Part shown: positions 1 to 64,000 of the stretch, one piece after another | Layout of the letters: each line of letters begins with the position of its first letter | Numbering within the stretch: position 1 is the first letter of the stretch | Assembly (NCBI GenBank): GCA_019454045.1 | Contig: SKCR01041848.1 | Span: forward strand, 29,285-93,284 | Direction: 5' to 3' | Origin: Zanthoxylum bungeanum | Taxonomy: Eukaryota > Streptophyta > Magnoliopsida > Sapindales > Rutaceae | DNA length: 64,000 nt | Program-made: the position numbers and the translations under genes | The notes under the pieces: model-generated | The model's input: the letters and a program-made list of their open reading frames with translations, nothing else | The model's database searches: none | What the model was told of the DNA's origin: nothing

Positions 1-147
1 AACCCAACAGATATTTATGATGGCTTTTAAGACACAGGGTTAACATGATGCGTGTATGCATGAGATGCATGAAATGTGTGCGATACATGAGATAAAATAT
101 ACATGTGGTTATCAAAAGCATAAAGTGGTGGCTTCTATAGGTCATAT
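1..147 (-). mobile_element. Tat-minus: leader fragment left of Copia-A
   Basis: Read on the minus strand, this stretch matches the untranslated leader of the plus-strand Tat element around 32930-33005, including the GTTGGGTT end and the run of CATG/CATGC words. Together with 10010-10533 it forms one continuous Tat leader once Copia-A is removed. No coding sequence is visible. The element continues beyond the left edge of the window, where its gag-pol would lie if present. Confidence 0.75.
143..147. repeat. Target-site duplication of Copia-A, left copy (CATAT)
   Basis: Five bases flank the TGTTGG start of Copia-A. The partner at 10010-10014 is CATAC, one mismatch. The empty site in Tat-plus near 32600 (GTATGACC on that strand) indicates that CATAC was the original target and that the left copy later changed. 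Confidence 0.7.
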
Positions 148-2159
148 TGTTGGACAATTATGACCCATAGCGTCACTATTTGTACAGATCATGGTGTTGT
201 TGTACAAATTAACTATATGATAAAGGAAATTGCTCTTTTAACATTTGTGATTAGATCACCAAGATGTATAAATGATGAAAGGTCCATATGAATAGTTCCT
301 GGATTGAGATGATATGAGACAATATCAATCCACAAAGGTTTAATCATTAAATATCCCTAGTCAGAGTATTATCGAGATAGGACATCGATAATGCGTAAAA
401 GACTAATATTACACTTGTGTGCGTTGTGAGGGCATAACGGTATAGTTCTCATATATTTAGGTATATGATACTCATGCAAGTGTAGTAGGAGGTTGTGTTT
501 TGCCGATGGTACGGTAAACAGCTTCGCTCTGAATAGACCCCTCGGAATTCCATTGGTAGTATGACTATGTGTCTATGGAAGTCCGAATCAGGGTAGATGT
601 ATTTGGTCTTAACCTGAGACTTGCACCGCTAATACTTGCGACAATCAATATACTTTGATTTTGGTCGTCCAAGGCTTTAACAGGGTTCTGTGTACGCCTC
701 TTCTGGGTATATTGAGAATCGTAGTGTATTGGGTGTGATGTCGAGATGGAAGTATCAGTCCAGTCATAGTGGAGATGATGATCATGCAGGATACGGTACT
801 GGTGCTCTCATGTACTGCAGTCATCGGGATGATATGACTAGGTCATGATTATCCGATATATAGACTAGTTACCAGAAATCCGATATGTGTTTCGTACGGG
901 GCAGACACACTTCCAGCCCCAGGCCTTGCACGTGACATCCGATGCTGGATCGAAATACGTAATACTACGTATACTACGCCTGATATAGATCACATATTCC
1001 TGTAAGGATATTTCTGGAGAATTGGGTAGGCATGGCGTTTTGCTAGAAGCCAACCTTGTCTTGTAAATCGGTATAAATATAGTACTAGGTACTTACGTGT
1101 TCGGATAGTCCGACTACCGTATTTACTACCAACATATCCGGGGATCTCATGGGTCGTTTCCCCCGAAGATTCACCGATGACGTATGACTCGCACTTTATT
1201 AATCTGAGACTAATTAGATGAGAGAGAAAATTAATCTGGGATTAATTACGGAGATATTTTATCTGGGATAAAATATTAATAAAGAGAGAGAACGATTAAT
1301 TTGGAATTAATCCATAAAATAATATATTTGATATATTATATGAAATTGGATTTCGACGAGGAATTGAAATTGGATTTTAATTCGGGCGAACGAGTTAATT
1401 TAGAATTAATTTGTTAGTGACATGAATAGTAATTTTGCTAGGCAAAGTTATTTAATTAAATTAGATTTAATTTCGTCGCAACGAAAAATTCGTTAATTTG
1501 GAATTAGCGAACCCGAGCCTGGGAGTGTTTGCGGGCGCACTCGTATTGCGAATAAAGTGCGGCCCATAAGTCACATCAAGCGTCAAATCACTAGTCAATC
1601 GATTGATGTGATGTCTAGTCACTTTGAGTGATTTGATAACTTGTCACTTTGATTGATGGTGGTTGTTGGGAGCATTAAAGCTTATACCTTTTGACTTTTT
1701 GAAATTCAAATTTTTTGTATATGTTTAATTGATTATAGAAATCAATTAACCAACACTTTTTTTCTCTTCTCTCTTTCCTCTCCTCCCCCTCTCGCCCAAG
1801 GGGCTGCATCTTCTTCTTCTGTTTTCTGGTTTTCCGAGAATGGCAAGGAGAAGCAAGGTGTTTTTGTTGCAAAATCACCAAGTGCTAGCACACAAAGAGT
1901 CTTGCGAAGGTGATAGGGAACCGCATTTGTGAGCTTGGAATCACCACACAAAAGCTTGGAGCTTGGAGGACCAAGATGGCCGAAAATTTGAGGAGCAAAA
2001 ACCAGTCACTGCCGTGAGCCACCTTGGAGGGAGCTTGAAGTTTTTGTTCTTCATCGCATCGCTCAACCGCTCAATGTAAGTATTCTGCAACTTCCTTTGA
2101 TGTATTCATACATGTTTCTTGCTTGATAATGATCCTTGGGACCTTAGAGAAACCCAACA
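148..2159 (+). repeat. 5' LTR of Copia-A
   Basis: The repeat is 2,012 bp, starts TGTTGGACAATTATGACC and ends AACCCAACA. It aligns along its length with 8022-10009, with only a few differences per 100 bases in the parts compared. The section 1195-1510 contains a chain of short inverted repeats with three-base centres (see findings). A CT-rich stretch at 1755-1820 resembles a plant 5' untranslated leader. Short ORFs within it are not conserved and are not called. Confidence 0.93.
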
Positions 2160-2160
2160 A

Positions 2161-2172
2161 TGGTATCAGAGC
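2161..2172 (+). other. Primer-binding site of Copia-A (TGGTATCAGAGC)
   Basis: One base after the LTR, the sequence matches the hallmark Copia primer-binding site, complementary to the 3' end of initiator tRNA-Met, where minus-strand cDNA synthesis starts. Confidence 0.95.
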
Positions 2173-5030
2173 CAATATTGAGCATGAAACTTTTTAGGGT
2201 TAAAATTGGGCAAAATTGATTTGAGCATGTTTGAGTGAAATTGGATGTTTGAGTATGCTTAAATTATGATAACATGGTGTTATGCATTGTCGATTTGATG
2301 AATTTTGGATTGGACAAATTTTCCCCAAAATGTAAGGCTTGGCCGAGACATTGATGAACCCTAATGTCTTGGTATTTTTGTTTCTTTGATCATTGGATGA
2401 CTTGAAATGATTGGAAATATTGATTTAATGTTGATTGTGGATTTAATTGGATTGAAACCAAATCGGACATAAATTAACCCTAATTGCTGAGACATATAGC
2501 ATGGTAAATGGGTTTGATTTTTGATTAAAATGTGTTGGACATTTTTGATGATGATAATGAGCATAATTAATTAGTCTAATTGATGTTTTGGAAATATTGA
2601 TTTGGGTGATTAATTATGGCTATACACTTTGAGTAATTAAATTGTGAAATTGGAATTTTGGAATTTAATTATGTTGGGCCAAATTTGGAATTGGGCTTAA
2701 AAGTTGTAATTGGGCTTGGTTGTACCAAGATTGGTTTAGGCAAATTGGTTGGATCCAATTGGGCCCAAAACCATATCCATAAAGTCCAATTATGACTTAA
2801 TGGACCTTTATAATAATTGGGCCTAATGGGCCTAAATTGGTTTCTTGGCAAATAAGGGTGATTCCTTAAATGGGCTTTAGTCTTTGGGTTTGACCTAAGT
2901 TGACCAAAAGTCCATGCATTAGAAATTATTTAAAAGCCCATTGGACTTTAATTAAATTGACATTGGATGTTAATCGAGCTTTGAGACCCGTAACGGTTAG
3001 ATTTAGAATCTAAGTCACTAAGGTTCGTTAATAAAGTGTATTATTTAATTTGGAATTAAATAGCGAATTAGTATTAAATGCAAATTGAATTGGATTTAAT
3101 TTTGTAGTTTAATATAATTCAAGAATTCGTACTTTGAGTACTTATTCGAAAAACGAGTTTGACTCGCGCAAAATCAAATCGTTGTTTGAACATTGGATGG
3201 TCCTTAATTATCAGATTAATTAATTGGATTAGATTGATTGATAACATGCTTGTGTGAATACATGGTTGCGATGCATGAATAATGTATATCGGATGGATAT
3301 TAGATGGGTGGGGCAATTTTGGAAATTGTTGTAATAAATTTAGAATTTATTAATTGGACCTGCGTGTCCAGCTTATTACCTCCTTACTCTTTGTATTTCT
3401 CTTCTCACCTATTCCCTTCAATGTAAATAAGGTTTCTTTAGAAGTGTTATGTAACTGGTAGAAGTAATACTTGTGCTAGCAGGAGAGAGGAAAGGGAGAG
3501 ATTTGTTCTAGGAACAATGTGTTAAGTATCCATCCGCATATCATTATTATTTATTAATATGCGCCTTATTATGTGTTTAGAATGCATGTTTAAGGGTGTA
3601 TGATGATGAGACCTTAACAAAGATAATAAATTGGTTTCCAATTGCACGCGAAAAACCCTCAACATCATATTAAGTGTTTTTCCTTCCATTGAGTGATTCT
3701 TACTCAAGATCCAAGACTGTCATTGGTTTGTTGGCCAAAGTCAAGGCCTTTGTCCGTCGATGATATGTTTGAATCATGAAGGCTTTGTTCCATATTGGTG
3801 TCTTGCCCAAGTTGTGATTTGTTGGCCAAAGTCAAGATCACTTCTTGTCCATCGACATTGATTACGAAGCTTTCCATGGTCAATGGGTTCCGCTTAACTG
3901 GGATCACTAAGTTTGTTGTGCCAAAGCCAAGGCTTAGTTGATTCAGAGGAAAAAGGTTAGGCAATATATTGGATATATTTGCATATATATGATATATATT
4001 TCGGACTTGGATGTCCACCTACTGGATCTAGGATTGGATGGATCCAATTGATCTTAGAGATCTACCTAGTTAATTATCATACAATTTGTTGGCCAAAGTC
4101 AAGATTGTGTGTTATTTAACGGGATCCTAGCCCACTAGGAAACAAGGTTTCCCGAGTACTCCACAGAGGGTTAGAGGCTCACCGAAAAATAGTGGGAGGC
4201 AAGTATTAAATTTGCAATATTCGTTTAGTAACTTGCCATACGCGCTCATATCAAATTATTCGTCAATAAATTAATATATTAGTTGGACTAATAATTAATG
4301 TTGTTTTAATATTAAATAGTTGGACTGTATTCAAACTATTCAATTAATAGTTGATTTTATAATTGGATTATAGTAATCAATATAATTGAAATTAATCAAT
4401 TAAATTATAGTTGATTATATAGTTGGACTATAGTAATCATTATAATAAATTGTACCTGAAATCGTTGATTAAATAGTTGGACTATTAGAATCAAGATAAT
4501 TGAAAGATTAGTGTTTAAAACATAATCCTGGGTGAAAATGTATTTAAACGACTTTAATTTTCAAATTGGGAATAAAAACTTCAGGATAGTCCTGAAAACT
4601 AAGAAGTTACTTTATTTGATAAAATAACATCTTAGGCCTAAGCCGGAGAGTTAAGCAAATAGTAGAACATGATATTTGGAATATTCATGTGATGATAACT
4701 TTAGTGCTTAATCCATTAAGCTTGCCAAATAGACTCCTTAATTTCTTAATCAGAACTAAGGATTAGATCTTTAAAGTATGATAATGAAATTTAAGGATCT
4801 TCATAGATCTATCTTAGATCTAAGAAGTACTAAATTGCAATAGTAAACTCTTGGAGAGTTAATGGCTTCAAGGAGACAAGCCAAGTTTGCAATAAGGCAA
4901 GAAGCGCAAGGCGCACATTACTTCGATATTCTAGAAGGACAAGGCTTGGCCAAAGGCTTCTGGGGTAGTGGCGAAAAGGGCAAAGGCAAAGTCATTATAA
5001 TCTTCTAGGAAGACAAAGGACATATCCCAA
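2173..5030 (+). other. Long leader / decayed gag region of Copia-A
   Basis: About 2.9 kb lie between the primer-binding site and the first recognisable protein remnant. No gag domain can be read. The stretch is rich in TTGG words and inverted repeats with a TGG centre (for example around 4330-4500). It holds three exact copies of the 18-base word TTGTTGGCCAAAGTCAAG at 3728-3745, 3819-3836 and 4086-4103, plus a degenerate copy near 3911. The same organisation recurs in Copia-B and Copia-E, so it is an ancestral feature of the family. Confidence 0.7.
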
Positions 5031-7995
5031 AATGTCTGCCTAAATTGTGGCAAACAGGGACACGGAAGCGTGACTGCCGTATGGACAAGGTAGACATGAA
5101 GGAATTGAAGACGCGCAAGGCTCCGACTTCAAATATGTTTGTCATAAATATGTTCACTACTAGTATTAAAATTGGATTTTAGATACTGAGTATGGTACAT
5201 AAATATGTATTGATGTGCAGAATCTGCTGAGAGCAGGATACTGACTTCAGTTGAGATTAATCTGCGAATCGGAAACGGGACGACAGTTGTGTGTTTTAAC
5301 CGTAGAAACCTAAGTTTAGGAACTACCCTTCGGGTGTTGTACTTAAATTAGGAAACTGTTAATATGTAACTAGTTTGACTAGAAACATTATCTCTATATC
5401 AGGGTTTAACCGTTGCGGGTATACCTTTATATTCTAGAACACTAAAGTGTTTTATTTATAAAGATGATATTGAGATAAACACATTAGATGTGAATAACAG
5501 TATTTATATTTTGAATATAAATAAATCTCAAACATATAACAAGACAACAAATAGCTCAAACTGATTTAATCAGTTGAGACTTATTTGTGGCATTATTGTC
5601 TGTGACACAATTAAACAAGAATCATATATCCACACTTTCGAAGAGTGGGTACTAAGACAAATTTGATTTCATTCAAATAATGTCTACGAATCTAATTTAT
5701 TGGGAAAAGTGCCTAAAATACTATTTACTTGGTAAAAGTACAAATGCCACCGATCTGTTAGCCCTTATTCATAGTGAAGTAAGTGGGTCCATATCTAGCT
5801 AGTCTAGAGGTGGATATGAATATTTCGTGACCTTTACGGATGTGGCATCGCGTTATGGTTGTGTGTTTCTATTGAAACACAAATCGGAACTTTTAGAGTT
5901 TTGACACGAAATAGACAACAGATCGGCTAAAGTATTAAACACCATGATTGGACCATGATGAAATACTTAAGCAATAAGTTTCTCAATACTTGAAAGAGTA
6001 TAGTATTCTTTCAATGAGGACTCATCCCGGAACACGTCAATTTGACGGTGTGTCTGAACGGAGAAACCGAATTTTGTTAGACATGATAAGGTTAATCATG
6101 AGTCGCTCTGAGCTACAATTTCCTTCAACGGATACGCATAAACAATGCAAAAATTATTTTGAATAAGGTTCCATAAAATCTGTTTGACAGACTTCATATT
6201 ACATATGAACATGAAAGAAATCGGGTTTCTCATTCCTATAGATTTGGGAATGCTAGGCATATGTTTGGATGACACCAAACTAAAACCCAAATAGGATAAG
6301 TGCCTAATAATGGTTATCCTAAGGAAACCAAAGTATAGTACTTATACATCTCACAAGAGAACAATGTAATTGTTGCTCACCATGCGGTTTTCCTAAGAGG
6401 AATACCTATATGCAGTGGCAAGTGGGAGGAAAGTAAGACTCGATGAAAATCGGAGTAATACTGTTCCAGGCACCGATTCCTTAATCGAACATAAATAGTT
6501 CATCAAGGATGAAACTATACCAATAATCTTCGAATACACAAGAACCGGGTAAGTCGGAGAGAGTCAGAAAAAAACCTGGGGTATGGGTTTCTGATCTCAC
6601 CGATTTAAAGATGTCAACCTTATTGAGGAATACGAACTGACTACGTATGAGGAAGTGATACAAGGTATCGACTCCCTATTATGGCAAAGTGCCATAATGT
6701 CCAAAATGGATTCCATGTATACCAACTAAGTTTGGACACTAGTTGTTGTACCGAAAGGCATTGTGTCTATTGGTACTGTATAAGTCTTCAAGGAAGACAT
6801 ACATGGAATGCAACATACCAACGTACTAAGCTACGCTTGTAGCGAAAAGGTATCGTTATCAACATTGTGTTGATTACGACGAAACCTTTTACCTGTTGCC
6901 ACGGTAAATCCATTTGGATAATGCTTGCTGATGCTGCATGTTTCATTTATGAAATATGGCAGCTGGAACGTCAAAATCGCTTTCCTTAAACGGAAACCTT
7001 TTGGAGGATGTTTATAACATCCTGACGGTTTTGTCGTACCACAATTAGCAAACAAGGTTTGCAGGTTATTTGATCCATGGATGGATTGAAGCAAGCATTA
7101 GGTTCTTGGAACTATCGTTTTGATGTAATCATAATGAAATATGATTTAATTCAAAACGAATATGATTCTTGTGTATATAAGGAGGTTAGTGGGAGCGCAC
7201 TGACATAAATGTCCTAAATAATGATAACATATCATTTCTTGGAAATGATATTCCCATAATACAATCGATGAAAGCTTAGCTTTCATGAAAAATTCTCCAT
7301 AGAATTCTTGGGAGAAACAACATTTATTCTAGGAATAAAAATCTATTGGGATAGATTTAAAGTTGTTAATAATCTCCGAGAAATCATACATTGAAAAATG
7401 TACGCGACCTTGTGTCTTATATACTTTGAGCATATGGAGTCACAATCGGGCCAATCCAAGTGATAGTCATTGGATTGATGTTAAGAACATCCTTTAGTAT
7501 CTTAGAGGAACTAAGGATGCTGTCTTAAACTATGGAGAAGGAGAACTTGAAGTGACTGGGTTCACTGCTGCAAGTTTCCAAACCGATGTAAACGACCATA
7601 AGTCGTAATAACGGTACTATAAAGTTTGAATAACGGAACAGAGACCTGGAAATCTTCCAAGCAAGATATTGTTACCGAATAAACAACATAAGTGGATTAT
7701 TGCTGCAGCTGAGGCAGCAATAGAAGCCTTTTGGGTCGATAATAATCCTAATCAGATTAGGAATAGTTCTGTTAGCAGCTAAGCTAGGCTACAGCGCAGG
7801 CTAAAGAATTAATGGTCTCATCAACGATCCAGATATATACTTCGACTATCCATCTGATTCGTTCGGATCATACATCATGGCGATGTGATCATCGTATAAA
7901 TCGCATCAGATGATAATCATGCAAATCCGCTGACGAAAGTCTTTTCTCAGTAATTTGAACGAACCGTACATAGTTCGGGTGTAAGACACTTGAGT
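5030..7995 (+). pseudogene. gag-pol pseudogene of Copia-A
   Basis: The zinc-knuckle remnant is at 5037-5077: C-x2-C, then GH, then a one-base deletion before the last Cys. Protease and integrase remnants follow at about 5170-6300, including the segment around 5810-5890 (YEYF-like, then TDVASRYGCVF-like). RT starts near 6645 (reads YEEVIQGIDSLLWQSA) and continues to about 7260. RNase H remnants end near 7990, just before the polypurine tract. Many stops and frameshifts interrupt it. The RT catalytic YVDD segment (about 7205-7235) is replaced by a stop-containing A+T-rich sequence that other copies share. The lineage looks Tork/Angela-like from RT and RNase H wording; this is inference. Confidence 0.85.
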
Positions 7996-8009
7996 GACTG
8001 GCTATAGGC

Positions 8010-8021
8010 CAAGAGGGAGAT
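8010..8021 (+). other. Polypurine tract of Copia-A
   Basis: The purine-rich run CAAGAGGGAGAT lies immediately before TGTTGG of the 3' LTR. In LTR elements this primes plus-strand cDNA synthesis. The equivalent AAGTGGGAGAT run precedes the 3' LTRs of Copia-B, D and E. Confidence 0.88.
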
Positions 8022-10009
8022 TGTTGGACAATTATGACCAATAGCGTCACTATTTGTACAGATCATGGTGTTGTTGTACAAATTAACTATGTGACAAAGG
8101 AAATTTCTCTTTTATCATTTGTGATTAGATCACCAAGATGTATAAATGATGAAAGGTCCATATGATTAGTTCCTTGATTGAGATGATATGAGACAATATC
8201 AATCCACGAAGGTTTAATCATTAAATATCCTTAGTCAGAGTATTATCGAGATAGGACATCGATAATGCGTAAAAGACTAGTATTACACTTATGCGCGTTG
8301 TGAAGGCATAACGGCATAGTTCTCATATATTTGGGTATAGGATACTCATGTAAGTGTAGTAGGAGGTTGTGTTTTGCCGATGGTACGGAAAACAGCTTCG
8401 CTCTGGATAGACCCCTCGGAATTCCATTGGTAGTTTGACTATGTGTCTATGGAAGTCCGAATCAGGGTAGGTGTATTTGGTCTTAACCTGAGACTTGCAC
8501 CGCTAATACTTGCGACAATCAATATACTTTGGTTTTGGTCGTCCATGGCTTTAACAGGGTTCTGTGTACGCCTCTTTGGTATATTGAGAATCAAAGTGTA
8601 TTGGGTGTGATGTCGAGATGGAACTATCACTCCAGTAATAGTGGAGATGATGATCACGCAGGATACGGCACTGGTGCTCTTATGTACTGCAGTCATCGGG
8701 ATAATATGACTAGGTCATGATTATCCGATATAGAGACTAGTTACCAGAAATCCAATATGTGCTTCGTACGGGGCAGACACACTTCCAGCCGAGGCCTTGC
8801 ACGTGACATTCGATGCTGGATCGAAATACGCAATACTACGTATACTACGCCTGATATAGGTCACATATTCCTGTAAGGATATTTCTGGAGAATTGGGTAG
8901 GCATGGCGCTTTGCTAGAAGCCAACCTTGTCTTTTAAATCGGTATTAACGTAGTACTAGGTACTTACGTGTTCGGATAGTCCGACGACCGTATTTACTGC
9001 CAACATAACTGGGGATCTCATGGGTCGCTTCCCGAAGATTCACCGATGACGTATGACTCGCACTTTATTAATCTGGGATTAATTAGATTGAGAGAGAAAA
9101 TTAATCTGGGATTAATTACGGAGATCTTTTATCTGGGATAAAATATTAATAAAGAGAGAGAACGATTAATTTGGAATTAATCGATAAAATAATATATTCG
9201 ATATATTATACGAAATTGGATTTTAATTCAGGTGAACGCGAGTTAATTTAGAATTAATTCGTTAGCGACGTGAATAGTAATTTTGCTAGGCAAGTTATTT
9301 AATTAAATTAGATTTAATTTCATCGCAACGGAAAATTAATTAATTTGGAATTAGCGAACCCGAGCCCAGGAGTGTTTGCGGGCGCACTCGCATTGCGAAT
9401 AAAGTGCAGCCCACAAGTCACATCAAGCGTCAAATCACTAGTCAATCGATTGATGTGATGTCTAGTCACTTTGGGTGATTTGACAACTTGTCACTTTGAT
9501 TGATGGTGGTTGTTGGGAGCATTAAAGCTTATACCTTTTGACTTTTTAAAATTCAAATTTTTGGTATATGTTTTAATTGATTTTAGAAATCAATTAACCA
9601 ACACTTTTTTTTTCTCTTCTCTTTTTCCTCTCCTCTCCCTCTCGCCCAAGGGGCTGCATCTTCTTCTTCTGTTTTCTGGTTTTCTGGGAATGGCAAGGAG
9701 AAGCAAGGTGTTTTCGTTGCAAAATCACCAAGTGCTAGCACACAAAGAGTCTTGCGAAGGTGATGGGGAACCGCATTTGTGAGCTTGGAATCACCACACA
9801 ATAGCTTGGAGCTTGGAGGACCAAGATGGCCAAAAATTTGAGGAGGAAAAACCAGTCACTGCCGTGAGCCACCTTGGAGGGACCTTGAAGTTTTTGTTCT
9901 TCGTCGCATCGCTCAACCGCTCAATGTAAGTATTCCGAAAATTCCTTTGATGTATTCATACATGTTTCTTGCTTGATAATGATCCTTGGGACCTTAGAGA
10001 AACCCAACA
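8022..10009 (+). repeat. 3' LTR of Copia-A
   Basis: This 1,988-bp direct repeat of 148-2159 has TG...CA ends and is followed by the target duplication at 10010. It differs from the 5' LTR by scattered substitutions and small indels, for example about 25 bp missing near 9215. That indicates an insertion that is old but not ancient. Confidence 0.93.
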
Positions 10010-10533
10010 CATACAACTATGGTTTACATGCGGGTTTATAGGAGTGTAGATAAAGGCTCCCGTCGGTGAAGGATTGCCCACAACTAGGTCTCCCCACTCA
10101 AGGGTTTGGACGACCAAGTGAGCACACCCTTTTTTATACGCTAAGGTACGTGCCAACGAGTGATGATACATGAATGACTGTCAAATGGATTTCTTTTTGA
10201 AGATTCCCCAGAGGGATGGTGGAGTGAACTCTCTTAAATACCCTAGCCTCTTAGGCTCTTATCGCCTTGGTGTCAGGAATAAACAATAGGTTCTCCAAAT
10301 TAGTTCATCATGGTAAGCTTCGAGTAAATGATTAACTTGGTGTCTTCACAGCTTTTCCTTTCAGCTATAGAAAGGTAGTGAATGAAGGAAGACACCAAAC
10401 CATTACCTAGCTCGAATAATGCCTTCGATTAAACCCCTTCAACCCACTGTAGACGCGGTTAACTAAAATAAAAATCACAAACATTACAAGAGATTATTTC
10501 GGGGCCGGTTCTCTATCCCTAGTGGAGTCACCA
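10010..10533 (-). mobile_element. Tat-minus: leader and primer-binding site
   Basis: The reverse complement aligns with 32087-32610 of Tat-plus. The primer-binding site is at 10515-10533; on the minus strand it reads TGGTGACTCCACTAGGGAT against TGGCGACTCCACTAGGGA in Tat-plus. TGGCGAC is compatible with a tRNA-Arg primer, as reported for the Tat/Ogre lineage, but only the first bases fit clearly. No ORF is supported. This piece joins to 1-147 after removal of Copia-A. Confidence 0.8.
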
Positions 10534-12033
10534 GACTATAGGACACATAAATCGGCGATGATGTTCCAGGCTCGAGGCCCGATCAGGAGTATGGAGTAGC
10601 CCGCGGGTGACTAAAGTGAAGAAATAAAATGGAGTTGCCACCCAATGTGAACTGGGAAATGATTTAAGGCCGCACTCACCCCTCGCAAGGGAAGACCTCA
10701 AACCGTTGGGTTCGGAATGGGCTCTTACTTATGTCACTTGTAATGAACAGATTTATGCAATAATCTAACCAAGTCTAGGCAACATACACATGCAAGATTA
10801 ACTAATATCTATCTCGGCACACATAGAAGTAAATGAAACGAAAGCGAGCACACAAACCCATGAACACATTCGTGAAAGTTTCCTTAAGCGGTACATGGAG
10901 TTGTATCCCATGTACAGACCTCACTACCGTCCATTCAGATTCGGCTACAGAATTTATGTATGGGTTTCCATCCGATTTACCACAAGAGGCAATAGTCAAG
11001 CATTAACACAAACAAAATCATTAACCCAATGTTGACATACATGAAACATACGATAATGCATATAACCATAAATAACCGAAGAGACAAAACATGAAAAATA
11101 AGAAGGAGGATAAATAACGCAAAATAAATGCGGAATAATAAAGCAACAATAAAAATAAATTAAATGCAAGATAATAAAAGACTAATAATATCAAATAAAT
11201 GCGGAATAATAAATATGTGACCAAATACTTTGGCCGTTTTCAATGTAGGACTTCGCATGCCCGGTTGTACATATTCCACGTCCAACCAAGCATGTTGTTT
11301 CCAGGATGACCAAATAAAATATAATAAAGGGTGTCATCAGGTCTTACCTTTTAAGTCGCTTCTCGGGAGTGCGTTGGGACATTGCCGGAAGGGTTAACAT
11401 TTCCGTTGTTTTTCTGGTTCGCTGGTTCGCTGTTTCTGCTCGTTGTTTTCTCAGTTTTCTTCACTGTTTTGGATGATTTTTGCTGTTGTTTTGGGTGGTT
11501 GTTTAGGGACTGTTTTGGGTTATTTTGGGACTGTTTTAGGGACTGTTTCAGGGGCTATTTTAGGGACTATTTTGGGGTTATTTTCGATTACAGAGAGGGC
11601 TATTTTGGGGATGATTTGTTCCCGGTTAAAGGCTTAGTTTTGGTCTCGGTCTGGGTTATTGGTTCTCGGTTAACGGTAGTTGATTTTTGTTGGATTGAAT
11701 GGGCTGTTTTCACGTGAGTCGGTTTGCTTACTGGTGATTATCTATTACTACCGAGTCTACAAGGTTTATGACTACGTTTAGGGCTGCACGGTGCTTATGT
11801 CATGAGTGGCTTATGGCCTGAGTCGGTTTGTCCTAGGTGGTGGATGGGGCTGCCGAAGTGTGTATAGGGTTTTGGGTTATTATGTACGTGAGAGAGATAT
11901 AGAAGTTTTGTTTAGGTTTTTATTTTTGGTGAATGCCGTGCATGTGGAGAGAGATGAGAGATGGAGCTAAGGTTTGTTGTTCTTTGCCTAGTGGAGAGGG
12001 GTTGTTGGTGCGTTGGTGAGTAGATGGCTTTTG
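10534..12033 (-). repeat. Tat-minus 5' LTR, inner part
   Basis: On the minus strand this is the 3' portion (R-U5-like) of a Tat LTR. The block at 10560-10730 matches 31895-32080 and 44850-45020. The block at 10850-11000 matches 43110-43240 of the Tat-plus 3' LTR but is missing from the Tat-plus 5' LTR. At 11500-11610 there is a degenerate short tandem repeat of GGGACTGTTTT-like units. The LTR is interrupted at 12033 by Copia-B and resumes at 22036. The exact inner edge is uncertain because no canonical CA abuts the primer-binding site. Confidence 0.8.
12029..12033. repeat. Target-site duplication of Copia-B, left copy (TTTTG)
   Basis: TTTTG immediately precedes the TGTTGG start of Copia-B and is repeated exactly at 22036-22040, immediately after its CAACA end. 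Confidence 0.92.
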
Positions 12034-14148
12034 TGTTGGACAAAATGACCCATAGCGTCACTATTTGCACAGATCATTGTGTTGTTGTAGCAAATTAACT
12101 ATGTGACAAAGGAGATTATACTCTCATCATTTGTGATTAGATCACCTTAGATGTATAATTGAAGAGAGGTCCATATGATTAGTTCCTGGATTGAGAATGA
12201 TATGAGACAGTATCAGTCCACGAAGGATTAATCATTAAATATCCCTAGTCGTAGTATTATCGAGACAGGACATCGATAATGCGGAATAGGCTAGTATTGC
12301 ACTTGTGCGCGTTGTGAGGGCACAACGGCATAGTTCTCATATATATAAGTATCGGATACTTATGCAAGTGCGATAGGAGGTCGTGTTTCACCGATGGTAC
12401 GGGAAATAGCTTCGCTCTGGATAGACCCCTCGGAATCCCATTGGTATTATGACTATGTGTCTATGGGAGGCCGAAATCAAGGTAGGTGTGTATAGTCTTA
12501 ACCTGAGACTTACATCGCTAATACTTGCGATAATCGATAGACTTTGGTCTTGGTGGTACAGGACTTTAACCGGTTCTGCGTACACCACTTTTGGGTTTAT
12601 CAGAGAGTCGTAGTGTATTGGGTGTGATGTCGAGACGGAAGTATCACTTCAGTCATAGTGGAGATGATGTCACGCAGGATACGGTATTAGTGCTCTTAAG
12701 TGCTGGCCGGCATCGGGATATTATGAAAAGGTCATGTATATCCGATTATAGAGACTAGTTACCAGACATCCGACATGTGCTTCGGACGGGGCAGACACTT
12801 ATCCAGCCCCAGCCCTAGCACGTGACTATCCGATACTGGGCTGATATACACAATACTACGGTAATACTACGCCTGATACAGATCTATATATTCCTGTAAA
12901 GAATATTTCTGGAGAATTGGGTAGGCATGGCGCTTTGCTAGAAGCCAACCTTGTCTTGTAAATCGGTATAAACGTAGTACGAGGTACTTACATGTTCGGA
13001 TAGTCCGACGACCGTATTTACTGCCAACATATCCGGAGATCTCATGGGTCACTTCCCGAAGATTCACCGATGACGTATAACTCGCACTTAATTAATCTGG
13101 GATTAATTAGAAGAGAGAGAAAATTAATCTGGGATTAATCACGGAGATATTTTATCTGGGATAAAATATTAATTAAAGAGAGAGAACGATTAATTTGGAA
13201 TTAATCGATAAAATAATATATTTGATATATTATTAGAAATTGGATTTCGACGCGGAATTAAAATTGGATTTTAATTCGGGCGAACGAATTAATTTAGAAT
13301 TAATTCGTTAGCGACGTGATAGTGAATTCGCTAGGCGTAATCATTTAATTACGACGCGACGGGAAATTCATTAATTTGGAATTAGCGAATCCGAGCCCGC
13401 GAGTGATTGCGAGCGCATTCGCATTTCGAATTCGAGCGCAGCACGCAAGTCACATCAAGCGTGAAATCGCTAGTCGCATCATTTGTCAAATCACTTGTCA
13501 CTTTGAGTGATATGACATGACATGTTGTCACTTTATTAAAGTGAATAGATGTGATGTGAATAGTGATGTGAAATGATGGAAGCTTTATTGCTTTTTACTT
13601 TTTGACTTTTGAATTAAAGTAATATATATGTTTTATTTAATTTACTTGGTAAATGTAATAAATATATATTAAAGCTTTATCTTCTCTCTCTCAAATTAAG
13701 GACATACGGTCTTCTTCTTTTCCCTCCTCCTTTCTCTCTCGGCTTGGAGCCGTTTTTCATCTTCTTCTTTCTCATTTTTCTGGTTCTGCCGAGAAGTAAT
13801 GAGAAGCAAGATTTGATTTTGTTTCAAAACCAAGTGCTAGCACACACATAGAGTTATCCTAAGGTGATAGGGAAGTGATTTGTGAGCATGGAAAAGCTTG
13901 AAGCTTGGGCTTCAATGGAGGTCATCAATGGCCGAACATGGAGGAGGCAAACCAGTCCATTACCCGTGCAGTCCAGCAGTGCAAGGAGCTCACTGCCGAG
14001 CTTGGAGGGAGGCAGAAAACGCATCTTGTTCTTCGCATCCAAAACCGTTCAATGTGAGTTATGTTTTCCGCCGCTTACTCCTTTGATATGTTCATACGAA
14101 TTTTGTGCTTGATTTTCATGATCTTGGGACCTATATTAGAACTCAACA
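12034..14148 (+). repeat. 5' LTR of Copia-B
   Basis: The repeat is 2,115 bp with TG...CA ends. Positions 13085-13390 carry nine consecutive short inverted repeats with a three-base centre. A CT-rich leader at 13680-13760 follows a TATA-like run. A short ORF at 13882-14112 occurs in both LTRs but has no recognisable domain. Confidence 0.95.
13663..13672 (+). promoter_or_regulatory. Possible TATA box in Copia-B LTR
   Basis: TATATATTAA is followed about 15-80 bp downstream by a CT-rich tract, as in many plant LTR promoters. The 3' LTR has the counterpart at 21553-21564. Only the sequence pattern supports this, and A+T-rich DNA produces such words by chance. Confidence 0.35.
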
Positions 14149-14161
14149 TGGTATCTTGAGC
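14149..14161 (+). other. Primer-binding site of Copia-B (TGGTATCTTGAGC)
   Basis: It lies directly after the LTR and is a slightly diverged version of TGGTATCAGAGC, with one extra base and a substitution. It is still recognisable as the tRNA-Met type. Confidence 0.85.
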
Positions 14162-17085
14162 TATTATCAAGCATGAAAAAGTTAGGGTTAAAATTGGGTA
14201 AACTCGATTTAGGCATGATTTGGTTGAATTTGTTTGATGGTATGCTGTGAATGAGGTTGAATTGAAGTTGTGTATGATCAATTTCATGAAATTGGATTGG
14301 ATTCAATTTTCCCTAAATTTTGGGCATGACAAATTGGGTAAAATCAATTGAAGCATGATTTGATTAAATTGATTGATTAAGTATGCTTAATGTGTTGAAT
14401 TAATGATTGATTGGATCAATTTGAAGAAATTATGTTTGGAACAAATTTCCCCAATTTTTTATGTTGGCATAAAGTGAAAAATTTGGGTAAACTTGATTTT
14501 GAGCATATTTTGTGAAATTGGATGAATGAGAATGCTTAAAGTATGTTTAATTTAGATTGATTGGATCAATTTGTTGAAATTGTGTTTGGAACAAATTTCC
14601 CCAAATTGCTTATGTTGGCCGAAATTAAAGAACCCTAAATTTCTTGGTGATTTTGTTTGTTTGATCATTGGATGACTTAAAACAATTGGGTAATGTTGTT
14701 TTGAAGTTCAATTTGATTGAATTTTGATTGGAACATTTTCCCAAATTAAAGTGGCTTGGCCGAATTCAATTGAATTTGAAATTCATTGTGTTTTTTGTAT
14801 TTTGATTCATTGGATGAATTGAATTGATTTGGAATGATGATTGTGGATTCGATTGGATTGAAACCGAATCGGATTGGAAAAACCCCTAATTGCCGAGAAC
14901 AAAAGCATGTAAAATGGGTTTGATTTTAATAAATTGTGTTGGACACTATTTAATGTTAAAGTGCATGATTAAGTATGCTAATTGATGTTTTAGAAATATT
15001 AATTGGGTGGTTAATTGTGTATTACACTTAGGTTAATTAATTATGGAATTTAGAATTTATAAGTTAATTAATTGGGCTTATTTTGGAAATTGGGCCTTTA
15101 AGGTTGTGATTGGGCTTTTGGGCTTTGTTGTACAAAGTTGAGTTTAGGCAAATTTGGTTGGATCCAATTGGGCCTAAAACCGCATCCATAAAGTCCAATT
15201 ATGACTTAATGGACCTTAATTATTTAATTGGGCCTAATGGGCCAAAATTGATTTCTGGGCTTATGGGGTAACTTCCGGATTGGATTTTGGTTATTCGGTT
15301 TGACCCGAGTTGACCAAAAGTCCACGCCTTATAGAAATTAATTAAAAGCCCATTGGACTTTAATTAAATAAACATTAGATGTTAATCGGGCTTTGAGACC
15401 CGTTGCGATTAAATTTGGAATTTAAGTCGTAAAGGTTCGTTAATAAAAGTGTAATATTTAATTTGGAATTAAATAGTGAATTAGAATTAAATGCGTATTA
15501 AATTGGATTTAATTATGTAGTTTAATTTAATTCAAGAATTCGTACTTTGAGTACTTATTCGCAAAACGAGTTTGACTCGAGCAAAATCAAATCGTTGTTT
15601 GAACATTGGATGATCACTAATTATCAGATTAATTAATTGGATTAGATTGATTGATAACATGCTTGTGTGAATACATGGTTGCGATGCATGAATAATGTAT
15701 ATCGGATGGATATTAGTCGGGTGGGACAATTTTGGAAATTATAATAAATTTGATTTATTAATTGGACCTGCGTGTCCAGCCTTATCACCTCTATACTCTT
15801 TGTATTCTCTTCTCACCTATTCCCCTCAATGTAAATGAGGTTTCTTTAGAAGTGTAGTGTAACGGTAGAAGTAAATACATGTGCTAGCTTTGGAGAGAGA
15901 AAATGAGAGATTTGATCTAGGATCAATGTAAAGTATCCATCCGCATATCATTATTATTTTATTTCATATGCGCTTTATTATGTGTTTAGAATGCATGTTT
16001 AAGGGTGTATGATGATGAGACCTTAATAAAGATAATAAATTGGTAGCCAATTGCACGCGAAAAACCCTCGCTCAATATCAAGTGTTTTTCCTTCCATTGA
16101 GTGATTCTTACTCAAGATCCGAGATTGGCATTGGTTTGTTGGCCAAAGTCAAGCCCTTTGTCCGTCGAAGATGTGTTTGAATCACGAGAGTTTTGTTCCA
16201 TATCGGTGTCTTGTCCAAGTTGTGGTTTGTTGGCCAAAGTCAAGACCACTTCTTGTCCATCGACATTGATTACGAAGCTTTCCATGGTCAATGGGTCGCA
16301 CTTGACTGGGATCACTAGGTTTGTTGTGCCAAAGCCAAGGCTTAGTTGATTCAGAGGAAAAAGGTTAGGTAATACATTGGATGTATTGGCATATATAAGA
16401 TATATGTTTAGGATTTGGATATCCGCCTACTGGATCTAGGAATTGGATGGGATCCAATTGATCTTCGAGATCTACCTAGTTAATTATCATACAATTTGTT
16501 GGCCAAAGTCAAGATTGTGTGATATTTAACGGGATCCTAGCCCACTAGGAAACACGGTTTCCCGAGTACTCGACAGAGGGTTAGAGGCTCGCCGAAAAAT
16601 AGTGGGAGGCAAGAATTGAATTTGCAATACTCGTTCAATTACTCGCCATACGAGCTCATTCAAATTATTTCGTCGTTAGATTAAATGTTAGTTGGACTAA
16701 TATTTAAATTGTTGTTTTAATAAGCAGTTGGACTGTATTATATTTGATTAAATATAATTGGATTATATTAATCAATATATTTGAATTAATTAATTTCGAT
16801 TTACAGTTGATTTTATAATTGGATTATAGTAATCAATGTAATTGAGGTTAATTAATTTAAATTATATTTGATTATATAGTTGGACTATTATAATCATTAT
16901 AATAAATAGTACCACAAATCGTTGAATAAATAGTTGGACTATTAGAATCAAGATATAATTGAAAGATTGACATTTAAAACATAATCCTGGGGAAAATGTG
17001 TTTAAATGGTTTAATTTTCAAATTGCAAATAAAGTTTCAGGATGGTCCTGGAAATTAATAGGTTATTTTATTTGATAATAATATA
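14162..17085 (+). other. Leader / decayed gag region of Copia-B
   Basis: This 2.9-kb stretch is co-linear with the Copia-A leader. Copies of TTGTTGGCCAAAGTCAAG are found near 16136, 16228 and 16497. Many TGG-centred inverted repeats occur, for example 15497-15513, 16751-16769, 16814-16828 and around 16878-16895. The minus strand of 16112-16315 is open for 67 codons and is related to minus-strand 3704-4018 of Copia-A. No gag domain is readable. Confidence 0.7.
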
Positions 17086-19912
17086 TTAAGCTTGTAGCGC
17101 AAGGCGCACCTTAATTCGATATTCCAGAAACACAGGCTTGCCAAAGGCTTCTGGAGTGTTGAAACAGGCAAAGGCAAATCATTATAATCTTCTGGAAGAT
17201 AAAGGACATATCGTAAGAATGGAATAGAAGACGAGCAAGGCTCTGACTTCAAATATGATTGTCATAATTATGTTCACAACTAGTATTGAAATTGGATTTT
17301 AAATACTTAGTGTGGTACATAAAATATTGATGTTCAGAATCTGTTTTGAACAGGATACTGACTTCAATAGAGATTTATCTGCGAATTGGAAACAGGACGA
17401 AAGTCGTTGTTTTAACCGTAGATACCTGAATTTAGGAACTACCTTCGGGTTAGTACTTAATTTAGAGACTGTTATAATGTAGCTAGTTTGACTAGAAATA
17501 TTATCTCTATATCGCGTATAACCCGCTGCGGTTGTACCTTTATATTCTAGAACACTAAAGTGTTTCATTATATAAAGATGATATTGAGATAAACACATTA
17601 GATGTGAATAACAGGATTTATTTATTTTTGAATATATAATATCTCAAATATATAACATGACAAATAAATAGCTCAAACTGATTTGATCAGTTAAGAAACT
17701 TAATTGTGGCATAGTTGTCAGGGACACTGATAAACAAGAATCGTATATCCGCACTTTTGAAGAGCGATACCAGGACTGATTTGATTCCATTCAAATAAAG
17801 TCTACGAATCTAGTCTATTTGGGCAAAGTGCCTAAAACACTATTTACTTGGTAAAAGTGTAAATGCCACCGATCTGTTAGCCCTACTTCATAGTGAAGCA
17901 AGTGGGCCCATGTCTAGCTAGGCTAGATATGGATATGAATATTTTGTGACCTGTACGGATGTGGCATCGCGTATGGTTATGTGTTTCTTTTGAAACACAA
18001 ATCGGAAACTTTTAGAGTTTCGACACGAAATAGACAAATAGATCGGCTAAAGTATTAAGCCGTCATGGTAAGACTGTAATGGAAAATACTTAAGCAATAA
18101 GTTTCTTGTATATATGAAAGAGTATAGTATTCTTTCAAATAAGGACTCCTCCCGAATACGTCAGTTTGACGGTGTGTCCGAACGGATTAACCGAATTTTG
18201 TTAGACATAATAAGGTTAATCACGAGTCGCTCTGAGCTACCACTTCCTTCAACGGATAAGCTTTAAACAGTGCAAAAACTTATTTTGAATAAGGTTCCAT
18301 AATAATCTGTTTGACAGATATCATATTAGATATGAACGGGAAAAAAACCGGGTTTCTCATTCTTGATAATTTGGGTATGCTAGGCATATGTTTGGATGAT
18401 ACCAAACTAAAACCCAAATAGGATAAGTGCCAATGTAGGTTATCCTAGGGATACCATAAGTATTGTACTTATACATCTCACAAGAGAACAATTAGATTGT
18501 TACTCACCATACGGTTTTCCTGAGAGGAATACCGATATGCAGTGGTAAGTGGGAGGATAGTATAAAATCGGAGTAATACTGTTCAAGGCACTGAATCTTA
18601 ATGGAACATGAATAGTTAATCCAGGATGAGACTATTACCATTAATCTTCGAATACACAAGAACCGCGTAGGTCGGACAGAGTCAGAAAACAACCTGGGGT
18701 ATGGGTTTCTGATCTAACCTCATAAAGATGTGAATCTTATTGAGGAATACCAACTGACTACGTATGAGGAAGTGATACAAGATATCAACTCCCTAATTAT
18801 GGCAAAGTGTCGTATAATCCGAAATGGATTCCATGTATATCAACCAGTTTGGATACTAGTTGATGTACCACAAGGCATTGTGCCTAATGGTACTTAAAAG
18901 TCTTCTAGGAAGACATACATGGATGGCAACATACCAGCGTATAAAGCTAGGCTTTTATCGGAAAGGTATCGTTATCAACATTGTGTTGATTACGATTCAA
19001 CCTTTTACCTATTTCCACGGTAAATCCATTTGGATAATGCAGGTTATTCGATCCATGATTGGATTGAAGCAAACATTAGGTTATTGGAATTATCGTTTTG
19101 ATATAATCATAATGGTGTACGATTTAATTCAAAACGAAAATAATTCTTGTGTATATAAGGAGGTTAGTGGGAGCGCACTGACAGTGGCTGTCCTTTAAAA
19201 TAATGATAATACGTCATTTCTTGGAAATGATATTCCCATAAAATAAATATCGGCGAAAGCTTGGCTTTCGAAATACTCTCCTAGAAACCGTACATTGAAA
19301 AATGTACAAGACCTGGTGTATATCATACGCTTTGAGCATATGGATTCACAAACAGGCCAATCCGAGTGATAGTCACTGGATTAATATTAAGAACATCCGT
19401 TAGTATCTTAGAGAACTAAGGATGTTGTCTTAGTCTATGGAGAAGGAGAACTTAAAGTGACTGGGGTCACTGTAGCAAGTTTCATATAACCGATAAAAAT
19501 GACTAAAAGTCGCAAACGGTACTATACAGTTTGAATAACGGTACAGTGAGCTGGAAATCTTCCATGCAAGATATTGTTACCGAATAAACAATAAATGCGG
19601 ATTATTGCTGCAGCTGAGGCAGCAATAGAAGTCATTTGGGTCGATACAAATCTAATTAGATTAGATATAGTTCTGTTAGCGGCTGAGCTAGGCGTCAGCA
19701 CAGGCTAAAGAATAATTGGTCTCATCGACGATCCAGATATATACTTCTATATCATCTGATTCGTTCGGATCATACATCGTGGCGATGTGATGATCGTATA
19801 AATCACGTCAAACGATAATCATAAAAATCCGCTGACGAAAACATTTTCTCAGCAGTTTGAGCCAACCGTATATAGTTCGAGTGTGAGACACTTGAGTGAC
19901 TGGCTATGTGCC
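17086..19912 (+). pseudogene. gag-pol pseudogene of Copia-B
   Basis: The remnants are co-linear with Copia-A. The zinc-knuckle segment is deleted between about 17210 and 17220. Protease/integrase remnants lie at 17290-18480. RT lies at 18755-19240, where 18860-19198 stays open for 112 codons and reads MIGLKQ...YWNYRFD and KEVSGSA. RNase H remnants reach 19910. An extra RT deletion near 19040 removes the block that in other copies encodes the MLADAACFIYE-like part. The YVDD segment is replaced by a stop-containing A+T-rich stretch at about 19192-19230. No functional protein can be made. Confidence 0.87.
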
Positions 19913-19923
19913 AAGTGGGAGAT
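19913..19923 (+). other. Polypurine tract of Copia-B
   Basis: AAGTGGGAGAT directly precedes the TGTTGG of the 3' LTR. Confidence 0.9.
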
Positions 19924-22035
19924 TGTTGGACAAAATGACCCATAGCGTCACTATTTGCACAGATCATTGTGTTGTTGTAGCAAATTAACTATGTGACAAA
20001 GGAGATTGTACTCTCATCATTTGTGATTAGATCACCTTAGATGTATAAATGAAGAGAGGTCCATATGATTAGTTCCTGGATTGAAAATGATATGAGACAG
20101 TATCAGTCCACGAAGGATTAATCATTAAATATCCCTATTCGTAGTATTATCGAGACAGGACATCGATAATGCGGAATAGGCTAGTATTGCACTTGTGCGC
20201 GTTGTAAGGGCACAACGGCATAGTTCTCATATATATAAGTATCGGATACTTACGCAAGTGCGATAGGAGGTCGTGTTTCACCGATGGTACGGGAAACAGC
20301 TTCGCTCTGGATAGACCCCTCGGAATCCCATTGGTATTATGACTATGTGTCTATGGGAGGCTGAAAACAAGGTAGGTGTGTATAGTCTTAACCTGAGACT
20401 TACATCGCTAATACTTGCGATAATCGGTAGACTTTGGTCTTAGTGGTACAGGGCTTTAACTGGTTCTGCGTACACCACTTTTGGGTTTATCAGAGAGTCG
20501 TAGTGTATTGGGTGTGATGTCGAGATGGAAGTATCACTTCAGTCATAGTGGAGATGATGTCACGCAGGATACGGTATTAGTGCTCTTAAGTGCTGGCCGG
20601 CCATCGGGATATTATGACAAGGTCATGTATATCCGATTATAGAGACTAGTTACCAGACATCTGACATGTGCTTCGGACGGGGCAGACACTTATCCAGCCC
20701 CAGCCCTAGCACGTGACTATCCGATACTGGGCTGATATACACAATACTACGGTATACTACGCTTGATACAGATCTATATATTCCTGTAAGAATATTTCTG
20801 GAGAATTGGGTAGGCATGGCGCTTTGCTAGAAGCCAACCTTGTCTTGTAAATCGGTATAAACGTAGTACGAGGTACTTACGTGTTCGGATAGTCCGACGA
20901 CCGTATTTACTGCCAACATATCCGGAGATCTCATGGGTCGCTTCCCGAAGATTCACCGATGACGTATAACTCACACTTAATTAATCTGGGATTAATTAGA
21001 AGAGAGAGAAAATTAATCTGGGATTAATCACGGAGATATTTTATCTGGGATAAAATATTAATTAAAGAGAGAGAACGATTAATTTGGAATTAATCGATAA
21101 AATAATATATTTGATATATTATTAGAAATTGGATTTCGACGCGGAATTAAAATTGGATTTTAATTCGGGCGAACGAATTAATTTAGAATTAATTCGTTAG
21201 CGACGTGAATAGTGAATTCGCTAGGCGTAATCATTTAATTACGACGCGACGGAAAATTCGTTAATTTGGAATTAGCGAATCCGAGCCCGTGAGTGATTGC
21301 GAGCGCATTCGCATTTCGAATTCGAGCGCAGCACGCAAGTCACATCAAGCGTGAAATCGCTAGTCGCATCATTTGTCAAATCACTTGTCACTTTGAGTGA
21401 TATGACATGACATGTTGTCACTTTATTAAAGTGAATAGATGTGATGTGAATAGTGATGTGAAATGATGGAAAGCTTTATTGCTTTTTACTTTTTGACTTT
21501 TGAATTAAAGTAATATATATGTTTTATTTAATTTACTTGGTAAATGTAATAATATATATATTAAAGCTTTATCTTCTCTCTCTCAAATTAAGGACATACG
21601 GTCTTCTTCTTTTCCCTCCTTTCTCTCTCGGCTTGGAGCCGTTTTTCATCTTCTTCTTTCTCATTTTTCTGGTTCTGCCGAGAAGTAATGAGAAGCAAGA
21701 TTTGATTTTGTTTCAAAACCAAGTGCTAGCACACACATAGAGTTATCCTAAGGTGATAGGGAAGTGAGTTTGTGAGCATGGAAAAGCTTGAAGCTTGGAG
21801 CTTCAATGGAGGTCATCAATGGCCGAACATGGAGGAGGCAAACCAGTCCATTACCGTGCAGTCCAGCAGTGCAAGGAGCTCACTGCCGAGCTTGGAGGGA
21901 GGCAGAAAACGCATCTTGTTCTTCGCATCCAAAACCGTTCAATGTGAGTTATGTTTCCGCCTTACTCCTTTGATATGTTCATACGAATTTTGTGCTTGAT
22001 TTTCATGATCTTGGGACCTATATTAGAACTCAACA
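19924..22035 (+). repeat. 3' LTR of Copia-B
   Basis: This 2,112-bp repeat is nearly identical to 12034-14148. It ends CTCAACA and is followed by the exact target duplication TTTTG. Confidence 0.95.
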
Positions 22036-22652
22036 TTTTGTTCACGTGGCTGAGGTTTTCGTTTGTTCCAGTTTAGAGAGGGAGAGGGATGCGAGAGATT
22101 AGGGTTTATTTTTGTTCTACATGAGTGTGAGCTCCTATGTTTGTGCCGTGAGGATCCTAGGGTCTAAAGGTTTGGTTTATGTGTCTTTTTATAAGAGTGG
22201 GTTAGGGTTGTCCTTGTGTGGGTAAGAAATGGAGATTGTGTGATCATGGGGAAGATTTAATTAGTTTGTTATAAGGAAATGATTTCTTTAGTTTAGGAAG
22301 GTGATTTATTTAGTTTAGGAAATGGATTTTTTTAATTTAGGAAGGTGATTTGATTTGATTTATTTAATTTTGACATGTGATTTATTTAAATTAGGAAGGT
22401 GATTTATTTGGATTTTAACATGTGTTTAATGTGTTGTATATTTTTTGGAGAGGATTTTGGGCCGAGTCCAAAAGTTAAAACAGAGATTAATCGAGTGAAC
22501 CCAAGGCCAAACAAATGAATCGAATCGAGCAAGGTATTCATTTCTTGAATTTTCCCTTCCGATGTCTGTTTCCCGCGACTTCCGTAACTTATCGGGTAGT
22601 GCCTCCATACGAGGCTCATCATCGGGCCTTATGCAAAAATACAGTGCCTACA
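22036..22652 (-). repeat. Tat-minus 5' LTR, outer part
   Basis: On the minus strand this is the beginning of a Tat LTR (TGTAGGCACTG at 22652 and downward). It matches the start of the Tat-plus 5' LTR at 30127 over about 180 bp, including the GATGATGAGCCTC and GCGGGAAAC blocks. With 10534-12033 it gives an LTR of about 2.1 kb. The bases beyond 22652 (CTCAT) would be the target duplication; the partner lies outside the window. Confidence 0.82.
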
Positions 22653-23751
22653 CTCATTAACTAGGAAATGCCCGGAAAAACCCTTAAGTATGTATCTTTT
22701 CATTTAACTGTTAAACAATTTATAAATAATCAATATTATTTATAAAAGTTGCCCTACTACTCTACGAGTATGTTTCATTTGTGAGACTCTAGATTCAGGC
22801 ATATCTGTCACGAAATCTAATTTCATGTCTATAATCTACCCACCCATAAATTATGATGACCACAGATAAACTCGCTGAACCATACAGGTCGAGGTCATCG
22901 CATACGTATAATCTCTCTATCACAGGTATCCGGATTATCCTAAAGATATAGGTATAATCTCGTCGACATATCTATTAGCAATCTCTTAAATAACACTTAG
23001 AACTTACTTTTACAGTGTACCACGGGCCCATGGATTTAACAGATTGCTAATTCCATCTTGAATACCTATGCTCTGTGCACAGAACTGGCGGATCCTATCT
23101 TGATACACACAGGATATCCTGAGGATCAGTCCACACCCAACGAATAGGCGAAGGTCTGATCTAAATAGATCGGTGACATGACTGCCATCAAAGTATGGAA
23201 GATACCTCATACATCCACGGTAGTATCTCAAGTCAAAGGATCATTATGCTACTCAACCCGAGAATATTCCTATTGACGTTGGTGTACCATCTATTAGGAA
23301 ATCTTCGGTGAGTCATTCAATATTTATATAATAAAAACCTACACATATATACGAGTCTACCGAGACTCATGATTCATTGGGATAAACCAAGGGACCAGAT
23401 TCCAATTTACGAAGTGTACTAGTCTCAAAGGATTTTACTAACCGACCCATGTTAGTAAATCTTGACCAGGAACTTTATTTGAGAATATTCAACTTATAGT
23501 TACACTTCCCAATGTCATTTACAAACTACATTGTAACTGCGAACTACGTTGTAAATCATGGGGTCTTTGTCTAATATATACATATCACTAAATCATATTT
23601 AGTTTCAATCTAATCGCAATTAGATCGAATATTATATAAGAACAAAAGGTGATACCATAAATAAGTTATATTATGTAAAAATGACTTGTTTGTATTAATG
23701 AGTCGGACATAAATACTATTCGAATTGGCACTCTGAGTAGCAACCCTAACA
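22653..23751 (-). repeat. Copia-C 3' LTR (complete or nearly so)
   Basis: On the minus strand the repeat begins TGTTAGGGTTG at 23751, directly after a purine-rich tract. It runs about 1.1 kb to the Tat-minus insertion at 22652. The second LTR is absent, so the lower end cannot be verified. No coding sequence is supported. It is a different Copia family from Copia-A/B, since the LTR sequence is not alignable by eye. Confidence 0.65.
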
Positions 23752-24870
23752 ATTTCTCCCACTTTCTCTAGTTCCAATCTACGGTATCATATACATATCT
23801 AAATATGTATCACATACACAAAAGCTCATCTTGCACTCAAGTGGTAGGCAACAACAAGTAGGTCCGCTTTAACATATCGAGTTTTTCCAACAAACCCAAA
23901 CGTTTCCCTTAGCTAGCATCATTTATATTTTGTAGAACCTAAGTTATACATCAATATGACTCAGATGCTATATCAGCTACAACTACTGAGTTTTTTATGT
24001 ACGTAAGGATCAAATCTAAAATATCATGCAGACAATCGCAAGCACAACAATAGTATCAAAACTTCAAATCTATAAGGTCACTTTGCAACTTCATAAGTCA
24101 ATACTTCATAAGTTATAACTAATTCTACTTACACAGTAGAATCATTCGTGACACTCCTACTATATCTTTTCTGACTCTTTTATGACGTAGACCATATAAC
24201 ATCATAATTAGACTCAAAGCTAACCTGGCCCTAATGGTTGCAGACTATATTCTCCATGAATAAGAAACTCGCTCTTAATATCTCAAAGATAATAAAGAAC
24301 ATGTTTCAAGACACATCCTATGGTCTATAACATATCAAAATAGTTCGTACCAATTACGATTAAATTGATGTATTTTAGTCATACATAATATAGTATTCAT
24401 TATGCCATCATTCTATGATGCATAAGATTTATTAGACTTTATAATCAACTTCTCTTTCGACTAAGAAATCATCCTATGATGCATAAGATTGATTTGACAT
24501 TCTAATCAACTTCTCTTTCAACTAAGAAATCATCATTTACGAAAGATGAATACAATATATAAAAGACACACTAACTGTCAAACATTTATACTTACTGTCA
24601 AACATATAGTCTTGTTGTGTCCTTTATTAGATCATAACTAATGCACGACTAATGGGAGTATCTCACAAGTCTCTTAGTTTTATATCATATTTAAAACTTT
24701 ATATCAAATATAACAGAGACTAGTCCCACTTCTTTTACGGAGAAAATAAGACTTAGGTAAAATATTTACCTTAGAAACATCTCATTATTACCTTAATAAT
24801 GATAATATCGTTAGGATATATAACACTAAAAAGAAATTTGTACGCTCCCACTAACCCTAACATCACATAT
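23752..24870 (-). pseudogene. Copia-C polypurine tract and decayed pol 3' end
   Basis: The plus strand ATTTCTCCCACTTTCTCT at 23752-23769 is, on the minus strand, a polypurine tract next to TGTTAGGG. Near 24830-24860 the minus strand reads GGTTAGTGGGAGCGTAC, close to the VSGSA segment of Copia RT (GGAGGTTAGTGGGAGCGCAC in Copia-A/B). Between these no frame is open and no domain is readable. The element is cut at 24870 by the Athila insertion. Confidence 0.55.
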
Positions 24871-25619
24871 TGACCGGTGCAATCACACGCGTATAACGCA
24901 AGTGCATGTATCGTTCAAGTAATATAAAAAGTATCGATCCCACGACGACTTAAAACCTTTTGATAACTTTTTATGAAGTTAAATGTTTACAAGTATCTAA
25001 TAGATTGATTGTTAAAACAAGTAAATAAAATTGCTCAAAAATAGAATGAAGAAAATTCAAATTTATAAAACTTTACAGGTTTTTGAATCTTTCCAATATC
25101 TTTTAAAAGATGAAGTGGTTATTTTACGTCTCTGTTATATATTAGTTTACTAACCTGGAACACAAAATTATGTAAAAACCTCTTCCGATGGTCAGATACA
25201 AATACCTAGTGTAACCCAATTAATCATATTCCTATGTCAACCAAGTTACCTGAATTTATTAAGATTAAGTTCCAATTATAGCTACCCCTGCCTGACAGGT
25301 ATATTCCTATCATGTAAGGAATCTATTAAAGGGTTATTTATCCTCAAGGAAGATCGTGGGCTATTGAGTCTAAGGTCTCGAACCTAAAATCCCTTTTCCA
25401 AGTTCATTTTAAGTTTACTGAATCAATCTTATTAATGGCCAGTTAACAAGAAGTATTAAGACTAAGGCTCAATAAATAAACCTTCAAATTACCCAAATCA
25501 TAAAATAACCCCTTATTAACCAGTGATATTGGAATTCATCACAACCCCAGATAATTGACTTTGTTACGACACATATTTACAAATAGTAAAAGTTTAAATA
25601 AAATAAAAGACATAAAGTA

Positions 25620-25770
25620 AATTGCTGGAAATAAATACTGAAAGTAAATGCTTAAAGTAATTGCTGAAACGTAAAAACTGAAAAGTAAAAGTTGAAAAAT
25701 AAATGCTGGAAAGTAAAAGCTGATAAGTAAATGCTGAAAATTAAAAAAAAATGTAAAAATACAATAAAAG
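25620..25770. repeat. Degenerate GCTGAAAAGTAAAT short repeats
   Basis: About eight degenerate 14-20-bp units built on CTGAAAAGTAAATG follow one another inside the Athila 3' LTR. Similar units recur at 26105-26180. Confidence 0.65.
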
Positions 25771-25854
25771 AAAATGCTAGAGTAAAATGATCCACTTTTA
25801 TCACTACTATTTTAGATATCTCACTTATTATAATATATTAACTTTGCGTGATTT

Positions 25855-26015
25855 TACCAACCAGCCATATAGGCGGTAACCTGATTAAGTCAAATTTATA
25901 ATTAATTACCAACCTGCCATATAAGCGGTATCCAAGCTTAGTCAGGTTAAAACCAATTTCAATAATTACCAACCGACCAATAAAGCGGTATCCTCATTAA
26001 GTCAGATTTTAAATA
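25855..26015. repeat. Three ~55-bp tandem repeats in Athila LTR
   Basis: Units begin TACCAACC at 25855, 25907 and 25967. Each contains a GCGGTA core followed by a TTAAGTCAG-like word. Spacing is 52 and 60 bp. Confidence 0.75.
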
Positions 26016-26172
26016 GTTTATATATTATAATTAAGGGAGACTAATCTAAACAATAGTAATAAAAGTTTTACCTTTTACCCCAACATGGGGAGTTACCTCC
26101 TCATTACTGAAAAGTAACTTGCTGAAAAGTAAAGAAAAGAAAGTACTGTGCATAAAAGTAAATTTCAAAAAG

Positions 26173-26416
26173 TAAAGACTGAAAAGTAAAGAAAAGAAAG
26201 TGCAAAAGCGGAAATTAATTACTGAAAGCTGTAAATAAACAAGCAAGATATAATCTTCTTAGTATTCTTAAGGAATTACATAGAAGAAGGTAAGAAAATT
26301 AAAGACTGAAAAGTAAAGAAAATAAAGTACAAAAGCGGAAATTAATTACTGAAAGCTGTAAATAAACAAGCAAGATACAATCTTCTTAGTATTCTTAAGG
26401 AATTACATAGAAGAAT
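26173..26416. repeat. 127-bp tandem duplication in Athila LTR
   Basis: The unit at 26173-26299 is repeated at 26300-26416 with only a few changes. It ends with the GTATTCTTAAGGAATTACAT stretch. The high identity indicates a recent duplication. Confidence 0.85.
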
Positions 26417-27541
26417 GCATGAAATTTACAAATGAAATGGCTTAGTATTTATAGGAAAAATTTCACCTTCACCAATTTCTCCACTAATTTCTCCACCAAA
26501 CATGTAAGCATGTTTGGTGGAAGTTTGACAATTTTCATTATTTATCTTTTTTTTTTTAAATGACTTTAATAATTACAATAACACACTTCCGTATATTTCA
26601 TCCATTTCAGTCATGCAATCTTACGAATTCAAAATTATTATAAACTTCCAAGTTGTAGATCTGTGAGCCTTCTTTGATCTGGAACTTGAATCACCTCAAT
26701 CCGATATCGGAGTAGAAAGTTATGGCCAAAATATGAAAATTGTGCAAAGTTGAAATTTCTGAAACTGTACTTCGTCAGAATGTCATTTCAAGTTTCCAAC
26801 CTCCAAAATCCAAAGGTCAAGTCCAGTTTTTACCATTATTTGTTTCATATTTCGTCCTGATTGATTCCATTGAGTCCCGATTTTATTTTATTTGGAAAAT
26901 AAACTAAAACACATCAAAACGTTCATCAAACCCGAGAAACTAAACAAAATATTAGGTAAAATGGCGATAAATATTGATATATTTTTCACTCATCACACCC
27001 TTAAACCTAACATTTTGCTAGTCCTCGAGCAAAATAATAAAATATAATATAATAAATAATTAAAATTAAACTAAGCCACTTTCGTATGGATCACGGTTGC
27101 ATTTAGCGTATGCAACAAGCCTTTAAATCCATAGGTGTCCCTAGTGGATGAGTTGTAGTCTCGTGAGGGCTTACAACAACGATACCCACAAACGTCTTAT
27201 AAAAACAAAAAGATAATAAAACTAATGCACACAAGAGTAAAAACACAAGAGAAAAAAGAATAAAGAAGTTAGTGACTAATCAGGTGAAACTTCTTATCCA
27301 AGTTTATAGTTGTTTTCTTTCTTTCTAAATTACTGAATAAGTAAATTCCCCGAATATTTTTTACCATTCTTCATACACACGGCCAATAAAATATTAATCA
27401 ACTCATTTTGCCCACAATAGTCACAAGTGTAATTGAGAAGAGAGTAATATTTTTATCTTAAAGTTATATCAGAATTCACACCTTTTTTAGCAATGGAATA
27501 TTTTTCTGATTTTTCTGTTTTTTTTATATACAATATCATCC

Positions 27542-27639
27542 ATCCATGTAACGAGCTTTGGGTCAGTGACTCCCAAACCAGCTAGCTTTAGGGCACTAGG
27601 TATTAAGACACCCTTAAAGACTTAATTACTCGGATTTCA

Positions 27640-27678
<39 letters not shown>

Positions 27679-27797
27679 TTTTGCAACATCTTTGATCCAT
27701 GTAGCAAGCTTTGGGCCAGTGGCTCCCAAACCAGTTGGTTTTAGGGCACTTGGTGTTAAAACACCCCTACGGACTTAATAACTTAGATCTCAGACAG
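27542..27797. repeat. ~100-bp direct repeat separated by an AT microsatellite
   Basis: 27542-27640 and 27695-27797 share ATCCATGTA, GCTTTGGG, GGCTCCCAAACCAG and AGGGCACT in the same order with about 15% divergence. Between them lie an (AT)n run at 27643-27670 and a poly-T run to 27682. They are in the untranslated region between LOG and the 3' LTR. Confidence 0.8.
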
Positions 27798-28320
27798 TTT
27801 TTTTTTAATCATATTGCTTTTTTAGATGCTTCCATCAATTAAACAAGAGCACTGAATATTACAAACTTTTCAATTACAACTCATGTCCGTATGTTACCAT
27901 GTATGTTAATAATATATGTCAACTGAACATATGAAGATTCATTTTAGTCAGTTTTATGGAGAATTCATAAATTAAATAATTCAAAAGGAAATAAACAAAA
28001 ATTAAGTTATTCTGAAATAGGCTGAGATACGTCTCAGAAGTGGAAATTACTTACACAACTATCTCACACCAATTTCACCTGATTAATCAAATTAAAAATA
28101 CAAAAACACAAAATATTTTTTTAATTTATGTAAATATTTTTAATATTTTTTGTATTTTTTCAAAAAATTTAGACTAAAAATAACGCAATAAAATAAGATA
28201 CTAGTCAACTATTCCCCTCCCCCAAACCTAAATGAGACATTGTCCCCAATGTCTTAAGAAGTAGAAGAAGAATTTAGAAACAATACCTGATTAGATGAAA
28301 TTCTACATCTTAAATAAAAA

Positions 28321-29024
28321 TTAAAAGTTAAGATCCAGATTTATCCGACGTTTCTTACCACGATCATTATCGGACCAATTTATCTTGGAAAGTATAGGGT
28401 CAAATTTTGGTTCAAAGGCTAAGATTTGGTCAATTAAATCTGGGGCATTTTTGGCAGTAAAAATGAGTTCTTTTACAGGTTTTGAGACGAACCCATTTCT
28501 CCGGGTATCATAAAGAAACGCACAAAGAAAATCATAAAATCTGTCAGCATTGAACAGTCCAAGCGATTTCTATTGTATGTTCAAGTTCGCCCAAGATAGT
28601 ATTGTAAAAATTTCCTCCATCGTACATAAGCCTCCTAGCAAAGCAATAAAAGCATCAGCCCGATTAATCATTTCCACCAGTCATTCAGACATACCTGGCA
28701 CGATCAGTTCTTCTCCGTTTGATGGTCCTATAAACTTTCCTTCCGCCAAGGGTTTTGGGATGATTCCTAATACTTGACTGCCTCCATCATGTACGGCCTT
28801 TGAAATTATCCCCATTAGTCCAAGATTGCCACCGCCATATACTAGGTGCATATTCCTTTCAGTGAAGACTCGACCCAATTCCTGTTCTGCCGCTACGTAT
28901 TGTGGGTTAGTACCAACACTAGTCCCATAAAAGACACATATATTTACAACTCGTCTTCTTGAAGTGGCTTCAATTTTTATCTGGATGCCTTCAAAAGTGC
29001 AATGATGAGTTGAATTTATAACAC
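28321..29024 (-). pseudogene. LOG: LOG-type cytokinin riboside 5'-monophosphate phosphoribohydrolase, retrocopy carried by Athila
   Basis: LOG enzymes release active cytokinin base from its nucleotide in the cytosol. The minus-strand frame from about 29024 to the stop at 28321-28323 covers nearly the whole fold. It shows the N-terminal strand (VVNICVFYGTSVG), the nucleotide-binding loop (LVYGGGNLGLMG), VLGIIPK, an ADAFIAL strand, a catalytic loop, and a C-terminal half ending in a lysine/arginine-rich tail. There are two in-frame stops, TGA at 28687-28689 and TAG at about 28586. The catalytic PGGxGTxxE loop reads LGGLCTMEE: the proline and second glycine are lost and the glutamate kept. It is intronless, whereas plant LOG genes are normally split, so it looks reverse-transcribed. 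A possible acceptor (TTTTCAG) precedes it at about 29025-29031. The LOG family call is firm; activity is not expected. Confidence 0.85.
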
Positions 29025-29321
29025 CTGAAAAGGGTTAGTGATAATAGCACTAGTATCTTCCAAATGACAATTAGTAGCAAAACAATAAATAGTGAAAGGT
29101 CAAAAAGTCTCATTCCTGTCGGAGAAAATAAAAGAAAACAACAAAACAAATCACAATTATTAGGAAAAGACAAAAAGATAATAATATTTACAAGAAAGTA
29201 ATGGCTTGAATGACGTCTATGCGTCAGGGACAAGCTTCCCATCCAATTTTCTTATAAATTGGCAAACATGGTCTTTTAGAGTCAGATTCCCGAGACTATA
29301 TTGTTGTCTTTCTTTTCAGTA
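29025..29321 (-). other. Spacer between the 147-codon ORF and LOG
   Basis: On the minus strand this 0.3-kb stretch is T-rich and ends in a pyrimidine tract plus TTTTCAG, which could be a splice acceptor for a downstream message carrying LOG. An 83-codon frame (28991-29242) is hydrophobic at its C-terminal half but overlaps LOG in another frame and has no recognisable domain, so it is not called as a gene. Confidence 0.5.
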
Positions 29322-29765
29322 TTATGTATATAACATGTGAATTGCATGATGCACATATCCACTGGAATGCGTCTCAAGAGTCTTAGATATGTCATCCAAA
29401 GACTCCTTACTCAAGCCATCCCTAATGAATTTAATCTTATCTTCACGGTTATCAGATATCATTCCTAAAGAACGACAACTAGTATTATATGTCATGCGAG
29501 CATATTTATAGCAAACACCCATTCTTTTAGCTCTTCTCTTTTTAGCATAGGTGCTTCTTCCTAAACCAGGCAAATGTGAAACAAAAGAGTCAGAAGACTC
29601 ACCTGCCAATCGAACCCGTGCTTCAATAATCCAACGAATGTCATTAGGAATACCTTTGATCATTATTAGTCTTATCATTTCCAAGCGAGCTTTGTAGACT
29701 TTCATCAGATAGTTTTGAGGGAGAGAAGGAAATTGTCTGTGAAGATTTACGAGAACGTCTTCCAT
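29322..29765 (-). CDS. Unrecognised 147-codon ORF downstream of Athila pol
   Basis: This ATG-to-stop frame starts 139 bases after the pol stop codon. The protein is basic, with no signal peptide or membrane segment visible, so it does not look like an envelope protein. Visible features are a hydrophobic/basic helix-like stretch at residues 20-52 (many Ile, Leu, Met and Arg), a strongly basic cluster KKRRAKR at residues 75-81 that could be a nuclear localisation or RNA-binding patch, and a charged C-terminal half. I do not recognise the family. It is intact, while the flanking pol and LOG frames each contain stops. It could be an accessory protein of this lineage, a captured host fragment, or an uninterrupted relic. 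Confidence 0.6.
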   Translation of the reverse strand: MEDVLVNLHRQFPSLPQNYLMKVYKARLEMIRLIMIKGIPNDIRWIIEARVRLAGESSDSFVSHLPGLGRSTYAKKRRAKRMGVCYKYARMTYNTSCRSLGMISDNREDKIKFIRDGLSKESLDDISKTLETHSSGYVHHAIHMLYT

Positions 29766-29904
29766 CGTGAAATGACTTTACCTACACAAATGAAACACAC
29801 AAAAATAAAACACACCAAATCTTGAATATATATACAAATTGCATTGGTTGCCTCCCAGCTAGCGCTAAGTTTAAAGTCGTCAGCTAGACATGACTGCTCG
29901 AACG
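29766..29904 (-). other. Athila post-pol spacer
   Basis: On the minus strand, GACGACTTTAAACTTAGCGC followed by TAGCTGGGAGGCAACC lies just after the pol stop. This is the conserved block typical of Athila-type elements after pol. It separates pol from the 147-codon ORF. Confidence 0.72.
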
Positions 29905-30126
29905 TTAGGCTGGATCTGAAAGTGTGATACTTTCTTTTTGTCGCTCAATTGATTCTCCCCAGTAGTGCTTCACACACTGGCTGTTAACTTTGAATGTGTT
30001 GTTGGATTTGGGATCATGTAACTCAACGGCATTATCTGGTAAAACTTTGGTGATTAGGAATGGACCTGACCACCGTGATTTTGGCTTTCATGGGAAGAGT
30101 TTCAACCTTGATTTGTTTAACAGTAC
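29905..30126 (-). pseudogene. Athila-type integrase C-terminal fragment
   Basis: The minus-strand frame of about 74 codons ends at the TAA 29905-29907. It contains the SRWSGPF motif followed by a KVLP...AVELHDP segment and FKVN...VKHYWGE, the C-terminal DNA-binding module of Athila/Tat-branch Gypsy integrases. A TGA interrupts it shortly before SRWSGPF. The rest of pol is lost, because Tat-plus starts at 30127. Confidence 0.82.
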
Positions 30127-32086
30127 TGTAGGCACTGCATTTTTGCATATAAGTCCCGATTATGAGCCTCGTGCGGAGGCACTACCTTTTAAGTCGCGGG
30201 AAACGGACGTCGCAAGGGAAGATTCAAGGATCAATACCCTGTTGGATTTAATTCGCTTGCTTGGCTTCGGGTCTGCTCGTTAGGCCTCTGTTTTAAAATT
30301 TATTCCCGGCCCAAACCTTAAAAATAACACCCTGGACTCTCCTCTCGCACGCCTATCCTATCCTTCTTCGCCTCTCATGCACGTGTCCTTTCAACTTCTA
30401 GCCATGCACAAATCTCCCACCTCACACCCAAAAAATTCAACAAGCAAAAACAATTCAACAAATAACAAAACACAAACACAAACCCCCACGTGAATAACAA
30501 AAGTCAAGCATCACACAAAGCAAATAAACAAATCAAAAACAAGACACACCTCACATCACTATCCATACAAACACAACAAAATTAATAAACCCTAAAAGCC
30601 AATGAACCCCACGTGAAAACATAAATACAAAGAAAGAAATTAATTAAATAACATAAATCCACACCAAAAGATCAAATACAAATCATAAAGAAACAATCAC
30701 AACAAGACAAAATCCTAGCCTACTAACAATCAACAATCACAACAAGACAAACCCTAACCACTCTTTCCATTATATATTGCCTCCCAATAAATTATCCCTC
30801 CAACCCTCCACCAAATAACCAATAATTTAATAGCCATTCAAACCCTCTCCACCTCAACCATTATAAAAAGAAACAAAAAACCATAATCTCTGGGGCCACA
30901 AAACATGCACATGCGAAACCCCCCACTCTCTCTCGACATCATCACTCATCTCACACAAGCAGCCTCTCAAACTCCATGCACACGTGAGCAGCCCCATTCA
31001 ACACACTCAAATCAGCGCCCACTAGCCACTCGCACTCAAAGAACCCACACCACACTTCACTCTCTCTACGCAAGCCCTCTCTCACCGAACTGCACGTTGA
31101 ACATGCATGAAGCCCTCATGTTCACAAGCCAACACATAAATTAAACACTCACATAACTAGCACCGACTCACTAGCAAACAACCACACATTCATCAACTCA
31201 ACCCTCATGCAGCCAACACGTTCATAAACTTCACGTTCAACACACGTAAAAGACCCCACTCGGCAGCCTCTATTCAGCCCAACACAGCAGCCACACCTCA
31301 GCAGACCTCACGAATGCCCAGATCAACCAACAAAATCCCACATCGACCATGAACCACCCCCTCTTCTCACCTAACCGACATAGCCAGAAACCCTAGACAC
31401 ATGCACGCCACTCATAAACATAACACACACTGACGCACATAAACAAATCCTCTTAGCCGACTAAATTACCTTCAACCTCACGCCACTCAACATGCACCTC
31501 TCCACGTAAAACACATGCATGCAGACCTCATAACCAACGCATCCAATAAAGCACGTTCATCACCCATCACAGCCACTTGAGACACATCCCCGTAAGAAGT
31601 CCCCTTGACCGAAGCAAAACAGCCCCCAAAAATACCCCTAAAACAGTGTGCAAATCACCCAAAACCAGTCCAAAAAATCACCCATGCAGTCCAGAAAATT
31701 AGCTCCCAAAACTGTGAACAAAACTGCAGTGAAAATATATAAAATAGTGAGCGGAAACAGTGAGTGAATCAGAGAAAACAGCAAGCGGAAACTATGAGTG
31801 AAAATAGACAAAACAGCGAAAACATCGAATCAGTGAAAATAACAGAAATAGCGAACCACTGAAAACGGTGAAAATAGTGAAAATAATAGAAATATCGGAC
31901 CATTCTGAACCCAACGGTTTGAGGTCTTCCCTTGCGAGGGGTGAGTGCAGCCTTAAATCATTTTCCCGGTTCACACCGGGTGGCGACTCCATTTTATTCT
32001 CCAGTTTAGTCCCTTGCGGGCTACTCCGTACTTCTGACCGGGCCACGAGCCTGGAACAGCGTCACCGATTTGTATGTTCTATAGTC
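30127..32086 (+). repeat. 5' LTR of Tat-plus
   Basis: The repeat starts TGTAGGCACTG and its last about 200 bp match the other Tat LTR ends. The middle (about 30300-31600) is remarkably poor in G and rich in A and C on the plus strand. The section 31740-31890 is a degenerate series of GTGAAAATA/GCGAAAACA words. The end near the primer-binding site lacks a clear CA, so the inner edge may be up to about 25 bp earlier. The ORF-like stretches at 30905-31144 and 31792-32101 fall in this compositionally biased DNA and are not genes. Confidence 0.82.
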
Positions 32087-32104
32087 TGGCGACTCCACTA
32101 GGGA
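32087..32104 (+). other. Primer-binding site of Tat-plus (TGGCGACTCCACTAGGGA)
   Basis: The position right after the LTR and the TGGCGAC start fit a tRNA-Arg-type primer-binding site, as known for Tat/Ogre elements. The downstream bases match a tRNA less clearly, so the primer assignment is tentative. Confidence 0.65.
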
Positions 32105-33039
32105 TAGAGAATCGGCCCCGAAATAATGTCTAGTAATGTTTGTGATTTGTGCTTTAATTAACCATGTCTACAGTGGGTTGAAGGGGTTTAATCAAAGGCA
32201 TTGTTAAGGCTAGGTGATGGTTTGGTGTCTTCTTTCATTCACTACCTTTCTATAAGGAAAAGTTGTGAAGACACCTAGATAATCATTACCCGGAGCTCGT
32301 TGTGACAACTAATTTGGAGGACTTATTGTTTATTCCTGTCACCAAGGCGATAAGAGCCTAAGAGGCTTGGGTATTTAAGAGTGTTCACTCGACCCTCCCT
32401 CTGGGGAATCTACAATAGGAAATCCATTTGACAGTTAGTCACACACCGTAACTCGTTGGCACGTACCTTAAGGTATAAAAAATGTGCGCTCACTTGGTCG
32501 TTCGAACCCTTGAGTGGGGAGTCCTAGTTGTGGGCAATCCTTCGTCAGCGAGAGCCTTTGTTTACACTCCTGTGAACTTACATGTGAACCATAGTTGTAT
32601 GACCAATAAAAATGATTTCTTTATGTTTGTGTTTGGGATCATCGTCATTTGGATTCAGTTGGACCTCTTGTCAAGAGATATGAACTTGTTGGGCCATTTA
32701 AACTGGGACGAGTTCGTGTCCTTTGACAATTGGGCCAAAAGCTTCTAAAATGCCGATGGGCCATTTTATGTTTAGGTCTCTTATCATTTGTAGTTGTTTA
32801 GCCATGTTATCGCAAAAGTATAAACTTGTTGGGCCTTTTCAACTGGGACAAGTTTGCACTGCGCAATAGTATGATTAAATGCTTTAAAATGATAATGGGC
32901 CAACTGGTGTAAAAATCTTAATGATCTTGTATATTTCATGCATCACACGCATACATGCTAACATGCTGTTTTAATAGACATCATAGATACCCGTTGGGTT
33001 AGGGAAGAGGGAAGAATTTTCAAGAGGCCAATAAAAAAC
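32105..33039 (+). other. Tat-plus untranslated leader with internal direct repeat
   Basis: No gene is visible. AACTTGTTGGGCC at 32683 recurs at 32823, starting a direct repeat of about 80-140 bp (GGGAC, ATGGGCCA and GCTTNTAAAATG words in the same order). The segment 32440-32610 matches the Tat-minus leader and shows the empty target of Copia-A near 32600. Confidence 0.72.
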
Positions 33040-33487
33040 ATGAGTGAATCAGTTAACGAAGCATCTCATATGGGTCAGTTGGAAGCCAATCTCGCCAAAG
33101 TTACCGAGCAACTGCAAGCTTTGACCACTGCCATGGCTAATATGGATGTGCCCCGTGCTGGGGGAAGCTCTGAAAATGAGACGCATGAAGAGCCTCCGAA
33201 CAGATTGAATGATGATATCACTATTTTTAATGATGACATGGCTGAGTATGCCGCAGGAAGGACAGCCGGGTCTCAGGCTGAATTACGAAAACTCCGTGAC
33301 CAGGTAGAATCAGTTACCCACAAGCTAAGGGTTAAACATTAAGATTTGAAGCAATGACCTTTGAGGAGCAGCTACCGGCTCAGTTTAAGATGCCTGATAT
33401 AGCCAAATTCAATGGGAATAGGGACCCGAGGGTCCATCTCCGGCAATATGTCTCGGTAATAAGTTCAATAGGCCTATCGCAGCGCTA
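33040..33487 (+). pseudogene. Tat-plus gag, N-terminal part
   Basis: ATG at 33040 opens 100 codons with a heptad-like, charged coiled-coil N-terminus, then a stop at 33340-33342. In another frame the next bases encode EEQLPAQFKMPDIAKFNG followed by a DPRVHLRQYVSV segment, the start of the retrotransposon gag core typical of Tat elements. The frame ends at about 33487, where Copia-D sequence begins. The downstream gag and protease are deleted. Confidence 0.82.
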
Positions 33488-36250
33488 ATAGTGTGGTACA
33501 TAATATATATGTATTGATGTTCAGAATCCGCTATGAGCTGGATACTGACTTCAAGCCGAGATTTCTCTGCAAATCGGAAACGGGACGAAAGTCGCTGTTT
33601 CGACCGTAGATACCTAAGTTTAGGAACTACCCTTTGGGTATGTACTTAAATTAGGAACTGTTATAATGTAACTAGTTTGACTAGAGACATTATCTCTATA
33701 TCAGTGTTTAATCCGTTGCGGATAAAACCTTTATATTCTAGAACACTAAAGTGTTTCATTATATAAAGATGATACTGAGATAAATACATTAGATGTAAAT
33801 AATAGAATTTATATTTTGAATATAATAAAATCTCAAACATATAAAAATGACAAATAAATAGCTCAAATTGATTTGATCAATAGAGACTTATTTGTGGCAT
33901 TGTTGTCTAGGACATAATTAAACGAGACTCGTATATCCACACTTTTGAAGAGTGGGTACTAGGACTGATTTGACTATTCAAATAAGGTCTGTGAATCTAG
34001 TTTATTAGGTAAAGTACCTAAAATACTATTTACTTGGTAATAGTATAAGGGCCACCGATCTGTTAGCCTTATTCATGGTGAAGTTAGTGGGCCCATATCT
34101 AGCTAAGCTATATGTGAACATGAATATTTCGTGACCTTAACGGATGTGTTATCACATTATGGTTATGTGTTTCTTTTGAAGAACACAAATCGGAAACTTT
34201 AGAGTTTCGACACGAAATAGAAAAACAGATCGGCTATAGTATTATTCCGCCACGGTAAGACCGTATTGGAAAATACTTAAGCAGTAAGTTTCATATGTAC
34301 ATGAAAGAGTACGGTATTCTTTCAAATGAGGACTCCTCCCGAGACACGTCAGTTAGACGGTGTGTCCGAACTAAAAACCGAATTTTGTTGGACATGATAA
34401 GGTTTATCACGAGTCACTCTGAGCTACTGTTTCCTTCAATAGGATATGTATTAACAGTGCAAAACTTATTTAGAATAAGGTTCCATATAAATCTGTTTGA
34501 CAGATGTCATAAAGGATATGAACAGGGAAGAAACCAGGTTTCTCATTCCTGATAATTTGGGTATGCCAGGCATAACGTTTGGATGATACCAAACTGAAAG
34601 ACCCAAATTGGAACAGTGCCTATATAGGTTATCCTAAGGGAAACCTTGAGTATAGTACTTATAAATCTCACATGAGAACAATATGATTGTTGCTCACCAT
34701 GCGGTTTTCCTGAGAGGAATACCGATATGCAGTGGTCAGTAGGAGGATAGTGATACTCGATGAAAATCGGAGTAATACTGTTCAAGGCACGAAGTCCTTA
34801 ATGGAACACAAATAGTTCATCTATGATGAATCTATACCATTAATCTTCAAATACACAAGAACTTCGTAGATCGGATAGAGTCAGAAAACAACCTAGGGTA
34901 TGGGTTTCTGATCTAACCTCATAAAGATGTCAATCTTATGAAGGTATATCCAACCGACTACGTTTTGAGGAAGTGATACGAGGTATCGACTCCCTATTAT
35001 GGCAAAGTGCCATGAGTCCGAAATGGATTCCATGTATAACAACTATTTTGGATACTAGTTGTTGTACCAAAATGCATTGTGCCTATTGGTACGTAAACGT
35101 CTTCAAGGAAGACATACATGGAAGGCAACATACCAACGTACAAAGCTGGGCTTTAGACGGAAAGGTATCGTTGTCAACATTGTGTTAATAACGGTTCAAC
35201 CTTTTACCTGTTGCCATGGTAAATCCATTTTGAAAATGCTTGTTGATAACTGCGTATTTCATTTATGAAATGTGTCAGATACAGATCAAAATCGCTTTCC
35301 TGAAAAGGAAACCTTTTGGAGGATGTTTACAACATCCTGACGATTTTGTATAACCAACAAACGAGGTTTGCGGTTATTCAACTCCATGTTTGGATTGAAG
35401 CAAGCATAAGGTTCTTGGAACTGTCGTTTGAAAAATCATAATGATTTATGATTTGACTCAAAACGAAATAATTCTTGTGTATATAAGGAGGTTAGTGGGA
35501 GAGGGCACTAAGAATAGAAATTCCCATAAAACAATTGGTGAAAGCTTGCTTTCATGGATATTCTTTCAATAGAAATTCTCCGTAGAATTCTGGGGAGTAA
35601 CAACCTTTATTCAAGGAATAAAGATCTACTGGGATAGATTTGGAGTTGTTAACACTCTCTGGGAAATTGTACATTTAAAATGTACTTGTATTGGTGTCTC
35701 ATACGCTTCGAGCATATGGAGTCACGATCGGGTCAATCCAAGTGATAGTCACTGGATTGAAGTTAAGAACATCTGTTAGTATCTTAGAGAACTAAAGATG
35801 TTGTCTTAAACTATGGAGAAGGAGAACTTGAAGTGACTAGGATCATTGCTGCAAGTTTCCAAACAATTAAATACTACGGTACTATAAAGTTTGAATAACG
35901 GGACATTGAGCTGGAAATATTCCGAGCAAGATAACTGTTGCCGAATAAACAACAAATGCGGATTATTGCTGCAGCTGAGGCAGCAATAGAAGCCATTTGG
36001 ATCGAAAATAAATCTAATTAGATTAGATATAGTTCTTTTAGCAGCTGAGCTAGGCGTCAGCACAGGCTAAGGAATTAAAGGTCTCATCGACGATCCAGAT
36101 ATATACTTCTATATCATCTGATTCGTTCGGATCATACATCGTGGTGATGTGATGATCGTGTAAATCGCGTCAGACGATAATTAAACAAATCCGCTGACGA
36201 AAACCTTTCCTCAGCAATTTGAGCGAACCGTACATAGTTCGGGTGTGGGA
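33488..36250 (+). pseudogene. pol pseudogene of Copia-D
   Basis: The remnants of protease, integrase (about 33960-34560), RT (about 34960-35540) and RNase H (about 35780-36240) are co-linear with Copia-A and Copia-B. Many frameshifts and stops interrupt them. The YVDD region is lost here by a larger deletion: after GTTAGTGGGAG the sequence jumps to ATTCCCATAAAAC at about 35498-35530. Confidence 0.83.
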
Positions 36251-36274
36251 CACTTGAGTGACTGGCTATGTGCC

Positions 36275-36285
36275 AAGTGGGAGAT
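36275..36285 (+). other. Polypurine tract of Copia-D
   Basis: AAGTGGGAGAT directly precedes the TGTTGG of the 3' LTR. Confidence 0.9.
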
Positions 36286-38392
36286 TGTTGGACAAAATGA
36301 CCCATAGCGTCACTATTTGCACAGATCATTGTGTTGTTGTAGCAAATTAACTATGTGACAAGGAAATTGCACTCTCATCATTTGTGATTAGATCACCATA
36401 GATATATAAATGAAGAGAGGTCCCTATGATTAGTTCCTGGACTGAGAATGATATGAGACAGTATCAGTCCCCGAAGGATTAATCATTAAATATCCCTAGC
36501 CGGAGTATTATCGAGACTGGACATCGATAATGCGGAATAGGCTAGTATTGCACTTGTGTGCGTTGTGGAGGGCACAACGGCATAGTTCTCATATATATAA
36601 GTATTGGATACTTATGCAAGTGCGATAGGAGGTCGTGTTTCACCGATGGTACGGGAAACAGCTTCGCTCTGGATAGACCCTTCGGAATCCCATTGGTATT
36701 ATGACTATGTGTCTATGGGAGGCCGAAATCAAGGTAGGTGTGTATAGTCTTAACCTGAGACTTACATCGCTAATACTTACGATAATCGATAGACTTTGGT
36801 CTTGGTGGTACAGGCTTTAACCGGTTCTGCGTACACCACTTCTGGGTTTATCAGAGAGTCGTAGTGTATTGGATGTGATGTCAAGACGGAAGTATCACTC
36901 CAGTCATAGTGGAGATGATGTCACGCAGGATACGGTATTAGTGCTCTTAAGTGTTGCGCGGCCATCGGGATATTATGACAAGGTTATGTATATCCGATTA
37001 TAGAGACTAGTTACCAGACATCCGACATGTGTTTCGTACGGGGCAGACACTTATCCAGCCCCAGGCCTAGCACGTGACTATCCGATACTGGGCCGATATG
37101 CACAATACAATCGTATACTACGCTTGATACAGATCTTAATATTCTTAAATGGATATGTCCGGAGAATTGGAAGACTTGGTGCTTTGCTAGGAGTCGACCT
37201 TGTCTCGTAAATCGGTAAAACGTAGTACTTGGTACGTACGTGATTCGAATACTCCGATGACCGTATTTACTGCCAATATATCCGGGGATCTCATGGGTCG
37301 CTTCCCGATAATCCACCGATGACGCACAACTCGCACTCTTGTATAATCTGGGATTATATAGAAGAGAGAAAATTAATCTAGGATTAATAACGGAGATATT
37401 TTATCTAGGATAAAATATCGTCTAGAGAGAGATAACGATTAATTTGGAATTAATCGATTAAATTAATATATTCGATATATTAAACGAAATTAGATTTCGA
37501 CGTGGAATTAAAATTAGATTTTAATTCGGGCGAACGAATTAATTTAGAATTAATTCGTTAGCGACGTGAATAGTGAATTCGCTAGGCGTAATCATTTAAT
37601 TACGACGCGACGGAAAAATCGTCAATTTGGAATTAACGAACCCGAGCCCGAGTGTGATTGCGAGCGCATTCGTATTTCGAATTCGAGTGCGGCATCGCAA
37701 GTCGCATCAAGCGTCAAATCATTCGTCACATCAAGCGTCAAAACAAATGTCACTTTGAGTGATGTGATTGATTGATGTGATTGATTGATTGAAAGACATG
37801 TCACTTTATTAAAGTTGATATGACTTAAAGTTGATGTGAATAGTGAAAGCTAGTGGAGGGAAAACTTTTGGTTTTTGGCTCCAAAATTCATTTAATTTAT
37901 TAGATGAAATTAAATGGAAATTGATTATTATTTTGGAAAATATATAATCAAAAAGGCTTTACACTTTTTAGAACAAGTCAACACATTTCTATCTCTCTCT
38001 CATTTTTTTCTTCTCTTCTTCTCACGCCCAATACCATTTTTCTTCACTGGTTTTGAACCAGAAATGGCGTGAACAAAGGGAAGCAAGAGTTGCGTTTTCA
38101 TGGTGATAACCGCAAGTGCTAGCACACTACGAGTCTTGCGAAGGTGGTAGGGAGGTTCGCCCATGAGCCGGGATCCGTTAGACGAGGCTTGGAGCTCCGT
38201 TTTCTCAGCTCAAATCTGAAAATTGGAGGCAGTGGACTGCACAGCTTGGGCGTCCTTGGCAGTGAGTTTTTGGGCTTGATTCGTCTCCAAATCGACTCAA
38301 CCGATCGATGTGAGTATTCTGCTATCTCCGTTGGTCTATTCACGCATGTTTTCATTGCTTGTTTGATCTTGGGACCTAGATTAAAACCAACA
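36286..38392 (+). repeat. 3' LTR of Copia-D
   Basis: This 2,107-bp LTR with TG...CA ends belongs to the Copia-B subfamily. It carries the same chain of short inverted repeats at about 37340-37645. Directly after CAACA the Tat RT coding sequence continues. Confidence 0.92.
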
Positions 38393-38393
38393 G

Positions 38394-40889
38394 CGGCTTA
38401 ATCCCAAGAAATGTGTGTTTGGGGTGACATCAGGGAAATTGCTTGGTCATACAGTAGGAATGGGCGGAATAGAGGTAGACTCCGAAAAGATCAAGGCAAT
38501 CACAGAAATGCCTGCACCGAGGACAGAAAAAGAAGTCAGAGCATTCTTGGGGAAGATTCAGTACATCAGTCGGTTCATTGCCAAGTTGACATTAGTATGT
38601 GAGTCTATCTTCAAACTGTTGAGAAAAGATCAGCCAGTGAGATGGAATGAACAGTGTCAGACAGCCTTCGACAAAATCAGAGAGTATTTGGTAAAGCCTC
38701 CTGTATTGAAACCTCCGAGACCGGGCAGACCTTTGATATTGTATTTGGCTATAGAATCAGAAGCACCGGGGGCAATGATGGTACAGGCTGATGAGACAGG
38801 GGTAGAACATGCAGTTTACTATCTGAGTAAGAAGATGCTCCCGTATGAGGCTCGGTATCAAGAAGTTGAGAAGATCTGTCTTGCAGTAGTATGGGCTTCC
38901 AGAAAATTGCGGCATTATTTCCAGTCATACAAGATCCAGATAGTGGCCAAGGAAAATCCTCTGAAATATCTTCATTCGGTGCCTTCGCTAGTGGGAAATT
39001 TGGGCAGATGGTTGGTATTGCTGACAGAGTTTAACATTGAATATCTCACCTCCAAAGTGATCAAAGGGCGAGCAGTAGCAGAGTTTCTGGCAATGAAACC
39101 TGTTGAGGGGGATCAGTATAAGTTTGAATTTCCAAATGAAGAGATCCAAGCAATAACAGTTCAGAGATGGAAGATGTATTTCGACGGAGCAGTGAATTAC
39201 AAGGGAGCTGGAATTGGAATCGTGATAGTGACCCCCAAAGGGGAGACTTTGCCTTTGGCCAAGAGGTTGACATTCAGAGTGACTAATAACATGGCCGAGT
39301 ATGAAGCATGTGCTTTTGGTTTGACAGCATTGATAGCCTTGAAGGCCGGGAGTGTGGAAGTCTACGGAGATTCTATGTTGGTAGTCCAGCAGATGCGAGG
39401 AGAATGGGAATTGAAATAAGAACGGTTGAAACCTTACCTTTTTCACCTCAGAAAGTTGGCACAGGTTATCCCCGAGTGTAAGTTTCAGCATTTACCGAGA
39501 GAATAGAATCAGATGGCAGATGCATTGGCTACACTTGCAGCAACCTGGGAAAATCCAGAAAAGTTAGTGATGAGACCGTTGATACTGACAACAGCGAGCA
39601 GACCTGTTTATGAGATAGAAAGAATTCTGGGAGTTGAGGTCGACGACGGTAAACCTTGGTATTATGACATTCAGAGGCATCTGGAACATGGTGAACTCCT
39701 GGAAGGGGCAGGCAGAAAAGAAAGAATAGCCAGTCAGAAGTTGGCTTCCCAGTATGTGATTTTGAAAGGGGAACTGTACAAGAGGCAGGCAAACAGTATC
39801 CAGTTGAAGTGTTTGAGAAAAGAAGAAGCTCAGCATGTAATGGAAGAAATACACGCCGGGGTATGTGGTCCGCACATGAACGGGTTGAATCTGTCCCGCA
39901 AGATAGTGAGACAAGGTTTTTATTGGTCAACCATGGAAACAGATTGCGCGAAGATGGTGAAGCACTGTCATGACTGTCAAGCACATGGTAATTTGAATCA
40001 CTTACCGCACACAGAGTTACACGGGCTGTCAGAGCCGTGGCCTTTCTCAGCATGGGGAATTGATATGATTGGAGAAGTTCGGTCGAATGCGTCAAATGGG
40101 CATCGCTTCATAGTAGTGGCAGTAGATTACTTCTCGAAGTGGGTAGAAGCCGAATAATTTCGTAATGTTACAGCAAAGCAGATGGCAAAGTTTATAGCTC
40201 GGAACCTCATTTGTCGGTATGGTATGCCGCATCATGTAGTGACAGACAACGGGGTCCAGTTTCAAGGAGAGACGAATGCAATGTTACAGAGGTACGGGAT
40301 AGGCCACCACAAGTCATCACCGTACAGGCCGCAGGCAAATGGGGCAGTTGAGGCAGCCAACAAGACTATAAAGACAATTTTAGCCAAGATGACAGAAAAT
40401 TACAGGGATTGGGCCGAGAAACTACCATATGCTCTGTGGGGGTACAGAACATCAGTAAGGACAGCAACAGGGGCCATACCTTACTCTTTGGTCTATGGAA
40501 TGGAAGCAGTATTGCCGGTAGAAGTGGAGATATAGTCTATGAGGGTATTAACAGAGGCAGAATTACCGGAACAGGATTGGGCCGCACAGAGGTTTGATTA
40601 GTTAGTACTATTGGATGAGAAGAGAACGAAGTCTTTGTATCACATGCAGTTGTATCAGAAGAGACTAGCCCGGGCATTCAACAAGAAAGTACGTCCCACC
40701 AAGATCAGAAAGGGTGATTTGGTACTTAAGCAGTCGAGGCCGTCGACGACAGATCCGAGAGGAAAATTCAGACCAAACTGGTAAGGACCTTACATAGTGC
40801 AGAAGGTAATGGGAAATGGAGCAGTGAAGCTATCAGACTTGGAAGGGAACGAGTTCACTGAGCCGATCAACGTAGACAGATTAAAGTAA
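38394..40889 (+). pseudogene. Tat-plus pol: RT end, RNase H, second RNase H, integrase
   Basis: One continuous frame of 832 codons has no frameshift but six premature stops (39417, 39504, 40155, 40533, 40599, 40782). In order it holds the RT C-terminus (RLNPKKCVFGV), RNase H (38680-39040), the second Tat-type RNase H (39165-39540; acidic residues in YFDGAVN, AEYEAC, YGDSM and MADALA), the integrase HHCC finger (39850-40000), and the DDE core: D in WGIDMIGE, D in VTDNGVQF, E in NGAVEAAN. The C-terminal module ends FTEPINVDRLK. The order and second RNase H are diagnostic of the Tat clade. Protease and most of RT are missing upstream, so it is non-functional. Confidence 0.92.
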
Positions 40890-41661
40890 TACTTTGCCTG
40901 AGGGAGAGAATACCGAGCAGTCACTACGGGAATTGGCAGAAGACCTAACCCAACGAATCAGAAAATCATTCATGCATACACGTAACATTGCATTCTATTT
41001 GTGTTTGTTTTTTTTTTTGTGTTCGCAGGTTCGAAGAAAGGAGAAAGAGGCAGAAATGAGCCAAGCAGCGTCAACGTAATTTCAGTCTTTGGGGATGAGT
41101 CCCAAAGGGGCGAGGCCCATATCATGTCGGCTTGTGGGCGAGGCCCATATCAGCTTGAGGGCGAAGCCCCGTTGTCAGTTGTAGTTCCGGGTCGAGGTGC
41201 CCAGGGTCGAGGTGCCCACTACATCATCAATTCGAGGGCGAGGTCCCTATTGTCAGCGGTGTTGGGTCGAGGTGCCCAGGGTCGAGGTGCCCCCGTTGCC
41301 AGTTGTAGTTCCGGGTCGAGGTGCCCACTACATCATCAGTTTGAGGGCGAGGTCCCTATTGTCAGCGGTGTTGGGTCGAGGTGCCTAGGGTCGAGGTACC
41401 CCCGTTGTCAGTTGTAGTTCCAAGTTGAGGTGTTCAGGGTCGAGGTGCCCACTACATCATCAGTTCGAGGGCGAGGCCCAGGGTTGAGGTGCCCCCATTG
41501 TCGGTTGCAGTTATTGGGATGCGTCCCAGGATTGAGGTCCACTTGCAGCACCAACTCAGCTCGAGGCATCAGACGAGCCAGGTAAGTGAAATGCATTGCA
41601 TAACTTTGATAGGATTGTTCAAAGTCACACACTGCACAAGTCCCATCAAAGTGGGGGCGAC
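40890..41661 (+). other. Tat-plus 3' untranslated region with tandem repeats and polypurine tract
   Basis: It holds the sequence between the pol stop and the 3' LTR. A GTCGAGGTGCCC-based tandem array occupies 41130-41560, and the polypurine tract AAAGTGGGGGCGAC lies at 41648-41661. The 138-codon frame at 41001-41417 is a by-product of the repeats. Variable tandem repeats at this place are a known trait of Tat/Ogre elements. Confidence 0.75.
41130..41560. repeat. GTCGAGGTGCCC tandem repeat array
   Basis: A higher-order unit of about 110-122 bp starts at CAGTTGTAGTTCC near 41177, 41299 and 41409. Within it the 12-bp word GTCGAGGTGCCC occurs one to three times and GAGGGCGAGG once. Units differ by insertion or loss of one GTCGAGGTGCCCAGG module. 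Confidence 0.88.
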
Positions 41662-43313
41662 TATAGGCATTGCATTTTCGCATGTGAAACCCGATGATGA
41701 GTCTCAGTTGGAGGCACTACCTTTTTAGCTAAGGATATTGCGGGAAACGGAGGTCGGAAGGGGAAATCCGAAATAAGTACGTCATCAAGTTTATTTCACA
41801 AGCTCACTGTCTTCGTTAGTGCTGCGTTCGTTACTTCGTTCGAACGTTAGGCAGAGTGTGGACGTTTGTGTGCCGTTCGAAATGGCGTTCGAACGGCGTC
41901 GGTGTTTCTGGTTTTGCTGCTACCTCGCACCCTAGCCCAATTAGCTCCCCAAAGCCCATAAAACACATCTCAATTTAATTAAATTAAACATTAAATATTA
42001 AATAAAATATCTAAACCATTTACCAATTAAATAAAACACAAAATATAATCATACCTAATGAAGATAAATCAAATATATTAACTTCCTAACTAAACAAATC
42101 ACATATTAAATTAAAAAGATGTCATGCCTAATTAAAATCAATCATAACCAATTAAATATTTTGACTTCCTAATCTAGCCAAGATTTGTCCCCCCTCAATC
42201 TTTGACTTTCCTTGCTCAACACCAAATCAAATCCTCATTTTAATGCCAAATCCCTTCCTTGTGAGACAAGGTGAAGCCCTAACCCTTCTCTATATAAACC
42301 ACACCTCTCCAAGGCATTCAGACTCCTAGTTCACGCCCCTCACAAAAAAAAAAGAGAAGAATTTCCAACCCCCTCTCAAAACTCTCCATTCACGCCAATC
42401 ACAAGAATAAGTAACAAAAAAATATTCTTTTCATCTCCTCCATTCCATAGCCGAACACATCACCCTCTTTAACCCCTCCATAACCGAAAATAACAAGCCT
42501 TTATATCTTCCTAAAGCCACCGAAACCAACCCTATACATCAGCCCTCCATCACCGAAAATTATAACCAAAAACCGAACTGCAGTGAATATAAAACTGCAC
42601 TGTTTTACACGCCAAAACATCAGTAATTTAACCCCTAAAACAGCAGTAAAACACACTTAAAACATTCCCTAAAAACCTTAAAGTAATAACATAAAAACTG
42701 CATACATAATTCTTAAAATAAATCACACAAGACTACACTAAAAACCCACAAAAAAACTCGGAACAGTCCGCTGAAACGTCAAAACAGGTGACCTGAACAG
42801 TGAGCAGCAAAACAGAGGCCGAACAGTAGCAGAACGGAGTCTAAACTGCAAGCAAAACAGTAAAGCAGTGAGCTAGGACGCTAAACCAGTGAACCGGAGA
42901 AGTTGAGGAGATGTACCCTTCCGACGTCCGTGAAACGCAAGCCTGAAAGTTGGCAAAAAGGTTAGACCTGAGGGTATCTTTCACACTCGTTTTTTTGTAT
43001 TATTTATTAAATATTACTTGCATGATTGTCATGTTGAAATGCATATTGTGGCCGTTGAGTAGATAAATATGCATGAATTATGAGATGTTGTATGTTGTGG
43101 CTGTAGAATAAAATGAGAGATGTGTCAACTCTCGCGGTATATCGAATGGAAACCCGGACATAAATTTCATAGCCGATTCCGAATGGACGGTAATATGATC
43201 TGTACTCGGGACACAACTCCACGTACCGCTTGAGTAAACGACACCCTCTTTTGTTTTGTGTTGCTTTGGTTTATTTATTTTTCGTCACTTGAATTCTGTA
43301 TGTTGCTTATTTA

Positions 43314-44115
43314 TGCATGATTCAATCGAGCGCATGGGCTTAGTAAGTGGAATGAAAGATCCCCTATGGGGAGGGGTTAAAGCCCTTACCACGATGCTTT
43401 GTCGCGCCGGTTGATGTGTGTTCGGTGGATGTAAGATGTGTTCAATCGGGCATACTTAGTTTGATATGATTGTCTTTATCTTTTTATGCATGGTTCAATC
43501 AAGCAAATGGGCGTAGTAAGTGGAATAAAATATCCCTTATGGGGAGGGGTTAAAGCCCTTTACCACGATGCTTGCCACGCCGGTTGATGTGTGTTCGGTT
43601 GGATGTAGATGTGTTCAATCGGGCATACTTAGTTTGACATGATTGTCTTTATATTGTATGCATGATGCGATCGAGCGCATGGGCTTAGCAAGTGGAATGA
43701 AAGATCCTCTATGGGGAGGGGTTAAGTTAAAGCCTTTACCACGATGCTTTGCCGCGCGGTTGATGTGTGTTCGATTGAATGCAAGATACGTTCAATCGGA
43801 CATACCAAGTTTGATGTTATCGCTTTTAATTCTTGACATGCATGATTCAATCGAGCGCATGGGATTAGTAAGTGGAATGAAAGATCCCCTATGGGGAGGG
43901 GTTAAAGCCCTTTACCACGATGCTTTGCCGCGCCGGTTGAGTGTGTGTGTTCGGTTGGATGTAAGATGTGTTCAATCGAGCATACTTGGTTTGATATGAT
44001 TGTCTTTATGTTTGCATGCATGATGTGATCGAGCGCATGGGCTTAGCAAGTGGAATGAAAGATCCCCTAAGGGGAGGGGTTAAAGCCCTTTACCACGACG
44101 CTTTGCCGCGCCTCG
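43314..44115. repeat. Five-unit ~175-bp tandem array in Tat LTR
   Basis: Units start TGCATG at 43314, 43486, 43659, 43839 and 44017 (spacing 172, 173, 180, 178). Each contains CGAGCGCATGGG, TAAGTGGAATGAAA-like, GATCCCCTATGGGGAGGGG (with an imperfect palindrome), GTTAAAGCCCTTTACCACGA and GTTGATGTGTGTTCG. The period is near a nucleosomal repeat length and resembles a young satellite seed. Confidence 0.9.
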
Positions 44116-44159
44116 CATTGTACTATTCGCCATTTATGTATTGCGTCCCATTTCATGCA

Positions 44160-44440
44160 TCAGGTCTGTTCTCGTTCGCACGCGTTTACGAACACAACTC
44201 GAACGCGCAAGCATTTTGCCTTATCATGCATCAGGTCTCATTTCCGTTCGAACGCGTTCACGAACGCCATACGAACGCGAGTATTCTGTTTCATTTCTGT
44301 TCGAACGCGTTCACAAACGCCATACGAACGTGAGCATTCTGTTTCATTTCCATTCGAACGTGTTTACGAACGCTACTCGAACGAGAACCTTCTGTTTACC
44401 ATTCGAACGCGTATACGAACGCTGAACGAACTCCCACGGT
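44160..44440. repeat. Four to five ~55-60-bp units with CGTTCGAACG cores
   Basis: Units repeat the pattern GTTCGAACGCGTTCACGAAC, then CGAACGCGAG-like and CATTCTGTTTCATT-like blocks. The word CGTTCGAACG and its relatives are palindromic, and related words occur near the LTR start at 41820-41890. Confidence 0.85.
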
Positions 44441-45028
44441 AAACAGATCCTCTTGCATCACATTACGACATGTCCATCTTAGCACATAGTTACCCCTTTT
44501 TTACGTTATGCATTGGTATTACCTCTCTAGTTGTCTATTTCTGTTATGCGCTTAAATATCTTTTCTTAATATGCATGCTAGTAAGAATGCTATATGTTTG
44601 CGCTTTTGTGTCAACCAATGTGTTCATTAACTTGTATGCTTGCCGGATGATAATCTTTATGTATGCAAATTGAGACATAGATTACATGCAAATAGGCTGT
44701 ATGCAAATTCGAATATGTGTTACATATAAATTTAGATGAACTTGTTGATGTATGTATGTGGATGTAGAAGCATGATATTCTTAGAAATAAGTATTACTTA
44801 AGCCTGATTGAATTATCATATAATCCTTTCATTACAAGTGGCATAAGTAAAGGACCATTCCGAACCCAATGGTTTGAGGTCTTCCCTTGCGAGGGGGTGA
44901 GTGCGGCCTTAAATCTTTGTCCCGGTTCACACCGGGTGCGACTCCATTATTCTCCGGTTTAGTCCCCCGTGGCTACTCCGTACTCCGACCGGGCCGCGAG
45001 CCCGGGACAGCATGTGTCGCCCAGTTTC

Positions 45029-46964
45029 TGGTTCCCACACTAGGTCAAACCAAGATCAATTAAGCAATGAAATGAGCGAATACAACAAAGTAAAGTAGCG
45101 TAAATACTCACTTTGATCGGCTTTTGGATGCGATGAACAAAAAAAAAAATTCTGCTCATAGATTTTCCTCCTTGTGTAATTCAGCCAAGCCCCTTTGTTT
45201 TTTATCTTCAAGCTCCAAGCTTTGTGAATGATTCCATGCTCAAGGGTTGGTTTCCCTATCACCTTTGTAAGACTCCGTGTGTGCTAGCACTTGAAAATTT
45301 GCAACAAATTTTTTCTCATTCTCTTCACTTAGTTCTCACGGTAATGAGAAAAAGAAGAAAGAAAATGGCGTGAATGTGAGAGAGAGAAAGGAAGTGAATG
45401 TTGACTTGTAATTGATTTCCAATTCTAATTAATGATATACCAAAATTTGGTAATAAGATTCATTCCACCAAGTTGTGTTTTACAAGTTTCCAACAACCCA
45501 ACCACTTCCATCAACCAAAAAAGTAGATGAGATGGACTAGGTGATGTGACTTGTGGGCCGCACTTGATTCAAAATCCGAGTGGGCCCGCAACACATCCCG
45601 GGCTCGGGTTCGCTAATTCTGAATTAACGAATTTTCTGTTGCGATGTAATTAAATCAAATTTAATTAAATAATTATGCCTAGCAAAATTACTATTCACGT
45701 CGCTAGCGAATTAATTCTAAATTAACACGTTTTCCCGAATTAAAATCTAATTTTAATTCCGCGTCGAAATCTAATTTCGCATAATATATCGAATATATTA
45801 TTTTATCGATTAATTCGAATTAATCGTTCTCTCTCTTAAATAGAATTTTATCCCAGATAAAATCTCTCTGTAATTAATTCTAGATTAATTTTCTCTCTCT
45901 TATAATTAATCCCAGATTAATTATGTCCGAGTCATACGTCATCGGTGAATCTTCGGGAAGCGACCCATGAGATCCCTGGATATGTTGGCAGAAAATCCGG
46001 TTGTCAGACTATCCGAACACGTACGTACCTAGTACTACGTTATTACCGATTTACAAGACATAGTTGGCTTCTAGCAAAGCACCGTGCCTACCCAATTCTC
46101 CAGAAATATTCTTAAAGGAATATATAATCTGTATCAGGCGTAGTATACGTAGTATTGCGTATTGCGATCCAGTATCTTATGTCACATGCTAGGCCTGGGG
46201 CTGGAATTGTGTATGCCCTGTACGAAGCATATATCGGATCTCTGGTAACTAGTCTCTATAATCGGATAATCATGACCTAGTCATATTATCCCGATGACTG
46301 CAGTACTAAAGAGTACTAGTTATGTATCCTGCGTGATCATCATCTCCATATGACTAGAGTGATACTCCATCTTGACATCACAACCAATACACTACGATTC
46401 TCAATATACCCAGAAGAGGCGTACACAGAACCGTTAAAGTTGAAAGCCCTAGACAACAAACCAAGTATATTGATTGTCGCAAGTATTAGCAATGCAAGTC
46501 ACAGGTTAAGACCAAATACACCTACCCTGATTAGGACATCCATAGACACATAGTCATACTACCAATGGAATTCTGAGGGGTCTATCCAGAGCGAAGCTAT
46601 TCCCGTACCATCGGTAAACACAACCTCCTATTACACTTGCATAAGTATCCAATACTTCAATATATGAGAACTATGTCGTTATGCTCCCACAACGTACACA
46701 AGTGCAATACTAGTCTATTTCGCATTATCGATGTCCAGTCTCGATAATACTACGACTATGGATATTTAATGATTAAACCTTCGTGGATTGATACTGTCTC
46801 ATATCATCTAAATCCGGAACTAATCATATGGACTTTTATCATTTATGTATCTGGTAATCTAATTACAAATGATAAAGAGAGAATTTCCTTTGTCACATAG
46901 TTAATTTGTACAACAACACCATGTTCTGTACAATATTGATGATATGGGTCATAATTGTCCAACA
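45029..46964 (-). repeat. 3' LTR of Copia-E
   Basis: It aligns with 52915-54870 from 45040 onward; the first 11 bases differ. It ends GTCCAACA at 46964 (minus-strand TGTTGGAC start). The inverted-repeat chain is at about 45610-45925. Confidence 0.88.
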
Positions 46965-46980
46965 ATCTCCCACTTGGCCT
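46965..46980 (-). other. Polypurine tract of Copia-E
   Basis: The plus strand ATCTCCCACTTGGCC reads GGCCAAGTGGGAGAT on the minus strand, adjacent to TGTTGGAC. Confidence 0.9.
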
Positions 46981-49900
46981 ATAGCCAATCACTCAAGTGT
47001 CCTACACTTGAAATATGTACGAGTTGCTCAAACTTCTACTTGAGAAACAGCTTTCGTCAGTGGATTTACAAGGTTATCATTGATGCGATTTATTCGATCA
47101 TCGATTACATATGATATAGATAGTGAATCATCCGAATGAATAGATGAATAGTTGAAATATACTTGGATCATTGATGAGACCATGTGATTCTTTAGCCTTG
47201 TTGTAGCCTAGCTCAGCTGCTAACAGAACTACTCCTAATCTAATTAGGAAATTTACAGATCCAAAAATTGCTTCCTTTGATGCCTCAGCTGCAGCAATAT
47301 TCCACTTTTGTTGTTTATATCGGCAACAGTATCTTGCTTGGAAGATTTCCAGCTCATTGTTCCGTTATTCAAACTATATAGTATCCTTATTACGACTTAC
47401 AGTCGTTTTTATCAGTTTGGAAACTTGCAGCGATGATCCCAGTCACTTCAAGTTCTCCTCCTCTATAAATTAAGAAAGCATCCTTAGATCATCTAAGATA
47501 CTTAAGGATGTTCTTAACATCAATCCAGTGACTATCACCTGGATCGGCCTGATTGTGACTTCATATGCTCAAAGCATATGAGACACCAGGTCACGTACAT
47601 CTCTTTCAATGTATGAGTTCTCGGAGAGTGCCAACAACTTTTAAATCTATCCCAGTAGATCCTTATTCCTAGAATAAAGGTTGTCTCCCCCAAGTATTCT
47701 ACGGAGAATTTTCATGAAAGCCAAGCTTTCGCCGATTGTATTATGGGAATGTCATTTCCAAGAAATGATATGTCATTATTTTATAGGACAATCATTGTCA
47801 GTGCGCTCCCACTAACCTCCTTATATACACAAGAATCATATGCTTTTTGAATTAAATCATATACCATTATGATCTTATCAAAACATTAGTTCCAAGAACT
47901 TAATGCTTGCCTCAATCCATAAATGGATCGAATTAACTTGCAAACCTTGTTTGCTCGTTTTGGTACAACAAAACCGTCAGGATGTTGTAAACATCCTCCA
48001 AAAGTTTTCCGTTAAGGAAAGCGGTTTTGACATTCAACTGCCATATTTCATAAATGAAACATGCAGCAATAGCAAGCATTATCCAAATGGATTAAATCAT
48101 GGCAACGAGGTAAAAGGTTTCGTCGTAATCAACCCAATGTGATAACGATACCTTTTCGCTACAAGCTAGCTTTGTACGTTTGTATGTTGTCCACATGTCT
48201 CTCATGTCTTCCTTGAAGACTCATATAGTACCAATAGGCACAATGCCTTCCGGTACATCAACCAGTATCCAAACTTGGTTGGTATACATGGAATCCATTT
48301 CGGACATCATGGCACTTTGCCATAATAGGGAGTCGATACCTTGTATCACTTCCTCATACGTAGCCAGTTCGTTTTCCTCAATAAGATTGACATCTTCATG
48401 AGGTGAGATCAGAAACCCATACCTCCCAGGTTGTTTTCTGACTCTCACCGACTTGCGCGGTTCTTGTGTATTTGAAGATTATGGTACAATTTCATCCCTG
48501 ATGAACTGTTTGTATTCCATTAAGGAATCGGTGCCTGGAACAGTATTACTCTGACTTTCATCGAGTTTTACTTTCCTCTCACTTACCACTGCATATAGGT
48601 ATTCCTTTTAGGAAAACCGCATAGCGAGCAACAATTACATTGTTCTCTAGTGAGTTGTATAAGTACTATACTTTGGTTTCCCTAGGATAACCCACAAATT
48701 AGGCACTTATCCAATTTGGGTTCTAGTTTGGTATCATCCAAACATATGCCCAGCATTCCCAAATCACCAGGAATGAGAAAACCCGGTTTCTTTCCTGTTC
48801 ATATCTAATATGAAGTCTGTCAAACAGATTTTCATGGAACCTTATTCAAAATAAGTATTACATTGTTTAATGTGTATCCCTAGAAGGAAAATGGTAGCTC
48901 AGAGCGACTCATAATTAACCTTACATGTCCAACAAAGTTTGGTTTCTCTGTTCGGACACACGTCAAATTGAGGTGTTCCGTGAAGAGTCCACATGAAAGA
49001 ATATTATACTCTTTCAAGTATTCGAGAAACTTATTGCTTAAGTATTTTCCACCATGGTCTAACCTTGACTGTTTTAATACTTTAGCCGATTTGTCTGTCT
49101 ACTTCATGTCGAAACTCTTTGAATTTATCAAAAGTTTCCGATTTATGTTTCACAAGAAACACATAACCATAACGTGATGCCACATCCGTAAAGGTTACAA
49201 AGTGTTCATATCCACCTCTAGCTTAGCTAGATATGGGCCCATTTACGTCACTATGAACGAGGGCTAACAGATCTGTGGTACTTGTACTTTTACTAAGTAA
49301 AAGGTGTTTTAGGCACTTTGCCTAATGAACTAGATTCGTAGACATCATTTGATTAGAATCAAATCCATCCTAGTACCCACTCTTCGAAAGTGTGGATTTA
49401 CGAGTCTTGTTTAATGTGTCCCAGACAACAATGCCACAAATAAGTCTCATCTGATTAATTCAGTTTGAGCTACTTGTTTGTCATGTTATACATTTGAGAT
49501 TCATTTATATTCAAAATATAAATACTGTTATTCACATCTAATGTGTTTATCTCAATATCATCTTTATAAAATAAAACACTTAGTGTTCTAGAATATAAAG
49601 GTATACCCGCAATGGGTTATATTAAATTAGATATAGATGTTTCTAGTCAAACTAGGTACATTATAACAGTTTCCTAATTTAAGTACATACCCAAATGGTA
49701 GTTCCTAAACTTAGGTTTCTACGGTTTAAAACAGCGACTCTCGTCCCGTTTTCGACTCGCAGGTTCTCAACTGAAGTCAGTATCCTGCTAATCAGCAGAT
49801 TCCGCACATCAGTACATATTTATGTACCACATCTAGTATCAAAATCCAATTTTGAAACTATAGTGAACATGTTTATGACAAACATTCTTGAAGCCGGAGC

Positions 49901-49990
49901 CTTGCCCCGCCTTCACTTCCTTCATGTCTGCCTTGTCCATACGGCAGTCACGCTTCAGTGACCCCGTTTGCCACAGTTTAGGCAGACATC
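46981..49990 (-). pseudogene. gag-pol pseudogene of Copia-E
   Basis: On the minus strand the zinc-knuckle remnant is at 49984-49944 (C-x2-C, GH, then a one-base deletion). Integrase remnants lie at 49420-48850. RT lies at 48450-47740, with an open 75-codon piece (48448-48221) reading ISPHEDVNLIEENELATYEE and then SLLWQSAMMSEMDSMYTNQV. RNase H lies at 47480-47000. The YVDD segment is replaced as in Copia-A/B (about 47790-47755). Stops and frameshifts are scattered elsewhere. Confidence 0.87.
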
Positions 49991-52901
49991 TTGGGATATG
50001 TCATTTGTCTTCCAGAAGACTGTGATGATTTTACTTTGCCCATTTTAGAAGCTCTGGCTCTGCTTCCTAGAGCATAGCCATCAACTCTCCAAGAGTTTAC
50101 TCTTGGTTCATAATGAACCTGCCCCAGCTTTCGGGTAGAGACTATAAGATCAAATCTTTGGTAGTCTCGGCCACGTAGGTAATGCCCAGCTAACCTAGCT
50201 GATCGATGTCAGCAATCATCTGCGACCTAGTGCTCGACAGATGTACCCTCTGACATACATGAGCGAAAGAGCTTCTTTTGCAATTTGTACTTCTAAGATC
50301 TAAGGATAGATCTATGAAGATCTTTAATTTCATCATATTACAAGGATCTAATCCTTAATTTGACGACGGAATTAAAGAGTCATTGCGGTAAGCATAAGGA
50401 TTGAGCACTAAAGTTATCATCACCATGAGTCTTCCAAAACTCATGCTCCACTATTTGCTCAACTCCGGGCTTAGGCCTGAGATGTTTCTCTATCAAATAG
50501 AATAACTTCTCAGTTCCCAGGACTATCCTGAGGTTTTATTCCCAATTGAAAATTAAAGCCGTTTAAAGACATTTTCACCCAGGATTATGTTCTAAACGCT
50601 AATCTTTCAGTTATCTTGATTCAATAGTCCAACTATCCAATCAACGATTTCGGGTACAATAATTATAATGATTACTATAGTCTAACTATATAATCAACTA
50701 TAATTTGATTGGTTAAATTCAAATATATTGATTACTATAATCCAATTATATAATCAACTATAAATTGAAGTAGTTTGAATACAGTCCAACTGTTTAATTT
50801 TAAAACAACAATTAAATATTAGTCCAACTAATATATTTATAATTAATGACGAAAAATGAAATGAGCGCGTATTGGCAAGTATCTAAACAAATTGCAAATT
50901 TAATACTTGCCTCCCACTATTTTTCGGCGAGCCTCTAACCCTCTGTTGAGTACTCGGGAAACCTAGTTTCCTAGTGGGCTAGGATCCCGTTAAATAACAC
51001 ACAACCTTGACTTTGGCCAACAAGCTGTATGATATTTAACTAGGTAGATCTCTAAGATCAATTGGATCTCATCCAATTCCTAGATCCAGTAGGTGGACAT
51101 CCAAGTCCGAAACATATATCTAATATATGCCAATATATAATATATTCCCTAACCTTTTCCTCTGAATCAACTAAGCCTTGGCTTTGGCACAACAAGCTTA
51201 ATGATTCCAGTTAAGCGGGACCCATTGACTTGGAAAGCTTCGTAATCGATGTCGATGGACAAGAAGTGATCTTGACTTTGGCCAACAAATCACAACTTGG
51301 ACAAGACATGCGATATGGAACAAAGCCTTCATGATTCAAACACATCCGCGATGGACAAAGGTCTTGACTTTGGCCAACAAAACAGTGCCAATCTTGGATC
51401 TTGAGAATGAATCATTCAATGGAAGGAAAACGCTTAATATTTGTTGAGGGTTTTTCGCGTAATTGGCAACCAATTAATTATCTTTGATTAGGTCTCATCA
51501 TACACCCTTAAGCATGCATTCTAAAAGCATAATAAGGCGCGATAAATAAATTAATAATGATATGCGGATGGATATTTAAAACATTTTGTTCCTAGAACAA
51601 ATCTCTCTATTCCTCTCTCCCGCTAGCACAAATCTTACTTCTACCCAATTACATAACACTTCTAAAGAAACCTCATTTACATTGAGGGAATAGGTGAGAA
51701 GAGAAGAAACAAAGAATCAAGAGGTAATAGGCTGGACACGCAGGTCCAATTTAATAAATTCTAAATTTATTACAACAATTTCCAAAATGCCCTCACCCAT
51801 CTAATATCCATCTGATATACATTATTCATTATCACATCCATGTATTCACACAAAGCATGTTATCAATCAATCTAATCCAATTAATTAATCTTTGATTAAT
51901 GACCATCCAATGTTCAAACAACGATTTGATTTGCGCGAGTCCAACTCGTTTAAGAATAAGTACTCAAAGTACGAATTCTTGAATTATATCAAACTACAAT
52001 ATTAATCCAATTTAATTGTATTCAATACTAATTCTTTATTAATTCCAAATTAAATAATTACACTTTATTAATGAGCCTTTGCGACTTAGATTCTAAATCT
52101 AATCTTAATGGGTCTCAAAACCAATTAAATCCATGTCAATTTAATTAAAGTCCAATGGGCTTTCAATTAATTTATAAGGCATGGACTTTGGCAACCAAAG
52201 CCCAATAAGGAATCACCATTGCCAAAAATCAATTTAGGCCCATTAGGCCCAATTAAATATTTAAAGGCCCATTAATATATTTGGACTTTATGGAAATGGT
52301 TTTAGGCCCAATTGGATCCAACCAATTAACCTAAACCAAACTTGGCCCAACCAAGCCCATTAAGCCCAAATACAACTTTATTAGCCCAATTCCAAATTTA
52401 GCCCAACTAATTAAATTCCATATCCCAAATATCATAATTTAATCAATTAAAGTGTATAGCCATAATTAATTATTTAAATTAACATTTCCAAAATACCAAT
52501 TTACATAATTAATCATGTTAATTAATCAATTTATGTCCAACACAAATTGAAGCAAAATCAATCCAACATGCTTCAATAACTCTCGGCAATTAGGGGATTT
52601 TTATATCAATTTGATTTCAATCCAATTAAATCACACAAATTAATATATCCCATGCATTTTAAACAATCCAATTGTCTAAAATTCAAAATCACCAAGAGCT
52701 TAGGGTTTCTATCACTTTCGGCCAAGCCACAAATTTGGGGAAAATTAATCCAATTAATTTTTCTTCAAATTGATCATGCACAACTCAAAGTTAACATATT
52801 ATAAGCATGCTCAAACAAACAATTTTCCAAAAACATGCTCAAATCAAAAATACCCAAATTAAAATTAAGAACCCTAAATTTCAATTTCATGCTTAATAAC
52901 C
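49991..52901 (-). other. Leader / decayed gag region of Copia-E
   Basis: It is co-linear with the Copia-A/B leaders. The plus strand carries CTTGACTTTGGCCAACAA at about 51007 (one change), 51283 and 51362. The plus-strand region 51230-51330 still reads as the frame that is antisense in Copia-A/B (SFVIDVDGQEVILTLANK). CCA-centred inverted repeats (TGG on the element strand) lie at 50630-50840. No gag domain is visible. Confidence 0.68.
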
Positions 52902-52913
52902 GCTCTGATACCA
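52902..52913 (-). other. Primer-binding site of Copia-E
   Basis: GCTCTGATACCA on the plus strand is TGGTATCAGAGC on the minus strand, one base from the LTR end. Confidence 0.95.
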
Positions 52914-52914
52914 T

Positions 52915-54870
52915 TGTTGGGTTTTCTAGGTCAAACCAAGATCAATTAAGCAATGAAATGTGTGAATACAACAAAGTAAAGTGCGAAAATACTCACTTTG
53001 ATCGGCTTTTGGATGCGATGAACATAAAAAAAATTCTGCTCCAAGCTTTTCCTCCTTGTGTGATTCGGCCAAGCCCCTTTATTTTTGATCTTCAAGCTCC
53101 AAGCTTGTGAATGATTCCATGCTCAAGGGTTGGTTTCCCTATCACCTTTGAAAGACTCCTTGTGTGTGCTAGCACTTGAAAAATTTGCAACAAATTTTCA
53201 TCTCCTCTCAATTATGTTGATCACGGCAATGGAAGAGAAAAGAAAAAGAAGAAAGAAAATGGCTGTTGCCGTGTGAATGTGAGACATAGAAGGGAAGTGA
53301 ATGTTGACTTGAAATTTGATTTCCAAAATCTAATTAATGATATACCAAAATTTGGTAATAAGTCATTCATCCACCAACTTGTGTGTTGTACAAATTTCCA
53401 ACAACCCAACCACTTCATCAACCAAAAGGAGATGAGATGGACTATGTGATGTGACTTGTGGGCCCCACTTGATTCAAAATCCGAGTGGGCCCGCAACACA
53501 TCCCGGGCTCGGGTTCGCTAATTCCGAATTAACGAATTTTCCGTTGCGACGTAATTAAATCAAATTTAATTAAATAATTATGCCTAGCAAAATTACTATT
53601 CACGTCGCTAGCGAATTAATTCAAAATTAACTCGTTTGCCCGAATTAAAATCTAATTTTAATTCCGCGTCGAAATCTAATTTCGCATTAATATATCGAAT
53701 ATATTATTTTATCGATTAATTCCAAATTAATCGTTCTCTCTCTCTTTAAATAGAATTTTATCCCAGATAAAATCTCTCCTCAATTAATCCTAGATTAATT
53801 TTCTCTCTTATAATTAATCCCAGATTAATTATGTTCGAGTCATACGTCATCGGTGAATCTTCGAGAGCGACCCATGAGATCCCTGGATATGTTGGCAGTA
53901 AACGTCGTCGTCGGACTATCCGAACACGTACGTACCTAGTACTACGTTTTTACCGATTTACAAGACATGGTTGGCTTCTAGCAAAGCACCGTGCCTACCC
54001 AATTCTCCAGAAATATTCTTAAAGGAATATATAATCTATATCAGGCGTAGTATACGTAGTATTGCGTATTGCGATCCAGTATCGGATGTCACATGCTAGG
54101 CCTGGGGCTGGGATGGAATTGTGTCTGCCCCGTACGAAGCATATATCGGATCTCTGGTAACTAGTCTCTATAATCGGATAATCATGACCTAGTCATATTA
54201 TCCCGATGACTGCAGTACTAAAGAGTACTAGTTTCGTATCCTGCGTGATCATCATCTCCATATGACTAGAGTGATACTTCCATCTTGACATCACACCCAA
54301 TACACTACGATTCTCAATATACCCAGAAGAGGCGTACACAGAACCTGTTAAAGCCCTGGACGACCAAAACCAAAGTATATTGATTGTCGCAAGTATTAGC
54401 GATGCAAGTTTCAGGTTAAGACCAAATACACCTACCTGATTCGGACTTCCATAGACACATAGTCATACTACCAATGGAATTCCGAGGGTCTATCCAGAGC
54501 GAAGCTGTTCCCGTACCATCGGTAAAACAACCTCCTATTACACTTGCATGAGTATCCAATACTTAAATATATGAGAACTATGTCGTTATGCTCCCACAAC
54601 GCGCACAAGTGCAATACTAGTCTATTCCGCATTATCGATGTCCAGTCTCGATAATACTACGACTAGGGATATTTAATGATTAAACCTTAGTGGATTAATA
54701 TTGTCTCATATCATTAATCCGGAACTAATCATATGGACTTTTATCATTTATATATCTTGGTAATCTAATTACAAATGATAAAAGAGCAATTTCCTTTGTC
54801 ACATAGTTAATTTGTACAACAACACCATGTTCTGTACAAATAGTGATGTATGGGTCATAATTGTCCAACA
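52915..54870 (-). repeat. 5' LTR of Copia-E
   Basis: This 1,956-bp LTR on the minus strand starts TGTTGGACAATTATGACC at 54870 and ends AACCCAACA at 52915. Confidence 0.92.
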
Positions 54871-55428
54871 CACAGAACCTGTTAAAGCCCCGGATGACCA
54901 ACAACCAAAAGTAATTGATTGTCGCCAAGTATTAGCTATGCAAGTCTCAGGTTTAAAGACCAAATACACCTACCCTGATTCGGATTTCCCATAGGCCCAA
55001 AACAACAAAAGTCATACTTACCAATGGGATTCTGAAGGGTCTTATTCAGAGCGAAGCTGTTGTTTCCGTACCATCGGTAAACAGAACCTCCTATTACATG
55101 CATGAGTATCCAATACCCTAAATATATGAGAACTATGTCGTACGCTTCCATAACACGCACAAGTGTAATACTAGTCTATTCTGCATTATCGATGTCCAGT
55201 CTCGATAATACTACGACTAGGGATATTTAATGATTATACCTTACGTGGATTAATACTGTCTCATATCTTATTAATCTAGTACTAATCATATGGACTTTTA
55301 TCATTTATATATCCCGGTAATCCAAATACAAATGATAAAAGAGCAATTTCCTTTGTCACATAGTTAATTTGTACAACAACACCATGTTCTGTACAAATAG
55401 TGATGCTATGGGTCATAATTATCCAACA
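54871..55428 (-). repeat. Partial LTR duplicate next to Copia-E
   Basis: It begins CACAGAACCTGTTAAAGCCC, the same words as 54337-54356, and runs in parallel to the same LTR terminus (ATCCAACA at 55428 against GTCCAACA at 54870). The two copies (534 and 558 bp) are tandem and differ by many small insertions. It may be a tandem duplication or the stump of a second LTR. Confidence 0.85.
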
Positions 55429-55762
55429 CGCACTTCACTAGTTAAGTCTAAAGGTTCTGAAATGATGGGTCACACTCACAAATGAATGATTAAATGTTAA
55501 TCAAAATTCCTTGATTATATTAAATTATGGTTGGTTAATATAGGAATAAGAGTTATTCCTGTATATATTAATCAATTGAGATTGTCTCGATCTATCATGC
55601 AAATACTTGACCTACCATATGGCGGCACTTATTCGTGGATGATAGATTTCTATGGCATAATAATTATCTTAGGTTTCTAATTTATTATTCATGGTTCATG
55701 CATCATGTTTAATTTTATGCCAAAATATTTGATAATTTAAATATGCAATGAATGAATATTAA

Positions 55763-56705
55763 ATGCATGTTTATTTTATTTTCAGCCATGATTTCTCCAA
55801 TTTTTTCATTCTCTCTAATGATAAATTAACGGAAGAAAAATATGTTAAGTGGAAAAGTAACATGAACGTTATCATGGTCTGTGAAGACCTAAAGTTAGTA
55901 CTGATGGAGGAGCGTCCTCCCGAACCGGCTAAAAATGATGGCCAAACTTTGCGCGAAGCCTATCAAAAATGGGTTGCGGCTAATGAGAAGGCATGCTGTC
56001 TAGCAGCGATGTCTGAGGTTCTTGTTGCAAAGTATGAGCCTATGGCTACAGTATCTCAGATGATAGAGTCATTGCAGGGCATGTTCGGTCAGCCTATGGA
56101 GCGTCAACGTCATGAGACCACGGTTCTCAACGATGACTGATAAGATGAAGGATGGGGCATCAGTCCGAGAGCACGTCTTGAGGATGATGACCTACCTCAA
56201 TACAGCTGAAACCCATGGCGATCGTATTGACAAACAGAGCCAGGTGACCATGATTATGGAAACTCTTTCGAAGCATTTCCTGGAGTTTAAAAGCAACTAT
56301 GTTATGAACAAGTTGACTTTTATTTTGATCCAGCTGCTGAATGAGCTCACCCATTACGAGCCCATGCTTTTGGATCCTCGTAAGCCTAGTGCTGAGGAAA
56401 ATGTTACCGAGTCTTCTAAATCTGCCAAGAGCAAGAATAAATGAACTGGGAAGGCTAAGGCTAAGCCTATGAAGAAGAAGAAGAAGAACAAGAAAGGCTC
56501 TAAGGATGCCAAGCCTAATGGAAAGCGTTTCCATTGCAACAATGACGGACATTGAAAAAGGAATTGTCCTAAATACCTTACTGAGCTGAAAGAGAAGAAG
56601 GCTACAGGTAAATACGATTTACTTGTTATCGAATCTCTATTAATGGAGGATGATAAATCTGTTTGGATTGTTGATTTTAGAGCCACTAACCATATTTATT
56701 CTTAT
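55763..56705 (+). pseudogene. Copia-F gag (UBN2 type) and protease start
   Basis: The frame from 55763 reads SNDKLTEEKYVKWKSNMNVI and on to LQGMFG. A frameshift at about 56110-56125 moves to frame 56112-56444 (MTDKMKDGASVREHVLRM, then the C-terminal gag core). A stop at 56442 is followed by a lysine-rich stretch and a zinc knuckle near 56525-56575 whose first Cys is Arg and whose Trp codon is TGA. The protease motif near 56665-56685 has DFR where the catalytic DSG is expected, followed by ATNH. UBN2-type gag builds the Copia particle. Confidence 0.85.
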
Positions 56706-56999
56706 TTGTAGCTACTTGACTCATGGAGAACCTTGCTGAATGTGACTACACCATGAGGGTCGAGACAGGGGATGATGTTTCAGCAAGAGCAGTGGAAGTT
56801 TCCAATTAAAAATTTAAGAATGATAGTTATTTAATTTTGAACAATATGTTATTCATTCCTAGTTTTCAGGAATTTGATTTCTGTTTCCAAAATTTTGGAT
56901 GATGGTTTTTCGGTTTATTTTAATTGTAATTGGTTATTATTGGTAGAAATGGATTAACCATATGCACAGGAAAACTCAGAAAACAATTTATATGCGTTA

Positions 57000-57455
57000 A
57001 GACCGTTAGCACATTGGTCAATGCTCAACACTAAAATGTTTAAGGTTGAGAAATATAAAATAAAACAGAAAAAGATTTTTCACGATGATACATATCTGTT
57101 GCATCCTAAACTTGGTTATATCAGCCTTAACCGGATAAATAGGTTGATAAAGAACACAGCCTTAAACCAAATAAAGCTCGGAACTTTACCACTCTGTGAA
57201 TCCTGTTTAGAAGGAAAAATGACCAATAGACCTTTTACTTGAATATGTATAAGATTCAGTCAACCACTTGAGGTAATACATTCGGACGCTTGAGGATCGA
57301 TGAATGTAAGAGCCCGAGGTGTTTATGAATACTTTGTCATATTTATTGACGATTATTCAAGATATGGATATGCTTACCTAATGCAGCACAAGTCATATAC
57401 TTTTGAAAAGTTCAAAGAGTATCATGCTGAGGTTCAGAACCAGTTCCTCCTTCAT
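57000..57455 (+). pseudogene. Copia-F integrase N-terminal part
   Basis: 57021-57242 encodes the gag-pre-integrase/zinc-binding domain: LGYISLNRINRL, then CESCLEGKMTNRPF. The second His of the finger is Tyr, while the CxxC pair is kept. In the same frame after a stop, the integrase core starts (VIHSD and then FIDDYSRYGYAYLM), with the first catalytic Asp and the downstream Asp pair visible. It stops where the Gypsy-like LTR begins. Confidence 0.85.
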
Positions 57456-58710
57456 GGTCTATAAGCGGTAATTTAGTTAGATTATAAACCATGAGACAAG
57501 TTCAGAACTAGGCTAAACTTCTCAATTCAAGTACGTGATATCGTCACTTGGTATATCATGCTTGTAGTAAGTTGTATTGTATGTACGCGAACTGATACGA
57601 GACCCTAGGGGTGGTCTCTAATACGCTAGGGTGGAACTGGGATGATTTAAAATTGATTTGGGAATGACTTTGTGCCACGCATCGTGACGCAAATCCTTGC
57701 ACGTTGTGACGCGCAACGTCTAGAAACATGCTGCCATTTTTCCCTTGTGCGTCGCGACATGAATCAATTTTTTAGGATTTTATTTTTGCTTCTCCATGTT
57801 CATCATCTACCTAAAATTACCAAAAACACTTCCATACTAAAAACCAATGTACAATACATCATATTACACTCAATTTCAGATACACTAAACCACCATTTCA
57901 TCAAGAATCAACTTTTAATCTATTTCATATACCTCACATAGTTATACCCAAAACTTAACAAGTTGGGGTTTTTTTTCAAAATTTCCATTGTTTTAATACA
58001 AAAGTCACACAATCATCATCACACCCAAGCTCACAACATATTACAAGTATCAAATCATCAAAACTTAATATTTCACAATTTGGGTCATGCATTTCTTACC
58101 TCTTTCTTTTGATTTCCAACACTTCCCAAGCCTCTAATAGTTTCCAAGCTCTTTTATTCTTTATTTCTTTCTTCTTTTTCTTTCATCTTCTCTCTTTCTT
58201 CTATTTATATTTTTCTTCTCATTCTCATCTTTCTCATTCACGTCGTCTACTCTTTTTTTTTGTTCTCCATTTGTGAATTAGTGAATTAGTGATTCATTTT
58301 ATACTTAGCCATAAAAAAAAAGTGTAGAATTTTGAAGAAGCTTGTAGAATTTACTAGAATGCCCTCGGGTACTATTCATCTGAATTTGCGATCTGCATGT
58401 TTAGCCCATTTTTGGTTCTAATTTGGGAAAATATTCAATGTAAAAGTTGTATATCTCGATCTCAGCTTTCCAACGATATAAAATCCATAAAATCGAAGTT
58501 TGTATGAGAAATTTACGGCCCAAATTCCATGGGCTGTCCAGAATGGAACATCATAGAATTTTGCATCGAAATTCCAAAGAATTTGTCGTTTATCCCTAAA
58601 GTTGTTCCATAAATGTATATATACTCAGAAATAATTTATATTATGTAACACTCATTCCACGATGTAACAATATTGTAGTATAACAGTAGTAGAGACTACC
58701 GGTCGTTACA
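57456..58710 (-). repeat. 3' LTR of the Gypsy-like element
   Basis: On the minus strand it starts TGTAACGACCGG at 58710 and ends ...TTATAGACC at about 57456. It matches 62534-63480 along the overlap. It includes decayed copies of the GCGTCGCGACGC palindrome at 57679-57760. It inserted into Copia-F integrase. Confidence 0.85.
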
Positions 58711-58722
58711 AATTCTCCCCTT
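58711..58722 (-). other. Polypurine tract of the Gypsy-like element
   Basis: The plus strand AATTCTCCCCTT is AAGGGGAGAATT on the minus strand, directly before TGTAACGACC. Confidence 0.88.
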
Positions 58723-60002
58723 AAATAGGATTCGTCCTCAAATCCTCTTTAAACTTGGGATCTTATCAAAGATCTCAGGATTTGTGGGTTCCTTATAAGC
58801 CACCAACTTTATATGACTATATACCCATCGACTTAGTCTCATCCTGTATTATACCACTTCTTGACGATTATCCGTGCACTATCATTCTGAACCTAGAATG
58901 CTATGACTTGGAAGTCGTAACTAGAGCTGTACACTAATTTGTCTATTTGAACTCTTACTTTATTGTAACTATTCTGTTCCATTGGGGATTCTATATGACT
59001 TAACAACGAAGGCATTTGCCCGACTGATCATTTACTCCTTGACTAGTAAGCATATGAGATTCTTCATCATTCTTAATATCTAACTTATGTCTCGTACCTT
59101 TTTTCATACTTGGGTAAACTGCTTCAGAATTCATAGTTTTAGTAAGTATCCTTTAAGTTCTTTACTAAAAGGTAATTTTTTGTTCTCGTTTCATAAGATC
59201 TTTACTGAGTATCCTCGATTTCCTCACTTCTGGACCTCTAGTTGTGCCCAACATTCCTTGTCTACAAGGAAATCCTTTTCTCTAGATCTTTAGTTATATT
59301 CAACAATTACTTGACTCGATCGAGTTCTCCTCAGCTAGTACCTTTGACTCTCACTAGAGATAACTGGTGTCTCACGGTTAGGCTTCCCATGTTTCCTTTG
59401 GAATCAAAAAGTTTACAAGAGTGATCCTTGTCATTATTAACAATGATTGTACTCGATACTAATTTATCTGCACTTATTTAAATTGATCTTAATATTATTT
59501 CTCATGTCCTAGCTACTTAATTCTCTATATTCTCATTGCCAAGCTTCAACTGCTTATGATATCGCCTAGGACTTCTTAGTTTACTGATATCTTCTACCGA
59601 TGATGTTTGTACTTAAAATGTTGCTTCTGGGTAGTTTCCTAGTGGTCCTCCTTAATTGGCTATAGATTCAGGCTTAATTGTATGCACCTTGGTGCCTAAA
59701 CTGCATTCCCTGCTATTAACATCGACGGTGGCAAATTGATCCTGGCTAAAGCTCATACTCTTTTGTACTTTACTTTCATTGTTACTATAAATCTGGTTAC
59801 GGGGTTCCACATTAACTTATTTTCCATAGCCTAGTGCTATCAAGGGTCGTTATTTACATGCCATTTTACCGTATCTTGAGGATTCACCTGTTATACTAAT
59901 TTTAACATTGCAGTAATTTATCTCCTCAATTATGTACTATGCTACAAATCTACTAAACCACCCTATACCTGTGCTTTAGGCTGATACTAGGAAACCTTTG
60001 TT
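58723..60002 (-). other. Interior of the Gypsy-like element, left part
   Basis: About 1.3 kb with no open frame longer than about 70 codons and no domain I recognise on either strand. The only familiar part is the beginning, next to the polypurine tract (minus strand ...GAGGACGAATCCTATTTAA), a common ending of Gypsy pol or 3' regions. Confidence 0.55.
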
Positions 60003-60007
60003 GTTTC
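60003..60007. repeat. Target-site duplication of Copia solo LTR (GTTTC)
   Basis: GTTTC at 60003-60007 is repeated exactly at 61961-61965, flanking the solo LTR. Confidence 0.93.
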
Positions 60008-61960
60008 TGTTGGAAATCTAATAACCATGTCCCAAGATCATAAACAAGCAAAATATATATAAGAATGAACTACATTGAAGTAATGGCGGAAACAATACTC
60101 ACAAAAACGGAATGTGGATGCAATGGATGAAACAAATGTTGCTCCTTTGTGCAGTGGAGGATTCGGCCAAGATGAAAAGAAATGCTCCAAGCAAAGTTTG
60201 ATCCTTCCAAGCTCTAAGATGAGTTTCCCATAACACCTTGTATGATCCCTTGATGTTGCTAGCCAAAGTTGTGTGTTAGAGTTCCAAACAAGCACACTTT
60301 CTTCTTGTCTTGCCACAAAACAAATGAAGAATTGGAGAGAGCTTTGAGAGCTCACTGTTTCGGTAATTAGAGAGGGAGAGGAGGATTTGATTTTTGTCTC
60401 AAAAATCAATTTATATTTATGTCATAATTATATTAAATAATAATATACTTATGACACAAACCATGCAAAGACTTAGAGTGTCTAACACTCAATTTCCATG
60501 CAATACCCTTGAGTGCTTTGTACACTATCTTCATGCAATACATCTTGATTAAATAATGCAAATAATGACAAGTGTCATGTGGGCCCCACACGTTTCCAAA
60601 TGAAAGTGGGCCCACGTGCACTCACGCGTTCGGGTTCGATATTTCCGAAATACCGAGCTTACGTCGCGACGTTAATTAAATCGAATTTAAATAAATAATT
60701 GCGCCTAGCGAAATATTATTTACGTCGCTAACGAATAATTCTAAATCAACTCGTTTGCCCGAATTAAAATCTAATTTCAATTTCGCGTCGAAATCGAATT
60801 CCGATTATTATATCGAATATAATAATTTTACGATTAATTCTAAATTAATCGTTCTCTCTCTTTATATAGTATTTATCCAAGATAAAGTCTCTCCGTAATA
60901 ATCCAAGATTAATCGAGTTTGAATCATACGTCATCGGTGAATCTTCGGGAAGCGACCCAAGAGACCTCTAGATATGTTGGCAGTAAATCCGGTTGTCGAA
61001 CTATTCGAACACGTACGTACCAAGTACTACGTTTTTACCGATTTACAAGACAAGGTTAGCTTCTAGCAAAACGCCATGCCTACCCAATTCTCTAGAAATA
61101 TTCTTACTGGAATATTAGATCTATAACAGGCGTAGTATACCGTAGTATAGTGTATATCGAACCAGTATCGGATGATCACATGTAAGGCATGGGGCTGGAT
61201 ATGTGTCTGCCCCGTACGATACACATATCGGACATCAAGCAACCAGTCTCTTTGAATCGGATAATCCTGACCTAGTCATATTATCCCGATGGTTGCAACC
61301 ATTATAGAGTACTCGTTCTGTATCCCTCGCGATCATCATCTCCATATGTCTGAAGTGATACTTCCATCTTGACATCACACCCAGTACACTACGATTCTCG
61401 ATAAACCCAGAAGAGGTATACACAGAACTCGTTAAAGCCCTGGACCACCAAACCTAAATTTTACCGATTGTCGTAAGTACTAGCGATGCAAATCTCAGGT
61501 TAAGATCATATGCACCTACCCTGAAGCGGACTCCCATAGACACGCAGACATACTACCAATGGGACTCCGCAGGTCTATCCAGAGCGAAGCTGTTTTCCGT
61601 ACTATCGGTAAAACACAACCTCCTAGCACTTGCATAAGTATCCAATACTTAAATATATGAGAACTATGCCGTTGTGCCCTCACAACTTGCACAAGTGCAG
61701 TACTAGTCTATTCCGCATTATCGATGTCCAATCTCGATAATACTACGACTAGGGATATTTAATGATTAAACCTTTATGGATTGATACTGTCTCATATCAT
61801 CACAATCCGGAACTAATCATAGGGACTTTTACCATTTATATATCAAAGTAAATAAATTACAAAACGGTAAAAGGCAATTTCATTACTACATAGTTAATTT
61901 TGTACAATAATACAATATCATTTACAAAATAGTGACGCTATGGGTCATTACTGTCTAACA
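60008..61960 (-). repeat. Copia solo LTR
   Basis: This 1,953-bp LTR related to those of Copia-A/E stands alone (plus strand TGTTGGAAATC ... TGTCTAACA) with a perfect 5-bp duplication. There is no internal region. Intra-element LTR-LTR recombination is the usual origin. It is more diverged than the other LTRs. The inverted-repeat chain survives at about 60650-60910. The 123-codon frame 60038-60409 is inside the LTR and is not called as a gene. Confidence 0.94.
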
Positions 61961-61965
61961 GTTTC

Positions 61966-62533
61966 ATTCTTCTATTTTTGCTTACTTAGTATTTTCTCTT
62001 ATCATCTCGATATATTCATTTCTAATTGTTTACTTGTTGACATTTTTATCTTCTCTCTTGCTTTGTTCTGCTCCTGGGACTCGTCTGGCCTACGTCTCTG
62101 CATTCTTATTCGAAGGATATCATTTCTTACATTCCCTTAGTCACGTCTATCGTTGCTCCTTTACATCTCAGTCATTACTTGACCACTACTTTATCTCTGT
62201 ACCGCTCCATTTGAAAAACTTCTTCCTTAACTCCTTTACTCAGAGTTGTCACTCACTTTTATTTTGTTCTTAAGCTACGCCTGAAGATCTTATATTCTGG
62301 TCTTCTTTCACTATTCTTTCACTTATTCGTGTGAGTATCTTAAGGCGACCTTCAAGGTCCATTGCTGCTACTATTGTCTAACAGGGGTTGGGAGGGTGGG
62401 GATTGTCCTGGAGTCTTCCGGTGGTGGTGTTCTCACTAACTACACATGCTGTAGTTACTTATGCTGCTCACCTATAAGCTTATGACTCTTTTGTTTACAT
62501 GTCTTGTGTCAGTTTTATAATACCACCCGTTAT
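61966..62533 (-). other. Interior of the Gypsy-like element, right part
   Basis: About 570 bp, rich in pyrimidines on the plus strand and with no recognisable coding. The minus strand next to the LTR reads TGGTATTATAAAACTG, possibly a decayed primer-binding site; the match to TGGTATCAGAGC covers only the first six bases. Confidence 0.45.
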
Positions 62534-63480
62534 TGTCTATAAGCGGTAATTTAGTTAGATTATAAACCATGAGACAAGTTCAAAACTAGGCTAAACTTCT
62601 CAATTCAAGTACGTGACATCGTCACTTGGTACATCATGCTTGTAGTAAGTTGTATTGTATGTACGGGAACTGATACGAGACCCTAAGGGTGGTCTCTAAT
62701 AAGTTAGGGTGGAACTGGGATGATTTAAAATTGATTTGGGAATGACTTTGTGCCACGCGTCGCGACGCAAATTCTTGAGCGTCGCGACGCGCAACATCCA
62801 GAATCGTGCTACCATTTTTCCCTTGCGCGTCGCGACGCATGGCCCTTTAGCATCGCGACGCGAATAAGTTTTCCAGGATTTTGTTTTTGCTTCTCCATGT
62901 TCATCCTCTACCTAAAATTACCATTAACACTTCCATACTAAAAACCAACAATACATCATATTACACTCAATTTCACATACATTAAACCATCATTTCATCA
63001 ACAATCAATTTTAATCTATTTCATATATTTCACATAGTTATACCCAAAACTTAATAAGTTGGGGTTTTGTTTCAAAATTTCCATTTTCTTAATACAAAAA
63101 TCACAGAATCATCATCACACCCAAACTCACAACATATTACAAGTATCAAATCATCAAAACTTAATATTTCACAATTTGGATCATGGATTTCTTACCTCTT
63201 TCTTTTGATTTACAGCACTTCCCATGCCTCTAATGGTTGCCAAGCTCTTTCATTCTTTGTTTCTTTCTTCTTTTTCTTTCTTTTTCTCTCTTTCTTCTTC
63301 TTATTCTCTTCTTCTTCTTCTTCTTTTGTTCTATTCTTCTCCTTCTTTTTTTTCTCATTCACGTCCTCTACTCTCTTTTTTGTTCTCCATTTGTGAATTA
63401 GTGAATAGTGATTCCTTTTATATTTAGCCATAAAAGAATAAGAAAAGTGTATAATTTTGAAGAAGGTTGTAGAATTTACT
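62534..63480 (-). repeat. 5' LTR of the Gypsy-like element, truncated
   Basis: It starts (plus strand) TGTCTATAAGCGG and runs parallel to 57456-58355. It then breaks at 63480, where Copia-G begins, so about 355 bp of its outer end are missing. It has three intact GCGTCGCGACGC palindromes and one near-copy. The TTC-rich run 63250-63350 is a microsatellite-like leader, and the frames across it are by-products. Confidence 0.85.
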
Positions 63481-64000
63481 GAGCCCCGCTATTGTCACAA
63501 TACAATGGAACGGGCTCAGCTGCTAACGGAACTACTCCTAATCCAATTAGGAATTTTCGGATCCAAACTGCCTCTTTTGCTGCTTCAGCTGCTGCAATAT
63601 ACTCCGCTTCAGTTGCTGAATCGGCAACAGTATCTTGCTTGGAAGATTTCCAGCTCACTGCTCATGCTTCATTCAAGCAAAATATGTACCCGGTTTGCGA
63701 CTTGAAGTCGTCTCTGTCGGTTTGGAAACTTGCATCGGTATACCCAGATACCTCAAGTTCTCCATCTCCATAGATTAAGAAAAACATCCTTAGTTCTTTT
63801 AAGATACCTAAGGATATTCTTAACCGCCATCCAGTGATCATGTCCTGGATCGGCCTGATATCGACTGCACATGCTCAAAGCATAGGACACATCAGGTCGT
63901 GTACATATCATGGCATACATGATCGATCCGACTGCCGAGGCGAATGGAGTCCGACTCATGTTGTCTCTCTCATCTTGTGTTTTAGGACACATGTCCCTAG
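63481..64000 (-). pseudogene. Copia-G: RT end and RNase H fragment
   Basis: The minus-strand frame 63992-63753 reads CPKTQDERDNMSRTPFASAV, GSIMYAMICTRPDVSYALSM and on to ILRYLKRTKDVF. A second frame 63658-63481 reads SWKSSKQDTVADSATEAEYI, then EAVWIRKFL and PLYCDNSGA, with RNase H acidic residues in TEAEY and YCDNSG. There is a frame change at about 63700-63760. The frame runs off the right edge. This is the best preserved Copia pol here, of the same broad Copia lineage as Copia-A to E. It abuts the truncated Gypsy-like LTR at 63480. Confidence 0.88.

Follow-up and report, generated by a model that had tools for sequence, protein, structure and literature searches.

We find that the genes for a viral-type cysteine-rich protein (CRP) and for a homologue of the plant cytokinin-activating enzyme LOG form a two-gene cassette in the env position, that is, in the post-pol region of a very numerous LTR retrotransposon. 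The cassette was recognized from one dead copy in a stretch of 64,000 nucleotides from Zanthoxylum bungeanum, which we call the window. It recurs in the host genome, and further plants have it in their gene models; the widely common variants of both genes are under purifying selection.

Results

The element copy in the window

The minus strand of the window holds, between 24.9 and 30.1 kb, a dead Athila-like element of the Ty3/gypsy type, of which the 3′ half is left (Table 1). The 3′ LTR is the only LTR of this copy and the C-terminus of the integrase its only pol remnant. Behind the integrase end follows the CRP-like open reading frame and then the LOG homologue. Homology to the other copies that were compared (L014, L019, L022, L025 and L028) stops at 30116-30126.

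Table 1. Features of the retrotransposon copy, in positions of the window
Feature	Position	Strand	Basis and remarks
3′ LTR	24870..26996, approximate edges	-	starts TGATGAG; 80-82% to the L025/L051 LTR, five pieces (26995-24870)
GACATTGGGGACAATGTC block and purine-rich stretch, 3′ of LOG	28212..28253	-	exact block 28236-28253
LOG-like ORF, 217 codons plus stop, intronless	28321..28974	-	translation; 79% to P0122 over 217 aa
3′ splice-site-like sequence (branch-like CTAAC, pyrimidines, CAG), 5′ of LOG	29025..29040	-	acceptor-like pattern scan
Carlavirus-CRP/NABP-like ORF, 182 codons plus stop	29217..29765	-	Pfam matches; frame 29220-29765; two stops near codon 148
Integrase C-terminal end	29908..30122 (C-terminus 29908-30087)	-	element 5′-truncated at ~30,122

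A sequence-only reading of the window had placed a LOG homologue between the integrase C-terminus and the GACATTGGGGACAATGTC block, and this is where we find it (28324-28974, minus strand). In the minus-strand translation its 217 codons, read from 28974 to 28324, align to P0122 without insertion or deletion. The reading is continuous over the full length, and the gene is thus intronless as had been stated. The same translation contains the two in-frame stops and the altered catalytic loop described before, and the start codon is gone. The top match of the window LOG among solved structures is Arabidopsis At2g37210 (2a33; E = 6.6e-47, query residues 18-221). With Pfam, the two pieces of the window LOG are each below the Lysine_decarbox cut-off and one is above the LDcluster4 cut-off. 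The LOG copy of L019 reaches E = 6.4e-37 with Lysine_decarbox, and at the family level the homology is full-length. A chance open reading frame is ruled out by the Pfam matches and the solved-structure match to a plant LOG. Since the translation, the 2a33 match, the flanking integrase and the GACATTGGGGACAATGTC block agree, we regard the earlier observation as real.

Two details of the earlier description need correction. The neighbouring frame, given there as 147 codons long, really has 182 codons and is broken by two stops. Furthermore, the GACATTGGGGACAATGTC block does not lie beside the LTR, as about 1.2 kb more follow before the 3′ LTR is reached (~26,995 to 24,870). The block is found downstream of LOG in many, though not all, of the fetched copies.

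Recurrence of the gene pair

The host genome (3.956 Gb, 51,709 contigs) was searched with a LOG profile and with Carla_C4. The searches gave 47,331 and 21,755 first-look candidates, respectively, which are not copy numbers; 150 were scored in each case. All of the 150 best-scoring LOG candidates are above the cut-off, and in 147 matches of this best-scoring sample the matched LOG domain is stop-free. With Carla_C4, 143 of the 150 scored candidates match. There was no Carla_C4 match in any of 14 control genomes.

Loci were sampled from both sides. The LOG sample favours the best-scoring LOG domains and the CRP sample the best zinc fingers, and some of the sampled contigs resemble duplicates (L011/L012, L023/L024). 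Among the 20 LOG-selected loci (L010-L029, 5.6-9.9 kb) a CRP piece lies upstream of LOG on the same strand in 16, and the integrase C-terminus is found upstream of CRP/LOG in 14; four loci have LOG alone and no CRP (L010, L013, L027 and L029). For the CRP-selected loci we went down the CRP list in steps of seven ranks, from rank 1 to 134 of 143. Here LOG follows downstream on the same strand in 19/20 loci, with a gap of about 250-275 bases after the CRP, and at L072 there is no LOG within the stretch read. The sequence-only reading had proposed a genome search for further copies with the order integrase, open reading frame, LOG; the linkage of this frame with LOG is what both samples return.

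Gene models of other plants were searched with the CRP part only as query, among candidates of about 308-980 aa, which yielded 49 proteins. According to precomputed domains, Carla_C4 and Lysine_decarbox stand together in 19 of these 49 CRP-containing models. Four of the 19 also contain the integrase (Citrus x changshan-huyou, Primulina tabacum, P. eburnea and Henckelia pumila). In another 15 of the 49 models Carla_C4 is joined to RT, RNase H or integrase domains without LOG. The models that show this gene order belong to Sapindales and Lamiales. With the linkage repeated in the host genome and in the gene models of these plants, the suggestion that a retroelement family disperses an intronless LOG behind pol is supported.

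Identity and mobility of the element

In three elements, L022, L025 and L019, we could identify the LTRs at both ends. The two LTRs are 97.0 and 97.6% identical in two pieces of L022, 97.55% over 2123 bases in L025 and 94.1% over 2101 bases in L019. They start with TGATGAG, with the first base changed in one 5′ copy, and finish with GTCA. On both sides of L022/L050 we find CCTGA, a 5-bp target duplication, and the pentamers flanking L025/L051 agree at 4 of 5 bases. Just after the 5′ LTR, L051 and L050 carry TTTTTGGCGC[CT]GTTGCC, a TTTTTGGCGCCGTTGCC-type sequence and candidate primer binding site. Retrotrans_gag is detected in L050, and RT_RNaseH and rve in L022, which is the gypsy order; two other pieces of L022 gave no family match. 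The coordinates of the two elements with the clearest boundaries give lengths of about 11.2 and 12.5 kb. This anatomy fits the Athila label given to the element before. At the commonly used plant rate of 1.3e-8 per site per year, an LTR divergence of 2.5% would correspond to about one million years.

We also observed tandem units which share LTRs (L018, L023 and L024). They are 3.5-3.6 kb long and contain CRP and LOG pieces and little or no pol.

A CRP homologue next to LOG

The open reading frame next to LOG is a homologue of the carlavirus CRP and makes up one cassette with LOG, an observation that goes beyond the earlier reading. The CRP piece of the window matches Viral_NABP (E = 1.8e-7, 31.8 bits, curated cut-off 23) and Carla_C4 (E = 4.5e-5, 23.8 bits, curated cut-off 20.9). 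Its frame continues past the two stops to the same end as in relatives of 182 aa. Database searches gave 293 relatives at E ≤ 0.01 among 318 candidates. Among the 120 of these 293 that were listed, the usual length is about 182 aa, and those with a named source come from Populus, Xanthoceras, Acer, Rhamnella and Orobanche.

From the same 120 we chose 40 rows for an alignment (A2), of which 37 match Viral_NABP and 37 match Carla_C4 at E = 0.01. In this alignment C88 and C93 are invariant, C85 and C97 nearly so, and the basic block K75-K80 is kept. Of the four zinc-finger cysteines C85, C88, C93 and C97 the window copy retains two only. The AlphaFold model of the CRP is poor (mean pLDDT 62). When compared by Foldseek with a viral library, the model gave 13 matches, none at E = 0.001 (best 0.29). 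Four of the first five matches are viral proteins of the CRP kind, from viruses which we take to be betaflexiviruses; this is a hint only. Scans of viral contigs with P0001, A1 (the LOG alignment, see below) and A2 returned nothing but L001, a distant LOG (39%). A literature search for a link to upp-L found no paper. Silencing suppression, nuclear localization and a role in pathogenicity and symptoms are reported for viral CRPs, and p12 of chrysanthemum virus B is reported to act as a transcription factor and to cause hyperplasia (PMC12172455).

Selection on both genes

We sorted variants by the number of copies that share them and calculated an omega-like ratio for each class. Gapped pieces, pieces of less than 40 codons and places that occurred repeatedly (five) were omitted. 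In the 62 distinct LOG rows the ratio is 0.76 for singletons and then 0.66, 0.37 and finally 0.18 for variants present in at least six copies. For CRP (30 rows) the corresponding values are 1.16, 0.84, 0.44 and 0.14. Widely common variants of LOG and CRP are under purifying selection, and singletons are so much less. Such a dependence on frequency is the pattern expected if both open reading frames are selected during replication of the element and decay after insertion.

Pairwise pN/pS was calculated for sets from which gapped, short (<95%) and identical copies were omitted. Among 36 distinct full LOG copies, mostly from the best-scoring sample, all bins above a dS of 0.05 gave values of 0.23-0.34. 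The closest LOG pairs show no clear constraint, with a ratio of 0.81 at dS 0.02-0.05 (6 pairs) and one pair at dS <0.02. Five CRP copies gave values of 0.41-0.68. In the CRP-selected sample, which includes dead copies, pN/pS is moderate, namely 0.42-0.65 for LOG and 0.60-0.85 for CRP (19 rows each, rows filled 80% or less being omitted).

Origin of the element LOG and hints on expression

Plant LOG genes are normally split by introns, and the intronless reading is compatible with a capture of LOG through an RNA intermediate, as we infer. When the host genome was queried with 74 aa of LOG3, the 150 matches listed are all ≤60% identical; host LOG genes are therefore not among them. The alignment A1 comprises the window copy and 41 database rows, chosen from the 120 listed of 750 matches. 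A tree was calculated from 27 element-type LOG rows, with two bacterial LOGs and the plant LOG3 and LOG8 added. It has a weakly supported branch (68/63) that puts all 27 element-type rows on the same side. Without Acer, Xanthoceras and one similar row, the remaining 22 are grouped with a support of 95/97. A topology which groups the Acer/Xanthoceras-type rows with the host LOGs stays acceptable (p-AU 0.38). Because of the weak branch and this p-AU value a single capture of LOG, which may have happened in an early lineage of eudicots, is favoured rather than shown. A Populus row annotated as "LOGL10" groups with the element-type LOGs in this tree, and some "LOG" annotations may thus be element open reading frames.

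Upstream of LOG a pyrimidine-rich acceptor-like site is present in 39/42 distinct copies, compared with 0.20 in shuffled sequences. Before the CRP, a TTTTTGCAG-type sequence is found in 12/13, and the pyrimidine criterion is passed by 1/13 (shuffled 0.23). These acceptor-like sites may hint at spliced downstream mRNAs for CRP and LOG; because the copies are related and not independent, the site count is a hint only.

The tail and the catalytic positions of LOG

As a further observation beyond the earlier reading, many element LOGs carry an added tail, a basic run followed by LxLxL. LxLxL is given as an EAR consensus in PMC9956375. Under a lenient rule, an LxLxL-like end after the basic run is found in 39/42 aligned LOG rows. 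Strict LxLxL near the end is present in 73/100 database rows of the 217-aa type (some of them fragments) and in 40/48 host-genome copies which reach codon 217. By group, the strict pattern occurs in 7/7 Populus rows, 2/2 Malvales rows and 9/20 CRP-fused rows; it is absent from all 11 Xanthoceras rows and also from Acer, so that an EAR role cannot be assumed for all of them. In PDB alignments, Arabidopsis LOG3 and LOG8 end ahead of the basic and LxLxL tail.

We scored six positions (R98, G114, G115, G117, T118 and E121 in P0122 numbering), from the conserved Arg and the motif PGGxGTxxE, which we take to be catalytic-site residues of LOG. The motif is broken in the window copy. All six are intact in 7/7 Populus, 10/11 Xanthoceras and 76/100 further database rows. 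Four of the 20 CRP-fused models keep all six, twelve have changes and four are incomplete at these positions. G115, G117 and E121 are changed in 8/8 Citrus models, and R98 is lost in 6/6 models of one Orobanche group. Cytokinin activation therefore cannot be the kept function everywhere. Of these 14 Citrus and R98-less Orobanche models, nine have the strict LxLxL; the pattern is altered in P0279, and the other four models stop short of it or end elsewhere. In the other Orobanche group (P0260, P0262) the situation is reversed, as the six positions are kept and LxLxL is missing.

Discussion

The capture of LOG is real and in part already known. A YgdH (LOG-family) domain was reported in LTR-retrotransposon consensuses of Citrus sinensis and C. 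clementina and, without filter, of Populus trichocarpa, a result stated to be in line with Steinbauerova et al. 2011 (PMC9289625). These elements likewise have a LOG-family domain inside an LTR element and are probably of the same lineage. The passage on these elements gives the domain alone and mentions neither a neighbouring CRP nor a cassette, a tail or tests for selection (PMC9289625). The string "carla" is absent from the main texts of PMC9289625, PMC7264820, PMC11963269 and PMC6317226. Among the matches listed by our literature search, which covered few subscription papers, we recognized no title on a CRP/NABP homologue in retrotransposons or on a CRP-LOG pair. As far as we have searched, the CRP-LOG cassette, the selection pattern and the tail with repeated catalytic change are new.

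Several known systems can be compared. Ty3/gypsy elements of orchids that encode an m6A demethylase of the AlkB type also keep a captured host-like enzyme through rounds of replication, but enzyme, element group and plants are different and the activity was shown there in vitro (as presented in PMC9289625). Athila elements share the gypsy pol order and a long post-pol coding region (PMC6317226; PMC7264820). The post-pol frames here are CRP and LOG, whereas the Athila ORF-1 domain is reported for 16% of Athila elements, and the function of extra post-pol open reading frames in plant retroelements is called speculative in the same text (PMC6317226). To the cysteine-rich proteins of carlaviruses and allexiviruses there is homology over the basic and zinc-finger region (Viral_NABP, Carla_C4). 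Unlike these, the element CRP is encoded by a retrotransposon, extends at the C-terminus into another conserved part, to about 182 aa in total, and is known from sequence. With the plant LOG phosphoribohydrolases (2a33, 1ydh) the element LOG shares near full-length homology and, in most rows, the catalytic motif; it differs in being intronless and mobile, in its basic and LxLxL tail and, in some lineages, in changed catalytic positions. Acutely transforming retroviruses and T-DNA with ipt are mobile elements that carry a host-type growth gene. The comparison with the CRP-LOG element is an analogy only.

We suggest the following course of events. The two proteins would be translated from spliced downstream mRNAs. 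The CRP-like protein may be a nuclear nucleic acid-binding factor and could act, like its viral relatives, as silencing suppressor and/or transcription regulator. LOG with its basic and LxLxL tail could locally raise active cytokinin and/or recruit TOPLESS-type co-repressors. Together, CRP and LOG would cause expressing cells to keep dividing and to silence the element less. Finally, new insertions would get to more meristem and germ-line descendants. As the best explanation of the whole, namely that the window holds a dead copy of an Athila-like family whose CRP-LOG cassette serves the element in such a way, we lean towards this proposal with modest confidence.

It is conceivable that LOG is simply a captured growth gene which activates cytokinin in the cells expressing the element, as ipt of T-DNA does, and that the CRP is an accessory protein with no connection to it. 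Among solved structures the top match is indeed a plant LOG, and the six positions are kept in most of the Populus, Xanthoceras and other database rows counted above. Yet three of them are changed in all Citrus models and R98 is gone from a whole Orobanche group, nine of these 14 models having LxLxL, and the constant order and spacing of CRP and LOG also speak against an unrelated accessory. We consider this explanation rather unlikely. Alternatively, the LOG fold might be a scaffold, and the kept function might lie in the basic and LxLxL tail, which could bring TOPLESS-type co-repressors into the nucleus, as EAR effectors of pathogens do, and alter hormone or defence transcription. The frequency of the strict pattern in database rows and genome copies would agree with this, as would its retention in lineages with changed catalytic positions; the pattern is an EAR consensus (PMC9956375). 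However, a pattern of five residues is weak evidence alone, and the Xanthoceras and Acer rows lack it. For these reasons a scaffold role appears doubtful to us as the general explanation.

Much less probable is that CRP and LOG are harmless passengers which give the element no benefit. Many copies are broken and singletons are near neutral, but in both open reading frames amino-acid changes are strongly under-represented among the variants that many copies share, and both recur across several plant orders. That LOG is an independent processed retrocopy which landed in a dead Athila copy, to which its intronless state and the dead window copy could point and for which the sequence-only reading would have expected no other copy with LOG in this place, is practically ruled out, because LOG sits at the same position and spacing in 19/20 loci chosen regardless of LOG, the same order is found in other plants and there is purifying selection.

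Beyond our preferred proposal of a cassette that benefits the element, we may outline a bolder version, which we put forward tentatively and do not expect to hold in all its parts. In an old lineage of eudicot retrotransposons, the CRP would blunt silencing or reprogramme transcription and LOG would have been turned into a nuclear TOPLESS recruiter, so that cells with new insertions proliferate. The enzyme would have become dispensable at least twice while the tail was kept, and CRP genes would have moved between RNA viruses and retrotransposons.

In summary, both post-pol open reading frames of this element are recognizable, CRP being shared with RNA viruses and LOG with the hormone pathway of the host. 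The question whether retrotransposons gain access to the germ line by manipulating the growth of their host can thus be tested directly, and a putative gene exchange between retrotransposons and RNA viruses becomes available for dating. Some catalogued plant "LOG" genes may be open reading frames of elements, which would distort studies of the cytokinin gene families. If the bolder version is true, the CRP-LOG element would be a plant counterpart of the retroviruses that carry growth genes.

Sequence surroundings of the Athila-like copy

Upstream of the truncation point of the Athila-like copy at 30,122 lies repeated DNA in two blocks, and with it a long reading frame starting at position 32,962, for which we found no family match above that family's cut-off. 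The repeated DNA possibly belongs to another element which caused the truncation. The window also contains a second gypsy pol, near which no CRP or LOG matches were detected. The many long repeats elsewhere form a pattern that would be expected from nested LTR elements.

Repeats and second pol region in the window
Feature	Position	Strand	Remarks
Repeated DNA	31897-32601 and 33489-34000		84-88% to other copies in the window
Second gypsy pol	38439-40727	plus	about 32% to Citrus pol model P0245
Long repeats, many, direct and inverted	1-22000, 36010-37694, 45500-62000		

CRP and LOG sequences in other contexts

Elsewhere in the same genome we observed tandem arrays with shared LTRs and a period of 3.5-3.6 kb (L018:1343-9901, L023 and L024). 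Each unit carries CRP and LOG pieces and pol is almost absent; these arrays could be non-autonomous or products of unequal recombination. The 841-aa Pterospermum gene model P0261 (66 member sequences) fuses gag, an aspartic-protease domain and a CRP-like domain and lacks an integrase. A LOG-family stretch with 39% identity to the element LOG is found on a 38 kb viral contig from IMG/VR (L001:1337-1660).

Among plant gene models, five from Xanthoceras (P0131, P0134, P0140, P0142, P0154) have two LOG domains each and no LxLxL tail; these could represent either copies of the element or host genes derived from it. The Populus proteins P0186, P0189 and P0222, publicly annotated as 'LOGL10', carry the tail seen in element-type LOGs, and P0186 clusters with the latter. 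These 'LOGL10' proteins may be element ORFs.
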